Shown: positions 1-64,000 of the stretch, piece by piece
Numbering within the stretch: position 1 is the stretch's first letter
How the letters are laid out: each line of letters opens with the position of its first letter
Source of the DNA: Comamonas odontotermitis
GTDB taxonomy: Bacteria; Pseudomonadota; Gammaproteobacteria; Burkholderiales; Burkholderiaceae_C
Direction: 5' to 3'
Assembly (NCBI RefSeq): GCF_014207855.1
Contig: NZ_JACHKZ010000020.1
Span: forward strand, 1 to 64,000
DNA length: 64,000 nt
Notes under the pieces: model-generated
Databases searched by the model: none
What the model was told of the DNA's origin: nothing
The model's input: only the letters and a program-made list of their open reading frames with translations
Position numbers and translations under genes: made by a program

Positions 1-46
1 CCGATGATAGTGCGGATTCCCGTGTGAAAGTAGGTCATCGTCAGGC
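1..46 (+). rRNA. rrf: 5S ribosomal RNA, 3' end (partial)
   Basis: The first 46 bases match the 3' terminal part of proteobacterial 5S rRNA: the GTGTGAAAGTAGGTCATCGT core followed by CAGGC at the usual end. The rest of the gene lies left of the window. It is followed 10 bases later by an intrinsic terminator, as expected for the end of an rrn operon. Confidence 0.88.
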
Positions 47-56
47 TTTTATTCCC

Positions 57-88
57 AAACCCCCTCAGTCTCCGACTGCGGGGGTTTT
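57..88 (+). terminator. Intrinsic terminator of the rrn operon
   Basis: AAACCCCC-T-CAGTC, loop TCC, GACTG-C-GGGGGTTTT forms a stem with one internal mismatch that runs straight into a T tract. It sits directly after the 5S tail. Confidence 0.88.
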
Positions 89-135
89 GCTTTTGTCACT
101 CGTTATGCTTAGTGCATGGTTCAAAAGGGTGTGAT

Positions 136-876
136 ATGCAGTTGCAAGATATGTTGTACTCGCAAGGCTTTGGAATTCGCCGTGTGTGCTCAGGCCTGGT
201 GCAGCAGGGCTGGGTGCAGTTATGGAGTAGAGATACCGAAGAGTGGTTGCAGGTGACGGATTCGACTGCAGAAGTAGAGCCAGAGGGCCTGCGCTTCAAG
301 GTACAGGGCCTGGAGTGGGAATACCATGCTTTAGGCTATGTCCTGCTGAACAAGCCTGGGGGCACGGAATGCTCGCAAAAACCATCGTCCTATCCGAGTA
401 TCTATACTCTGTTGCCTGCGCCGCTGCGCAATCGTCCCAACAAGAATGCGATTCAAGGTGTGCAGGCTGTAGGGCGGCTGGATCAGGACACAACGGGCAT
501 GCTGCTTCTGAGCGATGATGGTCAGTTCATTCATCGCATGAGCTCTCCAAAAAAGCACGTACCCAAGGTGTACCAGGTGGCTGCCAAGCATGCAGTGACC
601 AATCAGCAGATTGAGAGATTGCTGGCGGGCGTAGTGCTGGACGATGACCCAAAACCTGTAAAGGCTGCGGCATGTGTCAAGACTGGTGACAATGCATTGA
701 GCCTGACGCTGACGGAGGGGAAGTACCACCAGGTCAAGCGGATGTTGGCTGCGGTGGGAAACCGTGTGGAAGGGCTGCACCGCTCCCAGATCGGTGGATT
801 GTATTTGCCTGAGGATCTGCAACCTGGCCAGTGGCGTTGGCTGACTGCACAAGAACTGGCTTTGTTGAAGCCATAA
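136..876 (+). CDS. 16S rRNA pseudouridine synthase, RsuA family
   Basis: A 246-residue RsuA/RluB-type pseudouridine synthase, which isomerises a uridine in rRNA (RsuA makes pseudouridine 516 in 16S rRNA). The N-terminal 60 residues look like the S4-like RNA-binding domain. The catalytic motif GRLDQDTTG lies at residues 113-121 with the nucleophilic Asp at about 116. Start: ATG at 136 has an AAGGGTG Shine-Dalgarno about 8 bases upstream; a GTG at 112 is in frame but has no such signal. The length is slightly more than E. coli RsuA (231). It stands alone after the rrn operon. RsuA versus RluE or RluB cannot be settled by eye; RsuA is the best guess from its size. Confidence 0.85.
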   Translation: MQLQDMLYSQGFGIRRVCSGLVQQGWVQLWSRDTEEWLQVTDSTAEVEPEGLRFKVQGLEWEYHALGYVLLNKPGGTECSQKPSSYPSIYTLLPAPLRNRPNKNAIQGVQAVGRLDQDTTGMLLLSDDGQFIHRMSSPKKHVPKVYQVAAKHAVTNQQIERLLAGVVLDDDPKPVKAAACVKTGDNALSLTLTEGKYHQVKRMLAAVGNRVEGLHRSQIGGLYLPEDLQPGQWRWLTAQELALLKP

Positions 877-883
877 GCACGCT

Positions 884-2131
884 TTAATGCAAGGGGGCTC
901 GTTTCTGTGCCATGGCCCGCTCAAACAGAGACAGGTACAGAGGAGCTACTGCCGAGATGTGGTAGCGCTTACCCGTTTCGATGGCGGCCTGGGCGTAACG
1001 CGCGCGCCTTGCAGGGTCTGCACGTAGCTGCTGTATGGCTGCGATCCAGCTGTCGTCGCTGTCTGGCAGCAGCAAGCCATTGACATCATTTTGGATCAGC
1101 TCGGGGATGAAGCCCCAGTTGGAGCCAATCACGCATCCGCCACGCGCCAGGATTTCCATCAGTCCCCAATTGGCTACGCCATACCGCAGTGGGTAGAGGA
1201 ACAGGTCAACGCCGCGAAGCATCTGTGCAAATTCTGCATAAAGCAGACGGCCTGGGAACTCGATCACTTTTGCGGCTGGATAGACTTTCAGCAAGTGGTC
1301 TCGGAAGCTGGCTACTTTTCCTTGGTATTTGCGCTCTACCCATTGCTGCTCATAGCCATAGGTTGCGGCAGTCGGATCACCAATTGCCAGAAAGCGTGTG
1401 TTGCGCCCATGGCCTTCTCGAACCAGGCGGTCTACCAGCCGGATGTAGGTTTCCAAGCCTTTGGCACTGGAGAGATCACGTGCCGAAAAGGCGATGGTGA
1501 AAGCCTGTTCAGATGCCGTACAAGGCCTGTCGGCCGGTGTTGCTGGTTCAATATCAAACCCTTCAAATTGCACCGCAATGCGGTCTTGCAGCAGAGGTGG
1601 AAACATGGAGCGCGCGTGGGCGCTGGGCACAATGGTCAGGTCGCTGCACAGCACCTGGTGAAAATGCAGCATTTTCGTATTCCGATCGCTTTGGCGCTGG
1701 GCCGCGTCAGGGGGGTAGGCTGCGTCCCAGCCGTGCGCCAGATAGCTCGGAAATTCGATGTAGCTGATGATGGCGGCATCGATTTCGCCGTATAGCCAGT
1801 TGGGGACTCCCTACAACGAATGCGCAACGACCAGATCGATTTTGCGGCCTTGTTTATTTTCAAAATCTTTCAAGGCGGCGAGTACACCTCGGCAAATACG
1901 GGCGGAGCGTTCCACCTTGCTGGAGTAGTAGTAGCTTTGTGGCTCAACGATCTTGCCATCCGGCTGAAAAGACAAAAGGTGATCACATTGCGCTTCGTGC
2001 TTGGCTTTGTGGCCCGGCGTGGTCATGAACCAGGCGTCGGCCATTTTCTGGTCTCGAAGGTAGCTGCACAGCAGGCTGTATTGGCTGGGGTAGACGGCGC
2101 CGACGAAGACGATCAAAGGTTGGCTAGGCAT
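884..2131 (-). pseudogene. Glycosyltransferase (GT4-like) interrupted by one in-frame amber codon
   Basis: Reading the minus strand from ATG at 2131, a glycosyltransferase-like protein runs 106 residues to VVAHSL, meets TAG (1813-1811), and continues in the same frame as GVPNWLYGEID and on to 884. Without the stop the product would be 415 residues. The second half carries a typical GT-B C-terminal domain: a donor-binding stretch LMEILARGGCVIGSNWG and a later NGLLLP. The expected residue at the stop is probably Trp (TGG to TAG), so a single point mutation explains the break. An internal ATG at 1672 could give only the C-terminal half. It lies 68 bases after the sigma-54 regulator on the same strand. 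It could act on pilus or surface glycans, but no partner shows this. A sequencing error is the main alternative. Confidence 0.75.
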
Positions 2132-2199
2132 GCGAAAGATTTTCGCTCTCTATTTGATAGCATTTGACGGACAACAGATGTACGCTGGTGGTTGGATTA

Positions 2200-3618
2200 T
2201 TAGAAGTTGCCAAGAGGTGCAGTGACGGTAACAGGCACTTCCGGTTCTCCGTCGCTGATCTGGTACTTGCGCATTTTTTCCCAGAGCACTTTGCGGCTGA
2301 TACCCAGTTGCTGGGCAGTCTGGAGCCGTTTCCAGTCATTGGCATTGAGCGCTGCAATGATGCGGTTGCGCTCTTCCTGGTCCCAGTTGCTGCGATCGGC
2401 CAGGAGTGGCTGCTGGTCCTCGATTTCAGGAGGGAATGTGGTTGCCGACAGAATTTGCGCCTGGCGCAGGATTCGTTCGGTTGCCCCGTTGGCCAGCCAG
2501 TCCTGGGTCTGTCTTGCGGCCACGCCAATGCGTTCGGTGAGATTGCGCAGCTCGCGCACATTGCCGGGAAAGTGCATCTGCGCAATCATGTCCATGATGA
2601 AAAATGGCGGCTCTCCCAACTGCTCCATCAGTTCTTTACCTACCACGTTGCGCAAGATGGAATGGAATATCGCCAGCTTGTCGGCTTCTCCCCGCTCTTC
2701 CAGGCTGGGAATCTGAAGTTCGATCACCGCCAGGCGAAAGAACAGGTCCGCGCGGAATTTGCCTTCATGAACAAGGTTGCGCAGCGACTTGTTGGTCGCC
2801 GCCACCAGGCGGAAATCGACTCGCACCGCAGATGCGGAGCCCAGACGCGTGACCGTCCGCTCTTCCAGCACCCGCAGTAGCTTGACCTGCTGGTAGATGG
2901 GCAGATCGGCAATTTCATCCAGAAACAGCGTGCCGCCATTGGCCTGTTCAAAAAAGCCTTTGTGGGCTGTTACAGCCCCCGTGAATGAGCCTTTTGCATG
3001 TCCGAAGAACAATGATTCGAACAGACCATCCGGGATCGCTCCGCAGTTGACCACCACGAAGGGGCCCTGGCCGTAATGCGTATTGCGCTCATGCAGGCGC
3101 TCGGCAATGCGCTCCTTGCCGGTACCGGTCTCGCCAAAGATCAGCACGCTATGCTCACAGTCGGCAAACGTATCGGCGTCGTGCAGCAAGCGTTGCATGC
3201 ACTCTGCCACTGCAATGATGTCATCCGAACGTTGGATTTGCCGCTGGGTGCTTTGCAGGCGACGCAGAATGCGCATCAGCATGGCGCGCAGTTCCGCGCC
3301 GGTGAAGTCAAATGGCAACACATGCGAGTACTCGGTGGCATAGCTGCCGGCACTGCTGCCGCGCAGGCTTGAGCTGACCCACAAAACGGGCATGCCGCCG
3401 TAACTGCCTTCTACACCTTGGCGGGTGAACCGCGCACCTTCCAGCACCGACACGCTCACCACGGCAATCGCATTGCCACCGTCCTGCACGCTCGCGAAAG
3501 TGGACAGGCCATCGGCCCGAACCACCTGCACATCCATGTTGAGCATGCAGCGTTCCACACGTTCGGCGATATCGGCTTGGCCTTCCCAGACGTAGATGAC
3601 CAAATCGCTTGAATTCAC
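2200..3618 (-). CDS. Sigma-54 dependent transcriptional activator with degenerate receiver domain
   Basis: A 472-residue NtrC-type enhancer-binding protein. The AAA+ domain has Walker A GETGTGKE (162-169), the sigma-54 contact loop as GSFTGA (210-215, a variant of GAFTGA) and Walker B LFLDEI (231-236). The C-terminus has a Fis-type helix-turn-helix around [13 protein letters not shown]. The first 115 residues resemble a response-regulator receiver in size and pattern, but the strand that should end in the phosphorylated Asp reads AIAVVSVSV, so classical phosphotransfer is unlikely. The gene follows tadG by 50 bases on the same strand, so it probably controls the adjacent Tad pilus genes. That role is inferred from position; no histidine kinase is nearby. 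Confidence 0.88.
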
Positions 3619-3668
3619 TATTTCGATTCTCCTATTTCAATCGTGCTCGTATCGAGAGATTTCTCTGT

Positions 3669-5840
3669 TCAGTAAACAAGCTGTGCGTTGCCGCAACCCA
3701 CGGATTTGACATTGACGTCGTTGAGGCCCAACTCAATCCCCAACAGATCGCGTAGCACTGGGCCCGCCAATAGATTTCCCAGTGGATCGAGGATTGCCTT
3801 GAGGACATCCAGCAGGGGTGCGAGCAGCACTTGAAGAAAGTTCTTGGGCTTATTGTTGTTGGGCTTTTTCAGGAGTTCTTCACTCAGCTTGTTCCGAATG
3901 CATTGGTTGAAGGCTGCGGAGGAGTTGCCTGCACTGGTAAGGCAGGAGCCGGCTCCTATGTATTTGGGCACCAGCAGGCCTCCATCGACGCGGCCAACGC
4001 TGTCTCCCCAGGTTTTCCATTCATTGGTTTGCCAGCAAAGAAAGGGGATGCCAAGCAGACACCCTTGTCCGGATCGATCGATGTCTGCACTGAGACGGTT
4101 CACCAATGCGCTCGTGTCATAGGCGCCTGGAATTGCCGGGATATGAATTCCGAGGTTGACTTTGGGCAGCGAGGGCAATGCGTTAGGGCCGGTGCCGATG
4201 TAGTAGTCAGCCATGGTCTGTGCGGCTTGCTGGTTCTCTGCCGGTGTCCATTGCGATTCGTTGGGTGCCCCGAGCAAATTGCCAACCAGTCGCAACAACT
4301 CACTGACCAAGCTTGACAAGGTAGTGCCCAGATTCAGGCTGTTGCCATTGGTGCGCCATGTATCACCGGCTTTCATGGCTGGAGATGTGTACGTGTTTTG
4401 AAGGGCATCGACATTGACGTGGTCTCTGATCTTGATGAGCCCCAGAACGCTGACCAGATCCTCGCTCTGAATGGTTTCGCAGATGGGTGTGCGTGTGGAA
4501 AACGGGTTTCCTGCAGCTTTGCCGATACAGGCATTGGCGATGGATGCATCCACGCGGAGGGTGGCCGTGCTGTCCTTTCCGGGCACTTTGCAGCTGATGT
4601 CTTGTACGGTGGCCTTGGCGCGTGCCACATCTATGAATATGGGCAACTTGATCCTGGTGCCCAGCAGCTGCAGCAGTCCTCCGAGCACGCCGCCGCTGGT
4701 GTCTACATCGGCATAGAGGCGAACCTGCGCGTTGTAGGCAGTAGCGCCAACGCCGCCCAGGCCGATTGATGGAGGCTCAATGACGCCAGCTTTGACTTGT
4801 AGCAAATTGGGCAGAATTCCGGGTATCTGTATGCCCAGACCAGGTACGGAGACGCCGCGGCCCGACGTGCCTACGCCAATGGCTGCCGTAACGACGTCCA
4901 AGACGTCCAATTGCACATCGAGGGCGGAGGCGGTGGTGCCATCGGGCGCATGAATGCCGGCAAAGATACCTGGGCCTCCAGGGCCGCTACCCAGCGGAAT
5001 TTCGAGGTTGAGTGCGTCAATGCCCATCTGCAGACCCAAGAGGCGCAATATCTCGGCATTCAACGCCAGTAGCTCGGTGTGGCCGCCCAGGGTCAAAGCG
5101 GTGTTCAACAGATCGCCCAGGGAGACTTTTTTTGCAGCCAGCAAATCGTTGAGGTCGACCACAGAGAGATTGGTGTCGAGCGGCAGTCCCAGTGCCTTGA
5201 GCAAGCCACTGGCTGAAATTTTTGCGCCCACAAGGCCTTCATAGCCGCCTGCCGCGACGCATGGATTGCCGATGCCGACGATTTTCAGCAGTTGTACCAA
5301 TGGGGCTAACTGCTGGTTGCAGCCCACATTGAGCAGCGTTGTTCCTACCGAGAAATTGACCAGGGGCTCGTTGAACTTTGCTACGGCTTCTGCGCTGATG
5401 GTGCGGCTCCAGGGGCCGGGTAGCAGGATGGGAGACTTGCCTTGGACGAAGGCATGTGCGGCATTGAGGGGCCCGTTGGCACCGAAGTGAAGAGGTGCTG
5501 CATGCTTGATTGGATCCCAGTTGCCGCAAGTGATGGCTGTATTGGCTTGATCGATGGCGAGAGCAGCGGGCCAGTTGTCCTGGATGCTGTTTCGACCCTT
5601 GAGCTGGCAATTGGCAGAGCCGCCTTCGCCATAATCCAGCCCGCGTACGGCCTCAAGGGCCGCCAGATCCGCAATGCGCTGCAGATCGCGCTTTGCGTAG
5701 TACATATAGCCCACATCCACGATGCCGAGGATGGCAATCAGCACGCCGAGGATCAGCGCGAATTGAACGAGGATGCTGCCATCCTGGCGCATGGAGCGAT
5801 GGATTTGCGACGGTGCTTGAGGTTGTGGCCGGTAGATCAT
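3669..5840 (-). CDS. tadG: TadG-family pilus assembly protein
   Basis: A 723-residue protein with one N-terminal hydrophobic segment (about residues 20-45, in QFALILGVLIAILGIVDVGY) followed by the conserved YAKRDLQRIADLAALEA region of TadG proteins. The rest is a large, probably exported domain with several paired Cys and many Gly/Leu/Val-rich stretches. TadG proteins are pseudopilin-like, envelope-exposed members of tad loci that link the pilus to the envelope. Start: ATG at 5840 overlaps the stop of the upstream tadF-like gene (ATGA), so translation is probably coupled. An upstream ATG at 5915 would extend into that gene and is not supported. It is the last pilus gene before the regulator. 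Confidence 0.8.
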   Translation of the reverse strand: MIYRPQPQAPSQIHRSMRQDGSILVQFALILGVLIAILGIVDVGYMYYAKRDLQRIADLAALEAVRGLDYGEGGSANCQLKGRNSIQDNWPAALAIDQANTAITCGNWDPIKHAAPLHFGANGPLNAAHAFVQGKSPILLPGPWSRTISAEAVAKFNEPLVNFSVGTTLLNVGCNQQLAPLVQLLKIVGIGNPCVAAGGYEGLVGAKISASGLLKALGLPLDTNLSVVDLNDLLAAKKVSLGDLLNTALTLGGHTELLALNAEILRLLGLQMGIDALNLEIPLGSGPGGPGIFAGIHAPDGTTASALDVQLDVLDVVTAAIGVGTSGRGVSVPGLGIQIPGILPNLLQVKAGVIEPPSIGLGGVGATAYNAQVRLYADVDTSGGVLGGLLQLLGTRIKLPIFIDVARAKATVQDISCKVPGKDSTATLRVDASIANACIGKAAGNPFSTRTPICETIQSEDLVSVLGLIKIRDHVNVDALQNTYTSPAMKAGDTWRTNGNSLNLGTTLSSLVSELLRLVGNLLGAPNESQWTPAENQQAAQTMADYYIGTGPNALPSLPKVNLGIHIPAIPGAYDTSALVNRLSADIDRSGQGCLLGIPFLCWQTNEWKTWGDSVGRVDGGLLVPKYIGAGSCLTSAGNSSAAFNQCIRNKLSEELLKKPNNNKPKNFLQVLLAPLLDVLKAILDPLGNLLAGPVLRDLLGIELGLNDVNVKSVGCGNAQLVY

Positions 5841-6349
5841 GGCGTGCTCCTGCCATCCAGCTGAAAAGAAACCAGGGAGGAGGCTTGCAGACGCGCCGGC
5901 TCCACCAGCGCCCATCCACCTGGCTTGACGGGTTGAGGCTGTCCCCCAGCGTTGCCAAACAGGGGCGGAAGCTGGTAGGAGACGTTGAGGCGAGCCTGGC
6001 TGGCACTGACAGTCAGCGTAATGGAGGCAGCCTGTTGCGGATTTCCAGGAATACCGCTGTTTTGCAGGCTGCGCTTGACCACGTCTTCAGCCGCAGCCTG
6101 GATGGTGTGCGTTTCAGACTCCTTGGTAATGTCATAGGCACTGAAGGTGCCGTAGATCAGGTTCTGCACCATACGCGCTCCGTCGCCGGTGGCCCGTGCA
6201 ACGGATTGCTGCGCCTGCAGCACGCGCCAGTACACCAGAATGCCCAGCAGCATCAGTACCATCAGCATGGCGATGAGGGCAAATTCAATCGATGCCGCTC
6301 CGCCATGGGTCAGTGAGTAACGTGAAGATCGAGGTGCCAAGTGGGCCAT
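5837..6349 (-). CDS. tadF: TadF/TadE-like pseudopilin
   Basis: A 170-residue protein with a TadE-type signature near the N-terminus: AASIEFALIAMLMVLMLLGI, a type III prepilin-like segment with Glu at position +5 of the presumed mature helix. TadV normally processes such pseudopilins, which act as minor pilus components. The ATG at 6349 starts 1 base after the stop of the preceding tadE. The ATG at 6499 would lie inside tadE and is rejected. The stop overlaps the tadG start by ATGA. Naming it TadF rather than a second TadE follows gene order only. Confidence 0.78.
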   Translation of the reverse strand: MAHLAPRSSRYSLTHGGAASIEFALIAMLMVLMLLGILVYWRVLQAQQSVARATGDGARMVQNLIYGTFSAYDITKESETHTIQAAAEDVVKRSLQNSGIPGNPQQAASITLTVSASQARLNVSYQLPPLFGNAGGQPQPVKPGGWALVEPARLQASSLVSFQLDGRSTP

Positions 6350-6350
6350 G

Positions 6351-6857
6351 TCACATCCCTCCTTGATCGACAAGAATGCTTGCGCTGGCCGAGAGTGTGG
6401 CTGGGTTGAGGAGGTCCATGCCGAACATGCGCAGACCAGGTGCCAGCGGCGAAGTTCCGTAGGGAATGGAAAAATCCAGGCGCACCATGCAGCGCTCATT
6501 CACTGCAACGCCGCATGTCAGATCTGCGGGGCAATAATCCAGATTGCCGACCCGGCAGACGCGCACATTGACGGAGCTTTCCGTTGGTGCCAGGGCGGCA
6601 GGTAGCCAGCCGAGCCTTTGAACCACGACTTTCTGCGCAGTTACCAGCCGGGTGTTTGGGGAGGGCTGATAGCGCAGGGCGGCTCGGGCACCGTCCTCTG
6701 CGGCAAACTGCATGGACTCCCGCACTAAAAATGCCAGTCCGTAGCTCACGATGGAGTACAGCAGCATAAAGAACACCGGGAAAATGATGGCCCATTCCAG
6801 CGCATAGACGCCGCGCTCGCGGCCTGGGCGCCGGCCGGTAGCATATGTCTGTTGCAT
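6351..6857 (-). CDS. tadE: TadE-like pseudopilin
   Basis: A 168-residue pilus assembly pseudopilin. The N-terminal RGVYALEWAIIFPVFFMLLY segment has the charged start, Glu and long hydrophobic helix of TadE-family proteins. The C-terminal exported part has four Cys (CRVGNLDYC, LTC, ERC), suggesting disulfides. It lies between the DUF3613 gene (45-base gap) and the tadF-like gene (1-base gap) in the tad operon. Confidence 0.8.
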   Translation of the reverse strand: MQQTYATGRRPGRERGVYALEWAIIFPVFFMLLYSIVSYGLAFLVRESMQFAAEDGARAALRYQPSPNTRLVTAQKVVVQRLGWLPAALAPTESSVNVRVCRVGNLDYCPADLTCGVAVNERCMVRLDFSIPYGTSPLAPGLRMFGMDLLNPATLSASASILVDQGGM

Positions 6858-6902
6858 GGCATCGTCTCCTGGGCGATTGGTCGGTGGGCCTGGGAGGCAC
6901 CA

Positions 6903-7298
6903 TCACTTCTTGACATCGAGGCCAGTATCGAATTTTTCCGGAATCGCGGTATCAAAGCTCTTGAGATACCGCTGGTAGCTGCGCCGCGCCTGCTCGGCAT
7001 CGATATGGCGGGCTCGCTCTCCATGGGCATTGCGTTGCATGTCCAGCAGGCTGTCAGTGGCATAGCCAACGTCGGTGCGGTACTGGTACCCCGACGAGGT
7101 GGCAACCGCTGACTCGTTCAGTCTGGGTGTTCTGCGGATATCGGCTGGCTGCTCCGTCAGCTCCATCTGCTCTGATGCGGGCGCTGAAGGCGCTGGCGTG
7201 CTGTTTTGGGCCAGGACACTCCCAGTAGCCAATATCAGCCCCAATATGGGAGCAGTTGGCAGGAGACGGGTGCTGTGGGGCAGGAGTGGAGCGGACAT
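6903..7298 (-). CDS. DUF3613 periplasmic protein of the tad locus
   Basis: A 131-residue protein with an N-terminal signal peptide ending near VLAQ and a C-terminal segment typical of DUF3613: TDSLLDMQRNAHG followed by SYQRYLKSFDTAIPE. DUF3613 proteins occur in betaproteobacterial tad loci, usually between tadD and tadE as here; their function is unknown. It starts 12 bases after the tadD stop. The middle (about residues 30-70) is Ala/Pro/Ser-rich and looks disordered. Confidence 0.75.
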   Translation of the reverse strand: MSAPLLPHSTRLLPTAPILGLILATGSVLAQNSTPAPSAPASEQMELTEQPADIRRTPRLNESAVATSSGYQYRTDVGYATDSLLDMQRNAHGERARHIDAEQARRSYQRYLKSFDTAIPEKFDTGLDVKK

Positions 7299-7310
7299 GG
7301 CTTATGTTCC

Positions 7311-8180
7311 TCAGGGTTGCTTTTCTACAGCCGCGCTGGCGGTTGCCTGTGGGGTTGCGGCCATTGCCTGGCCTGATTGCTGAAGTGCATGGGGCTGCTT
7401 GGCCATCGCCGATTGCACCGTAGCCAACTGCTGTTGCAGGGTCTGGATGGATGTCGCATTCACAAGTGCAGGAATGTTTTTGGCCTGCGGCTGCTGCAGG
7501 CGCTGCAGCAATTGCGAGGCCCGGTCATGTGCTCCGGCCGCCAGCAGGTACAAGGCCAGGTTCAACTGGACGCGCGCATTGCTGGGCGCCAGCTGCGCGG
7601 CCTGCATGATGGGGAGTTGCGCCTGGGGCAACTGGCCCGCCAGCATGTGGGCGTAGGCCAGATCGCTCAGCGCATCGGCATCAATGGGGTTGAGTGCACG
7701 TGCCTGCTCCAGTTGCGTGATGGCCTCGGGCAATTGCCCCTGGCTGGCATGCAGCAGACCCAAGCCACGGCGAGCCCGGGCTACCATGCTGGCATCCGCA
7801 TGGCTGAGCAGGCTTTCGTAAGTGCTTTGAGCCTGGGGCCATTGGTTGGTGTTGCGCAAGGCATCTGCCTTGAGCAAGCGCAGCTGGGGTGTGGCGCCAT
7901 ACTGCCGCTCAAAGGCGTCGGTGTGCGCCAGTGACGCATACCATTGGTTCGCCTGCTGCATCTGTGCAATCAGATTCAGATAGGTTTGCTGCGAATCGAC
8001 CTGTGTCGATTGTTCCGCCTTTTCCAATTGCTGTTGTGCCTGTGCTGCGGTGCCTGCCTCAGCCACGCCATAGCCTTGGGGAGGTTTGGAGGCACAGCCC
8101 GTCAACAGCAAGAGGCCATAGCAAAGCGCAAGGGCGCGAGGCAGAGCACGGTAGTGATGGGGTTTGCGGTAGTGCAGCAT
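7311..8180 (-). CDS. tadD: TadD, TPR-repeat pilus assembly lipoprotein
   Basis: A 289-residue lipoprotein: signal peptide with lipobox LLTGC (Cys at about 29) and four or more tetratricopeptide-like repeats between about 95 and 225. TadD proteins are outer-membrane pilotins or scaffolds that help secretin and pilus assembly. The ATG follows the tadC stop with no gap (TAAATG), so coupled translation is likely. The C-terminal 60 residues are Gln/Ala-rich and low in complexity. Confidence 0.83.
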   Translation of the reverse strand: MLHYRKPHHYRALPRALALCYGLLLLTGCASKPPQGYGVAEAGTAAQAQQQLEKAEQSTQVDSQQTYLNLIAQMQQANQWYASLAHTDAFERQYGATPQLRLLKADALRNTNQWPQAQSTYESLLSHADASMVARARRGLGLLHASQGQLPEAITQLEQARALNPIDADALSDLAYAHMLAGQLPQAQLPIMQAAQLAPSNARVQLNLALYLLAAGAHDRASQLLQRLQQPQAKNIPALVNATSIQTLQQQLATVQSAMAKQPHALQQSGQAMAATPQATASAAVEKQP

Positions 8181-9167
8181 TTATCGGCCTCCCATGGCGG
8201 ACAGTGAGCGGATGACCGCCGTAAAACCCGGCCCGGCGGTGATGACGAGAAGTGCCGGCAGCAATGTGAGAACCATCACCCCCGTCATCTTGACGGTGAT
8301 GGTTCCAATCTTCTCCTTGAAGCTGGCCTGGCGTTTTTCGCGCAGCCGGATGCTGAATTCCTTGAGAGGCTCCTGTACAGCCCCGCCGTGCCGGTCTACC
8401 TGCACCAGCAAATTGACGACGGCATTCATGTCGTCATCGGCACCCAGGTAGGACAGGCGCTGCAAGGATTGCTCTCGGGTACGGCCGGAGTTATACAGAC
8501 GGTTTGCCAGCGTCAGCTCCGTGCTGATGACGCGCAGCACACTGCCAAATTCAGAGGCGAGGATCTGCAGGCTCTGATCGATGCTGAGCCCCACACCTTG
8601 CAGCAGGCGCAGCAGATCCACAAACAGGGGCAGCTCTTCTACCACTTGCGCGCGCCGCTTGGCTGCCTTGGAGCGGACGATCCATTTGGGCAGCATGATG
8701 CCCAGTGCAAACGGGATGAAGCCTACCAGCAGCGCTTTGAGACCTGAGGGCTGCAGAATCAAAAGGGCGAGTGCAGGCAGGCAGACGGCGAGTACGGCGC
8801 GGCTCACGATATAAAGAAGACCTCCGCGCGGAAGATCAAACCCTGCCTGGTCCAGCAATTTGCGGTCTTCGTCAGCCAGCAGCGCTTTGGCGATGCCCGT
8901 CTCCAGCCATGCAGGAGGGCGGATGCTGTCGGCTACGGAGGCTGCCTCATTGCCAGGCTTGCTGCCGGGCGCTGGCGTCGTGCCCAGTCCAGGGATGGGG
9001 AATGGCGGGGTGCCTGCAACATTGGTTTCGCGTGTCTGCAGGATTTTTTCTACCTGGGCTTGGGCCTGGGATGCGCGGCGAACGCGCCACAACAGCCCTG
9101 CCGCCATCAGTCCAATGGCAATGGAAGCGAATACCAGGCTCATGATCCACAGCTGTTGCGGGGTCAT
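8181..9167 (-). CDS. tadC: TadC, inner-membrane platform protein (type II secretion F family)
   Basis: A 328-residue integral membrane protein with a T2SSF domain (about 170-300) and membrane helices near the N-terminus, around 120-160 and at the C-terminus. With TadB it forms the inner-membrane platform on which the CpaF ATPase drives Flp pilus assembly. About residues 45-80 form a Pro/Gly/Ala-rich linker. It starts 85 bases after tadB and abuts tadD. Confidence 0.88.
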   Translation of the reverse strand: MTPQQLWIMSLVFASIAIGLMAAGLLWRVRRASQAQAQVEKILQTRETNVAGTPPFPIPGLGTTPAPGSKPGNEAASVADSIRPPAWLETGIAKALLADEDRKLLDQAGFDLPRGGLLYIVSRAVLAVCLPALALLILQPSGLKALLVGFIPFALGIMLPKWIVRSKAAKRRAQVVEELPLFVDLLRLLQGVGLSIDQSLQILASEFGSVLRVISTELTLANRLYNSGRTREQSLQRLSYLGADDDMNAVVNLLVQVDRHGGAVQEPLKEFSIRLREKRQASFKEKIGTITVKMTGVMVLTLLPALLVITAGPGFTAVIRSLSAMGGR

Positions 9168-9252
9168 AGCGGCTCCTTTGCCGTGCCATGGGGCCAGGGT
9201 GATGCAATGGCGGCAGGGCGGTGGATGCGGCGGGCTTGGTGCATGGCGTGTA

Positions 9253-10221
9253 TCACTTCAGGCGGGCCAGTCTGTAGAGCAGAAAGGAGCCGGCCACTTG
9301 CAAGCCACCGGCAACAAAGATCAGCTTCTGCCCGGTGGAATCGTTCCACATGCGCATGAAATACCCTTCGTTGAGCACCATGATCAAGGTGCCTACCACG
9401 ATAGGCAGCAGGGCAAGAACCCAGGCAGACAGCCGTACTTCGGTGGAGAGGGCATGCAGTTCCCGCTCGGCAGATTGGCGGTCCCGGATATAGGCTGATA
9501 CGCGCTCCAGCACCAGATCGGCGCGCCCGCCGTAGCGGGTGCTCATGCGAAAGACTGCGGCCAGCAGGCCAAACTCGGGCAGGCCCCACATACGCTCGAG
9601 TTGGCCCATCGCCTGGCCGAGGTCTGGTGAGATGTTGAGTGAGGCACTGACATGCTGCAGTGCGCCGCCCAGTGGCTCGGGGACGTTGTTGCAGGCAAGC
9701 TGAAAGGAGGCGTGTGGGGAATTGCCGATGGAAATGAGGCGCACCACGTTGTCCAGGAATGCTGGCAACTGGGAAAGCATCTTGGCGCGGCGGCGATTGA
9801 GACGCATGGCTATGCCAAAACACGAGAGCAGTACCAGCACCAGCAGTACCGCCGCTCCCATGGCCAGCCCGCCATGCGAGGCCGCAAGCACCGTAAGAGT
9901 CAGACCGATGCAGCCCAGCAGCAGGAGGGTGCGCGGTGCGATGCCCCAGGCCTCATAGCCCACGAAATCCTCCAGCCTCTGCCAGACGGAGGATTCCTGT
10001 AGCCTCGCACCCACTGCCACACCGGGATCAATGCTGGAGCCGGGCATGGGCAAGGGGGATGCCTGCATTTCGCGCTGAATATCCAGATTGCGTTGCAGAT
10101 TGTCTTGCAGAGCTTTGCGGGTGTCGCCACTGCGCGCGCGTGCAAACAGCCACAGCGCCAAAGCCAGCAGGATGCAAGCGAGGGCAGCCAGGATCAGAAT
10201 GGCGGGCGCAAGCGTTGTCAT
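9253..10221 (-). CDS. tadB: TadB, inner-membrane platform protein (type II secretion F family)
   Basis: A 322-residue membrane protein. It has an N-terminal helix (LILAALACILLALALWLF), a central pair of helices, a T2SSF domain containing LPAFLDNVVRLISIGNSP, and C-terminal helices. It partners TadC in the Flp pilus inner-membrane platform. Start: ATG at 10221 lies at the cpaF stop (ATGCGATGA); the longer 10254 start would overlap cpaF further and is less likely. Confidence 0.88.
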   Translation of the reverse strand: MTTLAPAILILAALACILLALALWLFARARSGDTRKALQDNLQRNLDIQREMQASPLPMPGSSIDPGVAVGARLQESSVWQRLEDFVGYEAWGIAPRTLLLLGCIGLTLTVLAASHGGLAMGAAVLLVLVLLSCFGIAMRLNRRRAKMLSQLPAFLDNVVRLISIGNSPHASFQLACNNVPEPLGGALQHVSASLNISPDLGQAMGQLERMWGLPEFGLLAAVFRMSTRYGGRADLVLERVSAYIRDRQSAERELHALSTEVRLSAWVLALLPIVVGTLIMVLNEGYFMRMWNDSTGQKLIFVAGGLQVAGSFLLYRLARLK

Positions 10222-11534
10222 CGCATGCCCCCTGTCTGCTGCTGAGCACGCCACCAGCTCAAGAGCTTGGGCGAGTGGGGCGAGATGCCCATTGATGTCC
10301 AGTTGTCGATTTCCTGGCCGTCCGCACCTATCTGTGGCTCATAGCGGTACAGCTCCTGCATGGAAATGACGTTGTCGGTCATGCCCGTCACTTCGGTCAG
10401 AGAGAGCAGGCGGCGCCTGCCGTTGGACAGGCGACCGATCTGGACAATGAAATCCACCGCATTGGCAATCTGTCGGCGCAGGCTCACTTCACTGCCCTGG
10501 AATCCTGCAAACCCTGCCAGCATCTCGGCGCGGTACAGGCACTCGCGGGGCGAGCTTGCATGGATCGTACCCATTGAGCCGTCATGGCCGGTATTCATGG
10601 CCTGCAATAGTTCCAGCACTTCGCCACTGCGCACTTCGCCAACAATGATGCGGTCGGGGCGCATGCGCAGGCTGTTGATCAGCAGATCGCGGATGCTGAC
10701 GTGGCCGCTGCCGTCGAAGCTGCCGGGGCGGCTCTCCAGCCTGACGACATGGGTGTGGTTGAGAGAGAGCTCGGCGGTGTCCTCGATGGTCACGATCCGT
10801 TCGCTGCTGGGGATGAAGTGAGCAAGCGCATTGAGCAGCGAAGTCTTGCCAGAGCTGGTACCGCCACTCACCAGAATATTGCAGCGTGCCTGCACTGCCA
10901 TCTCCAGAATGCGGCAGATGTCTTCGTTGAAGGTGCCCAGGCGCACCAGTTCTTTGGGTGTGAGCGGGTCCTTGCGAAATTTTCGGATCGACACCGAGGG
11001 CCCGTCGATAGCCAAGGGCGCAATGATGACGTTGATACGGCCGCCTTCGGGCAGGCGCGCATCCACCATGGGGCTGGATTCGTCCAACCTGCGGCCCAGG
11101 GGTGCCAGAATGCGGCGCACAATGCGCAACACATGCTCGTCGTCCTTGAAGTGCGAGGGCTCGCGTTGCAAAACACCGCCGCGCGATACATATACCACTT
11201 CGGACCCGTTGATGAGGATGTCCTCCACTCGTGGGTCTTCCAGCAGCGGCTGCAAGGGCCCCAGTCCAGTGAGCTCGCGTGTCAATGCATGAGCCACCAA
11301 CTGCGCTTCTGCCTCATTGACCGGCACTGCGTGCAAGCGGATGTAGCTGTCGAGCTCCAGCGTCACGAACTGCGCTATTGCCGCCTGCGACCAGCGGCCA
11401 AACTCGGCTCCCAGCTCCTCGATGCGGCTGAGCAGGTGCTCGTAGGCACTGTTTTTCAGGTCGGCAAACAGGGCGCTGCGCTCAAACTCGCTGACGGCCG
11501 CCGGTGCTACAGGGGGAAATGTAGTGGTTGTCAT
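10218..11534 (-). CDS. cpaF: CpaF/TadA, pilus assembly ATPase
   Basis: A 438-residue type IV secretion/pilus ATPase that powers Flp pilus assembly on the cytoplasmic face. Walker A is GGTSSGKT (224-231). Further C-terminal are the His-box region around [11 protein letters not shown] and the conserved [16 protein letters not shown] and [14 protein letters not shown] motifs. The N-terminal 100 residues match the CpaF/TadA N-domain. The start lies 7 bases after the cpaE stop and the end overlaps tadB. All ATPase motifs look intact. Confidence 0.93.
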
Positions 11535-11541
11535 GGGCGGC

Positions 11542-13026
11542 TCAATGTTTTTTCAGACGTTGCAGCCAACCAGACCAGGGGCTGGCTGGGACGAGGGCAT
11601 AGGGCGCTGCCGCTGGGTGGTGTGTGGCCAGCAGTTGGCGCAGCAAGCCATCGAGCGCCTGCACATAGGGCTCGCGCTTGGGTTGCAGTGGCAGCAGGGC
11701 TCCCAGATTGACAACTTGGGCCAATTCGCGCCGCCGCTCTGGAATGACCCCCAGCAGGGGCAGTTGCAGTTGCTTGGACATTTGCTGCGCGCTTAGCTCC
11801 AAGCGGGGGTCGTGCCGGCTCACCACCAATTGCAGCCGGTCGCGGTCAATCTGGTGGGCTTCGAGCTGCTGGAGCAACTCGGTAGTCCAGACGACGCTGG
11901 CGACGCTCTGGTCGCACAGAATCCAGATATCGCTGGCACTGGGCAGCAGCTCCAATGTCAGTTGCAGTGACGCTGCAGCGCCCAGGTCGAGCACAATATG
12001 TTCAAAATACTGACCAAGGCGTGAGAGCAGCGCGTCGACATCCGCCGCTGCCAGGGGTTGAATCGGGCGTGGCTGCGTCAGCAGGCGCAGGCCACTGCCG
12101 TGGCGGGCCAATGCGCTTTGGGCCATGCGTCTGTCCATACGCCGATGCTGGCTGACGGCATCACCAAAACTGAATTCGCCCGGGGTGTTGAGATAGATGG
12201 CGCAGTCCCCACCCGGGGTGCCCATCTCCATCAGCAGGCAGGACAGGTTTTCTGCGTCGTCGCCGTGCAGGCCATTGGCGGTTGTATGAGAGGCCAGGCG
12301 CTGCTGCAAATACCACGCCAGATGGCTGGCTGCCAGGCTGCAGCCCAGTCCAGCGCGGGCAGACAGCAGGGCGGTGACGGGTGCCTTGTGGCGACTGGGT
12401 TCTGCCACAGGCGGCTGGCTGAGAAAGTGTGCAATGGTTTGCTGGGCGCTGTCGAGCGGGCCGTCCATGTCCAGAAAATCCTGCACGCCGCACCGCAGTG
12501 CGGCAAGCATGCATTGCGGGTCGTTGCTGTGGCCCAGTGCCACACGGGGAATATGGGGGAACACGGTTTGCAGCTGCGTCGCCATGGCCACTGCGGGGTC
12601 CAGGGCACCAGGAATGAACTGAATCAATATGGCCTGGGGCTGCTGGCGGTGCACCGCATCAAAGAGATTGTCCTGAAAGCGCATGCCATACAGCTCCGCG
12701 CCATTGAGCACTTGATGCATCCAGGTGTGCACCAATGCGCCATCGCTGCCATTGCCGTGTACCAATACCAGCGGCACCCGCCGCAGCGGCTCCACTGGAG
12801 GCGCTGGCGCGGTCAGCGCAGAGTCTTGCTGCGTATCTACCGAGCCGCCTGGAGATGTCGTTCCTATCGAGGAGAAGTGCTCCGGGTTGCTTCGCAGGAA
12901 GGGCATGGAAACGACATCTGCCCCCGCGTCTGGTTGCGCGGGTGGCCGCACGGACAGCAGATCAGCCAGTGATGGTGTCGCCGCAGGTGCTGCAGCTGGT
13001 GTGGGGGCAAGGGATTCGCTGTTCAT
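11542..13026 (-). CDS. cpaE: CpaE/TadZ, pilus localisation ParA/MinD-like protein
   Basis: A 494-residue protein with a receiver-like N-terminal half and a MinD/ParA-like C-terminal half. CpaE/TadZ places the Tad apparatus at the pole and recruits CpaF. The expected deviant Walker A loop reads SARAGLGCSLAASHLA: both lysines of KGGxGKT are missing, so nucleotide hydrolysis is doubtful. Downstream structure is kept (HIVLDLGAAASLQLTLEL; WILCDQSVASVVWT). Start: ATG at 13026, 4 bases after the cpaC stop; the upstream 13098 start would lie inside cpaC. The first 95 residues are Pro/Ala-rich and look disordered. Confidence 0.83.
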   Translation of the reverse strand: MNSESLAPTPAAAPAATPSLADLLSVRPPAQPDAGADVVSMPFLRSNPEHFSSIGTTSPGGSVDTQQDSALTAPAPPVEPLRRVPLVLVHGNGSDGALVHTWMHQVLNGAELYGMRFQDNLFDAVHRQQPQAILIQFIPGALDPAVAMATQLQTVFPHIPRVALGHSNDPQCMLAALRCGVQDFLDMDGPLDSAQQTIAHFLSQPPVAEPSRHKAPVTALLSARAGLGCSLAASHLAWYLQQRLASHTTANGLHGDDAENLSCLLMEMGTPGGDCAIYLNTPGEFSFGDAVSQHRRMDRRMAQSALARHGSGLRLLTQPRPIQPLAAADVDALLSRLGQYFEHIVLDLGAAASLQLTLELLPSASDIWILCDQSVASVVWTTELLQQLEAHQIDRDRLQLVVSRHDPRLELSAQQMSKQLQLPLLGVIPERRRELAQVVNLGALLPLQPKREPYVQALDGLLRQLLATHHPAAAPYALVPASPWSGWLQRLKKH

Positions 13027-13030
13027 GGCG

Positions 13031-14485
13031 TCAGTACGAAAAGCCTGGCAAAGCTGCGCTACCGGGAGGTGTGCCCAGCATGTAAGGAGCCCATACATTG
13101 CGGGCGTTGCGCTGCTCGGAGCTGGCGCCAGGCAGCATCGCTTCCAGGTTGGTGTTGGCGGGCAGTGGCTGCACGAGCCGCGGCGTGACGATGATCACGA
13201 GCTCTGTCTCGTCTTGCGTGTAATTGAGATTCTTGAAGAAGGTGCCCAGGATGGGCAGATCGCCCAGCAGCGGCACTTTGCTGACGCTGGACATGGTGTT
13301 GCGGCTGACGAGGCCGCCAATGACGAAGCTCTCTCCGTCGGCCAACTCCACCATGGTGTCTGCACGGCGGGTGCGTAGCGCGGGTACCGTGATGCCGCTG
13401 ATGGTGACGCCATTGGTGTAATCCAGATCACTGGCCTCTGGCGCCACCTTCAATGCAATGCGCTCATCGGACAGGATGGTGGGCGTGAGCTGCAGCTTGA
13501 CGCCGAACTCCTTGTACTGGATGGAGATGTTGTTGCTGGCGCTGCTGGGCACCGGAATCGGAATTTCTCCGCCTGCCAGAAAGCTTGCGCTCTGACCGGT
13601 GTGAGCCACGAGCGTGGGCTTGGCCAATACGCGGGCCAGGCCATTGCCTTCGAGAAAACCCAGCTGCGCGGTAATGCCCGCACCACTGAACGCCCTGCCA
13701 AAGCCCAGCACCAGGTTCATGGCGCTGGCGATGGCCGATGTCCCGCCCGACCCCGATCCAGATTCGGAGCCAGAGCCGCCTGTGCTGCCTGAGCCGGTAC
13801 CACCGCCAGAGCTGCCATTGTTGCCACCACCGCTTCCGCTGCCCGGGGTGAAGACGCCAAATTGGAACCCATGGTTATTGGGACCACCACTTTGCAGGTT
13901 GACGCCTGCGCGGCGCAGCGCGTTTTTCTTGAACTCCACCACCTGTACATCTACTTGTACGGTGTTGCTGGCCACCTCAATCTGTGACCGATCTTCCAGC
14001 ACCGTTCCCTTGGCGGCACCGGAGCTGGCAAGGGCTACGGCATGGGCGTGCTCCGGCAAGCTGGAGAGGCGGCGTTCAAGCAACAGGTGCGGGTTGTTGA
14101 CACGCACCAGCCAATGCTGTGCTTCGCCCTTGACTGGCCAGACAACAAGGGTGGTCTGACCAGGGGATTTGGGTGTCAGCAGCAATTGGGCTGCGTTTTT
14201 GGTGGCAGGGCTGCTCAGATCGCGCAGCACTTTGGCGTCGAGCACATTGGGGTCGCCCACGGCAATACGCGCCACGGCAGTGCTGTGGGGCAGCAACTGC
14301 TGTCTGCCCACCGTCAACTCCAGCGGCGTTGCCTTGTCCCGTTGCGCATCGTATGGAGCGTTGTCGCTGCGTACGGTCTCAGCCGAGGGCAATTGTGCCG
14401 CCACGGGCAGAGCCAGGCTGGCAAGACTTGCACCAAACAGGCTGGTGATCAGATGAAGCGTTGCAGTGTGCGTAGTAGGTGTCAT
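13031..14485 (-). CDS. cpaC: CpaC/RcpA, outer-membrane secretin of the Tad pilus
   Basis: A 484-residue secretin forming the outer-membrane channel for Flp pili. The signal peptide ends near residue 30 (LPVAA). An N-terminal pilus/secretin domain (about 50-130) is followed by the secretin core with the signature VPLLGDLPILGTFFK near residue 405. Residues 215-250 are almost pure Gly/Ser/Thr (GSGSGGGNNGSSGGGTGSGS and onward), an insert between secretin subdomains that is longer than usual. A 110-base gap separates it from cpaB. No cpaD gene follows; cpaE comes next. Confidence 0.9.
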   Translation of the reverse strand: MTPTTHTATLHLITSLFGASLASLALPVAAQLPSAETVRSDNAPYDAQRDKATPLELTVGRQQLLPHSTAVARIAVGDPNVLDAKVLRDLSSPATKNAAQLLLTPKSPGQTTLVVWPVKGEAQHWLVRVNNPHLLLERRLSSLPEHAHAVALASSGAAKGTVLEDRSQIEVASNTVQVDVQVVEFKKNALRRAGVNLQSGGPNNHGFQFGVFTPGSGSGGGNNGSSGGGTGSGSTGGSGSESGSGSGGTSAIASAMNLVLGFGRAFSGAGITAQLGFLEGNGLARVLAKPTLVAHTGQSASFLAGGEIPIPVPSSASNNISIQYKEFGVKLQLTPTILSDERIALKVAPEASDLDYTNGVTISGITVPALRTRRADTMVELADGESFVIGGLVSRNTMSSVSKVPLLGDLPILGTFFKNLNYTQDETELVIIVTPRLVQPLPANTNLEAMLPGASSEQRNARNVWAPYMLGTPPGSAALPGFSY

Positions 14486-14595
14486 ATTGCTGGCCTCCAG
14501 CCTTAGGCAATGCGGGTTTTATTGTTTTCATTCACTATCAGACAAATAGCTGCTTGCGCTTTATAGGTAGGCAATAGCGGCATGTTTCCTCCCAA

Positions 14596-15621
14596 TCAAT
14601 AGCTCATGGTCTGCACCGAAGCGCCTTGGTAGACTTCGACGGTCTGTGTGCGCAGGGAAGGTGCCGGGGATGTTCCCGCTCCTGAATACGGGGGCGGGGG
14701 AGTGACCAGGGGCGTTGAGCCCCGAGCATGTTTGGCTGGCGCGCCAACTGCCAGATCCCTGAAGCGCAGGCCCGCAAAAGAGCGGTCTGCCGCCTGCAGC
14801 AGTTCATCTTTTTTCAGCTTGCCCGCTACCGGTTGTAAAACGGTCGGCAGGGCCGCGAACAAGGCTGGATTGGGTACAGAGGTGTCGTCCGGGTGGCGCA
14901 GGGCCAGGGTGAGGTGGCCGTACTTTTCCGCCAGCGTCAGGCGCTCCACATCTTCTAGCGGTACCGCCAGTACGGCTGTATTGGCAGGGGCAGGAGGTGT
15001 GGCGTTTCCGTTGCTGCGGCGCGAGCTGTCGCTGTCTTGCTGGGCCTGGCGCTGAGCAGCAGTGGGAGGCGGATTTTCCACGCTGGCAGCGCCATAGGCC
15101 AGCACGCGGCTACGGGCCATCAGCAGGCGGGTCTGGGTGTCTATGTCTGCCTTGTCGTTCTTGCCGTCGAGGGTAAAGAACACGTCCACAAAATCGCCCG
15201 GACGTACATGGTTGCCAGCGGCCATGGGCTCTTTGACGGCAATGGATACCGCGCGTTGGCCAGGCTCGATCTGCAAAGCCAGGCCGCTGAGCAGATGTTG
15301 CTCGAACAAGGGTGCCTGGGCAGGCAGCGCCACGACCGTGGTTCGGCCCACCAGCGGCGCGGTACTGGAAAAGCTGTTGGGTACAGCCGCTGGCAGCTGT
15401 GCAAGTTGCACATCTTCTGCGGTCAGCCGCTGGCCTGCCGGTACTGCCTTGGCGGCGACCACGACGGCATGGGTCGTGGCCGGTGCGGAGGGGGCCTGCA
15501 CGGTTGGCGTGGCAGGCGCTTGCACGGGGCGGGTGGGTTGGCGGCCCAGCATCCAGGCGGCCACTCCCAGCACAATGGCGAGAACGAGCAGCAAGCCAGC
15601 AAGTATCTTGGTGAGGTTCAT
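14596..15621 (-). CDS. cpaB: CpaB/RcpC, Flp pilus assembly protein
   Basis: A 341-residue protein with an N-terminal membrane helix (ILAGLLLVLAIVLGVAAWML), an SAF-type domain (AVPAGQRLTAEDVQLAQLP) and the RcpC domain with ISIAVKEPMAAGNHVRPGDFVDVFF. CpaB modulates the secretin and the periplasmic passage of the pilus. Start: ATG at 15621 preceded by AGGAG with 9-base spacing. A longer 15735 reading adds a non-membrane extension without a ribosome site. The C-terminal 50 residues are Pro/Thr/Ser-rich. The 174 bases between this gene and tadV hold nothing recognised. Confidence 0.87.
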   Translation of the reverse strand: MNLTKILAGLLLVLAIVLGVAAWMLGRQPTRPVQAPATPTVQAPSAPATTHAVVVAAKAVPAGQRLTAEDVQLAQLPAAVPNSFSSTAPLVGRTTVVALPAQAPLFEQHLLSGLALQIEPGQRAVSIAVKEPMAAGNHVRPGDFVDVFFTLDGKNDKADIDTQTRLLMARSRVLAYGAASVENPPPTAAQRQAQQDSDSSRRSNGNATPPAPANTAVLAVPLEDVERLTLAEKYGHLTLALRHPDDTSVPNPALFAALPTVLQPVAGKLKKDELLQAADRSFAGLRFRDLAVGAPAKHARGSTPLVTPPPPYSGAGTSPAPSLRTQTVEVYQGASVQTMSY

Positions 15622-15795
15622 CGTGTGTGCTCCTGATGGTTTGCTTGTTGTTGGGCCTGGGTTGCCGTGGTGCAGCAGGTGCTTGGATTTGGTACCTGCC
15701 GCGCAGGGTGCGCGCGAGGCTGAGACCAGAGGCAAACACCCGGCGCATTGCGGGCAGGTGGCGGATGCGGTGGAATGGCTGGCATGGAAAAAACC

Positions 15796-16362
15796 TCAGT
15801 TCGCCAGGCTGGGGCCGGTGCGCAGCACCACCCAGATGGCGGCAATCGCCATGTAGCCCGCATACGGAATGCTGCGCTGGATGACGCGCTTGCCGCTGGC
15901 GGTGGTTGTGGGTGATGCAGTGGCTGGCACCATGCTCGCTGCCAGCGGCGCAGGCAGGTGTGCCTGCAGCCAGCCGCCGTAGACGCTGAGCTGCAGACGA
16001 CGCCATGCGAGCACAGCCATGCCATGCAGCCCGGCGAGCAGGCTGCCGCCAAGCCAGATGGCCAGCAGGTAAGGAGAAATGCCAAACCACAGACCCATCA
16101 CAGCGGCAAATTTGACATCGCCAGCTCCCATCCAGCGCAATGCATAGAAGGGCAGCAATATGGCGAACGCCGCCGCAGCGCCAACCAGGCCACTCCAAGG
16201 CTCCACCCAGAACGGCTGCACGCCACTGAACAATGCCACCGTGCCTGTCGCCAGGCCCAGCAGCACCATCCAGTTGCGTACTTTGCGGCTGTGCAGATCC
16301 ATGGCTGCTACGACGGCGAGCCATAGCAGCAGGACGCACGAGAGGAGCCAGGTGGTGGTCAT
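15796..16362 (-). CDS. tadV: TadV/CpaA, A24-family prepilin peptidase
   Basis: A 188-residue polytopic membrane aspartyl protease that cleaves Flp prepilin and the TadE-like pseudopilins. Both catalytic aspartates are visible: AMDLHSRKVRNW near residue 20 and the GxGD motif in MGAGDVKFAAV near 85. It lacks the N-methylase domain of PilD, as is normal for TadV. The C-terminal tail extends beyond the minimal family length, with a last hydrophobic segment AGYMAIAAIWVVL. The ATG overlaps the flp stop (ATGA), so flp and tadV are probably coupled. Confidence 0.88.
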   Translation of the reverse strand: MTTTWLLSCVLLLWLAVVAAMDLHSRKVRNWMVLLGLATGTVALFSGVQPFWVEPWSGLVGAAAAFAILLPFYALRWMGAGDVKFAAVMGLWFGISPYLLAIWLGGSLLAGLHGMAVLAWRRLQLSVYGGWLQAHLPAPLAASMVPATASPTTTASGKRVIQRSIPYAGYMAIAAIWVVLRTGPSLAN

Positions 16363-16583
16363 GGAGTGGTAGGTGCTGCAGCACACGTCGTCGAGGCGTC
16401 TGCCCAGGTTGTGCTCGGTGTCTTGACGATATTGGAGAGTTTGCAGAACATCTCGTTGAGTCCTCCGCCAATGGCGCTGGCACCTGCAATGATTGCCACT
16501 GCGATCAACCCTGCAATCAATCCATACTCAATCGCTGTCGCACCTTCTTCGTCCTTCCAGAAGTTCTTGATGAAGTTCGTCAT
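16359..16583 (-). CDS. flp: Flp/Fap-type pilin
   Basis: A 74-residue Flp prepilin, the major subunit of Tad pili. The leader MTNFIKNFWKDEEG is followed by the Flp motif ATAIEYGLIAGLIAVAIIAG; cleavage is expected after Gly14, giving a mature chain with Glu and Tyr at positions +5 and +6. The C-terminal part is short with two Cys. The start overlaps the 3' end of an upstream remnant ORF by 56 bases. It is the only flp gene seen in the window. Confidence 0.93.
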   Translation of the reverse strand: MTNFIKNFWKDEEGATAIEYGLIAGLIAVAIIAGASAIGGGLNEMFCKLSNIVKTPSTTWADASTTCAAAPTTP

Positions 16584-16893
16584 AGTGGTCTCCAGTTTTC
16601 ACAAGGCCCATGGAGGAAAACAGTGGCTGGCGATGGGCGGACACCAGCCGCTGTACGGGAAAACGCGCTGCTACCAGCGCCAGGGCGCTGGCACGCCGCG
16701 ATGCGGCCTGACGCAGGTCATTGCGGCCTACGGCGCCCAGCTCTGCCCGGCGCTCTTCCACCCGGACGAGCTGGCCGATGATGTCCGCCGATTCGGCAGC
16801 GAGCTGGTTGGCAATGCAGGCCTCCTGCTCATAGAGCTTCAGGCGGGTCTGCAGGCCTGTGATCCATTCTTGGTGGCGGCCAGGCTGGCTCAT
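16528..16893 (-). pseudogene. Coiled-coil ORF, possible remnant of a HlyD-type secretion adaptor
   Basis: A 121-residue ORF. Its first 90 residues are charged and helical with a spacing like the coiled-coil hairpin of HlyD/PrtE adaptors (LQTRLKLYEQEACIANQLAAE ending in ASRRASALALVAARF). It lacks the membrane anchor, lipoyl-like halves and C-terminus of a real adaptor (about 400-450 residues), and its 3' end runs 56 bases into flp. The ATG overlaps the stop of the upstream exporter fragment (ATGA). Read together they look like the remains of an exporter-adaptor operon after internal deletions. The HlyD assignment is by pattern only; a small coupled protein of new function is the alternative. 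Confidence 0.4.
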
Positions 16894-17216
16894 AGCGCGG
16901 CCTCCTGAGCGGCCGTGCCTCGTTCGTCGTAGGTGCTCTGGTGAGGCTGGTGGACTGCCGATGCGGCATGCGGCAGGGGGCGTTCAGGCTGGCTGGGGCC
17001 GCGCGAGACGACGCGGTTGTATACCTGCAGCAAAAAGATAGAGGGCAACAGGCCCAGCAGACTGATGGGCAACGCCAGCCACAACGCCCGCTGTAGATGG
17101 CTGCAGGCGTGCTTGAAGCTGCTGCCAATGGCTTTGGAAAACGGCCCTGCCACGCCAACTGGTGCTGCAGCTGGCGCTGCAGGAACCAGTTTGTGGGGAA
17201 GCAGGAATTCAAGCAT
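16890..17216 (-). pseudogene. N-terminal fragment of a type I secretion ABC exporter
   Basis: A 108-residue ORF containing one hydrophobic segment that matches the first transmembrane helix of LapB/PrtD-type exporters: LALPISLLGLLPSIFLLQ followed by VYNRVVSRG, where the family has MLQVYDRVLxS. Real exporters run 550-700 residues with six helices and a nucleotide-binding domain; here the sequence turns into a Pro/His/Gln-rich tail straight after the first helix. It is probably a truncated gene. If expressed it would be a single-pass inner-membrane peptide. It is the first gene downstream of the AT-rich region and may lead the flp transcript. Confidence 0.5.
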
Positions 17217-17326
17217 GGCTGGAAAATTGTCGAGTTAGTAACAACGAGAAACCAATATCCAGAAATCGTTTCCAATGCATTGTGCAGATATTGCGTAACT
17301 ATCGGAAGTTTATGTAACTAATAATT

Positions 17327-17343
17327 TCCATAAATAGTGCCAA
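17327..17343 (-). promoter_or_regulatory. Candidate sigma-54 promoter (strong -24, weak -12)
   Basis: On the minus strand TTGGCAC is followed by TATTTATGGA. The -24 half matches the sigma-54 consensus fully; the -12 half has ATGGA instead of TTGCA, so the key GC is missing. It lies about 110 bases upstream of the first ORF of the flp cluster, in a locus that encodes a sigma-54 activator. Confidence 0.3.
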
Positions 17344-17348
17344 ATTGG

Positions 17349-17363
17349 TGTCAAAAAATGACA
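17349..17363. promoter_or_regulatory. Inverted repeat TGTCA-N5-TGACA, possible operator
   Basis: TGTCA-AAAAA-TGACA is a perfect 5-bp inverted repeat with an A5 spacer, a few bases from the candidate sigma-54 element. A further TGACA half site lies about 30 bases to the right. It could bind a dimeric regulator; no family is recognised. Confidence 0.3.
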
Positions 17364-17580
17364 ATTTGTTATTTTATTAATGTTAGTAAATGACAACTGC
17401 GCTATGTGATGCTAGCAAGTTCTATGCAAAATATGTAAAAAACACCCGTTATCGAGAAGATTTATGTATTTGCTTATTATTTTTTATATTTTGATACATA
17501 TAAATAATTAATAAGCACGATGGAGCTCGGGCAGTTCCTCTTTGCTTATGGACGCGCTCCGGGCTCTTGTAGAGAAGCCT

Positions 17581-19056
17581 TTATGCAGCAGCAAAGTGCA
17601 TGGCTGCGCTGATGGTGATGAGCAACTGGCTTGCAATCCGGCAGTCGTTGACCAGTGCATTGCCCGAGCGGGGTGAGAAAAATGCTGCTTGTCTGCGATA
17701 GCCGCCAGCCTGCAGCAAGGCGACCTCAGGCCACACAATGCGTTGGTAGCAGGCTCGAAACAGGGTTTGCATGTTCGCTTTGAACTCTGCCTGCATGCCT
17801 TCGCTCATGAACTGCGGCTGATTTGCGTGCCGTGTGCATTCCATCACTGCAATGGCTGTCCATGGACTGGCTGCGGGGGATGGACGACCACCGTCGTCGG
17901 CGATCAATCGCAGTTGCTGCCAGCTTGCATGCAGCCATTTGCCATCGTCGCTGCCCCTTGCAGCAGGTGGCTGCGGCGACCCGCCGAAAGGCGACTGTTG
18001 CTGGCGCAGGCGCAAGGCCTTGAGGCCCAGCCCACCCCATGGCGGCGTATCACCTGGGAGGGCAGGTGATACGCCGCCCAACTGTTGGGCCAGCAAAGTG
18101 ATCAGGTTGCGGACGGTGGAGCACGCATTGGCTCCGGGGAAGAGCTCCGTGTATCGCAGCAGTACGATTAGACTCATGGCATGCAGCATTTCGCTTGCAT
18201 AGTCATGCAGGCTCCAGCGGCGCATCTGTTCAATCAGGTACACGATGCAGCGGTGGCAGGCCAGGGCACTGAGCTCGTCCTGGGATGGCTCCGCCGGGCT
18301 GCTCTTGTGCGCGAGCAGCAGAGCGTAGGCAATGCCCAGGTGATCCAAGAGTGTTCCGGCTTCGGGCCAGCTACCGTCTTCGCTCTGGCGTTGGGCGATC
18401 AACTGTTTGGTGGATCTATACAGCATGGGCCCCGCGGAGCCATTGCGCAGGTGGGCGGGAGACAGGCGGGGGCGGGGCAATGCAGTCAGTTCACCATGTT
18501 GGTCGAGATACACACCCTCCAGCAATAGCTGCCAGCGGGCATGGGTGGCACCATGCACCGGATCGGACAGGCTTCGTACGCCAGCTAGCGTGCGCGATGT
18601 GTTGGTGCCCAGAACCGAGAGCAGTTCCGTGTCTTCCAATTCATCGTCCGCCAATGCCCAGGTGCGGGTGGGATCGGTGGAGCGCAATTGGCCCATTGCG
18701 GTGGTTGCTGGCTGGATGCCGCAGGCCCAGTCAATGCGCAGCTCCACTCCGCTGGCGTTGTGGGCCCATGCCCACTGGCGCACGCGCGTGGCGCCTTCCC
18801 GCCAGGCGGCGTGCACGGTGACACGCCGGATGCTGAAGCTGGTGACAGGCAGATCTTCTGCTGCAACGGTAAAGAACAGCACACAGCAGGCGTATGGATC
18901 CGGAAGTGACACCACATGCTGCGCCACGAACCGAAAAGCCAGATCCAGCTGCTGCGCGAGATCGATCGATTCGGCGCTCGGCTCATATTGTTCACCGACG
19001 CTCATGGGCATCGGCGTGGGCGGTGCGAAGCAACTGGAGAGCGATGCGTTCATCAT
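17581..19056 (-). CDS. Protein of unknown function with QW-like toroid motifs
   Basis: A 491-residue soluble-looking protein that I do not recognise. No signal peptide or clear membrane helix. Two stretches resemble the QW repeats of alpha/alpha-toroid proteins (terpene cyclase or prenyltransferase fold): QRQSEDGSWPEAGTLLDHLG, which fits QxxxGxW, and LRLRQQQSPFGGSP. The middle is rich in Leu, Ala and Cys helices; the first 60 residues are variable-looking. It lies between the 19137-20198 gene and the flp cluster on the same strand, so it may share their transcript. A cyclase function is not claimed. The second Met (19053) is an equally good start. Confidence 0.55.
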   Translation of the reverse strand: MMNASLSSCFAPPTPMPMSVGEQYEPSAESIDLAQQLDLAFRFVAQHVVSLPDPYACCVLFFTVAAEDLPVTSFSIRRVTVHAAWREGATRVRQWAWAHNASGVELRIDWACGIQPATTAMGQLRSTDPTRTWALADDELEDTELLSVLGTNTSRTLAGVRSLSDPVHGATHARWQLLLEGVYLDQHGELTALPRPRLSPAHLRNGSAGPMLYRSTKQLIAQRQSEDGSWPEAGTLLDHLGIAYALLLAHKSSPAEPSQDELSALACHRCIVYLIEQMRRWSLHDYASEMLHAMSLIVLLRYTELFPGANACSTVRNLITLLAQQLGGVSPALPGDTPPWGGLGLKALRLRQQQSPFGGSPQPPAARGSDDGKWLHASWQQLRLIADDGGRPSPAASPWTAIAVMECTRHANQPQFMSEGMQAEFKANMQTLFRACYQRIVWPEVALLQAGGYRRQAAFFSPRSGNALVNDCRIASQLLITISAAMHFAAA

Positions 19057-19087
19057 GGTGTTCTCGCAAGGTGTAGAGATGATTCGG

Positions 19088-19135
19088 GGTTTGCTGCCTC
19101 ACCGCCGCAACCTTGCGGCGTTGAGGCACTCAAAC
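19088..19135 (-). other. Long intercistronic hairpin
   Basis: TGCCTCA-C-CGCCGCAA, loop CC, TTGCGGCG-T-TGAGGCA, extended outward by GTTTG/CAAAC. It lies between two minus-strand genes, 30-odd bases before the 19056 start. It has no T tract on the minus strand, so it is more likely an mRNA processing or attenuation element than a terminator. Confidence 0.55.
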
Positions 19136-19136
19136 C

Positions 19137-20198
19137 TTATAGAGTCAGGCTGTGGTGCTGCAACTCCTGGCTGATTGCTCCGCTAATGCCTACCGTACCC
19201 GCTTCACTAACGTGGCTGCTGATGGCCAGCGAAAGGGGCTGCAGATCTGCCAAGGCCTCTGCTGTACTGGTTGTGACGGTGATAAAGCTGTCCAGCAAGC
19301 CGCCGAGGCCACCGCTGCCCACGCCACTGCCCAGATCGCTGAGACCGGCAATCAACTGGTTGAGTGTGCCAATGACTGGCTCCAGTACCAGGCCGTCGAT
19401 CAGCGTCAGGCCGTTCACCAACTCGGCAAGCACTCCCAAATGGCCACCATCGACGGAGGTCAACCCTTCCAGCAGCCCGGTCACCGCTGCCAGCGTGCCA
19501 GTGCTGGGGTTGAGCAGGGTGTCGATCAGGTTTCCAACGGGGCTTGCCACGGTGCTGCCCAACACGCTGTCCACCAGATCTTGTACCGAAGTGATCAGGC
19601 CATGGTCAGTCGGGTCGGTCGTGCCCGTTGGGGCGGTCATGCCGGGTTCTTCGGTTCCGCCGCCGGGGTTCGTCGGCGTGGAATCGTCACCATCGTTGCC
19701 GCTGTTCAGCAAAGCACCTGCGAGCACGCCACCGCCCACGCCAACCAGACTCGCCAGCAAGAAGTCGCCCAGGACGGCGCAGCCCGCTTCAGTATTGCTA
19801 CCGGCAGCTTCTGCCTTTGCGGTTGGTACAGCGGCGGCATTCGCTGCCGCAGGCACAGTTTCCACGCTGCCTGATGCCGCGGTGAATGCCGCCACGCCTG
19901 CAGCGCCGCTGCTATCGCAATTGCCGAGTGTTGCTTCTGGACTGGCAGCAAGGGGGGCAATTTGCGATTGCCCATCGTTGTTCGTCATAACCGCTTGCGC
20001 ATTGCCGCCCGCCGGAGCCACGATGGTGCCGCCCATCTGCAACTTGCCACCTGTCCGCGCTGCCATTGACTGGCCGCCGCGCACCATGTGCACACCTGCA
20101 GAGACTTGGGTGAGTGGGGCGGACGCCATTTTGGCGCCATCCCCGGATGGGGCGGCATCGTTGGTTGCGCGGTGAATCGATGGGAGGGCCGCGGTCAT
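19137..20198 (-). CDS. Putative surface or secreted protein of unknown function
   Basis: A 353-residue protein, not recognised as a whole. The N-terminal 100 residues alternate G, V and D in a pattern like the FecR/LapA-type N-terminal module (VSAGVHMVRGGQSM, then TNNDGQSQIAPLA). After an Ala-rich stretch comes one hydrophobic Gly-rich segment (LLASLVGVGGGVLAGALL), a Pro/Gly/Thr/Asp linker, and a C-terminal half of Leu/Gly repeats (TGLLEGL, AVTGLLEGLTSV). It has no standard signal peptide, as expected for a type I secretion substrate. The ATG at 20198 has GGGAAA upstream; 20288 would add 30 unlikely residues. It may be the former cargo of the exporter fragments at 16528-17216, which is inference. 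Confidence 0.5.
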   Translation of the reverse strand: MTAALPSIHRATNDAAPSGDGAKMASAPLTQVSAGVHMVRGGQSMAARTGGKLQMGGTIVAPAGGNAQAVMTNNDGQSQIAPLAASPEATLGNCDSSGAAGVAAFTAASGSVETVPAAANAAAVPTAKAEAAGSNTEAGCAVLGDFLLASLVGVGGGVLAGALLNSGNDGDDSTPTNPGGGTEEPGMTAPTGTTDPTDHGLITSVQDLVDSVLGSTVASPVGNLIDTLLNPSTGTLAAVTGLLEGLTSVDGGHLGVLAELVNGLTLIDGLVLEPVIGTLNQLIAGLSDLGSGVGSGGLGGLLDSFITVTTSTAEALADLQPLSLAISSHVSEAGTVGISGAISQELQHHSLTL

Positions 20199-20724
20199 GT
20201 ACTGTTTCCCAAAAATTGGTTTTGTGGGCAGCCCGGAAACGACGCCGGACGGCACATGCCTCGGTGAGCGCAATAGGCGTGCCAACATGGGGAAACGGGC
20301 AGGTCAGAAAACAGAGGTTTCTAACTTATTGATTTTTTTGATGTATTTTTTCTCTTCTTGGTATGCATAACGAATGCATCCGCCATGCTTCTGGCAGTGT
20401 TACGGGCAATGTTACGTAACGTGGACACGGTGGGGCCGTAGCTTTTTTCCTGCCGTCTGGCGCTTGCCAACAATGGCCGGAAAAAGCTGGTGAGCATTGA
20501 TTGGCAGATAGAAATATGCGGTACGCAAACAGCTGCAACCCGTCAGATCGTGGTGAAACCTGGGTGCCACAATTGCTGATACCCATCGGTAAAATGCAAT
20601 GTATCAAAATGTACAATCGACAACCTGGGCCGAGCGCCTGCGCAGGTGGCTCACAATGTCGCTCATTTCGGTGTCTGGCGGCCTTGTCTGCCTTTTCTAG
20701 TCATTGCAGAGAGAACCATTGCTT
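20199..20724. other. Intergenic region between divergent genes
   Basis: About 525 bases between the minus-strand gene ending upstream at 20198 and the plus-strand TPR gene. It contains the palindrome GTTACGTAAC near 20411 preceded by another TGTTACG, and a repeat of ATGCAT near 20365-20380. No convincing promoter or gene was identified. Small ORFs here look spurious. Confidence 0.5.
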
Positions 20725-22017
20725 ATGAAGACTGCGCCTAACATCTTGCTGCCAGTGCATACCTGCCGCCGCCTGCATTGGCACCGCAATTGGGTCGCAC
20801 TATTGCTGGGATGTGGTGTGGCGCTGCACAGCCTGCCTGCATTGGCCGCCCGCGCTGTGGAAGAGGTCACGCAGTTGCTGGAGCAGGGCAAGGCCGATCT
20901 GGCTGCCAAACAGGCAGACAGCCATCTGCAGCTCAATCCAGGCGATGTGGAAATGCGTTTTTTGCGCGGTGTGATTGCCACCGAGCAAAAACAGAATGCG
21001 CAGGCGATCAAGATCTTCTCGGCGCTCACGCGTGAGTATCCCCATATGCCTGAGCCCTACAACAACCTGGCGGTTCTGTATGCGGCCGATGGGCAGGAGC
21101 GCAAGGCTGCGGAGGCTCTGGAGCAGGCAATCCGAACCAACCCCAGTTACTCCACCGCCCATGAAAATCTGGGGGACCTGTATGCACGCATGGCGAGCGA
21201 AGCCTATTCAAAGGCGCTGCAGTTGGATGGTTCGCGGCAGGACATTCGCCCCAAGCTGGCCTTGATCACCCAGATCGTGCCGGGGGCCGCGAGCCGGGGA
21301 AAGACGGTGGTGGCCGATGCAGGAAGCGCTGCGGCGCCAGTGGCGGCCAAAGCCCCCGCCAAGGCCGAAGTTGCGCCTGAGCGCAAGCCGGAGCCTAAGC
21401 CCGAGGCAAAGCCGGAACCCCAGCAACCACCCAAACCACAGCCTGCGGTCAAGCCCGAGCCCGTTGTGGTTGCCAAGGCAGAACCGGCGCCAGTGGCCAA
21501 ACCTGCGGCACCGGCACCGACTCCCGTTGCTGCACCAGCGCCAGCGCCTGTGCCTGTGGCATCAGTATCAGCACCTGTACCGGCGCCGGCTCAACCTGCA
21601 GCAAGCGCCAAGCCCAAGGAAGAGCCTGCAGCACGACCGGCTGCTGTTGCCGAGACCAAGCCAGCTACGCGCCCGAGCGCGGTTGCCGATGTGGAGCGTT
21701 CTGTGCATGCCTGGGCGTCGGCCTGGGAGAAAAAGGACATGACGGCCTATCTGGATGCATACAGCGACAGGTTCCAGCCCGCCGGTGGGGGTAGCCTGGC
21801 GGCATGGAAAGAGGAGCGCCGGGCGCGCATTGTGGGTAAGCAGACGATCGACGTAAAGGTGCAGAACCTGCAGGTCAGCGTTGACGGTGAACAGGCGACG
21901 GCCAGGTTCCGCCAGTACTATGCCGCGGGCTCACTCAAATCCACGACGCGCAAGACCTTGACCCTGCGCCACGAAAAGGGCCAGTGGCATATCGTTCGGG
22001 AAGCAACCGGGGGCTGA
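20725..22017 (+). CDS. TPR-repeat protein with C-terminal NTF2-like (Cds6-type) domain
   Basis: A 430-residue exported protein. The signal peptide ends near LPALAARA. TPR-like repeats span about 45-165 (for example EPYNNLAVLYAADGQERKAAEALEQA). A long Pro/Ala/Lys/Glu linker (about 195-320) leads to an NTF2-like domain (VHAWASAWEKKDMTAYLDAY to QWHIVREATGG) of the kind also found at the end of the next gene. Start: ATG at 20725 with AGAGAG upstream. The linker suggests it spans the periplasm. Sharing a terminal domain with the neighbouring L,D-transpeptidase suggests both act at the cell wall. Confidence 0.75.
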   Translation: MKTAPNILLPVHTCRRLHWHRNWVALLLGCGVALHSLPALAARAVEEVTQLLEQGKADLAAKQADSHLQLNPGDVEMRFLRGVIATEQKQNAQAIKIFSALTREYPHMPEPYNNLAVLYAADGQERKAAEALEQAIRTNPSYSTAHENLGDLYARMASEAYSKALQLDGSRQDIRPKLALITQIVPGAASRGKTVVADAGSAAAPVAAKAPAKAEVAPERKPEPKPEAKPEPQQPPKPQPAVKPEPVVVAKAEPAPVAKPAAPAPTPVAAPAPAPVPVASVSAPVPAPAQPAASAKPKEEPAARPAAVAETKPATRPSAVADVERSVHAWASAWEKKDMTAYLDAYSDRFQPAGGGSLAAWKEERRARIVGKQTIDVKVQNLQVSVDGEQATARFRQYYAAGSLKSTTRKTLTLRHEKGQWHIVREATGG

Positions 22018-22122
22018 TCTTGCGTGGCGACTCGCACCAATAGCTTCTGAGGGATAGGGTGGCGCGGTATCATGCGCAGCGCGCTACCGATGGTTGGGCG
22101 GCGGGACGAGGATTTTTGGGCA

Positions 22123-23607
22123 ATGCCTTTTAGCAAGCAGTTTTGGCGGCCATTGGCCATGGGAGCACTGGCGGTCGCCGCAAGCGGCGCGCTCGGTGTT
22201 GCGTATGCCCAAAAAACGGCGGACAGCAAGGCTGGCAGCGTCGCCCGGAGCCAAGGGGCTGCTGCCAGCGGGCCTGCAAAGAGTTCGTCAGCCTCCAAAG
22301 AGCCGAGGCGTGGCAAAAAGACCAAGGCCACCGAAGCCGAAAAAAGCACAAAAAATACCCAAGATGCCAAAAGCAGCGCAGCACGGGCAGCGGTGCCCGT
22401 GGCTGCCGTCGCACCGGGGGCCGTCGCACCGGGTGTCGCCGCACCGGCTGCCGTCCATGCAAGCGCCGAGGCGCGTTTGTTGAAGGTGATCGATCTGGTT
22501 CAGCAGCAAAAGCTGGATATGGCGCTGCAGGAAGCCTCTCGGCTGACCTTGGATGTGCCACATTTCCAGGCGGCGCAACTGGTGTATGCGGATTTGCTGC
22601 GCTACAAGACTGGCCATGCAGGGGCACTTTCTCCCGCGCCGCTGCCGGAGGTGGTGGCAATGCGGGTCAAACACACCCCACAACCCAGCACGGCGCCTGG
22701 TGCAGACAGCCTGGAGCAGTTGCGCGGCTTGCAGGACGAGATCAAGCGCCGTGTGCAGGGGGCCAATGCCTTGCCGGCTACCGGCAGTATTCCGGCGGAA
22801 TTTCTGGCGCTGGCGCCCTCGGTGCGCCAGGCGATTGCCATTGACGCGAGCAAGTCACGGCTCTACCTGTTTGCCAACGAAGACGGCAAGCTGCGGTTGA
22901 CGGGCGACTATTACGTATCCGTCGGCAAGCTGGGCATGGGCAAGTTTGAGGAGGGCGACCAGCGCACGCCCGAGGGGGTGTATTTCATCGGCAGGCAGAT
23001 TCCTGGCCCCAAACTGCCCGAGTTCTATGGCAAGGGTGCCTTGACGGTGAATTACCCCAACGACTGGGACAAGGCAGTCGGGCGATCAGGCAGTGGTATC
23101 TGGCTGCATGGCACGCCACCAGACCAGTTTGCCCGCCTGCCGCTTGCCAGTGACGGCTGCATGGTGCTCTCCAATACCGATCTGACGCATCTGATGCGAA
23201 CCGTTGGTCGCCTCTCTCCGGTGCTGGTACGTGAACGCCTGCACTGGGTCGCGGCTGCCGACACAGGTATGGGGCGCGAGCGGGATGCCTTTTTCTCCAT
23301 ACTTCACCGCTGGCAGCAGGGCTGGAGCCAAGTAGATGCGCAGGCTGCGCTGTCGCCGCTCTACCAGGCGGAATGGCGAAGCTCGGTTGCTGGCCAGGCC
23401 ATGCAGGAGCGCATGGCAAACGCCTTCAAAGGTGGCGCCGTTTTGCAGGATATATCGGCATTTGCCTGGAAAGATTCCCAAGGCGAGATTCGCATCGCCA
23501 ATTTCCGCCTCAAGGCGAAAAACCAGGCAGAGCCCCTGTCGCTGCGCCAGTATTGGCGCAAGGTGGGCAGCGAGTGGAAGCTGTTTTCGGAAGACACGCA
23601 GAATTGA
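22123..23607 (+). CDS. L,D-transpeptidase (YkuD) with C-terminal NTF2-like domain
   Basis: A 494-residue periplasmic L,D-transpeptidase, which forms 3-3 crosslinks or attaches proteins in peptidoglycan. Signal peptide MPFSKQFWRPLAMGAL to AYAQ; basic/Ala-rich linker to about 120; helical region; YkuD domain about 235-370 with His329 (WLHGTP) and catalytic Cys346 in LASDGCMVLS. The last 110 residues form an NTF2-like domain (GWSQVDAQAALSPLYQAEW to LRQYWRKVGSEWKLF). Such proteins have been called the Cds6 family. The ATG at 22123 begins the signal peptide; 22072 is an in-frame ATG that would mask it. It lies 105 bases after the TPR gene. Confidence 0.85.
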   Translation: MPFSKQFWRPLAMGALAVAASGALGVAYAQKTADSKAGSVARSQGAAASGPAKSSSASKEPRRGKKTKATEAEKSTKNTQDAKSSAARAAVPVAAVAPGAVAPGVAAPAAVHASAEARLLKVIDLVQQQKLDMALQEASRLTLDVPHFQAAQLVYADLLRYKTGHAGALSPAPLPEVVAMRVKHTPQPSTAPGADSLEQLRGLQDEIKRRVQGANALPATGSIPAEFLALAPSVRQAIAIDASKSRLYLFANEDGKLRLTGDYYVSVGKLGMGKFEEGDQRTPEGVYFIGRQIPGPKLPEFYGKGALTVNYPNDWDKAVGRSGSGIWLHGTPPDQFARLPLASDGCMVLSNTDLTHLMRTVGRLSPVLVRERLHWVAAADTGMGRERDAFFSILHRWQQGWSQVDAQAALSPLYQAEWRSSVAGQAMQERMANAFKGGAVLQDISAFAWKDSQGEIRIANFRLKAKNQAEPLSLRQYWRKVGSEWKLFSEDTQN

Positions 23608-23752
23608 TGCAGTGGCTGGCAGCGCATCGGTGTCTGCGCCTGGAGCGCAATGCCATGAAGCTGGGCGCGTGTCCAGAAGATGGTAGGCAGAGATCTGAAG
23701 ACTGCAATGCTGTCACACTAGGGTTTTGCGTTTGCTTCTGGAGTTGTCCGGC

Positions 23753-24466
23753 ATGACTGACCGTACCAATGCATTTGGCCAAGCCATTGGCTGTGATTTG
23801 CCCAGCTGGGCACCGCGCGAGCTGCCAGCTCCCGTCACCCTCGAAGGCCGGTTTTGCCGGCTGGAGCCCATCAATGCCGACCGGCACGCTGCCCAGTTGC
23901 ATGTGGCCTTCAGCAGCGCTCCCGATGCTCGTTTGTGGACCTATATGACCATCGGCCCCTTCGCCGATGCACAGGCATACCACGATTACCTGCAGAGCGT
24001 GGAGGCGAGCACCGATCCGCGCCACTATGCCGTGATCGACCGGGCCAGCGGCGAGGCGGTGGGCACGCTGGCGCTGATGCGGATTGATCCGAAAAATGGT
24101 GTGATCGAGGTCGGCAGCGTCACCTTTTCGCCGCTGTTGCAGCAAACCCCGATCTCTACCGAGGCGCAATATCTGCTGATGGCCTATGTGTTCGATCAGT
24201 TGGGCTACCGGCGCTATGAATGGAAGTGCGACCATTTCAACGCACCGTCGCGCAAGACTGCGCAGCGCCTGGGCTTCAGTTTTGAAGGCATTTTCCGCCA
24301 GGCGGTGGTGTACAAGGGGCGCAGCCGTGATACGGCGTGGTTTGCCATCATCGACAGCGATTGGCCCAAAATTGCTGCGGCATTCCAGGCATGGCTGGCG
24401 CCGGGTAATTTTGATGCCGCCGGGCACCAGAAGCGCGCACTGGCGGATTTGCGCACCCAGGGGTGA
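23753..24466 (+). CDS. GNAT-family N-acetyltransferase (RimJ/RimL-like)
   Basis: A 237-residue acetyltransferase of the RimL-like GNAT group. The N-terminal half has RFCRLEPINADRHAAQL; the acetyl-CoA region includes IEVGSVTFSPLLQQTPISTEA and the C-terminal motif KCDHFNAPSRKTAQRLGFSFEG, typical of the COG1670 type. The substrate is unknown. Start: ATG at 23753 with GGAG about 10 bases upstream; a TTG at 23726 is in frame but unlikely. It is followed by an intrinsic terminator shared with the convergent cyd operon. Confidence 0.85.
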   Translation: MTDRTNAFGQAIGCDLPSWAPRELPAPVTLEGRFCRLEPINADRHAAQLHVAFSSAPDARLWTYMTIGPFADAQAYHDYLQSVEASTDPRHYAVIDRASGEAVGTLALMRIDPKNGVIEVGSVTFSPLLQQTPISTEAQYLLMAYVFDQLGYRRYEWKCDHFNAPSRKTAQRLGFSFEGIFRQAVVYKGRSRDTAWFAIIDSDWPKIAAAFQAWLAPGNFDAAGHQKRALADLRTQG

Positions 24467-24560
24467 GGGCCGGTTACCGATTCATCAGAAATTGGCCGCT
24501 GGCGCCTGCCTGTATTGCGCCTTTGATATTCAGTTGGTAGCGTTGATAGCGGTAAAGCAA

Positions 24561-24590
24561 AAGGCCCGGGCATGATGCCTGGGCCTTTTT
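24561..24590. terminator. Bidirectional intrinsic terminator
   Basis: AAGGCCCGGGCAT and ATGCCTGGGCCTT pair with one wobble and are flanked by A and T tracts. It serves the acetyltransferase gene and the convergent cydDCABX operon. Confidence 0.85.
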
Positions 24591-24642
24591 TGTTCTGTAT
24601 TGGCCGCAGCCCCCTTGTGCAAGGGGCTGCGACTGCATTCCG

Positions 24643-24774
24643 TCAGTGGGTGTTCGGGTCATCCATCAACTGGTCGCGCAGCTTTTGGTCTTCGGTTATC
24701 TCAAACCACATTGCGTTGAGCACGGCAAACGCGGCAGCCAGCGGAAGTCCTAGGATCCAGGCGAAATACCACAT
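24643..24774 (-). CDS. cydX: CydX, small subunit of cytochrome bd oxidase
   Basis: A 43-residue single-pass membrane peptide starting MWYFAWILGLPLAAAFAVLN and continuing with the MWFE motif and an acidic, polar tail, the CydX pattern. CydX stabilises the CydAB haem site. A GAAAGGA ribosome site lies 8 bases before the ATG. It starts 32 bases after the cydB stop and ends the operon before the bidirectional terminator. The expected Trp, Tyr and Glu positions are all present. Confidence 0.93.
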   Translation of the reverse strand: MWYFAWILGLPLAAAFAVLNAMWFEITEDQKLRDQLMDDPNTH

Positions 24775-24806
24775 ATAAAAATCCTTTCTTAAGATGCAGC
24801 CCACGC

Positions 24807-25961
24807 TCAGTAAGCGTGGCCGCTGCCTTCACGAATCTGCTTTTCGTCGACCTTGCCCCACAGCACGCGGTACACCCAGGTGGTGTAGGCCAGAATGATG
24901 GGCAGGAAGATGACGGTGCACACCAGCATGATGAACAGGGTCATGTGGCTCGATGAGGAATCCCAAACCGTCAGGCTGAAGCGGGGATCGACCGTGGAAG
25001 GCAGGATCACGGGGAACATGGATGCGCCCACGGTCAGGATGATTCCGGCAATGCCCAGGCCGCTGAAGATCATGGCCCAGCCTTCCTTGCGCGCGCGCAT
25101 CAGCACCGCAGCGATGATGCAGCCCACGATACCCAGCACAGGTGCGGCCATGGTCCAGGGGTATTTGCTGTAGTTGGCCATCCACGCACCGGGCATGTGG
25201 GCCGCTGTTTTGAACAGCGGATTCGACGGGCCGGTTGTATTGACTGCAGAAGTGATGGCATAGCCATCCACGAACTTCCACAGCACGACGCCTGCAAGCA
25301 CAAACAGCACAGCGGTCAGGATGGCGGCGATGGAGCCCACGGTGCGCGCACGCTGCGCAACAGCACCTTCGGTCTTGATACCCAGCCAGGCGGCGCCGTG
25401 CATGGTCAGCATGGCAACGGAGACCAGGCCTGTGAGGATGGCAAACGGATTGAGCAGCCCGAAGAAACTGCCGTCGTAGTGGATGAACAGCTCAGGCGTC
25501 AGGCGGAAGGGCACGCCCTGCAGTACATTGCCGAGCGCCACACCGCAGATCAGGGTCGGGATGAAGCCACCCGCGAACAATGCCCAGTCCCAGCCGTTGC
25601 GCCAGGCCCTGGATTCGTTCTTGCTGCGGTATTTGAAGGCGACAGGGCGCAGGATCAGACCGATCAGGATCACGAACATCGCCAGGTAAAAGCCCGAGAA
25701 GGACACGGCATACAGCTGGGGCCAGGCGGCAAAGATGGCGCCGCCGCCCAGGATCAGCCAGACCTGGTTGCCTTCCCAGGTGGGACCTACCGCGTTGATG
25801 ATGACGCGGCGCTCCACATCGTTCTTGCCCAGGAAGGGCAGCAACATGCCGGTGCCCAGGTCAAAGCCATCCATCACGGCAAAGCCGATCAGCAGCACGC
25901 CCAGCAGCACCCACCAGATGACACGCAGCGTGTCGTAATCCAAAAGTGTATGCAAGATCAT
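24807..25961 (-). CDS. cydB: Cytochrome bd ubiquinol oxidase subunit II
   Basis: A 384-residue polytopic membrane protein, CydB. It begins MILHTLLDYDTLRVIWWVLL and has the family segment VMDGFDLGTGMLLPFLG, with nine hydrophobic helices predicted by eye. With CydA and CydX it forms the high-affinity terminal oxidase that reduces oxygen with ubiquinol. Start: ATG at 25961, 4 bases after the cydA stop, with GGAAAG upstream; the 26009 start would overlap cydA. Confidence 0.95.
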   Translation of the reverse strand: MILHTLLDYDTLRVIWWVLLGVLLIGFAVMDGFDLGTGMLLPFLGKNDVERRVIINAVGPTWEGNQVWLILGGGAIFAAWPQLYAVSFSGFYLAMFVILIGLILRPVAFKYRSKNESRAWRNGWDWALFAGGFIPTLICGVALGNVLQGVPFRLTPELFIHYDGSFFGLLNPFAILTGLVSVAMLTMHGAAWLGIKTEGAVAQRARTVGSIAAILTAVLFVLAGVVLWKFVDGYAITSAVNTTGPSNPLFKTAAHMPGAWMANYSKYPWTMAAPVLGIVGCIIAAVLMRARKEGWAMIFSGLGIAGIILTVGASMFPVILPSTVDPRFSLTVWDSSSSHMTLFIMLVCTVIFLPIILAYTTWVYRVLWGKVDEKQIREGSGHAY

Positions 25962-25965
25962 GGTG

Positions 25966-27567
25966 TTACTTTCCGGAATAGGTAGGTTGTGCGGTAGCGA
26001 CCGAGGCATAGCTCAGCGGCTGAGGCTCCTGCTGCTCGGGCTCCAGCTCGGGGCCCTTTTTGATGGCCTTGAACATCAGCTTCATCTCGATGACAAACAG
26101 CACCGAGTAAATCGCCACAAAACCCAGAATGGTGATCAGCAAGGTGGTGACACCCAGGTTGGATGCGGCCACGGCCGTGGGCAGCACGCCTTCGATGATC
26201 CAGGGCTGGCGGCCGAATTCGGCAACAAACCAGCCGCATTCAATCGCCACCCAGGGCAGCGGGATGGACCACACTGCCACCCACAGCAGCCAGCGGTACT
26301 TGTCGAGCTGGTGGCGCGATGCCAGGTAGAAGAACACAGCGGTCAGCACGATGAAGAACATGCCCAGTGCAACCATGATGCGGAAGGTCCAGAACAGCGG
26401 CGCGACCTGCGGAATGGTGTCAGATGCAGCCTTGGCGATTTGCGCGTCGGTTGCTTGACGCGGGTCATCGACATAGCGCTTGAGCAGCAGTGCATAGCCC
26501 AGCGCACTGCCGTTGGCCTCGAACTGCTCCTTCAGTTCTGGCGAAATGGTGGTGGTGGAGCCTGCTGCGCGGATCTTCTCCAGTGCGTCGTAGGCCTTGA
26601 TGCCGTCGCGGATCAGCACTTCGGCGTGCTTGACCAGATCGTTGATGCCCTGCAGCTCGGTATCGAGCGAGCGGGTGCCAATCAGGCCCATCACCCACGG
26701 GATATGCACGGCATAGTGTGTCTCGCGGGCCTCTTGGTCGGGAAAGCCGATGGCGGTAAAGGATGCCGGAGCAGGCTCGGTCTCCCACATGGCTTCAATG
26801 GCTGCCAGCTTCATTTTCTGGTGTTCGCCAGAGAGGTAGCCCGATTCATCGCCCAGCACCACCACCGACAGCGCACCGGCAAGGCCAAAGGCGGCTGCCA
26901 CGGTCATCGAACGCTTGGCAAGCTGCACATGGCGGCCTTTGAGCAGGTACCAGGCGGCAATGCCCAGCACGAAGACGGAGGCGCATACATAGCCTGCCGA
27001 CACGGTGTGCACAAACTTGGCCTGCGCCACCGGATTGGTCAGAACGGCGCCAAAGTCATTCACTTCCATGCGCATGGTCTGCGGGTTGAACACCGCGCCC
27101 ACGGGGTTCTGCATCCAGCCATTGGCGATCAGAATCCACAGCGCCGAGAAATTGGTGCCCAGCGCCGTGAGCCAGGTCACGATCAGGTGCTTGACGGGGG
27201 AGAGCTTGTCCCAGCCAAAGAAGAACAGGCCCACAAAGGTGGCTTCCAGGAAGAAGGCCATCAGGCCTTCAATGGCGAGCGGCGCACCAAAAATGTCGCC
27301 CACATAATGACTGTAGTAGCTCCAGTTCATGCCGAACTGGAATTCCATCACCACGCCGGTGGCAACGCCCATCACGAAGTTGATGCCAAACAGCGTGCCC
27401 CAGAACTTGGTCATCTGTCGCCAGATGACGCGGCGCGTCATCACGTACACCGTCTCCATGATGGCGATCAACATCGACAGACCCAAGGTCAATGGGACAA
27501 AGAGGAAGTGGTAGAGGGCAGTGATTGCAAACTGCAACCTTGATAGCCCGACAATGTCGATATCCAT
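25966..27567 (-). CDS. cydA: Cytochrome bd ubiquinol oxidase subunit I
   Basis: A 533-residue CydA, the haem-bearing subunit. The N-terminus MDIDIVGLSRLQFAITALYH ends at the haem b595 ligand His (about 20). The Q-loop region before residue 350 and the GWFVAEFGRQPW motif near 445 (quinol oxidase signature) are present. The length is close to E. coli CydA (522). The C-terminal tail is Glu/Pro/Gln-rich. It lies 69 bases after cydC on the same strand. Confidence 0.96.
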   Translation of the reverse strand: MDIDIVGLSRLQFAITALYHFLFVPLTLGLSMLIAIMETVYVMTRRVIWRQMTKFWGTLFGINFVMGVATGVVMEFQFGMNWSYYSHYVGDIFGAPLAIEGLMAFFLEATFVGLFFFGWDKLSPVKHLIVTWLTALGTNFSALWILIANGWMQNPVGAVFNPQTMRMEVNDFGAVLTNPVAQAKFVHTVSAGYVCASVFVLGIAAWYLLKGRHVQLAKRSMTVAAAFGLAGALSVVVLGDESGYLSGEHQKMKLAAIEAMWETEPAPASFTAIGFPDQEARETHYAVHIPWVMGLIGTRSLDTELQGINDLVKHAEVLIRDGIKAYDALEKIRAAGSTTTISPELKEQFEANGSALGYALLLKRYVDDPRQATDAQIAKAASDTIPQVAPLFWTFRIMVALGMFFIVLTAVFFYLASRHQLDKYRWLLWVAVWSIPLPWVAIECGWFVAEFGRQPWIIEGVLPTAVAASNLGVTTLLITILGFVAIYSVLFVIEMKLMFKAIKKGPELEPEQQEPQPLSYASVATAQPTYSGK

Positions 27568-27636
27568 GAAATGGTCCTTTCCGTTCTTGGTATTTATCGA
27601 TCCAGATGAAATAAGGGTGGGGGTGGGCGGCGGCGC

Positions 27637-29361
27637 TCAACCCGGTCGCAGTCGCGCAATCAGTGCATCAAATTCCGGTGTGCCCTTGCGCGCGTCCTGC
27701 CAGGCGATGCGGGCGGGATCCACCCATACGATGCGGTCCGCATGGCGCGCTTCGCGCTGCAGATGGCTGGCCATGACGATGGCAGCGGGTATGTCTGGGG
27801 CATTCGTGCGGCGAGCGAGGTGCCATTGGGCAATGGCCTGCATCACCTCGTCTGCGGTGTGCTGGTCGAGACCTTCGGTGGGTTCATCCAACAGCGTAAG
27901 CGGCGCGGGGTGCAGCAGCAGCCTGGCCAGCGCAAGGCGGCGCGATTCGCCGCCCGACAGACCGGCGCCCTGGCTGCCCAGGGGCGTGGCCAATTGCTGT
28001 GGCAGCGCTGCTACCACAGCGGCAAGGCCTGCGGCCTCCAGGGCCGTCCACAAGTCATCGTCGCTGGCGTCGGGGCAGCCCAGGCGCAGATTGCCGCCAA
28101 TGCTGTCATGGAACAGTTCGGTGCGTTGCGGCAGGCTGGCGGCTGGCTGGCACAGTACCTGACCGGTGGCGGCCTGCAGCTCGCCCGCCATCAAGGCCAG
28201 CAGGCTGGATTTGCCGGTGCCGCTCGGGCCGGCGAGCACCAGCCATTCGCCAGCGGCCACTTGCAGATTGATGTGTTGCAGCGTCGCCTGGGCGCTGCCA
28301 CTGTATTGAACGCTGGCGTCCTGCAGATCCGCCACCAGGCCTGTGGCAGGCGGCTGCAGGCTCGCGGGAGCGGGTTGTGCCTGCAATGGGGGCGCCAGGC
28401 GGCGGGCAGCCAGGAGGGTGCGGCCTGCTTCCATGGCGCCGCGTCGTATGTTCAAGAGCGGCTCCAGGGCCGCCAGCAACACCAGGGTGGCCAGGGCTGC
28501 AATCGGCGCGCCGATCTGGCCTTGTTGCACCAGCCTGCCCGCAGACAGCAGCGCGGCGGCGGTGGCGAGGTGCCCGGTCATCGCAATGGCGATGCCCACC
28601 TGGGCCTCGATCTTGTTGAGGTGCATGTCGGCAGCCATCTGCTGGCGCTCTGCGGCCAATACCTGCTGCAACTGGTGGCACAGGCGGCCGGCCATCACCA
28701 GTTCGGTCTGACCGCCTACCGCGTCAATCACCGCAGCCCGCAAATGCGCTCCGGCAAAGCTGCGCCTGACCGCCGTTATAAAACCCCGGCGCACGCACCA
28801 GGCGATACAGGCGACTCCACCTGCCAGCACCATGGCGCCCACCAGCAAACCGCTGCGCCAATCCAGAAACAGGCCCAAGGCGAGCGCGGAGGCCGTGGTG
28901 CTGGCAAGCAGGGCCATGGCCGGGGTGAAGAGGCGCAGGTAGACGGCGTCGAGCGCGTCGATGTCGGAGGTCAAGCGGTAGAGCAGGCGTGCGGGGCGCT
29001 GGCGCAGGCGCAGTGCAATATCCGTGGCAGAAAAGCGCGAAAACAGCCGGACGCGCAACTGGGCCAGTACGCGCAAGGTGGCGTCATGGGTGGTGACGCG
29101 CTCGCCATAGCGGGCAGCGGTTCGCAATACCGAAAGCAGACGCACGCCGGCGCCCGGCGCAAACACATCAAAAACCAGGGCTGTCGCGGTGGACAGGCCC
29201 GCCACGTAACAGGCTGTCAAAAACCAGCCGGACAGGCCCAGCAACGCCATGCCAAACAGCACGGTCGCCATGGCAAGCAGCATGCCGGTCAGCAATTGGC
29301 GGCGATGGCCGGAACGTGCAAACAGTTGCACGATGGGGCGCAGGGCGTTCCAGGTCGTCAT
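27637..29361 (-). CDS. cydC: CydC, heterodimeric ABC exporter subunit for cytochrome bd assembly
   Basis: A 574-residue ABC half-transporter with six N-terminal helices (FGMALLGLSGWFLTACYVAG is typical of CydC) and a C-terminal ATPase. Walker A is GPSGTGKSS, the signature LSGGESRRLALAR and Walker B LTLLDEPTEGLD. CydDC exports glutathione/cysteine or haem-related reductant to the periplasm and is needed for cytochrome bd assembly. The ATG overlaps the cydD stop (ATGA). Confidence 0.93.
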   Translation of the reverse strand: MTTWNALRPIVQLFARSGHRRQLLTGMLLAMATVLFGMALLGLSGWFLTACYVAGLSTATALVFDVFAPGAGVRLLSVLRTAARYGERVTTHDATLRVLAQLRVRLFSRFSATDIALRLRQRPARLLYRLTSDIDALDAVYLRLFTPAMALLASTTASALALGLFLDWRSGLLVGAMVLAGGVACIAWCVRRGFITAVRRSFAGAHLRAAVIDAVGGQTELVMAGRLCHQLQQVLAAERQQMAADMHLNKIEAQVGIAIAMTGHLATAAALLSAGRLVQQGQIGAPIAALATLVLLAALEPLLNIRRGAMEAGRTLLAARRLAPPLQAQPAPASLQPPATGLVADLQDASVQYSGSAQATLQHINLQVAAGEWLVLAGPSGTGKSSLLALMAGELQAATGQVLCQPAASLPQRTELFHDSIGGNLRLGCPDASDDDLWTALEAAGLAAVVAALPQQLATPLGSQGAGLSGGESRRLALARLLLHPAPLTLLDEPTEGLDQHTADEVMQAIAQWHLARRTNAPDIPAAIVMASHLQREARHADRIVWVDPARIAWQDARKGTPEFDALIARLRPG

Positions 29362-31106
29362 ACTGTGGCTCCTTCTTCGCGCTTTTCGCTATCGCAGAAG
29401 GCGGGAGGGCTGCCACTGTCCTTTTTGAGAGGCAGTACCCGATCCATGCAAGCGGCCAGCAGCGGGTCGTGTGTGGCAACCACCAAGGTGGCGCCGCCGG
29501 CAGCCAGCCGCAAAAGACCCTGGCGCACAAACTCTGCGGTTTCAGCATCCAAATGGGCTGTGGGCTCGTCGGCCAGAACCAGTTGGCAGCCCGGATTGGC
29601 TGCGGCGCGCGCCAGGGTCAGACGAAGCGCCTCGCCACCAGACAGGCCCAGGCCACCATCTCCGATGATGGCGTTGCCGCGCTGGGCCAGTACATCGCCG
29701 AGTGCAGCGCTGTGCACGGCTTGCTGCAAAGTGGTGTCATCCAGATCGCGGCCCAGGCTGATATTAGCAAGCAGGCTGGTGGCAAACAAATGCGGTTTCT
29801 GCGCGACCCAGGCCATGCGGCTGCGCAGACCCGGCGCATTGGCACCATTCATGGGCAGGCCGCCCACGCGGATATTGCCTTGCGACGGTGCCGCCAGCCC
29901 GGCAATCAGCGCCATGACGGTTGATTTGCCACTGCCGCTTTCGCCCCAGAGTGCAATCTTTTCACCGGGCCGGATCTCGGCATGGAGGCTTTCGACCACC
30001 TGCGCACCTCCATCGGTGTAACGAAAACTGACGCCCTGCAGGGCAATGTGCAGCCCGTGCTTGCTGGCAGTCGAATGCATAGGGTGGACAGTTGCATTGC
30101 AGAGATTTGCGCCCACCAATTGCGGGCCCGGCTTCTGTAGCGCCTGCAACGCTTGCTCGGCAGCAAGGCCAGCCGCCTTGTCATGCCAGACCGCGGAGAG
30201 TTCGCGCAATGGCTCGAAGAAGGCTGGCGCGAGCAGCAGCACGAACATGGCCTGGGCCAAGCTGAGCTGGCCGCCCCAACTGCCAAACGGCAACTGGCCC
30301 AGCAGGTGAAAGCCCACATACACGGCAACCAGGGCGACGCCCAGCGCAGAAAACAGCTCCAGCACAGCCGATGACAGAAAGGCAATCTTGAGCACTGCCA
30401 TGGTGTTGCAGCGCAGGCGCTCGGCGGTGGCAGCAAGCTGGTTGGCCACCATCGGGGCCGCGCCCAGCCCGCGAATGCTGGCAAGGCCTTGCAGGCGATC
30501 GAGCAAGAATTGGTTGAGGTTGCCCACTTCCTGCAGATGCTTCTTGCTGGCGGCCTCTGCGCGCCAGCCTACCAGGGCCATGAAGACCGGAATCAGCGGC
30601 GCGGCCACCAGAAGCACCACTGCCGACACCCATGAAAACCAGGCTACGCACACAAGAATGGCTGGGGGCAGCACCATCACCTTGGTGCGGGCCGTGGTGT
30701 AACGCGCAAAATAGGGGGTGATCTGGTCGGCCTGCTCGTTCAGCACACTGGCAGCCAAGCCGGGTGACGGGCGTTGACTATCGGTGGGGGAGTGTAGCGC
30801 CACAGCTTTCAGTGCCTGCTGGCGCAACTGCTGGGTATAGAGCCGTGCCGAGGTGAAGGAGACGCGAAGGCCGGCAGCGTCCAACAGCGCGCGTACCAGG
30901 CCGGTGGCCAGAAACACCGACAGGGCGATCCAGATCTGGCTCCAGGCAGTACCCTGCTGCAAAGCACCGATACTCCACGCAATGGCTGCTGCCTGGGGCA
31001 GCCACAGCAATGCTGCTGCCGCCTGCAGCCATGCCCCGCCCTTGGATGGACGCTCCGCCGCGCTAGCCGCGTTGGCGGAGGGGAAAGGGAGCGGGTCGGC
31101 AGCCAT
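29358..31106 (-). CDS. cydD: CydD, heterodimeric ABC exporter subunit for cytochrome bd assembly
   Basis: A 582-residue ABC half-transporter, partner of CydC. The membrane domain is followed by an ATPase with Walker A GESGSGKST, signature LSGGEALRLTLAR and Walker B LVLADEPTAHLD. The family segment RLQGLASIRGLGA is present. It is the first gene of the cydDCABX operon; an FNR/ANR-like site lies about 100 bases upstream. Gathering all five genes in one operon is a common betaproteobacterial layout. Confidence 0.93.
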   Translation of the reverse strand: MAADPLPFPSANAASAAERPSKGGAWLQAAAALLWLPQAAAIAWSIGALQQGTAWSQIWIALSVFLATGLVRALLDAAGLRVSFTSARLYTQQLRQQALKAVALHSPTDSQRPSPGLAASVLNEQADQITPYFARYTTARTKVMVLPPAILVCVAWFSWVSAVVLLVAAPLIPVFMALVGWRAEAASKKHLQEVGNLNQFLLDRLQGLASIRGLGAAPMVANQLAATAERLRCNTMAVLKIAFLSSAVLELFSALGVALVAVYVGFHLLGQLPFGSWGGQLSLAQAMFVLLLAPAFFEPLRELSAVWHDKAAGLAAEQALQALQKPGPQLVGANLCNATVHPMHSTASKHGLHIALQGVSFRYTDGGAQVVESLHAEIRPGEKIALWGESGSGKSTVMALIAGLAAPSQGNIRVGGLPMNGANAPGLRSRMAWVAQKPHLFATSLLANISLGRDLDDTTLQQAVHSAALGDVLAQRGNAIIGDGGLGLSGGEALRLTLARAAANPGCQLVLADEPTAHLDAETAEFVRQGLLRLAAGGATLVVATHDPLLAACMDRVLPLKKDSGSPPAFCDSEKREEGATV

Positions 31107-31539
31107 CGAGGTTATTTATCGGGTTTTAAATTTTCAGGAATTCGTGAAAGTATTGTAATTACAAATAAACACTTGACCCAAGCTAAGGGCCTAGCAGCTT
31201 TTTCTTGATCATGCTCAAGCATTTGCCGCATTGTTGCGCCAAGCTGCGCACAATGCACGCGGATTTTTGCTATGAAAATTAGCTGTTTGGCTGGTTTATG
31301 AAAGCAGCGTGGCCCAATGGCGGCGCATTTCATGCAGGCCGCTACGCCTATGGGGACGCAGTCTCACTTGCCTAACGTCAAGGTTTTCCTGCATTCTGGT
31401 CCTGCAGGGGTAAACAGACCTTGCTGTAAGTCAAGAAATACAAGGGTTGTCCCTAGGCTATCGGGGAATGGGCTTGCTCGCCCGTTGCTCCAGCGCGACC
31501 TGGATGGAGCAAAAAAGTGACATAGGCAATGGGCGCACG
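31107..31539. other. Intergenic region upstream of cydD
   Basis: A 430-base gap between the TAXI-protein gene and cydD. It holds the FNR/ANR-like site and an AT-rich stretch (31110-31190) that should contain the cyd promoter. The part from 31300 to 31539 shows no gene or recognised signal. Confidence 0.5.
31205..31218. promoter_or_regulatory. FNR/ANR-type binding site for cydDCABX
   Basis: TTGAT-CATG-CTCAA matches 9 of 10 positions of the FNR half-site consensus TTGAT-N4-ATCAA. It lies about 90-110 bases upstream of cydD, whose operon encodes a low-oxygen oxidase, a classical FNR/ANR target. Confidence 0.6.
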
Positions 31540-32976
31540 TCAGGCGGCAGGTGCGTTGGGCGTTTCTGCTGCACTGGCCGGGCCCTGTGATGCCTGTGCA
31601 GGGGCAGCCTGTGTTTGCATGTTGAGCTTTTGCAGCACCCAATGGATATGGCTGCGCAGCGCGTACAGTTCGTCGGCGTAAGACAGCGGCACGGTGATCT
31701 TCTCGACCTTGCGGCTCAGCTCCTCGAGTTCGGCCCGGATGCCGGCGCGGTCGGAGTCGGGTTGCTCCATTTCATGCTCAACGGCGCGAAGTCGTCCGTA
31801 CCACTTGAACACGCGCGAACGCACGCGGAACTGGTAGAGCGGGGGCACGATGCGTGACAGTGGCAGCATGAACGCAAGCAGAACGCCCAGCACCAGCCAC
31901 ATGCGCTCTACCAAGTTGGCCAGCCAGAAAGGCAGATAGCGTTGCTGCCAGGGCGATGGCTCGTTGATGGCCCGCACGCCTTCCTGCGCCACAGGCAATT
32001 CGCTGCTCTTGGTATTGGGAAAGTCCCGTGCCCGGTTGAACCAGCCTGCATTGCTATGGATGTTCTGCGATGCCTGCGCAAACAGCTGCTTGATAGCCGG
32101 GTGGGTATCGTCGCGGGCCAGCAGCGAGGTGGTGGACGCCAAGAGATGCACATTGCGCGGCGGTACATTCGCGGCCAGATCGACAATGCCGCGTGGCAGC
32201 GTGACTGGCGTCAAGAATTTGAACTTGCGGCCATAGGCCTCGTTCTGCGGAAAGTCCATCAGTTGCACCCCGGGCGTTTGCAGCAGCATCTGCACCATCA
32301 GTGATTCGGGTGCGGAGACGAAGACCATGGCATCGAGCTTGCCCGCCAGAAAATCGACCGTGGCGGGCGTTTCCGTCAATTGCGACAGCGTCAGTTGCTT
32401 GGGGCTGAGGTGGTTGGCTTCGAGCAGCTGGTTGAACAAGGTGGGCACGCCACTGCCGGCCGTGCCCACGTTCACTCTCCAGCCAGCCAGCTGGGTCATG
32501 CTGGTCAATTGCGGGCGTTTGTTGAGGCGTTGCGCGGCATCGGTACGGTAGAACAGCCAGACAGGCTCTAGAAAGAGCGCGCCCAGCGATGTGAGGCTTT
32601 CCAGATCTTCGTCGGTCAGGCTGGCCGTTCCGCCCTGCACAAAGGCGAGGTCCGCCTTGCCTTCGCGCAGCAGTTGCAGGTTGTTGAACGAGCCCTCGCT
32701 CGCTTCCAGATTCACCTTGATCTTGTTGCTGCCAAGGGCCGAACGATACTGGTCACCAAAACCGGCATAGGCGCTTTGTGCGGGCCCGGTAGCCAGCGTC
32801 ACTTCCGAAGGCGGATTGGGCTTGAGCCACCAGTAGGCCGCCACGATCAGCGCCACCGCAATGATCACCAATGGCCCGCCGGACACCAGCGCGTCGCGGA
32901 TATTGAGCACCAGTGTGATCAAAGTCTGGCGCAGTTGGTAGGCCTTGTGGCGCATCGTGGTGGATCGGTCACCCAT
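31540..32976 (-). CDS. TAXI-family solute-binding protein, membrane-anchored
   Basis: A 478-residue protein. An N-terminal membrane anchor (PLVIIAVALIVAAYWWL, about 35-52) precedes a TAXI/NMT1-type periplasmic binding domain (about 57-330: TLATGPAQSAYAGFGDQYR; GKADLAFVQGGTAS; VNVGTAGSGVPTLFNQLLE). A second helix (MWLVLGVLLAFMLPL, about 360) leads to a cytoplasmic helical tail and a Pro/Ala/Gln-rich end. TAXI proteins deliver ligands to TRAP transporters, but no TRAP permease gene is adjacent. Two-helix TAXI proteins like this are recurrent in Burkholderiales; their role is unclear. The later Met (MRHKAYQL, 32955) is a possible start. Confidence 0.78.
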   Translation of the reverse strand: MGDRSTTMRHKAYQLRQTLITLVLNIRDALVSGGPLVIIAVALIVAAYWWLKPNPPSEVTLATGPAQSAYAGFGDQYRSALGSNKIKVNLEASEGSFNNLQLLREGKADLAFVQGGTASLTDEDLESLTSLGALFLEPVWLFYRTDAAQRLNKRPQLTSMTQLAGWRVNVGTAGSGVPTLFNQLLEANHLSPKQLTLSQLTETPATVDFLAGKLDAMVFVSAPESLMVQMLLQTPGVQLMDFPQNEAYGRKFKFLTPVTLPRGIVDLAANVPPRNVHLLASTTSLLARDDTHPAIKQLFAQASQNIHSNAGWFNRARDFPNTKSSELPVAQEGVRAINEPSPWQQRYLPFWLANLVERMWLVLGVLLAFMLPLSRIVPPLYQFRVRSRVFKWYGRLRAVEHEMEQPDSDRAGIRAELEELSRKVEKITVPLSYADELYALRSHIHWVLQKLNMQTQAAPAQASQGPASAAETPNAPAA

Positions 32977-33017
32977 GGTTCTCGGGTGCTGCGCATGCAG
33001 CGGTATTGGAAGACCGC

Positions 33018-34040
33018 TTACTGTAAATCAGCGGCGCTGGGCAGGTGCAGCGCTTTGTGGTTTTCTCCAGCATCCAGATGTAAGCTGCGCGCGTGCAGCA
33101 CGGCCTGCAAGGTGGCCTGGGCCACGGCTTCGGCGGCCATGGTGGCCAGCACCATCATGCCGGGGCTGCGGCCTGAGGCACCAGTCCCCAGACAGAAGAG
33201 GGTGTCGCCGTCCGACATGGTGTGCACCGGGTTGATGGCGCGCGCCAGGCCATCGTGCGCAACGGTTGCGAGGCGATTGGCCTGCGCCTTGGTGATGGCG
33301 GCATCGGTCGCCACCACGCCAATGGTGGTGTTGGTACCGGCCAACAGCGGCCTGGGCGGTTCGCCGCGCAGCAGGGCGCGGCGGGTATCCATGAGCTGCC
33401 TGCCATCTGCAGTGCGCGCACCCGCCACCACCTGGGCAGTGTCGGGATGGATCACGTCGCCCAGGGCGTTGCAGGCAATGATGGCGCCCACGGTCACGCC
33501 ATCGACGGTGACCGAGGCGGTGCCAATGCCGCCTTTCATGGCGCGGTCGATGCCAAAGATCTTGCCCACGGCGGCACCCGCTCCTGCGCCCACATTGCCT
33601 TGCGCAGGCATGGCGCGGCTGGCGGCCTGGCATGCGGCATAGCCGGCGGCGGCGTCGGGGCGCACGCGCATATCGCCCACCAGCACATCAAACAGCACGG
33701 CCGCAGGCACCAGGGGAATGCGGCCGACGGAGATATCCAGGCCGACGCCTTGTTCCTCCAGCCAGCGCATGGCGCCGCTGGCCGCATCCAGCCCCCAGGC
33801 GCTGCCACCGGCCAGCACGATGGCATGTACGCGCTCGACCAGGTTGGTGGGATGCAGCAGATCAGTCTCGCGCGTGCCGGGAGCAGCACCGCGCACATCT
33901 ACGCCGCCGACGGCACCGTCTCTGGCAAGAATGGCTGTGCAGCCGGTAGGACGGCGGCTGTCGGTGAAGTGACCGACCTCGATGCCCTGTACCAGAGTGA
34001 TGGCGCCCGTATCCGGAAATTGTTTTGCGTTGGATGACAT
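33018..34040 (-). CDS. P1-family (DmpA/NylC-like) N-terminal nucleophile peptidase
   Basis: A 340-residue member of peptidase family S58/P1, which self-cleaves to alpha and beta chains and acts as an aminopeptidase, beta-peptidyl peptidase or amide hydrolase. Family blocks are visible: QGIEVGHFTD at the N-terminus, VLAGGSAWGLDAASGAMRWL, NVGAGAGAAVGK and KGGIGTASV. In the NylC-like group the Thr of the last motif is the nucleophile released by cleavage, which fits GIG-T here. The ATG at 34040 (MSSNAKQF) matches family starts; 34103 adds an unlikely Ala/Pro extension. It is not obviously linked to its neighbours. Confidence 0.82.
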   Translation of the reverse strand: MSSNAKQFPDTGAITLVQGIEVGHFTDSRRPTGCTAILARDGAVGGVDVRGAAPGTRETDLLHPTNLVERVHAIVLAGGSAWGLDAASGAMRWLEEQGVGLDISVGRIPLVPAAVLFDVLVGDMRVRPDAAAGYAACQAASRAMPAQGNVGAGAGAAVGKIFGIDRAMKGGIGTASVTVDGVTVGAIIACNALGDVIHPDTAQVVAGARTADGRQLMDTRRALLRGEPPRPLLAGTNTTIGVVATDAAITKAQANRLATVAHDGLARAINPVHTMSDGDTLFCLGTGASGRSPGMMVLATMAAEAVAQATLQAVLHARSLHLDAGENHKALHLPSAADLQ

Positions 34041-34215
34041 GGGCCGATTGTGGGCCAATGCAGGGTGCGCTGGTGAGGCAAAAGCCAAAGCGCTGTCAAA
34101 CAAGTGTCTGGCAGCGCTTTGCAGTGAATTGATTTGCTATTCTTTGTATAGCTTCGGCGCGTTTCCATCGGGCGCCAGGGCCCATAAATTCGTCGAACCT
34201 TCTGACGCGCAGCCT

Positions 34216-34545
34216 TCAGGGACGAATCACGATCTGCGGACTGATCACAATGGCCTCGGGCCTGGGGACTGCGATCACGGGGCGAGGCGCCACCACAACC
34301 GGTTGCGGCTCCACATACACCGGCTGCTGGTAGACCACGGGCCGGTCGCGGCACTTGCGCTTTTCCTTGTACTCGCCATTCTTCTTCCACTTGCGCTCGA
34401 CCTTGCACTGGCCGTCCCAGTACTCTTCTTTGTATTCCTTGCGATGGTGGCGGCGTCCGTGGTGATCGTCGTCATGCGCCCAGACGGGGGCAGACAGGCT
34501 GGCCAGGGCCAAAGGAACAAGAAGTTGGGCAAGCAGGCGGCTCAT
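34216..34545 (-). CDS. Small secreted charged protein of unknown function
   Basis: A 109-residue protein. The signal peptide ends near VWA, followed by a His/Asp cluster (HDDDHHGRRHH), a Lys/Glu/Tyr-rich stretch with two Cys (GQCKVERKWKKNGEYKEKRK then C), and a Pro/Val tail. The His cluster might bind metal. Similar small proteins occur in Burkholderiales without known function. Both ATG codons (34551, 34545) lack a clear ribosome site. Confidence 0.6.
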   Translation of the reverse strand: MSRLLAQLLVPLALASLSAPVWAHDDDHHGRRHHRKEYKEEYWDGQCKVERKWKKNGEYKEKRKCRDRPVVYQQPVYVEPQPVVVAPRPVIAVPRPEAIVISPQIVIRP

Positions 34546-34769
34546 GGGCATTCATGTTAGGCGAATGAAGCTGCGAAGCTTAGCGGATATTCATGTATCA
34601 AAAGATGAGCAATGGTTGCTTTGTACATCAGCGTTAACAGATATTTTGACAATTGAAGCCCTATATGAATCTCGCTTTTGATTGCTTGCATTGGCCCGAG
34701 GTTACCCGGAAGACTTGCGCAAGGATCCTCACGGCCCGGGCGCCTCGCAAAAGCCAGCATTGAGATGGC

Positions 34770-34800
34770 AAAAAGCCCGCAGGGCAAGGCCGTGCGGGCT
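34770..34800 (-). terminator. Intrinsic terminator of the kdgT-SDR-hydrolase operon
   Basis: On the minus strand AGCCCGCA, an 11-base loop and TGCGGGCT are followed by TTTT. It lies 19 bases after the FAH-family gene stop. Confidence 0.82.
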
Positions 34801-34818
34801 GTTTGGTACCAAAGTGGA

Positions 34819-35664
34819 TCAGGCGGCGACCGTGGTCTGCTGTTGCTCGCCCAGGCCTTCAATGCCCAGGCGCATGGTCTGGCCGGCCTTCAGGTAGACG
34901 GGCACAGGCTTGATGCCCAGGCCCACGCCGGGCGGAGTGCCTGTCGAGATCACATCACCGGGTTGCAGGCTCATGCACCGGCTGAGGTAGGCAATGATTT
35001 GCGCCACAGTGAAGATCATGGTTTTGGTGTTGCCGTTCTGGAAGCGCTTGCCATCCACATCCAGCCACATGGTGAGGTTCTGCGGATCGGGCACTTCGTC
35101 GCGGGTTACCAGCCAGGGGCCGATGGGGCCGAAGGTGTCGAACCCCTTGCCCTTGTCCCAGGTGCCGCCGCGCTCGATCTGCCATTCGCGCTCGGACACA
35201 TCGTTGATCACGCAGTAACCGGCCACATGGTCGAGCGCCTCGGCCTCGGTGATGTATTTGGCGGGCTTGCCGATCACCACGCCCAGCTCCACCTCCCAGT
35301 CGGTCTTGGTCGATCCGCGCGGAATCTCGACGTTGTCGTTGGGGCCGCAGATGGCGCTGGTCCATTTGCCAAACACCACGGGTTCGGTGGGAATCGCCGC
35401 GCCGGATTCGGCGGCGTGGTCGGCGTAGTTCAGGCCGATGCAGATGAATTTGCCCACCCTGCCTACGCAGGGGCCGATGCGCGGCTGGCCACCAACGGCG
35501 GGCAGGGTGGCCGGGTCAATGGCGCGCAGCTTGGCGAGCGCCGCATCGCTCAGGGTGTCGCCGTGGATGTCGGCCACTACGCCAGACAGGTCGCGCAAGG
35601 TGTTGCTGGCATCCAGCAGTCCGGGTTTTTCCTGGCCCACAGGGCCGTAGCGCAGCAGTTTCAT
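34819..35664 (-). CDS. Fumarylacetoacetate hydrolase family protein (probable diketo-deoxy sugar acid hydrolase)
   Basis: A 281-residue FAH-fold hydrolase. The core includes FICIGLNYADHAAESG, the metal-binding ExE in DWEVELGVVIGK, the YCVINDVSEREWQ block and the C-terminal PGDVISTGTPPGVG. Near relatives include 2,4-diketo-3-deoxy-L-fuconate or -rhamnonate hydrolases, which split the diketo acid into pyruvate and a hydroxy acid. The upstream SDR and the KDG permease on the same strand support such a role. The exact substrate cannot be read from sequence. Ureidoglycolate lyase is a common misannotation for this family. The gene is separated from the SDR by 249 bases that hold a MITE. Confidence 0.83.
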   Translation of the reverse strand: MKLLRYGPVGQEKPGLLDASNTLRDLSGVVADIHGDTLSDAALAKLRAIDPATLPAVGGQPRIGPCVGRVGKFICIGLNYADHAAESGAAIPTEPVVFGKWTSAICGPNDNVEIPRGSTKTDWEVELGVVIGKPAKYITEAEALDHVAGYCVINDVSEREWQIERGGTWDKGKGFDTFGPIGPWLVTRDEVPDPQNLTMWLDVDGKRFQNGNTKTMIFTVAQIIAYLSRCMSLQPGDVISTGTPPGVGLGIKPVPVYLKAGQTMRLGIEGLGEQQQTTVAA

Positions 35665-35695
35665 GCAGTCTCCATCATCAAAAACAATGCTTTTA

Positions 35696-35845
35696 GAGCC
35701 GCTAACACAACCCTTGATACGTCGTTGCTTCGTCGGGGGCGCCTAGCCTTGTCGTACGTCTGTACTGCCTGCGGCTTCGCCTGACGCGGCCCGGCGCCTC
35801 GTCTCAAACGCAAATCTGCGATTTGCTGGGTTGTGTTAGCGGCTC
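35696..35845. mobile_element. 150-bp MITE-like element with 18-bp perfect terminal inverted repeats
   Basis: The ends are GAGCCGCTAACACAACCC and its exact reverse complement, flanked on both sides by TTA. Inside is a palindrome GCAAATC-TGC-GATTTGC near the right end; there is no coding potential. A 3-bp TNA duplication is typical of one IS5-family group, so a non-autonomous IS5-type element is likely. It lies between the SDR and the FAH-family gene and probably arose by insertion into the operon. Confidence 0.8.
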
Positions 35846-35913
35846 TTAGTCTATGCAAGGCGGGGTGGGCTGGGTGTCACGAAGCTGTCGCCTTGCGTTG
35901 CGATCCGTTGTGG

Positions 35914-36675
35914 TCAGTTGGCCCAGCCGCCGTCGATCACATGCGCCTGGCCCGTGGTGAATGCGGCTTCGTCAGACGCCAGGTAGGCCACGAGCGCCGC
36001 GATTTCCTCGGGCTTGCCCACGCGGCCCATGGGCTGACGGGCGATGAAGGCGGCGCGCACTTCGTCCACCGAGCGGCCTTCGTGCTGTGCCTGTGCTGTG
36101 ATGCGCTGGGCAAGCGACGGTGAATCAACCGTGCCGGGGCAGATGGCATTGCAGCGCACGCCCTTGGTGCAGTAATCGGCAGCAATCGACTTGGTCATGC
36201 CGATGACGGCGGCTTTGGAAGCACTGTAGGCAAAGCGGTTGGGCACGCCCTTGATGCTAGATGCCGCTGACGACATGTTGATGATGCTGCCCGCGCCCTT
36301 TTGCAGCATGCCCGGCAGAAAGGCTCGGATGGTGCGGTACATGGCCTTCACATTCAGGTCGAAGGCAAAGTCCCAGTCGGTTTCGCTGCATTCCAGGATG
36401 GAGCCCGCGTGTACGAAGCCTGCGCAGTTGAACAGGATGTCGATGGGCCCCAGCTCGGCGGCCAGCGCTTGCACCTGGGCGTTGTCCAGCACATCAAGCT
36501 GTCGCACCTCCAGGCCGGAGCCTGCGAGCGATTGAATGTTGATGTCGGTGGCGATCACACGAGCGCCTTCGGCAGCCAGCCGCTCTGCACTGGCGCGGCC
36601 GATGCCTTGTCCGGCGGCGGTCACCAGGGCTACCTTGCCTGCAAGGCGTTGGGAGGGGAGGGTCAAGTTGCTCAT
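35914..36675 (-). CDS. SDR-family dehydrogenase, probable 2-keto-3-deoxy sugar acid dehydrogenase
   Basis: A 253-residue classical short-chain dehydrogenase. The cofactor loop is TAAGQGIG near residue 18, NCAG follows near 85, the active-site Tyr-Lys pair is YSASK (about 153) and the C-terminus is VIDGGW. Its pattern (FNCAGFVHAGSILECSETDWDFAFDLNVKAMYR in part) resembles the DHRS6 / LRA5 group, which includes 2-keto-3-deoxy-L-rhamnonate and -fuconate 4-dehydrogenases. Position between kdgT and the FAH-type hydrolase fits. The ATG at 36675 has GGAAAG 11 bases upstream. The 36744 reading overlaps kdgT and is not preferred. Confidence 0.82.
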   Translation of the reverse strand: MSNLTLPSQRLAGKVALVTAAGQGIGRASAERLAAEGARVIATDINIQSLAGSGLEVRQLDVLDNAQVQALAAELGPIDILFNCAGFVHAGSILECSETDWDFAFDLNVKAMYRTIRAFLPGMLQKGAGSIINMSSAASSIKGVPNRFAYSASKAAVIGMTKSIAADYCTKGVRCNAICPGTVDSPSLAQRITAQAQHEGRSVDEVRAAFIARQPMGRVGKPEEIAALVAYLASDEAAFTTGQAHVIDGGWAN

Positions 36676-36730
36676 TCGTTCTTTTCTTTCCTGTCGATCT
36701 TTGCTGGGGATGTCTGGTGGGGCCGGTGGG

Positions 36731-37753
36731 TCAGAAATGACCATCTTGTACCAGTGGGCTGGGGCTTTGCGCAGGTGCAGCTTGCACGGGTTGCTGCTGA
36801 TTTCGTAGCATTCCGTACTTGCGCGCCCACATGGCGGTGAGGATCGGCACCAGGATGGCGGTAAGCAGGCAGGCCGTGGCGGTAATGGCGGTGGCCGAAT
36901 CGGCCATGGGTTTGAGCTCGGGGATCATGTTGCCGATGATCTGCGGATTAGCCACCGCAGCGCCTGCGGTGGAAGAGGCCGCCAGCCCTGCCGTGCCGTT
37001 GCCGCCGCCAATCACCTTGTCGGCCAGGATCAGTGGCACTCCGGTGATGACAATGACCGCCAGGCCGACGAACACGCCGGTGAAACCGCTCTTGGCGATT
37101 ACGCCCAAGTCGATCGAGCAGCCCAGTGCAAAGCCGAAGAAGGGAATCAAGGGATGCACGCAGCGACCAAAGAACTCGCGCAGTTCGGCATCAAGGTTGC
37201 CTAGCGCGAAGCCAATCAGAAACGGCAGCACCGCGCCGACAAAAAGGCGCGGCTCGAACACGGCCACGCCGGTGGCGCCCAGGATCAGCATGCTCACGAG
37301 CGGGCCCGACTCGATGGAGGTAAGCACAAAGGCGCCGGCTTCTTCCTGGGTGCCGTACTGCTGCATCAGCGCGGCGTACAGGCCGCCGTTGGTCATGTCC
37401 ATGGCCGTGACGAGCGCGAGCACCGATAGGCCGGTGAACAGGCCCGTCTGGATGCCTCCGGGCGGTAGCAGCCGGGTTGCGATCATGGCAACTACCCAGG
37501 CCACCAGAATTTTGGTGAGCACCAGGGTGCCTGATTTTTTCAGCACCACGCCCGTGGCCTTGAGGTTGATGGTGGCGCCCATGCAGAAGAACCAGACGGC
37601 CAGGATCGGCACTGTGCCTGTCATCAACCCATTGGTGAACGAGCCGAAGTACTTGCCTGCATCGGGTGCAAAGGTGTGGACGCAGGCGCCCAGCAGCAGG
37701 GGAATCAGCATGAGCCCGCCGGGCACGCGCTCGATGGCTTTTTTGATGTGCAT
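36731..37753 (-). CDS. kdgT: 2-keto-3-deoxygluconate permease
   Basis: A 340-residue membrane protein of the KdgT family, which imports 2-keto-3-deoxygluconate by cation symport. It starts [20 protein letters not shown] and contains [41 protein letters not shown] and [20 protein letters not shown], all typical of KdgT. About ten helices are visible. A GGAAAG ribosome site lies 7 bases before the ATG. It is the first gene of the minus-strand operon, diverging from kduD across a 319-base region with two operator-like palindromes. Confidence 0.93.
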
Positions 37754-37802
37754 GTCTCTTTCCTTGCGCCGCGGCAGGCGCTTTTGTTATGTGTAGTTTG
37801 GC

Positions 37803-37819
37803 TTGTTGTCAGACAACAA
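37803..37819. promoter_or_regulatory. Perfect palindromic operator TTGTTGTC-A-GACAACAA
   Basis: An 8+1+8 perfect inverted repeat 50-66 bases upstream of the kdgT start. The inner TTGTC-N-GACAA is the classic operator shape for GntR/FadR-type regulators of sugar acid genes. No GntR gene is in the window, so the regulator would be encoded elsewhere. Confidence 0.6.
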
Positions 37820-37916
37820 AGTCTTGACGAGTGAAGTGTTTCATAAAAAATCAATGGAAAATCATGCTGTAAACCCTAGGATTTTTGAAAAATACGAATA
37901 ATTTGAGAAAAAATTA

Positions 37917-37927
37917 GAACTAGGTTC
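37917..37927. promoter_or_regulatory. Dyad GAAC-TAG-GTTC, candidate IclR-family operator
   Basis: GAAC and GTTC flank a 3-base spacer in the AT-rich middle of the region; the symmetry continues weakly outward. IclR-family regulators bind short dyads of this sort, and an IclR gene lies just downstream of kduD. Confidence 0.4.
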
Positions 37928-38072
37928 CGAAAAATAAACTTGATTTTTATACTTGTCGTATCTCTTTGGTGGCTGAGCCATGGGCTGTGCAGCTTCTCAG
38001 GCTTGCGAGCCATTGCCGCCATCGCTCTGCCACAGGCGCGATCTCGCTGCGCCATCCAAAAAAGGAAAAGCC

Positions 38073-38870
38073 ATGTCCCAAGCCGCTGCATCGTTCAACC
38101 CTTTTGATCTGCGTGGCCGCGTGGCCATGGTGACGGGGTGCAACACCGGTATCGGCGCAGGCATTGCGGTGGCGCTGGCGCGCGCGGGGGCCGATATCGT
38201 GGGGGTCAACCGCAGCGAGCCCGTCGAGACTGCGCAGCAGGTTTGTGCACTTGGTCGGCGGTTTGTGGCGGTGCGGGCCGATCTGGCATCCATCAGCGCC
38301 ATCCCTGGCGTGATGGAGCAGGCGCTGGCGGAAATGGGCCATGTGGATGTGCTGGTGAACAACGCAGGCATCATCCGCCGCGCCGATGCACTGGATTTCT
38401 CTGAGGAAGACTGGGATGCGGTGATGGACACCAACCTCAAGACACTGTTCTTTCTGTCGCAATCGGTGGCGCGCCACATGCTGGCGCGCGGGGCTGAGCA
38501 GGGTGGTGCATGGCGCGGCGGCAAGATCATCAACATTGCATCGCTGCTGTCGTTTCAGGGCGGCATTCGGGTGCCGTCGTACACGGCGGCCAAGAGTGGG
38601 GTGCTGGGCCTCACCCGCCTGATGGCCAATGAATGGGCGGCCAAGGGTATCAATGTGAATGCGATTGCCCCGGGTTATATCGAAACCAACAATACCGAGG
38701 CGCTGCGCCAGGATGTGGGCCGGGCGCGCGAAATACTGCAGCGCATTCCGGCAGGCCGTTGGGGCGCGCCCCAAGACCTGGGCGGTGCTGCCGTGTTCCT
38801 CGCTTCATCTGCAGCAGACTATGTGCACGGCCATACGCTGGCCGTCGATGGTGGCTGGCTGGCCCGATAA
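38073..38870 (+). CDS. kduD: 2-dehydro-3-deoxy-D-gluconate 5-dehydrogenase (KduD-like SDR)
   Basis: A 265-residue short-chain dehydrogenase with TGCNTGIG in the cofactor loop, VNNAGIIRRADALDFSEEDW (the RRxxxxxFxxxDW context is typical of KduD), active-site SYTAAK and C-terminal VDGGWLAR. KduD interconverts 2,5-diketo-3-deoxygluconate and 2-keto-3-deoxygluconate. A slightly long loop with GAEQGGAWRGGKIIN precedes the catalytic Ser. Start: ATG at 38073 with AAAAGGAAAAG upstream; 37980 is an unlikely extension. It is followed after 48 bases by the IclR regulator, probably in one transcript. Confidence 0.9.
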   Translation: MSQAAASFNPFDLRGRVAMVTGCNTGIGAGIAVALARAGADIVGVNRSEPVETAQQVCALGRRFVAVRADLASISAIPGVMEQALAEMGHVDVLVNNAGIIRRADALDFSEEDWDAVMDTNLKTLFFLSQSVARHMLARGAEQGGAWRGGKIINIASLLSFQGGIRVPSYTAAKSGVLGLTRLMANEWAAKGINVNAIAPGYIETNNTEALRQDVGRAREILQRIPAGRWGAPQDLGGAAVFLASSAADYVHGHTLAVDGGWLAR

Positions 38871-38918
38871 TGGGCTCCATACATTCTCAAAGACATAGAC
38901 CGACCCGTTTTGCTGCCC

Positions 38919-39701
38919 ATGACCACCATCCAGGAAAAATCCGACACCGTAGCTGCCGTCGAAAAGGCCTTTGCCATTCTGGAGTGCCTGGGTAACAGGC
39001 GTGATGTGAGCGTGACTGAACTGGCCCAGCAGTTGGGGCTGTCCAAATCGTCGGTGCACCGGCTGCTGCAGACGCTCAAGGCCCTGGGCTATGTGGCGCA
39101 GGACGGCGAATCGGAGCTGTACCGCGCCACGCTCAAGCTGTTCGAGCTGGGTGGCAAGGCGCTGGAGAACACCGACCTGGTGCGCGAGGCCGACGAGGAC
39201 ATGCGCCGCCTGGGCGAACTCACGCGCGAGACCATTCACCTGGGCGCCCTGGATGAAGATGCCATCATCTACATCCACAAGATCGAATCGGATTTCGGGC
39301 TGCGCATGCAGTCGCGCATTGGGCGGCGCAAGCCCTTGCACAGTACGGCCATCGGCAAGGTGCTGCTGGCGCATATGACGCCGAGCGGGGCGCGGGCACT
39401 GCTGGAGTCGCAGCCCCTGAAGATTTTTACGCCGCAGACGCTGAACACGGTGGAGGCGGTGATGCAGATCCTGCCGCGTGTATGGAAGCTCGGCTTTGCC
39501 GAAGACAACGAAGAGGCTGAACCCGGCCTGCGCTGCATTGCCGTGCCGGTGTTCGACCGCTTTGGCAAGGTGGTTGCGGCGCTATCGATTTCCTTTCCCA
39601 CCATGCGCTGCGATGCGGATACGCCCGAGCGCTACACCTCGCTGTTGAAAGCGGCCAGCCAGTCGATTTCGGGGCGGTTGGGCTGGCGGCCAGAGGCGTA
39701 G
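38919..39701 (+). CDS. kdgR: IclR-family transcriptional regulator (KdgR-like)
   Basis: A 260-residue IclR regulator. The winged helix-turn-helix is near residues 10-75 (VTELAQQLGLSKSSVHRLLQ) and the effector domain follows with ETIHLGALDEDAIIYIHKIES, RKPLHSTAIGKVLLAH and the C-terminal RCIAVPVFD. It is probably the local repressor of the kdgT and kduD transcripts, with a KDG-type ligand, by analogy with KdgR. The upstream TTG at 38910 is less likely than the ATG at 38919. The gene symbol rests on the context and the family resemblance. Confidence 0.8.
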   Translation: MTTIQEKSDTVAAVEKAFAILECLGNRRDVSVTELAQQLGLSKSSVHRLLQTLKALGYVAQDGESELYRATLKLFELGGKALENTDLVREADEDMRRLGELTRETIHLGALDEDAIIYIHKIESDFGLRMQSRIGRRKPLHSTAIGKVLLAHMTPSGARALLESQPLKIFTPQTLNTVEAVMQILPRVWKLGFAEDNEEAEPGLRCIAVPVFDRFGKVVAALSISFPTMRCDADTPERYTSLLKAASQSISGRLGWRPEA

Positions 39702-39765
39702 GCCGCAAAGCGGGGGGCCGCGCACTGGGCGTGGGGCGCACACCGTTCTTGCATGGACGAAGAAA

Positions 39766-39792
39766 AAACCGCTACTTATTCAGTAGCGGTTT
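39766..39792. terminator. Bidirectional intrinsic terminator between kdgR and the SPFH gene
   Basis: AAACCGCTACT, loop TATTC, AGTAGCGGTTT: an 11-bp perfect stem between convergent genes, with A-rich and T-rich flanks. Confidence 0.8.
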
Positions 39793-39835
39793 GTGCTTTA
39801 TGGGTGGGCGCTATAGCCCATTTTTTCCAAATGGA

Positions 39836-40753
39836 TCAATTGCCACGCTGCGTGGTCTGAATCATCTTCATCGCCGAGGTGATCAGGCTGGAGACTTCCG
39901 TCATGTTGCTGGGCACGACCAGGGTGGTGGTCGCATCGCTGGCCAGCTGGCCATAGGCGGTAACGGCCTGCTCGGCCACCTTCAGCTGCACAGCCTGCTC
40001 GCCGCCAGGCTGGCGGATGGCCGCGGCGATGCGTTCCAGCGCCTGCGCGGTCGCGTCAGCCACGGCGGTGATCGATGCGGCCTCACCCTGGGCCTTGTTG
40101 ATCGCAGCTTGTTTTTCACCTTCGGAGCGGGCGATGAATGCCTCGCGCTCGCCGGTGGCAATGTTGATCTGCTCCTGGCGGCGGCCTTCGGATGCGGCAA
40201 TCAGCGCGCGCTTTTCGCGCTCTGCCGTGATCTGCGCCTGCATCGAGCGCAGGATTTCTGCGGGTGGCGTCAGATCCTTGATTTCGTAGCGCAGCACCTT
40301 CACGCCCCAGTTCAGCGCAGCCTCGTCAATGGCAGAAACCACCTGCGCATTGATCATGTCACGCTCTTCAAAGGTCTTGTCGAGTTCGAGCTTGCCGATC
40401 ACGCTGCGCAGCGAAGTCTGTGCCAGCTGGGTGACCGCCATGATGTAGTTGGACGAGCCGTAGCTGGCGCGCATCGGGTCGGTCACCTGAAAATACAGGA
40501 TGCCATCTACCTGCAACTGGGTGTTGTCACGCGTAATGCAGACCTGGCTGGGCACATCGAGCGGGATTTCCTTCAGGCTGTGCTTGTAGGCGACCTTGTC
40601 GACGAATGGAATGATGAAGCGTGGGCCGGGCGCCAGCGTACCGGCATAGCGGCCCAGGCGTTCCTTGACCCACGCATGTTGCTGGGGCACGATCTTGACG
40701 GACATGGCGACAAATATCACCACGATGACAAGGGCAATGAGCGCAATTTCCAT
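39836..40753 (-). CDS. SPFH/Band 7 (stomatin/QmcA-like) membrane protein
   Basis: A 305-residue SPFH protein. The single N-terminal helix EIALIALVIVVIFVAMSVKI leads into the Band 7 domain (VPQQHAWVKERLGRY; PFVDKVAYKHSLKEIPLDVP; ALNWGVKVLRYEIKDLTPP) and a helical Ala/Glu/Lys-rich coiled region to about 260. These proteins form large rings in the inner membrane and often regulate FtsH or other proteases. A companion NfeD gene lies upstream on the same strand, the usual pairing. Start: ATG at 40753 with AGAGGAG upstream; the 40876 start adds a non-conserved extension. Confidence 0.88.
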   Translation of the reverse strand: MEIALIALVIVVIFVAMSVKIVPQQHAWVKERLGRYAGTLAPGPRFIIPFVDKVAYKHSLKEIPLDVPSQVCITRDNTQLQVDGILYFQVTDPMRASYGSSNYIMAVTQLAQTSLRSVIGKLELDKTFEERDMINAQVVSAIDEAALNWGVKVLRYEIKDLTPPAEILRSMQAQITAEREKRALIAASEGRRQEQINIATGEREAFIARSEGEKQAAINKAQGEAASITAVADATAQALERIAAAIRQPGGEQAVQLKVAEQAVTAYGQLASDATTTLVVPSNMTEVSSLITSAMKMIQTTQRGN

Positions 40754-41019
40754 GTGTTCTCCTCTGGGTAGATTCCGGTGGTGACCGCAATGACTGCGGG
40801 CGGCAACGGCCCGGGGGCCTGTGGGCCTGAATGGGGCCCGTAGCCCGATTAAAACATGCGTGCCCTGGCGCGGCACCGCAATGACCTGGGTGGGTGAATG
40901 CTATTGTTTTGGAGGCCGGTCCGCACCACTGGTGCGCTATAGCGGCCGATCTTCCTGGTTTTGATCAAGATATCTGGCCGTGGTGCCGCCACGCCAGGGC
41001 GGCACCCCTGCCGAGGGCA

Positions 41020-41454
41020 TCACGCCGCGGCAGGCTCCACCATCAGCCGGTTGCCATCGAGCCGCACCACGCGGTAGTGGCCGCTGGCCGCGGGTTGCGC
41101 GCCATGCTGCAGCACGGCCGTCCACTGCGCGCCGCGGTAGCGTACCTGGGCGGTGCCGTCGGGCTGCCAGTGGTCCACGGTCAATTGCTCGCCAATGTCC
41201 AGATGAATACTGCGGTCGCTCTGGGTGTTGTGCAGGGCGCCCAGTCGCTTTTGCCGCAGGTAGCACGCGAGGACGGTTGCCGCGCTCACGGCCGCAGCCA
41301 CTACCACCTGCGTTGTCTCGCCAGCGCCCAGGTGCGCGGCAATGGCCGCAGCGGCCAGGCCAATGGCCACCATCAGCAGATACAGTGTGCCCGTCAGCAG
41401 CTCGGCAATCACGGCAATACCCGCCATCAGCCACCAGATACTTGAGAGTGCCAT
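41020..41454 (-). CDS. NfeD-family membrane protein (short form)
   Basis: A 144-residue NfeD1b-type protein: two to three N-terminal helices (WWLMAGIAVIAELLTGTLYLLMVAIGLA; VVVAAAVSAATVLACYL) and a C-terminal OB-fold domain (GEQLTVDHWQPDGTAQVRYRGAQWTAVL). It lacks the protease domain of long NfeD. It partners the SPFH protein downstream (266-base gap). The ATG at 41454 has AAGGAGGAA upstream. Confidence 0.87.
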   Translation of the reverse strand: MALSSIWWLMAGIAVIAELLTGTLYLLMVAIGLAAAAIAAHLGAGETTQVVVAAAVSAATVLACYLRQKRLGALHNTQSDRSIHLDIGEQLTVDHWQPDGTAQVRYRGAQWTAVLQHGAQPAASGHYRVVRLDGNRLMVEPAAA

Positions 41455-41476
41455 TGTCGATTCCTCCTTTTCGCTT

Positions 41477-41494
41477 AGAACGTAAACACGTTCT
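41477..41494. repeat. Solo inverted repeat related to the ends of the 265-bp element
   Basis: AGAACGT-AAAC-ACGTTCT. Its right 11 bases are the reverse complement of the outer end of the MITE at 48998-49262. It may be the scar of a lost copy or a degenerate copy in the nfeD upstream region. Confidence 0.5.
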
Positions 41495-41641
41495 TGGACT
41501 TGTTGCTGCATTGTGCGATATGTTGATCAATTTTGCGGCAATTGACATTCATTACATAAAACGGAGTTCTAAATTCCGTACACTTCGCGCCTGTTTCGTT
41601 TCTTGTCTGTTGTTTGCTCTGTTCATTGTGAGGCACTGCCC

Positions 41642-44191
41642 ATGAAATTTCGTTTTCCCATCGTCATCATCGACGAGGATTTCCGCTCGGAGAACACCTC
41701 CGGTCTGAGCATCCGCGACCTCGCCCATGCGATCGAGGAAGAGGGCTTCGAGGTACTGGGCGTGACCAGCTATGGCGATCTCTCGCAGTTCGCGCAGCAG
41801 CAAAGCCGCGCCAGTGCGTTCATCCTGTCGGTGGATGACGAGGAGTTCACGCAGGGTGGCGACGAAGACCTGATCGTGCGCAATGTGCGCGACTTCATCT
41901 CCGAAGTGCGCCGCAAGAACCCCGATGTGCCGATCTACATCTATGGCGAGACCAAGACCAGCCGCCACCTGCCCAACGACATCCTGCGCGAGCTGCACGG
42001 CTTCATCCACATGTTCGAGGACACGCCCGAGTTCGTGGCCAAGCACATCATCCGCGAAGCCAAGAACTACCTCGAAAGCATTCAGCCGCCGTTTTTCAAG
42101 GCGCTGCTCGACTATGCAGAAGACGGCTCCTACAGCTGGCACTGCCCCGGCCACAGTGGCGGCGTGGCCTTCCTCAAGAGCCCCATCGGCCAGATGTACC
42201 ACCAGTTCTACGGTGAGAACATGCTGCGCGCCGACGTCTGCAACGCGGTGGAAGAACTGGGCCAGCTGCTCGACCACAATGGCGCGATTGGCGAGAGCGA
42301 GCGCAATGCCGCACGCATCTTCAACGCCGACCACTGCTTCTTCGTGACCAATGGCACATCCACCTCCAACAAGATGGTGTGGCACCACACCGTGGCGCCG
42401 GGGGATGTGGTGGTGGTGGACCGCAACTGCCACAAGTCCATCCTGCACTCCATCATCATGACGGGCGCGATTCCTGTCTTCTTGAAGCCCACCCGCAACC
42501 ACTTCGGCATCATCGGCCCGATCCATGAGAGCGAGTTCTCGCCCAAGACGATCGAAGCCAAGATTGCCGCCAACCCGCTGCTCAAGGGCGTGGATCCCAA
42601 GAAGGTCAAGCCGCGCGTGCTCACGCTCACGCAGTCCACCTATGACGGCGTGCTCTACAACACCGAAACCATCAAGCAAAAGCTCGATGGCTACGTGGAC
42701 AACCTGCACTTTGACGAGGCATGGCTGCCGCACGCTGCCTTCCACCCCTTCTATGGCAGCTATCACGCCATGGGCAAGAAGCGCGCGCGTCCCAAACACT
42801 CGGTCGTGTATGCCACGCAATCCATCCACAAGCTGCTGGCCGGTATCAGCCAGGCATCGCACGTGCTGGTGCAGGACAGCCAGACGCAGAAGCTCGATTT
42901 CAACCTGTTCAACGAGGCGTACCTGATGCACACCTCGACCAGCCCGCAGTACAGCATCATTGCCAGCTGCGACGTGGCTGCCGCCATGATGGAGCCGCCG
43001 GGCGGCACCGCGCTGGTGGAGGAGTCGATTGTCGAAGCCCTGGATTTCCGCCGCGCGATGCGCAAGGTGGAAGACGAGTTCGGCAAGAACGACTGGTGGT
43101 TCAAGGTCTGGGGCCCCGAAGATCTGGCCGAAGAGGGCATGGGCCGTGCTGATGACTGGATCATCAAGGGCAAGAAGAGCAAGAGCGGCAAGGCCAGCTC
43201 TAACAGCTGGCACGGTTTTGGCGAACTGGCCGACGGCTTCAACATGCTCGATCCGATCAAATCGACCATCGTCACGCCGGGCCTCAACCTGGACGGCAAG
43301 TTCGACAAGACCGGCATTCCGGCCTCGATCGTGACCAAGTACCTGGCCGAGCACGGCGTGGTGGTTGAGAAGACCGGCCTGTACTCGTTCTTCATCATGT
43401 TCACCATCGGCATCACCAAGGGCCGCTGGAACACCATGCTGACGGCGCTGCAGCAGTTCAAGGACGACTACGAGAAGAACCAGCCGATGTGGCGCATCCT
43501 TCCCGAGTTCTGCCAGCAGCATAAGGTTTACGAGCGCATGGGCTTGCGCGACCTGTGCCAGCACGTGCATGAGCTCTACGCCAAGTACGACATTGCGCGC
43601 CTGACGACCGAGATGTACCTGTCGGAGCTGACGCCCGCGATGAAGCCTTCGGACGCCTACGCGCACATTGCCCGCCGCAAGACGGACCGCGTCGAGATCG
43701 ACCACCTGGAAGGCCGCGTGACCGTGGGCCTGGTCACGCCATACCCACCGGGCATTCCACTTTTGATTCCGGGTGAAGTCTTCAACCGCAAGATCGTGGA
43801 TTACCTCATCTTTGCGCGCGAATTCTCCAAACTCTGCCCCGGTTTCGAGACCGATATCCACGGCCTCGTCGAACTGGTCGACGACAAGGGCGAAGTGCGC
43901 TACTACGCGGACTGCGTGGCGCTGGATGCGGGCGATCAGGCCGTGCAGACGCAGGTAATCTCGGCGCCCGTGGCCGCTGGCAAGAAAACCAGCCCCATGC
44001 TGGCAGGCCGCGCTCCCGCCAAAACCGGCAAGATCAAGACGGAAGCTGCCATGAAAAAGGCGCTGAAGGCGGAAAAGCCTGTTGGCGACGCCAGCGTCGG
44101 CAAGATCTCGCCCGTGGAGAAGACACCGCAGGCCGCTGCCAAGTCCACCAAGACCGCCAAGGCACCCAAGCCACGTACGCCCAAGGCTTGA
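41642..44191 (+). CDS. Lysine/arginine/ornithine decarboxylase (fold type I PLP) with basic tail
   Basis: An 849-residue inducible-type basic amino acid decarboxylase. A wing domain with response-regulator fold (FRFPIVIIDEDF; LSVDDEE) spans about 1-130. The PLP core holds SWHCPGHSGGVAFLKSP, FVTNGTSTSNKMV, the FDEAW cofactor Asp and the Schiff-base Lys in TQSIHKLLAGISQASHV. The C-terminal domain includes VTPYPPGIPLLIPGE. Family proteins end near residue 765; here 83 more residues follow, rich in Lys, Ala, Pro and Thr like a histone H1 tail. Such enzymes make cadaverine, agmatine or putrescine and consume protons; lysine versus arginine cannot be settled by eye. The ATG at 41642 matches family starts. 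Confidence 0.9.
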   Translation: MKFRFPIVIIDEDFRSENTSGLSIRDLAHAIEEEGFEVLGVTSYGDLSQFAQQQSRASAFILSVDDEEFTQGGDEDLIVRNVRDFISEVRRKNPDVPIYIYGETKTSRHLPNDILRELHGFIHMFEDTPEFVAKHIIREAKNYLESIQPPFFKALLDYAEDGSYSWHCPGHSGGVAFLKSPIGQMYHQFYGENMLRADVCNAVEELGQLLDHNGAIGESERNAARIFNADHCFFVTNGTSTSNKMVWHHTVAPGDVVVVDRNCHKSILHSIIMTGAIPVFLKPTRNHFGIIGPIHESEFSPKTIEAKIAANPLLKGVDPKKVKPRVLTLTQSTYDGVLYNTETIKQKLDGYVDNLHFDEAWLPHAAFHPFYGSYHAMGKKRARPKHSVVYATQSIHKLLAGISQASHVLVQDSQTQKLDFNLFNEAYLMHTSTSPQYSIIASCDVAAAMMEPPGGTALVEESIVEALDFRRAMRKVEDEFGKNDWWFKVWGPEDLAEEGMGRADDWIIKGKKSKSGKASSNSWHGFGELADGFNMLDPIKSTIVTPGLNLDGKFDKTGIPASIVTKYLAEHGVVVEKTGLYSFFIMFTIGITKGRWNTMLTALQQFKDDYEKNQPMWRILPEFCQQHKVYERMGLRDLCQHVHELYAKYDIARLTTEMYLSELTPAMKPSDAYAHIARRKTDRVEIDHLEGRVTVGLVTPYPPGIPLLIPGEVFNRKIVDYLIFAREFSKLCPGFETDIHGLVELVDDKGEVRYYADCVALDAGDQAVQTQVISAPVAAGKKTSPMLAGRAPAKTGKIKTEAAMKKALKAEKPVGDASVGKISPVEKTPQAAAKSTKTAKAPKPRTPKA

Positions 44192-44225
44192 TAGGCGCCA
44201 GGGCCTTTCGGCCTGAAGGCAAAAG

Positions 44226-44249
44226 GCAGCACTGCGGTGCTGCTTTTTT
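44226..44249 (+). terminator. Intrinsic terminator of the decarboxylase gene
   Basis: GCAGCAC, loop TGCG, GTGCTGC, then TTTTTT. It starts 34 bases after the stop codon. Confidence 0.88.
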
Positions 44250-44358
44250 ATGGTCGTCTGCGTGTTGAGACCGGCTGGGCGGGGCTACGGGGTTTTTAGT
44301 GGAAATGAGATATGGCGCCCGCCAGTCAAACACTTTCAGCTACGCTTTTTGAAATATC

Positions 44359-45234
44359 TCATTCGCGCTGCAAGAGAGCAGTATCTTCGCGCACACGCCA
44401 GTAGCTGGCAAAGCGCGGCAGGCCGCTGTCATGCAGGCCCCGGTAGCGGTAAGTGACCCAACTGCCGATGGCGGGTGGATGCAGGCGATCCGCATCTTTG
44501 AGGCCGCTGCCGAGCCTGAACTGCTGGCCGGTCGCCGTGCGTACCAGCAGGGCGCCGGTCTGGCCTGCGTATTTGCCTCTGCCGGGAACGTGGCCGATCA
44601 CCTGCGCCTCGGCATCGTCCTGCGGCTTGAGTTTGAGTACATCGTCGCCCCGGCCGCTGCGGTACAGGGCGCTTGTTCTGTGCAGCATCAGGCCTTCGCC
44701 GCCTTCCTTGACGGTGCGCGCCATGCGTTTCATCAAACTGGCTTCGCTGACCTCCTTCCATTGCGGGGCGGCCTGCACCCAGGGCTGGTTCACTGTCTTT
44801 TCAAACCGTGCGAGCGCCGCAAGGCGCGCGTCGAAGGGGCCGGGCGTGGCTGGCGCGTCAAACAGCATGAAGCGGATGCGGCGCCATTCGGCATCGACGG
44901 GCTCGGCCTTGCGTGTGGTGGATTGGGCATCAGCAAAGCGCCCGCGCCCCGCCCACAGCTCGCCCTCTACCGAAGCGGGGGGCCAGCCCGCGGTGAACCA
45001 GGCGGGCGCTGCAATACGCTCGCCCTGGCGTGTCCACAACGCAGTTCCGTCCCAGTAGCCGCGCACGCCGTCATACTTTTCGCTCACCCAGTACTGCTGT
45101 AAATCCAATCCACCCGGGTATTTCTGTGCCAGCCACAGGGCAGGCCTGTCCGCTGCCTGCACGGAGGCTGCCATCAACAGCAGCAGCCAGGTCAACCAAT
45201 GGCGCAACCGGGGTGGAACGTGCGTGGGGAGCAT
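44359..45234 (-). CDS. Minimal ATP-dependent DNA ligase with signal peptide (LigE type)
   Basis: A 291-residue ATP-dependent DNA ligase. A signal peptide (WLTWLLLLMAASVQA) precedes the nucleotidyltransferase domain: motif I SEKYDGVRGYW with the adenylated Lys, later VEGELWAG (motif III-like region), EGLMLHR (motif IV) and VLKLKPQ (motif V). An OB domain forms the C-terminus (GQTGALLVRTATGQQFRLGSG). LigE-type enzymes are thought to act in the periplasm, perhaps on DNA during uptake or in the biofilm matrix. Start: ATG at 45234; another ATG at 45255 is in frame. It stands alone between the decarboxylase and copA. Confidence 0.85.
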   Translation of the reverse strand: MLPTHVPPRLRHWLTWLLLLMAASVQAADRPALWLAQKYPGGLDLQQYWVSEKYDGVRGYWDGTALWTRQGERIAAPAWFTAGWPPASVEGELWAGRGRFADAQSTTRKAEPVDAEWRRIRFMLFDAPATPGPFDARLAALARFEKTVNQPWVQAAPQWKEVSEASLMKRMARTVKEGGEGLMLHRTSALYRSGRGDDVLKLKPQDDAEAQVIGHVPGRGKYAGQTGALLVRTATGQQFRLGSGLKDADRLHPPAIGSWVTYRYRGLHDSGLPRFASYWRVREDTALLQRE

Positions 45235-45408
45235 GAAAGCCTCTGAATACCGCATGGAAAGGATGGCTGCATGCTAGCGCTCGCCTGCCATCCAGGCCAT
45301 GCCGTCCGTCGCCTTGCGATATCTGCTATGAAAATTGCATGTGCAGCGCAAGCTGGATGGGTGCTGGCGGTCAAAATAGCTGCTGTTGCCTGCCCGCCAA
45401 CCCTGCGC

Positions 45409-45439
45409 TTGACCTTCACACCATGGCAATCTTTAGAGT
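45409..45439 (+). promoter_or_regulatory. MerR/CueR-type promoter of copA (19-bp spacer)
   Basis: TTGACC and TAGAGT are separated by exactly 19 bases, the overlong spacing that MerR-family activators such as CueR correct. ACCTTCACACC at the left of the spacer matches the usual CueR half site; the right half (CAATCTTTA) is degenerate. It lies 36 bases upstream of copA. No cueR gene is adjacent. Confidence 0.65.
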
Positions 45440-45474
45440 GGCGGACAACGTGATGCAACAAAGACGAGAACGCC

Positions 45475-47952
45475 ATGACGAATGCAATCCTGAAGAACCC
45501 CGCCACGCTGGAGCTGCCCATTGAAGGGATGACCTGTGCATCCTGCGTTGGGCGGGTGGAGCGTGCCCTGAAAGCCGTGCCTGGCGTGCAAAGCGCCTCG
45601 GTCAATCTGGCGACCGAACGCGCCAGCCTGCAATTGGCAGCCGATGCACAGGCCTCGGCTGTGGGCAGCGATGCGATTGCGGCCATCGCCAAGGCGGGCT
45701 ATGCCGTACCAGCGCAGCAGATCGAGCTGGCGGTGGAGGGCATGACCTGTGCGTCCTGCGTGGGTCGGGTGGAGCGGGCTCTGAAGGCCGTGCCGGGCGT
45801 GCAAGGTGCCACCGTGAATTTGGCCACCGAGCGGGCATCCATCACCGCCACGGGCGAGGTGGCGCTGCCCGCCTTGCTGGCCGCAGTGGCCAAGGCCGGC
45901 TATGAAGCCAAACCTGTGCAAGACGCCACAGCCGCTGCCGATCAGCAGAGCGAGCGCCAACAGCAGGAGTTGCAGGCCTTGAAGCGTGACTTGCTCATCG
46001 CCACGGCCCTGGCGCTGCCGGTGTTCGTGCTGGAGATGGGCGGGCATCTGATTCCTGGGTTTCACCATTGGGTGGGCCAGTGGCTGCCTCAGCAGGCCAG
46101 CTGGCTGCTGCAGTTCGTACTGACGACGCTGGCGCTGACGGGGCCCGGGCGGCGCTTCTTCGCCAAGGGCATTCCCGCATTGTTGCGCGCAGCGCCCGAT
46201 ATGAACTCCCTGGTGGCGGTGGGTACGTCGGCGGCGTATCTTTACTCTGTGGTGGCCACATTTGCGCCGTCGTGGCTGCCTGCGGGCACGGTCAATGTGT
46301 ATTTCGAGGCGGCAGCGGTCATCATTGCGCTGATCCTGCTGGGCCGTTTTATGGAGGCCAAGGCCAAGGGCAATACTTCTGCGGCCATCAAGCGCCTGGT
46401 GCAACTGCAGGCCAAGACTGCGCTGGTGCAGCGCAGCGGTGAGTGGGTGGAAATGGCGATTGCCGAGGTGCGCCAGGGTGATGCCGTGCAGGTGCGGCCG
46501 GGCGAGCGCATTCCGGTCGATGGCGTGGTGACCGCAGGCGACAGCTTTGTGGACGAATCCATGATCAGTGGCGAGCCGGTGCCCGTGCGCAAGGAGGTGG
46601 GGGCCCAGGTGGTGGGCGGAACCGTGAACCAGAAGGGCGCCTTGACCCTCGAAGCCACCCAGGTGGGTGCGGGCACGGTGCTGGCGCAGATCATTCGCAT
46701 GGTAGAGCAGGCGCAGGGCGGCAAGCTGCCGATCCAGGCCGTGGTGGACAAGGTGACCATGTGGTTCGTGCCGGCCGTGATGATCGCCGCCGTGCTTACC
46801 TTTGCGGTATGGCTGCTGGTCGGGCCTGCGCCTGCGCTCAGTTTTGCCCTGGTCAATGCAGTGGCGGTGCTGATCATTGCCTGCCCCTGTGCCATGGGGC
46901 TGGCCACGCCGACTTCCATCATGGTGGCCACGGGCCGCGCGGCACAGCTGGGCGTGCTGCTGCGCAAGGGCGAAGCCCTGCAGCTGCTCAAGGACGCCAA
47001 GGTCGTGGCCGTCGACAAGACCGGCACCTTGACCGAAGGCAAGCCTGCTTTGACGGATCTGGTGCTGGCGCCCAGCTTTGAACGGGCTGCGGTGCTGTCT
47101 GCGGTGGCGGCGGTCGAGAGCCAGTCCGAGCACCCGATTGCGCAGGCCATCGTACAGGCCGCCAAGGCGGAAGGCCTGCAGATACCACAACTGGCTGGCT
47201 TTGAATCGGTAACCGGCTTTGGCGTGCGAGCCGAGGTGGAGGGCGCGCGGGTGGAGGTGGGGGCCGACCGCATGATGGCGCAGCTGGGGGCTGAAGTCAC
47301 CGTATTCGCCGAAGATGCCGCTCGCCCGGGTGCCGAAGGCAAAACGCCGCTGTATGCGGCCATCAACGGCCAACTGGCTGCCATGATTGCGGTGGCTGAC
47401 CCGATCAAGCCGACCACGCAGGCAGCCATTGATGGCTTGCATGCCATGGGGCTGAAGGTGGCCATGATCACCGGCGACAACCGTCGCACCGGTGAAGCGA
47501 TTGCCCGCCAGCTGGGTATTGACGAGGTGGTGGCCGAAGTACTGCCCGATGGCAAGGTCGATGCCGTCAAACGCCTGCGGGCCGAGCATGGTGCGCTCGC
47601 CTACGTGGGTGACGGCATCAACGACGCCCCTGCGCTGGCCGAGGCCGATGTAGGCGTGGCCATTGGCACGGGCACCGATATCGCCATCGAATCGGCAGAC
47701 GTGGTGCTGATGGGAGGCGACATGCGCGGTGTGGTCACCGCCATCGGCCTGTCGCGCGCCACAATGCGCAATATCCACCAGAACCTGTTCTGGGCCTTTG
47801 CCTACAACGTGGCGCTCATTCCGGTGGCTGCAGGTCTGCTGTACCCGTTCTATGGCACGCTGTTGTCGCCGGTGTTTGCCGCAGGCGCCATGGCCATGTC
47901 GAGCGTGTTCGTGCTGGGCAATGCGCTGCGACTGAAACGCTTTTTAGCGTAA
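45475..47952 (+). CDS. copA: Copper-exporting P1B-type ATPase
   Basis: An 825-residue Cu(I) exporter. Two N-terminal heavy-metal domains (about 12-80 and 83-150) each carry GMTCASC and share a near-identical first half. Eight helices, the TGE loop (MISGEPVPV), the CPC ion site in [13 protein letters not shown], the phosphorylation site [11 protein letters not shown], the ATP-binding SEHPIAQAI and the hinge [16 protein letters not shown] are all intact. It pumps cytoplasmic Cu+ to the periplasm. Upstream sits a MerR-type promoter with a 19-bp spacer; downstream a terminator shared with the convergent fabI. No copZ or cueR lies alongside. Confidence 0.95.
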
Positions 47953-48042
47953 TGCTATTTATTTGGTAGCAATTGGTGACCGTTGGCACTCAAAAAAAGG
48001 GCCGATTTCCCTTCTGATTTGCAAAGGCGTTGAAACACAAAA

Positions 48043-48070
48043 GCCCCGCAAACGGTTGCGTTTGCGGGGC
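48043..48070. terminator. Bidirectional intrinsic terminator between copA and fabI
   Basis: GCCCCGCAAAC, loop GGTTGC, GTTTGCGGGGC: an 11-bp perfect stem flanked by AAAA on the left and CTTTT on the right, between convergent genes. Confidence 0.88.
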
Positions 48071-48100
48071 CTTTTATTCGGAAGATACGGGTGCTGTTTC

Positions 48101-48901
48101 TTATACCTGGTCGGCCGACAGGCCTGCCGTCTGGCTGAAGCCGCCGTCCACATAGGTGATCTCGGCGGTCACGCCCGAGGCGAGATCGCTCAGCAGGAAG
48201 GCGGCGACATTGCCCACGTCTTCAATGGTCACGTTGCGGCGCAGCGGGGCGGCATCGGCCACGCGGCCCAGCAGCTTGCCGAAATCCTTGATGCCCGAGG
48301 CCGCCAGCGTCTTGATCGGGCCGGCCGAGATGCCGTTGGCACGGATGGCGCGGCCGTCTTCGGTGCGGCCCACGGCCTCGGCCAGGTAGCGCACAGATGC
48401 TTCCAGCGATGCCTTGGCCAGGCCCATGGTGTTGTAGTTGGGGATGGAGCGCAGGGCCCCCAGGTACGACAGGGTCAGCAGCGACGACTTGTCGTTCAGG
48501 TAAGGCAGTGCAGCCTTGGCCATGGCGGGGAAGCTGTAGGCGCTGATGTCGTGTGCAATGCGGAAGCTCTCGCGCGAGAGACCGTCGAGGAAGTTGCCGG
48601 CAATCGCTTCGCGCGGTGCAAAGCCGATCGAATGCACAAAGCCATCGAACTTGCCCCAGGCTTCGCCCAGGCCCTTGAACATGGCTTCGATCTGTGCGTC
48701 ATCGGCCACATCGCAGTCAAAAATCAGGCTGGAGTTGAATTCGGCGGCAAATTCGGTGATGCGGTCCTTGAAACGCTCGCCCACATAGCTGAAAGCCAGC
48801 TCGGCGCCTTGCTCGTGGCAGGCCTTGGCAATGCCATAGGCGATGGAACGGTTGGACAGCACGCCTGTGATCAGCAGCTTCTTGCCGGTCAGAAAACCCA
48901 T
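48101..48901 (-). CDS. fabI: Enoyl-[acyl-carrier-protein] reductase (NADH), FabI
   Basis: A 266-residue FabI, which reduces enoyl-ACP in the last step of each fatty acid elongation cycle. The N-terminus has the divergent SDR cofactor pattern [13 protein letters not shown]; the active site is [13 protein letters not shown] (Tyr-x6-Lys); [14 protein letters not shown] and the C-terminal ITYVDGG also match. Start: ATG at 48901 with AGGAGAAG 5 bases upstream; the 48979 start lacks this. It is transcribed alone, next to a MITE on its upstream side. Confidence 0.95.
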
Positions 48902-48997
48902 TGTTCTTCTCCTGATAAGTACCGATCCAATGCAGACCGGCCAAAAAATGGTCGGACGCCCATTCGCCAAAAAATGCATGGCAAGGCGTCCGGTTTA

Positions 48998-49262
48998 GAA
49001 CGTGTTTACGATCTCCTCGCGCCGCGACAGTGACTTTGCGGGATGGGATGCGAGGCGCAGTGCGCAGCCAATAGCCAGCTATTGGCAAGCGCTGCAACGA
49101 AGCAGACCGCCCGCAAAGTCACTGTCCCTCCGGGTTGGAGTGAAATCGGGCGATTTCTGCGCGCTGGCCCTTGCTTGCACCCCGGTGCAAGCTGTGGCCC
49201 AGCGCTTCGAACTCATCCCGATTGCACTCCAACGCGGCTGCGTAGAGATCGTAAGCACGTTC
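48998..49262. mobile_element. 265-bp MITE-like element with two long internal hairpins
   Basis: The ends GAACGTGTTTACGATCTC and GAGATCGTAAGCACGTTC are inverted repeats with one mismatch in 18, and both are flanked by TA. Inside are two large palindromic units: GACAGTGACTTTGCGGG paired with its exact complement about 80 bases on (with CCAATAG/CTATTGG inside), and GTTGGAGTG..ATCGGG paired with CCCGAT..CACTCCAAC (with GCTTGCACC/GGTGCAAGC inside). There is no coding potential. It fills most of the 378-base gap between fabI and the yejA-like gene, which is transcribed away from it. Confidence 0.75.
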
Positions 49263-49279
49263 TAAGGCAGAATTGTCGC

Positions 49280-51139
49280 ATGCGCTTTTGCCTTCCGATG
49301 ATTTTGTGTGCGGCCGCTGCCGCTCCTGCCTGGGCCAACCATGCCTATGCCCTGTGGGGCGAGCCGCGCTATGGCGCGGATTTCAAGCATTTTGGCTATG
49401 TCAACCCGAACGCCCCCAAGGGCGGCGAGCTGCGCCTGGTGAGCGGCCTGCGCTACTCCACCTTCGACAAATACAACCCGTTCACGATCAAGGGCTCGCC
49501 CCCCGCCTACCTCAGCGACATGCTGTTCGAGAGCCTGCTGACCGGCAGCCTGGACGAAACGGCCACCGGCTATGGCCTGCTGGCCGAGGATGTGGTGGTG
49601 GCGCCCGATGGCCTGTCTGTCACCTTCCGGCTGCGCAAGGAGGCGCGTTTTCACAACGGCAAGCCCGTTACCGCGCAGGATGTGAAATACAGCTACGAAA
49701 CGCTGATCAGCAAGTATGTATCACCCGGGTATAAAACCTTGCTGGTGGAGGTGGATGGCTGCGATGTGGTCGATGACCGCACCGTGCGCTTTCGCTTCAA
49801 AAAGCCTAACCGCGATCTGCCGCTGACCGTGGGCGGTCTGCCGGTCTTCAGCCGCGACTGGGGCAAGGGCGATGATGGTAAGGCCAGGCCGTTTGACCAG
49901 GTTGTGACCGATATTCCGATCGGCAGCGGCCCGTACAAGATCGGGCCGGTCAACTTCGGCAAGGACATCACCTACGTGCGCGACCCCGGCTACTGGGGCA
50001 AGGATCTGCCGGTGCGTGTGGGCAGCAACAATTTTGACAAGGTCACCGTCAAGATCTACCGGGACAGCACGGCCCGGCTGGAGGCCTTGAAGGCGGGCGA
50101 ATTCGACCTGATGCGGTTTTTCAGTGCGGGCGACTGGGCGCGGCGCCTCTATGGCAAGCGTTTTGACAGCGGAGAGCTGCGCAAGGGGGATTTTGCCAAC
50201 AAGCTGCCATCGGGCTTTCAAAGCTATTTTCTGAACACCCGCCGCCCGCTTTTGCAGGATGCGCGCGTGCGGCAGGCCCTGGGACTGGCCTACGATTTCG
50301 AGTGGATGAGTCGCCAGATGTTCTACGGCTCCTACCAGCGCGTGCATGGCCTGTTCGGCAACACGGCCTGCGAGACCCATGGCGCGCCGAGCGCTGCCGA
50401 GCTGGCCTTGCTCCAGCCATTTGAAAAGGATTTGCCTGCGGGCACCCTGGATCCCATTCAGGAACCACCCCGCACGGATGGCGCCCCGGGCGAAGAAGGG
50501 GGCGAACACACCCTGCGCGGCAATCTGCGCAAGGCGCAGAAGCTGTTGGCGGATGCGGGCTGGAGAGTGGGCAGCGACGGCCTGCTGCGCAATGCCAAGG
50601 GTGAGCCGCTGGTGCTGGAATACCTGGACAGCAGCGAAGGGGGCGCCAAGGTTGTGAGCGCCTGGACGCGCAACCTGGAAAAGCTCGGCATCACGCTCAA
50701 GCTGCGCGTGGTGGATTTTGCGCTGTACCAGCAGCGCATGGACAAGTTCGATTTCGACATCATCACGCTCAACATTCCCGGCACCAACAACCCGGGCCAG
50801 GAATATGCGGAGCTGTTTGGCAGTGCCGCTGCCGATCAGGAAGGCTCGGGCAATTTCATCGGCTTGAAGAACCCCGCCGTCGACGCCATGATCGCCCAGA
50901 TGAGCAGCGCCAAGACCGAGGAGCAACTGCTGCCTGCCTGCCATGCGCTGGAGCGCATCATTGTTGCAGGCCACTACCTGATTCCGCAGTACTACGCGGG
51001 CAGCCATCGCATGGTGTATGACGCCTGGCGCCTTGTCGTGCCGCCGCAGATTCCGGCCTATGCGCCGGGGGAGACCTGGGTCATCAACAACTGGTGGGCA
51101 CGGCTGCCGCCTTTGACAGCAGAGACAGCCAAGCCTTGA
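49280..51139 (+). CDS. yejA: Peptide ABC transporter substrate-binding protein (YejA-like, SBP family 5)
   Basis: A 619-residue periplasmic binding protein. The signal peptide is MRFCLPMILCAAAAAPAWA. Family-5 blocks are visible: ALWGEPRYGADFKHFGYVNP (typical of YejA), SDMLFESLLTGSLDE, KYSYETLISKYVSPGYKTLL and IPIGSGPYKIG. YejABEF imports microcin C and small peptides. The ATG at 49280 starts the signal peptide; longer readings run into the upstream repeat element. The YejB-, YejE- and YejF-like genes follow on the same strand after a 137-base gap. Confidence 0.9.
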   Translation: MRFCLPMILCAAAAAPAWANHAYALWGEPRYGADFKHFGYVNPNAPKGGELRLVSGLRYSTFDKYNPFTIKGSPPAYLSDMLFESLLTGSLDETATGYGLLAEDVVVAPDGLSVTFRLRKEARFHNGKPVTAQDVKYSYETLISKYVSPGYKTLLVEVDGCDVVDDRTVRFRFKKPNRDLPLTVGGLPVFSRDWGKGDDGKARPFDQVVTDIPIGSGPYKIGPVNFGKDITYVRDPGYWGKDLPVRVGSNNFDKVTVKIYRDSTARLEALKAGEFDLMRFFSAGDWARRLYGKRFDSGELRKGDFANKLPSGFQSYFLNTRRPLLQDARVRQALGLAYDFEWMSRQMFYGSYQRVHGLFGNTACETHGAPSAAELALLQPFEKDLPAGTLDPIQEPPRTDGAPGEEGGEHTLRGNLRKAQKLLADAGWRVGSDGLLRNAKGEPLVLEYLDSSEGGAKVVSAWTRNLEKLGITLKLRVVDFALYQQRMDKFDFDIITLNIPGTNNPGQEYAELFGSAAADQEGSGNFIGLKNPAVDAMIAQMSSAKTEEQLLPACHALERIIVAGHYLIPQYYAGSHRMVYDAWRLVVPPQIPAYAPGETWVINNWWARLPPLTAETAKP

Positions 51140-51276
51140 AAGCATCCCGAAAAACTATGATAAAAACGCTTTTTATGCCCACTGTACAAGCGCAACAAGC
51201 TATGTTTTTGATAGTTTTTTCGACAGATGTTGCTTGCGTGAGCCCCGCCCACGCCTGACGCAGGAGCCCCGCACGC

Positions 51277-52305
51277 ATGTTCGCCTACATCCTCAAACGC
51301 CTGCTGCTGATGATCCCAACCCTGCTGGGCGTGCTGCTGCTGACCTTTGTCGTGATCCAGTTCGTACCCGGCGGCCCGGTGGAGCAGTACCTCGCCGAGA
51401 CCAAGGCGGGAGCAGGCGCAGGGGCGGAAGGTGGTGGCATGAGTTACCGCGGCGGCCAGGGCATCGACCAGAAGCGTCTCGATGAGATCAAGGCCCTGTA
51501 CGGCTTTGACAAGCCTCCTGCCGAGCGCTTTGTGCAGATGGTGGGCCAGTTTGCACGGTTTGACCTGGGCCGCAGCTTCTTTCAGAACAAAAGCGTCTGG
51601 CAACTCATCAAGGAAAAGCTCCCGGTCTCCATCAGCCTGGGTCTGTGGACCTTTCTGATCAGCTATCTGGTGGCCGTGCCGTTGGGCATTGCCAAGGCGG
51701 TGCGGGCAGGCTCGCGCTTCGATCTGGTCACGTCGCTGTTCGTGCTGGTGGGATATGCCATTCCGGGCTTTGTACTGGGCGTACTGCTTTTGGTGGTGTT
51801 TGCCGGGCAGCTTGCATGGTTTCCACTGCGCGGGCTCACCTCTCCCAACTGGGAGGAGCTGAGCTGGGGGGCGCGCATCATCGATTACCTCTGGCACATC
51901 ACCTTGCCGGTGACAGCCATGGTGGCAGGCAGCTTTGCGGTGACTGCCATGCTCACTAAGAACTCTTTCCTGGAGGAAATCCGCAAGCAGTATGTGATGA
52001 CGGCGCGCGCAAAAGGGCTGTCGGAACGCCAGGTGCTGTGGCGCCATGTGTTCCGCAATGCATTGCTGCCCATCGTGACCGGCTTTCCTGCGGCATTCAT
52101 CGGCGCGTTCTTTGCGGGCTCGCTCCTGATCGAGACGCAGTTCTCGCTCGACGGTCTGGGCCTGCTCAGCTACGAAAGCGTGATCCGCCGCGATTACCCG
52201 GTGGTGCTGGGCACCCTGTACCTCTTTACGCTGATCGGCCTGGTCACCAAGCTTGTCAGCGACCTGTGCTACGTGTGGGTGGATCCGCGTGTCAAGTTCG
52301 ACTGA
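51277..52305 (+). CDS. yejB: Peptide ABC transporter permease (YejB-like)
   Basis: A 342-residue inner-membrane permease of the DppB/OppB type. It starts MFAYILKRLLLMIPTLLGVL, has the RFDLGRSFFQNKSVWQLIKE block and the permease EAA-like loop YVMTARAKGLSERQVLWRHVFRNALLP. A Gly/Ala insert (GAGAGAEGGGMSYRGG, about 48-65) is typical of YejB. AGGAG lies 13 bases before the ATG. It works with the YejE-like permease, whose gene is separated by an antisense gene. Confidence 0.92.
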   Translation: MFAYILKRLLLMIPTLLGVLLLTFVVIQFVPGGPVEQYLAETKAGAGAGAEGGGMSYRGGQGIDQKRLDEIKALYGFDKPPAERFVQMVGQFARFDLGRSFFQNKSVWQLIKEKLPVSISLGLWTFLISYLVAVPLGIAKAVRAGSRFDLVTSLFVLVGYAIPGFVLGVLLLVVFAGQLAWFPLRGLTSPNWEELSWGARIIDYLWHITLPVTAMVAGSFAVTAMLTKNSFLEEIRKQYVMTARAKGLSERQVLWRHVFRNALLPIVTGFPAAFIGAFFAGSLLIETQFSLDGLGLLSYESVIRRDYPVVLGTLYLFTLIGLVTKLVSDLCYVWVDPRVKFD

Positions 52306-52357
52306 GGCGCCCATGCCAGCACCTGCCGGGCAAGGCCCGCTGAATAAGATCCGTACC

Positions 52358-52840
52358 TTACGCCTTGCGCAGATACAGGCGGCGCAGCAGCACGGCCACC
52401 AGCACGAGGTTGAGCACCAGCACCAGCGCACCCTGCCAGTGGCGATGCGCCAGAAGGTGCCGAACTTCCAGCGGTATGTACAGCCCCGCAGACAGTGCGC
52501 CCAGCCATTCGCCCCATGCCTTGTCGTGCCACAGGCCCCAGGCTTCCAGCCAGCGCAGCGCGATGTAGATGGCACCCAGCAGCACCAGGGTATGGATGGA
52601 GCTGGCATTGATCCTGTCCACCCAGGTGATCAGCACTGCCGGGTAGCGGGCTTCGGGCGACAGGCCGAAGTGCCCGATCAGCTCCAGCGCGAGGCGGTGC
52701 AGATCATGGTGCAACAGACTGAGCAGACCCAGAAGCCCCAGCAGCGCAGCAACGCCCTTGAGGGCTTCGAAGATAGCAATGCCCTGCAGCGCAGTGCGCA
52801 GGGCATGAGGAGGATTGGCAGCGGGCATGGCGCACAGCAT
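52358..52840 (-). CDS. DUF2127 membrane protein, antisense within the yej cluster
   Basis: A 160-residue integral membrane protein of the DUF2127 type: ALQGIAIFEALKGVAALLGLLGLL at the N-terminus, then helices around IHTLVLLGAIYIALRWLEAWGLW and the C-terminal LVLVLNLVLVAVLLRRLYL. The function is unknown. It is encoded on the opposite strand between yejB and yejE. The start is uncertain: ATG at 52840 or 52828 fits the family, neither with a good ribosome site; an ATG at 52939 would add 33 residues that include a 4-residue repeat encoded by the 12-bp tandem repeats. Confidence 0.75.
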   Translation of the reverse strand: MLCAMPAANPPHALRTALQGIAIFEALKGVAALLGLLGLLSLLHHDLHRLALELIGHFGLSPEARYPAVLITWVDRINASSIHTLVLLGAIYIALRWLEAWGLWHDKAWGEWLGALSAGLYIPLEVRHLLAHRHWQGALVLVLNLVLVAVLLRRLYLRKA

Positions 52841-52869
52841 GATCGATGGCGCGCCGTTTTGCTGTCGGC

Positions 52870-52917
52870 CAATGGCGCTATCAATGACGCTGTCAATGGC
52901 GCTTTCAATGACGATAT
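52870..52917. repeat. Four imperfect 12-bp tandem repeats
   Basis: Units CAATGGCGCTAT, CAATGACGCTGT, CAATGGCGCTTT and CAATGACGATAT follow head to tail. They lie between the DUF2127 start and yejE, where the promoter of DUF2127 should be. Confidence 0.8.
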
Positions 52918-52959
52918 AGTTGGCCTCAGGCCCAACCATTCAGCGACAGGAGGGGAGCT

Positions 52960-54138
52960 GTGCCTGCGCAGGCTCCGCAGACCATAACGATGACCGAGCG
53001 TGTTTCCACTGCGGCCCCGGGCCGCTCACCCGCCGCCCGCGCCTGGCGCCGTTTCAAATCCAACAAGCTGGGGTTTTACAGCCTGGTGGCCTTTGTGGTG
53101 CTGGTGGTGGTGAGCCTGTTTGCCGAGGTGATCAGCAACGACAAGCCGCTCATCGTGCGCTACGAAGGGCACACCTACTTTCCGCTGGCCAAGGATTACC
53201 CGGAAACCACGTTTGGCGGCGATTTCCACACTACCACCGATTTTCTCGACCCCTTCATCCAGCAGCAATTGGCCAAGGATGGCAATTGGGCGATTTTCCC
53301 CATCAACCGCTACGGTAAGTCCACCATCAATTACTTTGCCAAGGCGCCCAATCCTTCGCCGCCGTCGCGCGACAACTGGCTGGGCACCGATGACCGGGGG
53401 CGAGACCTGCTGGCGCAGCTGCTGTACGGCTTTCGCGTCAGCGTGCTGTTTGGCCTGGCGCTGATGGCCATTGGTGTTGTGCTGGGCGTGGTGGCGGGCG
53501 CCATTCAGGGGTTTTTTGGCGGCAAGACCGATTTGCTGCTGCAGCGCCTGTCGGAAATCTGGGGTTCGATGCCCGAGCTGTACCTGTTGATCATCTTCAG
53601 CGCGGTGTTTGCGCCCAGCGTGGCGCTGCTGCTGATCCTGCTGAGCCTGTTTGGCTGGCTGGGGCTGGCAGACTATGTGCGTGCCGAGTTCCTGCGCAAC
53701 CGGCAGCTGGACTATGTCAAATCTGCCCGCGCACTGGGCGTGCCCAACTGGCAGATCATGTGGCGGCACATTCTGCCCAACAGCCTGACGCCGGTCGTGA
53801 CCTTTCTGCCTTTCCGCATGAGCGCTGCAATCCTGATGCTGACGTCGCTGGATTTTCTCGGTCTGGGCGTGCCGCCCGGCACGCCGAGCCTGGGCGAGCT
53901 GCTCTCGCAGGGCAAGAACAACATCGACGCCTGGTGGATATCACTTGCCACCTTTGCTGTACTGGTGATCACATTGCTGCTGCTCACCTTCATGGGCGAT
54001 GCGCTGCGCGATGCGCTGGACCCAAGAAAACAGCTCAATACCCCTGCTACGCCTTCCAACAAAGCGCAGACAGCTACGCAAACCGTAGCGACTGCCTTGC
54101 CTGCCCAGCCAGCACATGTGGAGGTGCGCCATGGTTGA
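52960..54138 (+). CDS. yejE: Peptide ABC transporter permease (YejE-like)
   Basis: A 392-residue DppC/OppC-type permease. The N-terminal cytoplasmic segment RAWRRFKSNKLGFYSLVAFV and a large periplasmic loop (about 60-140, with NWLGTDDRGRDLLAQLLYGFRVS at its end) are typical of YejE. The EAA loop is YVKSARALGVPNWQIMWRHILPN. The start is GTG at 52960, chosen because AGGAGGGGAG precedes it by about 5 bases; an ATG at 52990 is possible. The C-terminal 35 residues are Thr/Ala/Gln-rich. The stop overlaps the yejF start. Confidence 0.9.
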   Translation: MPAQAPQTITMTERVSTAAPGRSPAARAWRRFKSNKLGFYSLVAFVVLVVVSLFAEVISNDKPLIVRYEGHTYFPLAKDYPETTFGGDFHTTTDFLDPFIQQQLAKDGNWAIFPINRYGKSTINYFAKAPNPSPPSRDNWLGTDDRGRDLLAQLLYGFRVSVLFGLALMAIGVVLGVVAGAIQGFFGGKTDLLLQRLSEIWGSMPELYLLIIFSAVFAPSVALLLILLSLFGWLGLADYVRAEFLRNRQLDYVKSARALGVPNWQIMWRHILPNSLTPVVTFLPFRMSAAILMLTSLDFLGLGVPPGTPSLGELLSQGKNNIDAWWISLATFAVLVITLLLLTFMGDALRDALDPRKQLNTPATPSNKAQTATQTVATALPAQPAHVEVRHG

Positions 54139-55771
54139 CACCAATCGGGCGGAGCCAGCGCCGCTGTTGCAGGTGCGCGATCTGCATGTGGCCTTTGGAG
54201 GCCAGGACGTGGTCAAAGGCGTGAGCTTTTCGATGCATGCAGGTGAAAAACTCGCGCTGGTGGGCGAATCCGGATCGGGAAAATCCGTGACGGCCCTGTC
54301 GCTGCTGCGCCTGGTGGGAGATGCGCACTTGCGCGGTGAGGCCTTGATGAGTGCACGCAATCTGCTGCAAATTTCAGAGCGAGAGATACAGGCCGTGCGC
54401 GGCGATGAGATCGCGGTGATCTTTCAGGAGCCGATGACGGCGCTCAACCCGCTGATGACCATGGGTGCGCAGATTGCAGAGGTGCTGCAGCTCAAGCAAG
54501 GGCTTTCGGACAAGGCGGCTTGGGCGCAGGCCGTGCAACTGCTGGCCACCACAGGCATCCCTGAGCCGGAGCGGCGCGCCGCCAGCTACCCGCACCAGTT
54601 GAGTGGCGGGCAACGCCAGCGCGCCATGATCGCCATGGCACTGGCCTGCAAACCCAAGCTGCTGATTGCCGATGAACCGACCACAGCGCTGGATGTGAGC
54701 CTGCGCGGGCAGATTCTGGATCTGCTGAACGACCTGCAGCGCGAGACGGGCATGGCGGTGTTGATGATCACGCACGACCTGCCGCTGGTGCGGCACTTTG
54801 CCGACCGAGTGGCTGTGATGGAAAAAGGCCTGCTGGTGGAGCAGGGCAGTGTGGCCGAGGTATTTGCTGCGCCCCAACATCCCTATACCCGCAGGCTGCT
54901 GGCCAGCACGCCACAGCGCGATGTCATTGCGCCAGAGACCGGTGCGCAATCTGTATTGGTGGCGCAGAATCTGTCCGTGGCCTATGCCACGCCGCTGCCG
55001 GGCTTCACGGGCTGGTTCCGCAAGGGCCGGTTCGAGGCGGTGCGCGAGGCCAGCCTGCAGTTGGCGCAGGGTCAGACGCTGGGTGTGATTGGCGAATCGG
55101 GCTCGGGCAAATCCACCCTGGCCCAGGCCATTCTGGGCCTCTTGCCTAGCACGGGGGAGTTGCGCATCGAGCAGCAACCCTGGCAACTGCCCGCGCAGCG
55201 CAATACCCCCGCCAACCAGCACTTGCGCCGCAAGGTGCAGGTGGTGTTTCAGGATCCGTTCTCGTCGCTGTCGCCGCGCATGACAGTGCAGGAAATCGTG
55301 GGTGAAGGCCTGCAGCTCGCGCAGCCCCGCATGGCCGCCGCCGATCTGCAGCAACAGGTGCTGGCACTGCTGCGAGAAGTGGGCCTGACCGAGGAGCAGT
55401 TCCCCGGCCTGCTTGAGCGCTACCCGCACGAATTTTCGGGCGGCCAGCGCCAGCGGCTGGCCATTGCCCGCGCATTGATCGTCAACCCGGATATCCTGGT
55501 GCTCGATGAGCCCACCAGTGCGCTCGATGTCACCATCCAGCAGCAGGTGCTGGCTCTGCTGCAGCGCCTGCAAAAGGAGCGCGGGCTGTCGTATGTGCTG
55601 ATCACCCACGATGTGGCAGTGATCCGCGCCATGGCGCACCAGGTGCTGGTGATGAAGGATGGCCGTATAGTCGAATCGGGCGAAGTGATGCAGGTGCTGG
55701 ACGCCCCGCGCGAGGCCTATACCCAGCGCCTGATGGCTTCGAGCCTGGAACTGTCGCCGGTGGTCCCGTGA
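54131..55771 (+). CDS. yejF: Peptide ABC transporter, dual ATP-binding protein (YejF-like)
   Basis: A 546-residue protein with two complete ABC ATPase domains. Domain 1: Walker A GESGSGKSV, signature LSGGQRQRAMIAMAL, Walker B LLIADEPTTALD. Domain 2: Walker A GESGSGKST, signature FSGGQRQRLAIARAL, Walker B ILVLDEPTSALD. Each has a peptide-transporter C-terminal block (HPYTRRLLAS). It energises the YejB/YejE pore. The ATG at 54131 overlaps the end of yejE by 8 bases. Confidence 0.93.
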   Translation: MVDTNRAEPAPLLQVRDLHVAFGGQDVVKGVSFSMHAGEKLALVGESGSGKSVTALSLLRLVGDAHLRGEALMSARNLLQISEREIQAVRGDEIAVIFQEPMTALNPLMTMGAQIAEVLQLKQGLSDKAAWAQAVQLLATTGIPEPERRAASYPHQLSGGQRQRAMIAMALACKPKLLIADEPTTALDVSLRGQILDLLNDLQRETGMAVLMITHDLPLVRHFADRVAVMEKGLLVEQGSVAEVFAAPQHPYTRRLLASTPQRDVIAPETGAQSVLVAQNLSVAYATPLPGFTGWFRKGRFEAVREASLQLAQGQTLGVIGESGSGKSTLAQAILGLLPSTGELRIEQQPWQLPAQRNTPANQHLRRKVQVVFQDPFSSLSPRMTVQEIVGEGLQLAQPRMAAADLQQQVLALLREVGLTEEQFPGLLERYPHEFSGGQRQRLAIARALIVNPDILVLDEPTSALDVTIQQQVLALLQRLQKERGLSYVLITHDVAVIRAMAHQVLVMKDGRIVESGEVMQVLDAPREAYTQRLMASSLELSPVVP

Positions 55772-55837
55772 ACTATTGTTTTGATAGCTGATTGCGCCTG
55801 ATGGGCAAGGGCTAGTGATTTTTTTAACGCATAAATC

Positions 55838-56617
55838 ATGACGGAATTGCTCCAGGTGAGCCATTTGGGCAAGCGTTTTGGCGGCGTGCAGGCGGTTGCC
55901 GATGTCAGCTTTTCGCTGCGGCGCGGCGAAGTGCTGGCTTTGATCGGTCCCAATGGCGCAGGCAAGACGACCACCTTCAACATGGTGGGCGGCCAGCTGC
56001 GGGCGGACGCCGGATCGGTGCGCCTGAGCGGCACCGAACTGGTGGGCAAGCTGCCGCGCGAGATCTGGCGCCTGGGCGTGGGGCGCACCTTCCAGATTGC
56101 CGAAACCTTTGCGTCGCTGACGGTTGTCGAAAATGTGCAGATGGCGCTGCTGTCGGCCGCAGGCCGCACCTTTTCGCTGTGGCAGAAGGCACGTGATTTT
56201 CGGCGCGACGAGGCGCTTGCACTGCTGGCGCTGGTGGGCATGCAGGCCCAGGCCGACCGTCCCTGCAGCGAACTGGCCTATGGCGATGTGAAAAGCGTGG
56301 AGCTGGCCATTGCCATGGCGCACCAGCCGGCACTTTTGCTGATGGACGAGCCCACCGCCGGCATGGCCCAGGCCGAGCGCCATCAGTTGATGGCGCTGAC
56401 GCAACGCCTGGCGCGCGAGCGCGACATGGCAGTATTGTTCACCGAGCACAGCATGGATGTGGTGTTCGCCTATGCGGACCGTATCATCGTGCTGGCGCGT
56501 GGCAGCCTCATTGCCGAGGGCTCGCCGGACGAAGTGCGCAGCAACCCCGAGGTGCAGGCCGTGTATCTGGGCAAGGGCTCCACCAACAAGGCGGCAACCA
56601 ACGAGGAGGCTGCATGA
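55838..56617 (+). CDS. ABC transporter ATP-binding protein, LivG type
   Basis: A 259-residue ATPase of the branched-chain amino acid/urea (LivG/UrtD) group. Walker A GPNGAGKTT (about 35), the LivG-type GVGRTFQIAETFASLTVVENV block, the family's non-canonical signature ELAYGDVKSVELAIAM in place of LSGG, and Walker B LLLMDEPTAGM. It pairs with the LivF-type ATPase overlapping its end. No LivH/LivM permease or binding protein is nearby, so the substrate is unknown and the permeases must be encoded elsewhere or shared. Confidence 0.87.
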   Translation: MTELLQVSHLGKRFGGVQAVADVSFSLRRGEVLALIGPNGAGKTTTFNMVGGQLRADAGSVRLSGTELVGKLPREIWRLGVGRTFQIAETFASLTVVENVQMALLSAAGRTFSLWQKARDFRRDEALALLALVGMQAQADRPCSELAYGDVKSVELAIAMAHQPALLLMDEPTAGMAQAERHQLMALTQRLARERDMAVLFTEHSMDVVFAYADRIIVLARGSLIAEGSPDEVRSNPEVQAVYLGKGSTNKAATNEEAA

Positions 56618-57366
56618 ATGGCGCCGTAAATACTGCGAATGCAGAGGTGCTGCTGGAGGCTCTCCAGCTCAACGCCTGGTACGGCGCGGCCCACATTCTG
56701 TTTGATGTGTCGCTGAACGTACGGCGTGGCGAAGTGGTAGCGCTCATGGGGCGCAACGGTGCCGGCAAATCCACCACGCTCAAGGCCATCATGGGCCTTT
56801 TGGCGCGGCGCAGCGGGCAGGTGCGATTTTGCGGACACGACATCTCGCACCATGAAGCCTGGCAGATTGCCCGTGAGGGCCTGGGCTATGTGCCCGAGGA
56901 TCGCCGCATCTTCACCGAACTGACGGTGCTGGAGAATCTGGAAGTGGGCCGCCAGCCTGCCCGCCGTTGGCCGGACGGCACGGTGGCGAGTGACTGGACG
57001 GCAGAGCGCCTGCTGGCCTTCTTTCCCAATCTGGCGGCCATGCCCGGGCGCCCAGGGGGGCAGATGAGCGGTGGCGAGCAGCAGATGCTGACTGTGGCGC
57101 GCACCCTGATGGGCAATCCCTACCTGGTACTGCTTGATGAACCATCGGAAGGCGTGGCACCGGTCATCGTGGAGCAGATGGTGCAGATGATCCTGCAGCT
57201 CAAGGCGCATGGTGTGAGCATCCTGCTGTGCGAACAGAACCTGCACTTTGCCCAACTGGTAAGTGACCGGGCCTATGTACTGGAGAAGGGAGAAATCCAG
57301 TTTGAAGGCAGCATGGCGGCCTTGCTGGAGCGTGAGAGGGCAGGGGCTCGGTTGGTTGGGGTGTAA
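56614..57366 (+). CDS. ABC transporter ATP-binding protein, LivF type
   Basis: A 250-residue ATPase of the LivF/UrtE group. It has LNAWYGAAHILFDVSLNV, Walker A GRNGAGKST, GYVPEDRRIFTELTVLENL, signature MSGGEQQMLTVARTL and Walker B LVLLDEPSEGVAP. The ATG overlaps the stop of the LivG-type gene (ATGA), so the two are translated together. A terminator follows 18 bases after the stop. Confidence 0.88.
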   Translation: MNGAVNTANAEVLLEALQLNAWYGAAHILFDVSLNVRRGEVVALMGRNGAGKSTTLKAIMGLLARRSGQVRFCGHDISHHEAWQIAREGLGYVPEDRRIFTELTVLENLEVGRQPARRWPDGTVASDWTAERLLAFFPNLAAMPGRPGGQMSGGEQQMLTVARTLMGNPYLVLLDEPSEGVAPVIVEQMVQMILQLKAHGVSILLCEQNLHFAQLVSDRAYVLEKGEIQFEGSMAALLERERAGARLVGV

Positions 57367-57384
57367 GGTGCCATAAAAAAGCAG

Positions 57385-57410
57385 AAAAGGAGCTGATTTG
57401 CTCCTTTTTT
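57385..57410 (+). terminator. Intrinsic terminator after the LivG/LivF pair
   Basis: AAAAGGAGC, loop TGATTT, GCTCCTTTTTT. It lies 18 bases after the LivF-type stop codon. Confidence 0.8.
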
Positions 57411-57459
57411 GATAGCTGTTGACGCATTGTGAATAGGCGTCAGAATGGGCTTGTATTTT

Positions 57460-58074
57460 TTACCACTGCCCTGTCGGGTTCACGCCATCCTGCATCACCC
57501 AATGGATGCGGTCGGCCTCCACACCCATCAGCTCCGCCTGGTAAAGCAGCAACTCAGTGGTTTCACCGTCGAGCACCGGCTCGCGCGAGAGCAGCTTGAA
57601 CGAATCGGTGGTATCGCCCATGATCATGGCCCACTGGTAATCGGGGTCGATGGCCACGATGTGGTAGCCCTCGTAGAACGGGCCGAGGAAAGATGCCTTC
57701 ATGGCGCCGAAGTGCGGAGACCCCACAAAGCGTGCATTGCCAGTCGATTCCACCCAGCGGTGGGTGCCGGTATGAAACCCCCGCATGGTGATGGACAGGC
57801 TGCCATCGTCTTGCAGTTCGTACTCGATGCGCGAGCGGGTCAGCGGCTTGCCCAGGCCTTTTTCGATCCGGGCGATCTCGTACCAGTCGCCTACAAAGCG
57901 TTCCACATCAAAATCGGATACCGGCTCGATCTGCGCGGCTGGCACCACCTTGGTAGATTGGTTGCCGAACCACCGGTACACCGCATAGGCCGCGAAGGCC
58001 GACAAACCTACGGCAACCACAGGCAGCCATGACCTGTGGCCAGGCTGGGAATCTTGCGGTTCTCGCTCATCCAT
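57460..58074 (-). CDS. Lipocalin (Blc-type) with N-terminal membrane anchor
   Basis: A 204-residue lipocalin. A short charged N-terminus and one membrane segment (SWLPVVAVGLSAFAAYAVYRWF, about 15-37) replace the usual Blc lipobox; there is no lipoprotein Cys. The lipocalin barrel begins with VERFVGDWYEIARIEKGL (GxW motif) and includes ELQDDGSLSITMRGF, FLGPFYEGYHIVAIDPDYQWAMIMG and LLSREPVLDGE, typical of bacterial Blc. Blc binds lysophospholipids or fatty acids in the envelope. The ATG at 58074 follows AGGAGAAAGG; longer readings to 58209 lack support. Confidence 0.87.
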   Translation of the reverse strand: MDEREPQDSQPGHRSWLPVVAVGLSAFAAYAVYRWFGNQSTKVVPAAQIEPVSDFDVERFVGDWYEIARIEKGLGKPLTRSRIEYELQDDGSLSITMRGFHTGTHRWVESTGNARFVGSPHFGAMKASFLGPFYEGYHIVAIDPDYQWAMIMGDTTDSFKLLSREPVLDGETTELLLYQAELMGVEADRIHWVMQDGVNPTGQW

Positions 58075-58405
58075 AGAAAACCTTTCTCCTCTATCAGCAA
58101 ACATGGCAAGCACTTGTACAAACCAGCGGGCGTGTGCAGACGCATCCTCACGGGCAAAACATAGGGCCTGGGCCGAATTTGCGCAAGTCTTGATGGCCTG
58201 ATTGATCACTGGATCGTAAGCAGGTTCAAGAAGTTTACAAGCACCCGTGTGAACACCATGTGCTGAGACTATTGAAAAATAGCGGATCCAGCGTCGTTTG
58301 CTCGGCTAATTTCGCACGAATGCGTGGGATTTAGCCCCTGGTTTTTATCGGTGCGCCCGCTTCTGTGGCCTAATAAGGGTTTTGTCTTTATCGCGAGGTC
58401 CCAGC
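58075..58405. other. Intergenic region between lipocalin and the small basic gene
   Basis: About 330 bases between divergent genes. It should contain promoters for both. GATCGTAAGCAGGTTC at 58212-58227 resembles the end of the 265-bp MITE (one mismatch) and may be a remnant. No other element was recognised. Confidence 0.45.
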
Positions 58406-58576
58406 ATGGGCAATAAAATCGTTACGGAAGCTGATCGCAAGTTCACCCCTCAACCTCCTCTGCCTAACGGCAAGAGCCTGCCTACCCCCGGCCGTGGTCA
58501 AAAGTCGAGCCGCGCTCGTGGCGTTGCTACCCGTACCAAGAAGAACCCCGGCAAGCGTACGCACAAGGGCGGTTAA
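58406..58576 (+). CDS. Small basic protein of unknown function (56 residues)
   Basis: A 56-residue, Lys/Arg/Gly/Pro-rich protein starting MGNKIVTEADRKFTPQPPLP and ending in KKNPGKRTHKGG. It has no Cys, no hydrophobic stretch and a high net positive charge, so it probably binds nucleic acid or the ribosome. GAGG lies 9 bases before the ATG. Codon use is like that of its neighbours, which suggests a real gene. It is followed by a perfect 13-bp hairpin and an intrinsic terminator, so it is probably a single-gene transcript. I do not recognise the family. Confidence 0.65.
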   Translation: MGNKIVTEADRKFTPQPPLPNGKSLPTPGRGQKSSRARGVATRTKKNPGKRTHKGG

Positions 58577-58613
58577 TTCGCCTCGCAGCGGCGGCGCACC
58601 GTTTTCGTGCCGT

Positions 58614-58652
58614 CCGCATGCCGCGCTTGCCACGATCAGGCGCGGCATGCGG
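58614..58652 (+). other. Strong hairpin in the 3' region of the small basic gene
   Basis: CCGCATGCCGCGC and its exact complement GCGCGGCATGCGG, separated by 13 bases, form a very stable stem. There is no T tract after it; the true terminator comes 30 bases later. Confidence 0.7.
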
Positions 58653-58680
58653 ATGGCACACTTTCCGCCAGCTGCCACAA

Positions 58681-58709
58681 AAAAACCGCACCATGAGGTG
58701 CGGTTTTTT
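58681..58709. terminator. Intrinsic terminator between the small basic gene and cbpM
   Basis: AAAAACCGCACC, loop ATGA, GGTGCGGTTTTTT. It can work in both directions between the convergent transcripts. Confidence 0.88.
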
Positions 58710-58793
58710 ATTGCCTGGTGTGTAGCTGGTTTCAGCCCGCTGGGCGCCAAGTGCTTCTCCGGCGATGGCAAGGCGATTTCTGGCGCAGCATGG

Positions 58794-59120
58794 TCACAAG
58801 CCTTGCAGCTTGCGGCGCAACTCCAGCACTTCCTCCATCAAGTCCACAGTCATTGCGGCCAGTTGCGGGTCGGCGTCATACATTCGCTCAAGTTGTGCCA
58901 CACGCCTTGCGCGCACGATGGACGGGCTGGCAAAGCGCCAGCTGGTCACAGCCGTTGCGTGGCGTGTGCCGGTGCTCGGGGTGAGCACGCCGTCCACCAC
59001 GCGGGCCTGCACCCATTCCACACTGCGGTGGCAGGCGCGAGCGAGAGTGACGGCATCCAGCGCGTCATCGTCCAGGATTTCCAGGGTGGTCGTGTGGATG
59101 CTGGCGGTGTATTGGGTCAT
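58794..59120 (-). CDS. cbpM: CbpM-like chaperone modulator
   Basis: A 108-residue MerR-like-fold protein of the CbpM family, which binds and inhibits the J-domain of CbpA. It reads LDAVTLARACHRSVEWVQARVVDGVLTP in the N-terminal half and RVAQLERMYDADPQLAAMTVDLMEEVLELRRKL in the C-terminal helix. The ATG lies 2 bases after the cbpA stop. AGGAGCC precedes it. The cbpA-cbpM pair is the usual arrangement. Confidence 0.82.
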   Translation of the reverse strand: MTQYTASIHTTTLEILDDDALDAVTLARACHRSVEWVQARVVDGVLTPSTGTRHATAVTSWRFASPSIVRARRVAQLERMYDADPQLAAMTVDLMEEVLELRRKLQGL

Positions 59121-59122
59121 GT

Positions 59123-60100
59123 TCAGGCTCCTTGGCGGGGCTGGAAGCGGGGGAAGGCCTTGGCAAACGCCTCGTAGGCGGCTTTGGCCTCGGCGCTGTC
59201 GGCAGGCGGTGTGGTCAGTTGCAGCTCCAGATACAGGTCGCCCGGCGTTGCGGCGGGCAGGCCCTTGCCTTTGAGTCGCAGTTTGCGCCCGGCCGACCAT
59301 CCGGCGGGGATGGTCACCTCCAGCGTTCCCGCAGGTGTGTTCACTTCGGCCGAGCCGCCAATGGCTGCCTCCCATGGCGCAACGGGCAGAGACATGTAGA
59401 CATCCTTGCCCTCGGAGCGCCAGCGCTTGTCGGCGCGAAAATGCACTTCCAGCAGCAGATCACCCGCCTCGCCACCGTTGTAGCCGGGGCCCCCTTGGCC
59501 TGCAAGCCGGATCATCTGACCCTCGCGCACGCCTTTGGGGATCTTGACCTGCAGCTGGCGCTCTTTCATGACGATATCGCCGTGCTCATCCAACTGGCGG
59601 CCATGCAGCGTGAGCATGCGCTCGGCGCCCTGGTAGCTGTCGATCAGGTCCAGCTCGATGCTGGCGTGCTGGTCTTCGCCGCGCATGGGGTGCATGCGGC
59701 TGCCCGCCCCGCCGGGCCCACCAGCGCCCCGTTGCGCGCGGGCCTGACCGAACATCTGGTTGAAGAAGTCGCTGTAGTCGGCATCGCCATCCATGTGCTG
59801 GCGGCTGAAATTGAAATCGCCCGGGTTGAACCCTTCTGCGTTCTGGAATGGGTTGCCGCCGCGCGCGCCGCCTGCAAAACCGCGTGGCGCGTCCAGCATG
59901 GCGTCATATTCGGCGCGTTTTTCTGCATCCGACAGCACGGCATTGGCCTCGTTCAATTCGGCCATGCGTTTGTCGGCGTCTTTTTCCTTGCTGATGTCGG
60001 GGTGGTATTTGCGGGCCAGCTTGCGGTACGCCTTTTTGATATCGTCCGCCGAGGCCTTTTTGTCCACTCCGAGAACTTGGTAGTAGTTTTTGCTATCCAT
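59123..60100 (-). CDS. cbpA: DnaJ-family co-chaperone CbpA
   Basis: A 325-residue class B J-protein: N-terminal J-domain (residues 1-70) with YRKLARKYHPDI including the HPD motif, a Gly/Phe-rich linker (about 72-150), and two C-terminal substrate-binding barrels (IELDLIDSYQGAERMLTLHG; TPAGTLEVTIPAGWSAGRKLRLKGKG). It lacks the zinc finger of DnaJ, as CbpA should. CbpA helps DnaK and binds curved DNA. Start: ATG at 60100; the upstream 60151 start adds no conserved residues. Confidence 0.9.
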   Translation of the reverse strand: MDSKNYYQVLGVDKKASADDIKKAYRKLARKYHPDISKEKDADKRMAELNEANAVLSDAEKRAEYDAMLDAPRGFAGGARGGNPFQNAEGFNPGDFNFSRQHMDGDADYSDFFNQMFGQARAQRGAGGPGGAGSRMHPMRGEDQHASIELDLIDSYQGAERMLTLHGRQLDEHGDIVMKERQLQVKIPKGVREGQMIRLAGQGGPGYNGGEAGDLLLEVHFRADKRWRSEGKDVYMSLPVAPWEAAIGGSAEVNTPAGTLEVTIPAGWSAGRKLRLKGKGLPAATPGDLYLELQLTTPPADSAEAKAAYEAFAKAFPRFQPRQGA

Positions 60101-60302
60101 GGTGAATGAGTGCTCCCGTTTTTGGCAGGCTGCGTTCACTGCCCATTGCATTGTCCAGTGTGCAGCCCAATAAGCACAAAATGGTAGTTTTTTTCAATGA
60201 TTCAAGGTTGCATCGCCAGGTTTTGCAAATTAATACCCGGGATTCGGGTTCGCCAATGGTGGTACAAACACGGCTTTGCAATTGCTAAATGGGAAAGTCT
60301 GT

Positions 60303-60668
60303 ATGACAGAGGCTGCATCTGCACCCTGGCTGGTGGTGTGTCTGTGCGCTGAGTGGTGTGGTACCTGCAAGGAGTACCGTCCGGTGTTTGAAGCACTGGC
60401 CCAGCAATTGCCTTCCATGCGATTTGCCTGGCTGGATGTGGAGGACGAGGAAGACGTGGTGGGCGATCTGGATATCGTGACATTTCCCACCATGCTTGTG
60501 GGGCAGGGCGATCAGCCGTTATTTCTGGGGCCATTGCTGCCGCAGATCGGTATTTTGCAGCGCATGCTTGAGCGTTTTTCCGTTTCTGGAGCCCCAGTGC
60601 TGCCGCCAGAAGATGCAGCCCATGCACTGCTAGCCAATGTGCGGCGATTGCTGGCTGCGCGGGCTTGA
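60303..60668 (+). CDS. Thioredoxin-like protein
   Basis: A 121-residue thioredoxin-fold protein with active site CAEWCGTCKEY (Cys19 and Cys22 in CGTC instead of CGPC) and the cis-Pro motif DIVTFPTMLVGQ. It has no signal peptide, so it is cytoplasmic. GGGAAAG precedes the ATG at 60303; 60276 is an alternative. The C-terminal helices are longer than in TrxA. It sits just upstream of the rimP leader, and its transcript may run into it. Confidence 0.8.
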   Translation: MTEAASAPWLVVCLCAEWCGTCKEYRPVFEALAQQLPSMRFAWLDVEDEEDVVGDLDIVTFPTMLVGQGDQPLFLGPLLPQIGILQRMLERFSVSGAPVLPPEDAAHALLANVRRLLAARA

Positions 60669-60709
60669 TTGCCCAGAGGGCTTTTACGCGCGCAATCGGT
60701 GTCCAGTCG

Positions 60710-60738
60710 TTGCAAAGCTACTGGTTTGCCCCTATAAT
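60710..60738 (+). promoter_or_regulatory. Sigma-70 promoter of the rimP-nusA-infB operon
   Basis: TTGCAA, 17 bases, TATAAT. The -10 is a full consensus match, the -35 matches 5 of 6. Transcription should begin near 60745, only about 13 bases before the attenuator stem. Confidence 0.75.
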
Positions 60739-60744
60739 GGATGT

Positions 60745-60873
60745 AATACACGACCAAACGGGCGGTGCCAACCGCCCGTTTTTTTTGGTCGCATGTTTTT
60801 CGGCTCGAAGCTGCGGAATGTGTAACTTTCCGTGGCTCTCGGGTTTTTCGTATTTGCGGGATAAATATCACAC
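60745..60873 (+). ncRNA. rimP leader RNA with early intrinsic terminator (attenuator)
   Basis: Downstream of the promoter, ACGGGCGGT, loop GCCA, ACCGCCCGT (60758-60779) runs into TTTTTTT (60780-60786). Transcripts would end after about 40 nucleotides unless read through to rimP at 60874. A rimP leader with a premature terminator has been proposed for proteobacteria by bioinformatics (named as such in Rfam, from memory). The rest of the leader (60787-60873) is not obviously structured. Confidence 0.65.
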
Positions 60874-61470
60874 GTGAGCTTGCAAGAAATCGCCTTACAA
60901 ACGGTGACTGGCCTGGGCTATGACCTGGTGGAGATCGAACGCTCCGCTGGCGGCCTGTTGCGCATCACCATCGATCTGCCCTGGGCCGCGGAAGACCTCC
61001 GTCCCGAGGGTATGCCAGAGCAGTTTGTGACGGTTGAGGATTGCGAGAAAGTCACCCGCCAGTTGCAGTTTGCCCTGGAAGTCGACGGAGTCGATTACAC
61101 GCGCCTGGAAGTATCCTCGCCCGGCATCGACCGCCCGCTGCGCCATGAACAGGATTTCATTCGCTTTACCGGCGAGGTGATCGATCTGACTTTGAAGGAA
61201 GCCATTGGCGCCGCAGCCGAAGGCACTGGCATCAGCGCCAACCGCAAGAAGTTTCGCGGCACGCTGGAGCGCACCGATACCGGTGGCTGGCAGATCGTCT
61301 GGAGCGACGCGCCACCGGTCAAGCCCGGCGCTCGCGTCAGCAAGAAGCGTCCGCCTGCACCGCTGCAGAGCATGGGCTTCACGCTGGATGAGTTGCGCGA
61401 AGCGCGCCTGGCGCCCATTGTCAGTTTCAAAGGTCGTGCTGCAGCGCCTGCTGCCGATGAGCAAGGCTGA
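60874..61470 (+). CDS. rimP: Ribosome maturation factor RimP
   Basis: A 198-residue RimP, which assists 30S subunit maturation. The N-domain has VTGLGYDLVEIERSAGGLLRITID and the RimP block VTVEDCEKVTRQLQFALEVD, followed by YTRLEVSSPGIDRPLRHEQDF. The C-terminal SH3-like domain is interrupted by an insertion (AAAEGTGISANRKKF) and ends with LTLDELREARLAPIVSFKGR. The start is GTG at 60874 without a strong ribosome site. nusA follows after 69 bases. Conserved order rimP-nusA-infB. Confidence 0.93.
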   Translation: MSLQEIALQTVTGLGYDLVEIERSAGGLLRITIDLPWAAEDLRPEGMPEQFVTVEDCEKVTRQLQFALEVDGVDYTRLEVSSPGIDRPLRHEQDFIRFTGEVIDLTLKEAIGAAAEGTGISANRKKFRGTLERTDTGGWQIVWSDAPPVKPGARVSKKRPPAPLQSMGFTLDELREARLAPIVSFKGRAAAPAADEQG

Positions 61471-61539
61471 ACCAAGTGCTATGGGAAGTGGATCTGTTCG
61501 CCACTTTCTGTTTGAAGATTGAAATAGGAGAGTCGTCGC

Positions 61540-63024
61540 ATGAATCGCGAATTGTTGATGCTGGTGGATGCCATCGCGCGCGAAAAGAACGTTGAGCGCG
61601 ATGTGGTTTTTGGCGCTGTGGAATCTGCCCTGGCCCAGGCAACCAAGAAGTTGTACGAAGGCGAAGTGGATGTGCGTGTGGCCATCGACCGCGATACGGG
61701 CGACTATGACACCTTCCGCCGCTGGCTGGTGGTGCCTGACGACGCCGGTCTGCAGAACCCGGAAGCCGAAGAAATGCTGATGGATGCGGTAGACCGCAAG
61801 CCCGATGCGCAGGTGGGCGACTTTCTGGAAGAACAGATCGAGTCCCTGCCCATTGGCCGTATTGGCGCAATGGCGGCCAAGCAGGTCATTCTGCAGAAGA
61901 TCCGTGACGCCGAGCGCGAAATGCTGCTCAACGAGTTCATGGCCCGTGGCGACAAGATCTTCTCCGGCACCGTCAAGCGCATGGACAAGGGCGACCTGAT
62001 CGTGGAGTCGGGCCGCGTCGAAGGCCGTCTGCGCCGCGCCGAAATGATTCCCAAGGAAAACCTGCGCAACGGCGACCGTGTGCGCGCCATGATCATGGAC
62101 GTGGACCTGACCTTGCGTGGCGCACCGATCCTGCTGTCGCGCTCGGCGCCTGAGTTCATGGTGGAGCTGTTCCGCAACGAAGTGCCCGAGATCGAACAAG
62201 GCCTGCTCGAAATCAAGAGCTGCGCCCGCGATCCAGGCAGTCGTGCCAAGATTGCCGTGCTCAGCCACGACAAGCGCATCGACCCCATCGGTACCTGCGT
62301 CGGCGTGCGCGGCAGCCGTGTCAATGTGGTGACGAATGAGCTTGCCGGTGAGCGCGTCGATATCGTGCTGTGGTCCGAGGACCCCGCCCAGTTTGTGATT
62401 GGTGCGCTGGCGCCTGCCAATGTGTCGTCAATCGTGGTGGACGAAGAAAAGCACGCCATGGACGTGGTGGTGGACGAGGAAAATCTCGCCATTGCCATCG
62501 GCCGCGGCGGCCAGAACGTGCGTCTGGCGTCTGACCTCACGGGCTGGAAGATCAACATCATGGACGCTGCCGAATCTGCCCTCAAGCAGGAAGAGGAGAC
62601 CAGCACCTCGCGCAAGCTGTTCATGGAAAAACTCGATGTGGACGAGGAAATCGCCGACATCCTGATCGAAGAAGGCTTCTCCAGCCTGGAAGAAGTGGCC
62701 TATGTGCCGCTGCAGGAAATGCTGGAGATCGAGCGTTTTGACGAAGAAACGGTCAATGAACTGCGTTCGCGCGCCAAGGATGCGCTGCTGACCATGGACA
62801 TTGCCCGTGAAGAAAGTGTTGCCCGTGTTTCCCAAGAGTTGCGTGATCTCGAAGGGATGACGCCTGAGCTGGTGACCAAGCTGGAAGCTGGTGGAATCCA
62901 CACGCGTGACGACCTGGCCGATCTGGCCATTGATGAATTGACCGAGCTGACCGGCCAGTCAGAAGAAGAAGCGAAGGCCTTGATCTTGAAGGCGCGCGAG
63001 CACTGGTTTGATGGACAGGAATAA
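61540..63024 (+). CDS. nusA: Transcription termination/antitermination factor NusA
   Basis: A 494-residue NusA. The N-terminal RNA polymerase-binding domain ([20 protein letters not shown]) is followed by S1 ([20 protein letters not shown]), KH1 and KH2 ([37 protein letters not shown]) and two acidic C-terminal repeats with HhH-like folds ([40 protein letters not shown]), as in gamma- and betaproteobacterial NusA. AGGAGAG lies 9 bases before the ATG. Confidence 0.96.
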
Positions 63025-63047
63025 GGTCAGGAGGCACGGAACAAGAT

Positions 63048-64000
63048 ATGTCGAGTAATACTGTTGCTGAGTTCGCCGCCGAACTCAAAAAATCGCCGGA
63101 AACCTTGCTGGAACAACTGCACTCTGCAGGCGTGTCCAAGCAGGCAGCGTCCGATGCACTGACTGAAGCAGACAAGCATAAGTTGCTGACGCACCTGCAG
63201 GCAGCGCACGGCTCCGCAGACCGCAAGAAAATCACCTTGACCAAGAAGTCGACCAGCGAGATCAAGCAGGCCGATGCCACGGGCAAGGCACGCACGATCC
63301 AGGTCGAAGTGCGCAAGAAGCGCACCTTCGTCAAGCGTGATGATGTGGTGGAAGCCAATTCGGAAGAAGCCATCAAGCACGCCGAAGCCAAGCAAAAGGA
63401 AGCCGAGCACAAGGCCGAACTGGCCAAGCGCGAGGAAGAAGCCCGCCGCGAAGCCGATTCGATCAGCAAGCAGGAGGCTGACCTGGCCCAGGAGCGTGCT
63501 GCGCGTGAAGAGCGCGAGCGCAAGGAGCGCGAAGCCGAAGAGCGCGCCGCTGCCTACGCCGCTGCCGAAGCTGCCAAGGCCGCTGAAGCCAAAGCCGCCA
63601 AGGAAGAGGAAAAGCGCGAGCATGCCGCAGAAGCTGCAGCCCGTGTCGAAGCCCAGGCAGAAGCCAAGCGCAAGGCTGACGAAGAATCGCAGGCCCGCGC
63701 AGCGGAAGAGACTGCGCGCGCCGCAGACTTGGACGACCGACGCCGCAAGGCGCTGGCCGAGGCCGAGGCCATTCGCGCCATGATGAATGCACCCAAGAAG
63801 GTGCTCGTGGCCAAGAAGCCTTCGGAAGAAAAGAAGGAAGCCAAGCCTGCCGACGCCAAGAAGGGAACCCTGCACAAGCCTGCAACTACCGGTGCGGCTG
63901 GTGCAGCCAAGACGGGCCCAGGCGCAGGCGCCAACAAGGAAGTCAAGTCGGCCAAGCTGTCGTCGAGCTGGAGCAACCAGAACGACAACAACGGCAAGAA
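63048..64000 (+). CDS. infB: Translation initiation factor IF-2, N-terminal part (runs off the window)
   Basis: The first 317 residues of IF-2. The N-terminal subdomain reads [23 protein letters not shown] with a second IF2_N-like block [19 protein letters not shown] ending in [11 protein letters not shown]. Then follows a long Ala/Glu/Lys/Arg helix (about 110-245), rich in EERERKERE and [11 protein letters not shown], and a Lys/Ala/Gly linker. The GTPase domain lies beyond 64000. AGGAGG sits 13 bases before the ATG at 63048. It is third in the rimP-nusA-infB operon. Confidence 0.95.

Follow-up and report, generated by a model that had tools for sequence, protein, structure and literature searches.

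What are two adjacent genes beside the tad genes of Comamonas odontotermitis, and do they belong to a secretion system? From the DNA letters they had been proposed to encode the cargo and the accessory of a former or miniature type I secretion system (T1SS). The window here means the whole 64,000-nucleotide stretch of DNA that was analysed. We conclude with high confidence that the two genes are what remains of a T1SS adhesin locus next to tad, the exporter having been lost by deletions; of the locus genes, only that of the 491-aa toroid protein is full length. The best explanation of all the data joins this relic to a linker-modification role of the toroid protein family, and to this joint reading we assign a probability of roughly 0.6.

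Organization of the locus

The features of the locus are listed below in window coordinates.

16359..16583, minus strand, flp pilin gene; the tad genes cpaA, cpaB, cpaC and onward lie at lower coordinates
16679..16802, minus strand, relic of the TolC-type gene (equals L027 15173-15296)
16793..16863, minus strand, relic of the HlyD adaptor gene (equals L027 13760-13830)
16868..16977, minus strand, relic of the end of the ABC gene and the start of the HlyD gene (equals L027 12971-13080)
16979..17216, minus strand, relic of the T1SS ABC gene, residues 1-73 of 621 (alignment to L027)
17581..19056, minus strand, ORF A (F1, the toroid gene), 491 aa, ATG start, full length
19137..20198, minus strand, ORF B (F2), 353 aa, an internally shortened adhesin
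19328..19621, minus strand, the sole remaining repeat unit of ORF B (alignment to L027)
19606..20198, minus strand, N-terminal domain and hydrophobic segment of ORF B (equals L027 5727-6310)
20704..22017, plus strand, divergent gene of a TPR/Cds6_C protein, a neighbour conserved at Comamonas loci
22072..23607, plus strand, gene of a protein with a YkuD L,D-transpeptidase domain, a conserved neighbour

Both ORFs beside tad are real and belong together, as the original prediction had it. They share a strand and are separated, stop to start, by 81 bases. ORF B has an alternative upstream ATG at 20288, which would give 383 aa; the start of the L027 homologue corresponds to 20198. The expectation that neither protein falls into a known family held in Pfam and NCBIfam, where neither had a match up to E = 1. 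Rfam and tRNA scans of the window yielded nothing useful, and the scan for promoters and terminators found 2 and 4 sites, about as many as in shuffled sequence (means 1.7 and 3.4).

Deletions in the window locus

Locus L027, the closest relative of the window locus, served as the reference for the deletion map. Six of its segments are missing from the window (6311-6717, 7012-9071, 11433-12970, 13081-13759, 13831-15172 and 15297-16235), the intervening pieces being retained; four of the junctions show overlaps, of 16, 7, 10 and 2 bases. The first missing segment is the PT-repeat linker of the adhesin and the second comprises most of the adhesin repeats, the frame being kept in both cases; the other four cover nearly all of the ABC, HlyD and TolC-type genes. 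ORF B thus preserves both ends of the L027 adhesin (1179 aa) in frame. The Gly-rich hydrophobic segment and the Leu/Gly repeat noticed earlier are present, the latter as one unit, and align with the L027 adhesin, where the repeat matches four places (6718-7011, 7156-7423, 7519-7780 and 7891-8152). The suspected secretion relics downstream are fragments of the ABC, HlyD and TolC-type genes, as the comparison with L027 demonstrates, and that of the ABC gene is open within a 108-aa ORF (16890-17216).

A functional type I secretion locus has intact ABC, HlyD and TolC-type genes, and the window holds fragments only. In its own genome (G000) no HlyD of the T1SS type scores over the NCBIfam cut-off (best 45.5 vs 208.65 bits), and of the adaptor of this locus only the relic is found. 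With the exporter genes gutted and no such HlyD over the cut-off in the genome, the idea of a working miniature type I system is not supported.

Between the window and L027, dN/dS is 0.14 in ORF A and 0.15 in the part of ORF B that aligns; cpaA, at 0.16, is similar, and another five neighbouring genes have values of 0.03-0.10. A long window branch in a tree (0.21 vs 0.029) suggested that ORF A decays faster there, an idea that was rejected, as the relative-rate counts disagree: 12 changes are specific to the window and 7 to L027 (p 0.36), so that decay of ORF A itself is not demonstrated. With the exporter gone from the window lineage, ORF A is probably without a function there and survives as a leftover.

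The N-terminal domain of ORF B looks FecR-like by eye, without a profile hit. A Sec-dependent or FecR-signalling protein was dropped as a candidate, because the whole of ORF B aligns with T1SS-linked adhesins. Like the giant T1SS adhesins of the LapA/BapA kind, the adhesins of this locus type are large repeat proteins that have no Sec signal, begin with an N-terminal domain followed by a hydrophobic or Gly-rich stretch, and in intact relatives are encoded next to ABC, HlyD and TolC genes. They differ in that the locus adds a toroid protein and a low-complexity linker; in the window, moreover, the exporter is destroyed. The retention module of the LapA/LapG type is N-terminal and carries a di-alanine cleavage site. 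The motif AAG occurs in the window and L027 adhesins, and in none of those inspected by eye in L042 and other Comamonas loci. LapG (PF06035) is present in five of the 20 genomes with a toroid gene and absent from 15, the window genome among the latter. The earlier label of ORF B as LapA-like is therefore apt only loosely; the PF06035 search led us to reject membership in a LapA/LapG system for the window.

Conservation of the locus in Comamonas

Among 53 genomes of the genus covered by a protein search, 20, counting that of the window, have a match to ORF A; the best, in G017, is full length and 79% identical. Together with the dN/dS of 0.14, this makes ORF A more than a chance ORF. One region around the toroid gene was examined in each of the 19 other genomes. 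The complete locus contains, in order, the adhesin, usually an OmpA-like lipoprotein, the toroid protein, the ABC protein, the HlyD adaptor, the TolC channel and tad. The Comamonas relatives carry both members of the pair at one locus, and intact T1SS ABC and HlyD genes adjoin them in all 19 loci, which bears out the proposal of cargo and accessory of a former type I system. An OmpA-like lipoprotein is encoded in 18 of the 19 (it is missing from L027), as is an adhesin-family ORF, L034 keeping just the Gly-rich end at a contig edge. The proposed check of gene neighbourhoods came out in favour of linkage to the ABC gene and the HlyD adaptor gene and also to tad, which follows in 13 loci; in the other six the examined stretch stops earlier.

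The adaptor was found at high score in 20 of the 53 genomes, 19 of them common with ORF A (Fisher p 3e-12, uncorrected for kinship). The exceptions are the window genome with the toroid gene alone and G048 with the adaptor alone. Locus L135 of G048 has the adhesin with its linker, the lipoprotein and the exporter genes, but no toroid gene; hence the toroid gene is not indispensable.

Seven other Comamonas genomes encode a longer toroid protein, of 963-1102 aa, with a MurF-like ligase at its C-terminal end. A tree of 19 rows places the Mur-bearing Comamonas proteins to one side of a branch (94/96) and groups the window protein and L027 with paralogue F1a of the C. koreensis group (100/99).

Fold of the toroid protein

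The structure of ORF A was modelled from 16 sequences (mean pLDDT 70.6). The model has an N-terminal alpha/beta part (domain at about residues 28-185) and is helical over residues 208-490 (toroid domain at about 205-490); the Mur-ligase part of the longer relatives is absent. The helical part aligns best with GH76 (4boj; Z 12.7, rmsd 5.5 A over 245 residues, 4% identity), and epimerases, glucoamylases and squalene-hopene cyclase reach structural Z of about 10. As modelled, it is an (alpha/alpha)6 toroid, the fold type foreseen in the original prediction and shared with GH76, AGE epimerases, GH127/GH88 and squalene-hopene cyclase. Unlike these families, ORF A has no sequence family match and no solved relative by sequence: PDB sequence searches gave a best value of 0.069 with profile A5 (described below) and nothing with A2. 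Foldseek searches with the model gave no match at E <= 0.001. A terpene cyclase or prenyltransferase enzyme was rejected as a candidate, the sharing being limited to the fold. The QW-like motif pointed out earlier corresponds to a DGSW stretch well conserved among the relatives; G228 and W230 are nearly invariant in one alignment, and W230 alone in another. The model of the full-length L049 protein (mean pLDDT 48.9) is the basis of no claim.

The N-terminal domain is perhaps AMMECR1-like. AMMECR1 (PF01871) had no match in the window; a distant relative, L110, matched it at residues 89-191 (E 0.002, 18.1 bits vs the cut-off of 25), and PDB entry 1zq7, which we take to be an AMMECR1 protein, appeared at Foldseek rank 6 (E 0.1) with the ORF A model.

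The wider toroid family and its modules

Within the bacterial family, the profile of the window group had matches in 16 of 399 genomes, which belong to 9 of 141 genera. Profile A5, built from a better conserved core (mean column identity 61%), was run against samples of the order, the phylum and the class and had matches in 7 of 399, 16 of 398 and 8 of 369 genomes, respectively; these counts include the window and up to two previously seen genomes. The matches at the class level are mostly toroid-only. Neither a search of viral contigs with A5 nor a scan of named genomes with ORF A alone gave anything useful. Profile comparison indicates that the window family and the core family are homologous (hhalign 99.4%, E 5.5e-21, residues 28-331), and the window protein combines this homology with a position beside adhesin and T1SS genes, as expected of a toroid companion. 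The strongly conserved motifs of the core toroids, which keep many invariant polar residues, are missing from the window family, or lost in Comamonas. The toroid companions, with an N-terminal alpha/beta domain followed by an (alpha/alpha)6 toroid, apparently constitute an undescribed family spanning several families of the phylum. This wider family with exchangeable catalytic modules lies beyond the view of the window sequence alone.

Among 26 proteins with a Mur ligase that were scanned or aligned, the P-loop is intact in 21 and lost in five (L078, L079, L081, L082 and L084). The module resembles MurF, the UDP-MurNAc-tripeptide D-Ala-D-Ala ligase (L042: NCBIfam murF 1.2e-23, PDB 4cvk 3e-16), but the relatives score below the cut-off of 288.6 bits (L042 83.8, L034 74.4, L036 85.8, L088 255.6) and, unlike MurF, carry the module fused to the toroid; the window protein lacks it. 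PGA_cap accompanies Mur in four proteins (L080, L083, L114 and L117), not in the equally long L125; L080, L081 and L114 share one genome. An ATP-grasp ligase is found in L115, L116 and L119. A GT4 module is fused in L087 and L113 and adjacent to the toroid gene in L124, with staphylococcal SdgA/SdgB as the best NCBIfam matches (L113 3e-40, L087 1e-35, the L124 neighbour 9e-72); as with SdgA/SdgB, the partner adhesins of L113 and L124 carry Ser-Asp repeats. These matches, confined to relatives of the window protein, are below the cut-offs (best 242.2 vs 800 bits, L124), and the toroid loci use T1SS instead of Sec/sortase. No catalytic module is present in the window, L027, both C. koreensis-group paralogues, L075, L085, L118, L122 and L124. 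Weak matches to cyanophycin synthetase were seen among the relatives, and to GH127/GH88 of Pfam in distant ones.

Partner adhesins and linkers

In other Comamonadaceae, beyond the first 19 loci, ABC or HlyD genes occur in 12 of 14 regions, the exceptions being L080 and L087. In the order and phylum searches T1SS genes were found in 4 of 14 regions (L113, L117 at a contig edge, L120 and L124), three of which supplied queries and are thus self-matches, chosen after an independent blastp match. Of the ten remaining regions, L112 and L123 adjoin Asp-Ala repeat proteins, and L119 and L121 adjoin repeat proteins cut by contig ends.

A low-complexity linker (a 60-residue window with at most four kinds of residue) is present in 27 of 40 chosen adhesin rows from toroid loci, close to the N-terminus in rows that include that end; no such stretch is found in the window. 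Absence of a linker from the remaining rows means little, since the adhesin is truncated or masked on several contigs. As a control, 17 rows, some of them opposite-strand frames, were taken from LapA-type loci of the genus that have no toroid gene, and only one has such a linker (a Thr-Glu-Ala-Pro run in L126). Outside Comamonas the linkers are Asp-Ala or Ser-Asp, Asp-rich in most outgroups; in Comamonas they are mostly Pro-Thr-Asn/Asp, and for Comamonas and Corticibacter together mainly Pro/Thr/Asn or Pro/Thr/Glu. As the residues differ among groups, no single target residue is common to the linkers; Asp as the modified residue was not kept, because some Comamonas and Corticibacter linkers lack it (L042, L056).

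Proposed role and alternatives

Position, co-occurrence and module swapping suggest that the linker is modified in the cytosol. In intact relatives the toroid companion would be cytosolic and act on the adhesin prior to export: the N-terminal domain and the toroid would bind or prime the adhesin linker, and the attached or adjacent module (MurF-like ligase, ATP-grasp ligase, PGA_cap or SdgA/SdgB-like glycosyltransferase) would add an amino-acid or sugar group. For adhesin modification as the role of the family we see about even odds. The fuller scheme, in which an AMMECR1-like/alpha-toroid core recognises linkers and carries exchangeable modules, a system lost by the window lineage, is tentative and stands at somewhat less than even odds. 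Against a modification role are L135 of G048 with no toroid gene, the members free of modules, L027 included, the five of 26 P-loops lost, the core motifs missing from the window family, the linker residues that vary among groups, and T1SS genes in just 4 of the 14 order and phylum regions.

In the main rival, the toroid protein is a non-enzymatic export companion that binds the long unfolded linker and keeps the adhesin export-competent or docks it to the ABC exporter, the attached enzymes being secondary. Many members are free of modules and yet keep their position beside the exporter, and some Mur domains have no P-loop; however, the invariant polar residues of the core toroids resemble those of enzymes, the repeated capture of different group-transfer and ligase modules favours chemistry, and G048 exports, or at least keeps, adhesin genes without a toroid gene. 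We regard this companion role as rather unlikely. PGA_cap and Mur-type ligases belong to polymer pathways, and the Mur, PGA_cap and ATP-grasp modules could make a separate amide-linked polymer or small molecule, similar to poly-gamma-glutamate or cyanophycin and merely co-regulated with the adhesin, for which the weak cyanophycin synthetase matches also speak. Such a product is improbable given that the toroid gene sits between the adhesin and exporter genes, and that protein modification is a better fit to the SdgA/SdgB-like module, for which NCBIfam uses the name adhesin glycosyltransferase.

Two further alternatives concern the window itself. That the shortened adhesin and the toroid protein still cooperate in this strain by another export route would agree with both ORFs being open, with two adhesin deletions that preserved the frame and the C-terminus, and with the low pairwise dN/dS. 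We consider this quite improbable, because in-frame repeat loss is common in such genes, dN/dS also averages over the time preceding the loss, the linker is gone, and the HlyD search left the genome with no exporter adaptor over the cut-off. Assembly errors around repeats could also produce gaps in a draft genome of 68 contigs, all the more so given the repeats of adhesin genes, which several records show masked, but four of the six gaps affect exporter genes, which are non-repetitive, and short pieces are retained between these gaps, which makes this explanation extremely improbable. The decayed T1SS adhesin locus with its leftover toroid gene, together with linker modification in intact relatives, remains our preferred reading.

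Relation to known systems and significance

Giant adhesins with long Ser-Asp tracts are known in Acinetobacter as BAP (PMC4647330), and toroid companions or modification genes are not described in the accessible part of that paper. The T1SS gene cluster of another adhesin is likewise described without such a companion in the available part of its report (PMC12153261). Searches of open-licence papers returned none joining Mur ligase or ATP-grasp with T1SS adhesins, glycosyltransferase or serine-aspartate with T1SS, or AMMECR1 with Mur ligase or T1SS adhesins. The toroid companion family looks undescribed and constitutes the new part of the finding.

To our knowledge, Ca2+ binding and proteolysis are the only changes that T1SS adhesins are considered to undergo. 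If the proposed role is true, many Pseudomonadota would have a dedicated adhesin modification step, with ligases borrowed from cell-wall and peptide chemistry, and Gram-negative bacteria would decorate giant adhesins ahead of export. The window is a natural loss that reveals in what order the parts of such a locus decay, the toroid gene still being open. Linker modification, if real, would bear on how biofilm adhesins acquire charge, stiffness and protease resistance, and the toroid gene makes it directly testable.

Gene neighbourhood of the toroid family

In the window, TPR/Cds6_C and YkuD genes (20704-23607) are divergently oriented relative to the adhesin gene, and this neighbourhood is conserved in Comamonas. 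In regions L028-L033, which come from six C. koreensis-group genomes, the adhesin gene is surrounded by a second TPR gene and by two paralogues of the toroid gene, that is, the gene encoding the N-terminal alpha/beta domain followed by the (alpha/alpha)6 toroid.

Other genes adjoin the toroid gene in relatives. Two of them (L112:6490-7476 and L113:6219-7178) matched the MXAN_6640 putative metalloprotease domain below the cut-off. The toroid and ABC genes are separated by an extra gene in two regions (L083:14511-15452 and L086:9906-10844), and the L083 copy of this intervening gene yielded weak matches to alpha/beta hydrolases. In one further case (L087:7400-10555) an SdgB-like glycosyltransferase is fused to the N-terminal domain and the toroid; T1SS genes were not found in the 20 kb region searched around this fusion gene.

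A locus lacking the toroid gene

In region L135, from genome G048, the T1SS genes, the lipoprotein gene and the gene for an adhesin with a DPTDGP linker are all present (2254-9698), and the toroid gene is absent between the lipoprotein and ABC genes. This locus is a natural counterexample, in which adhesin and exporter genes occur without the toroid gene.
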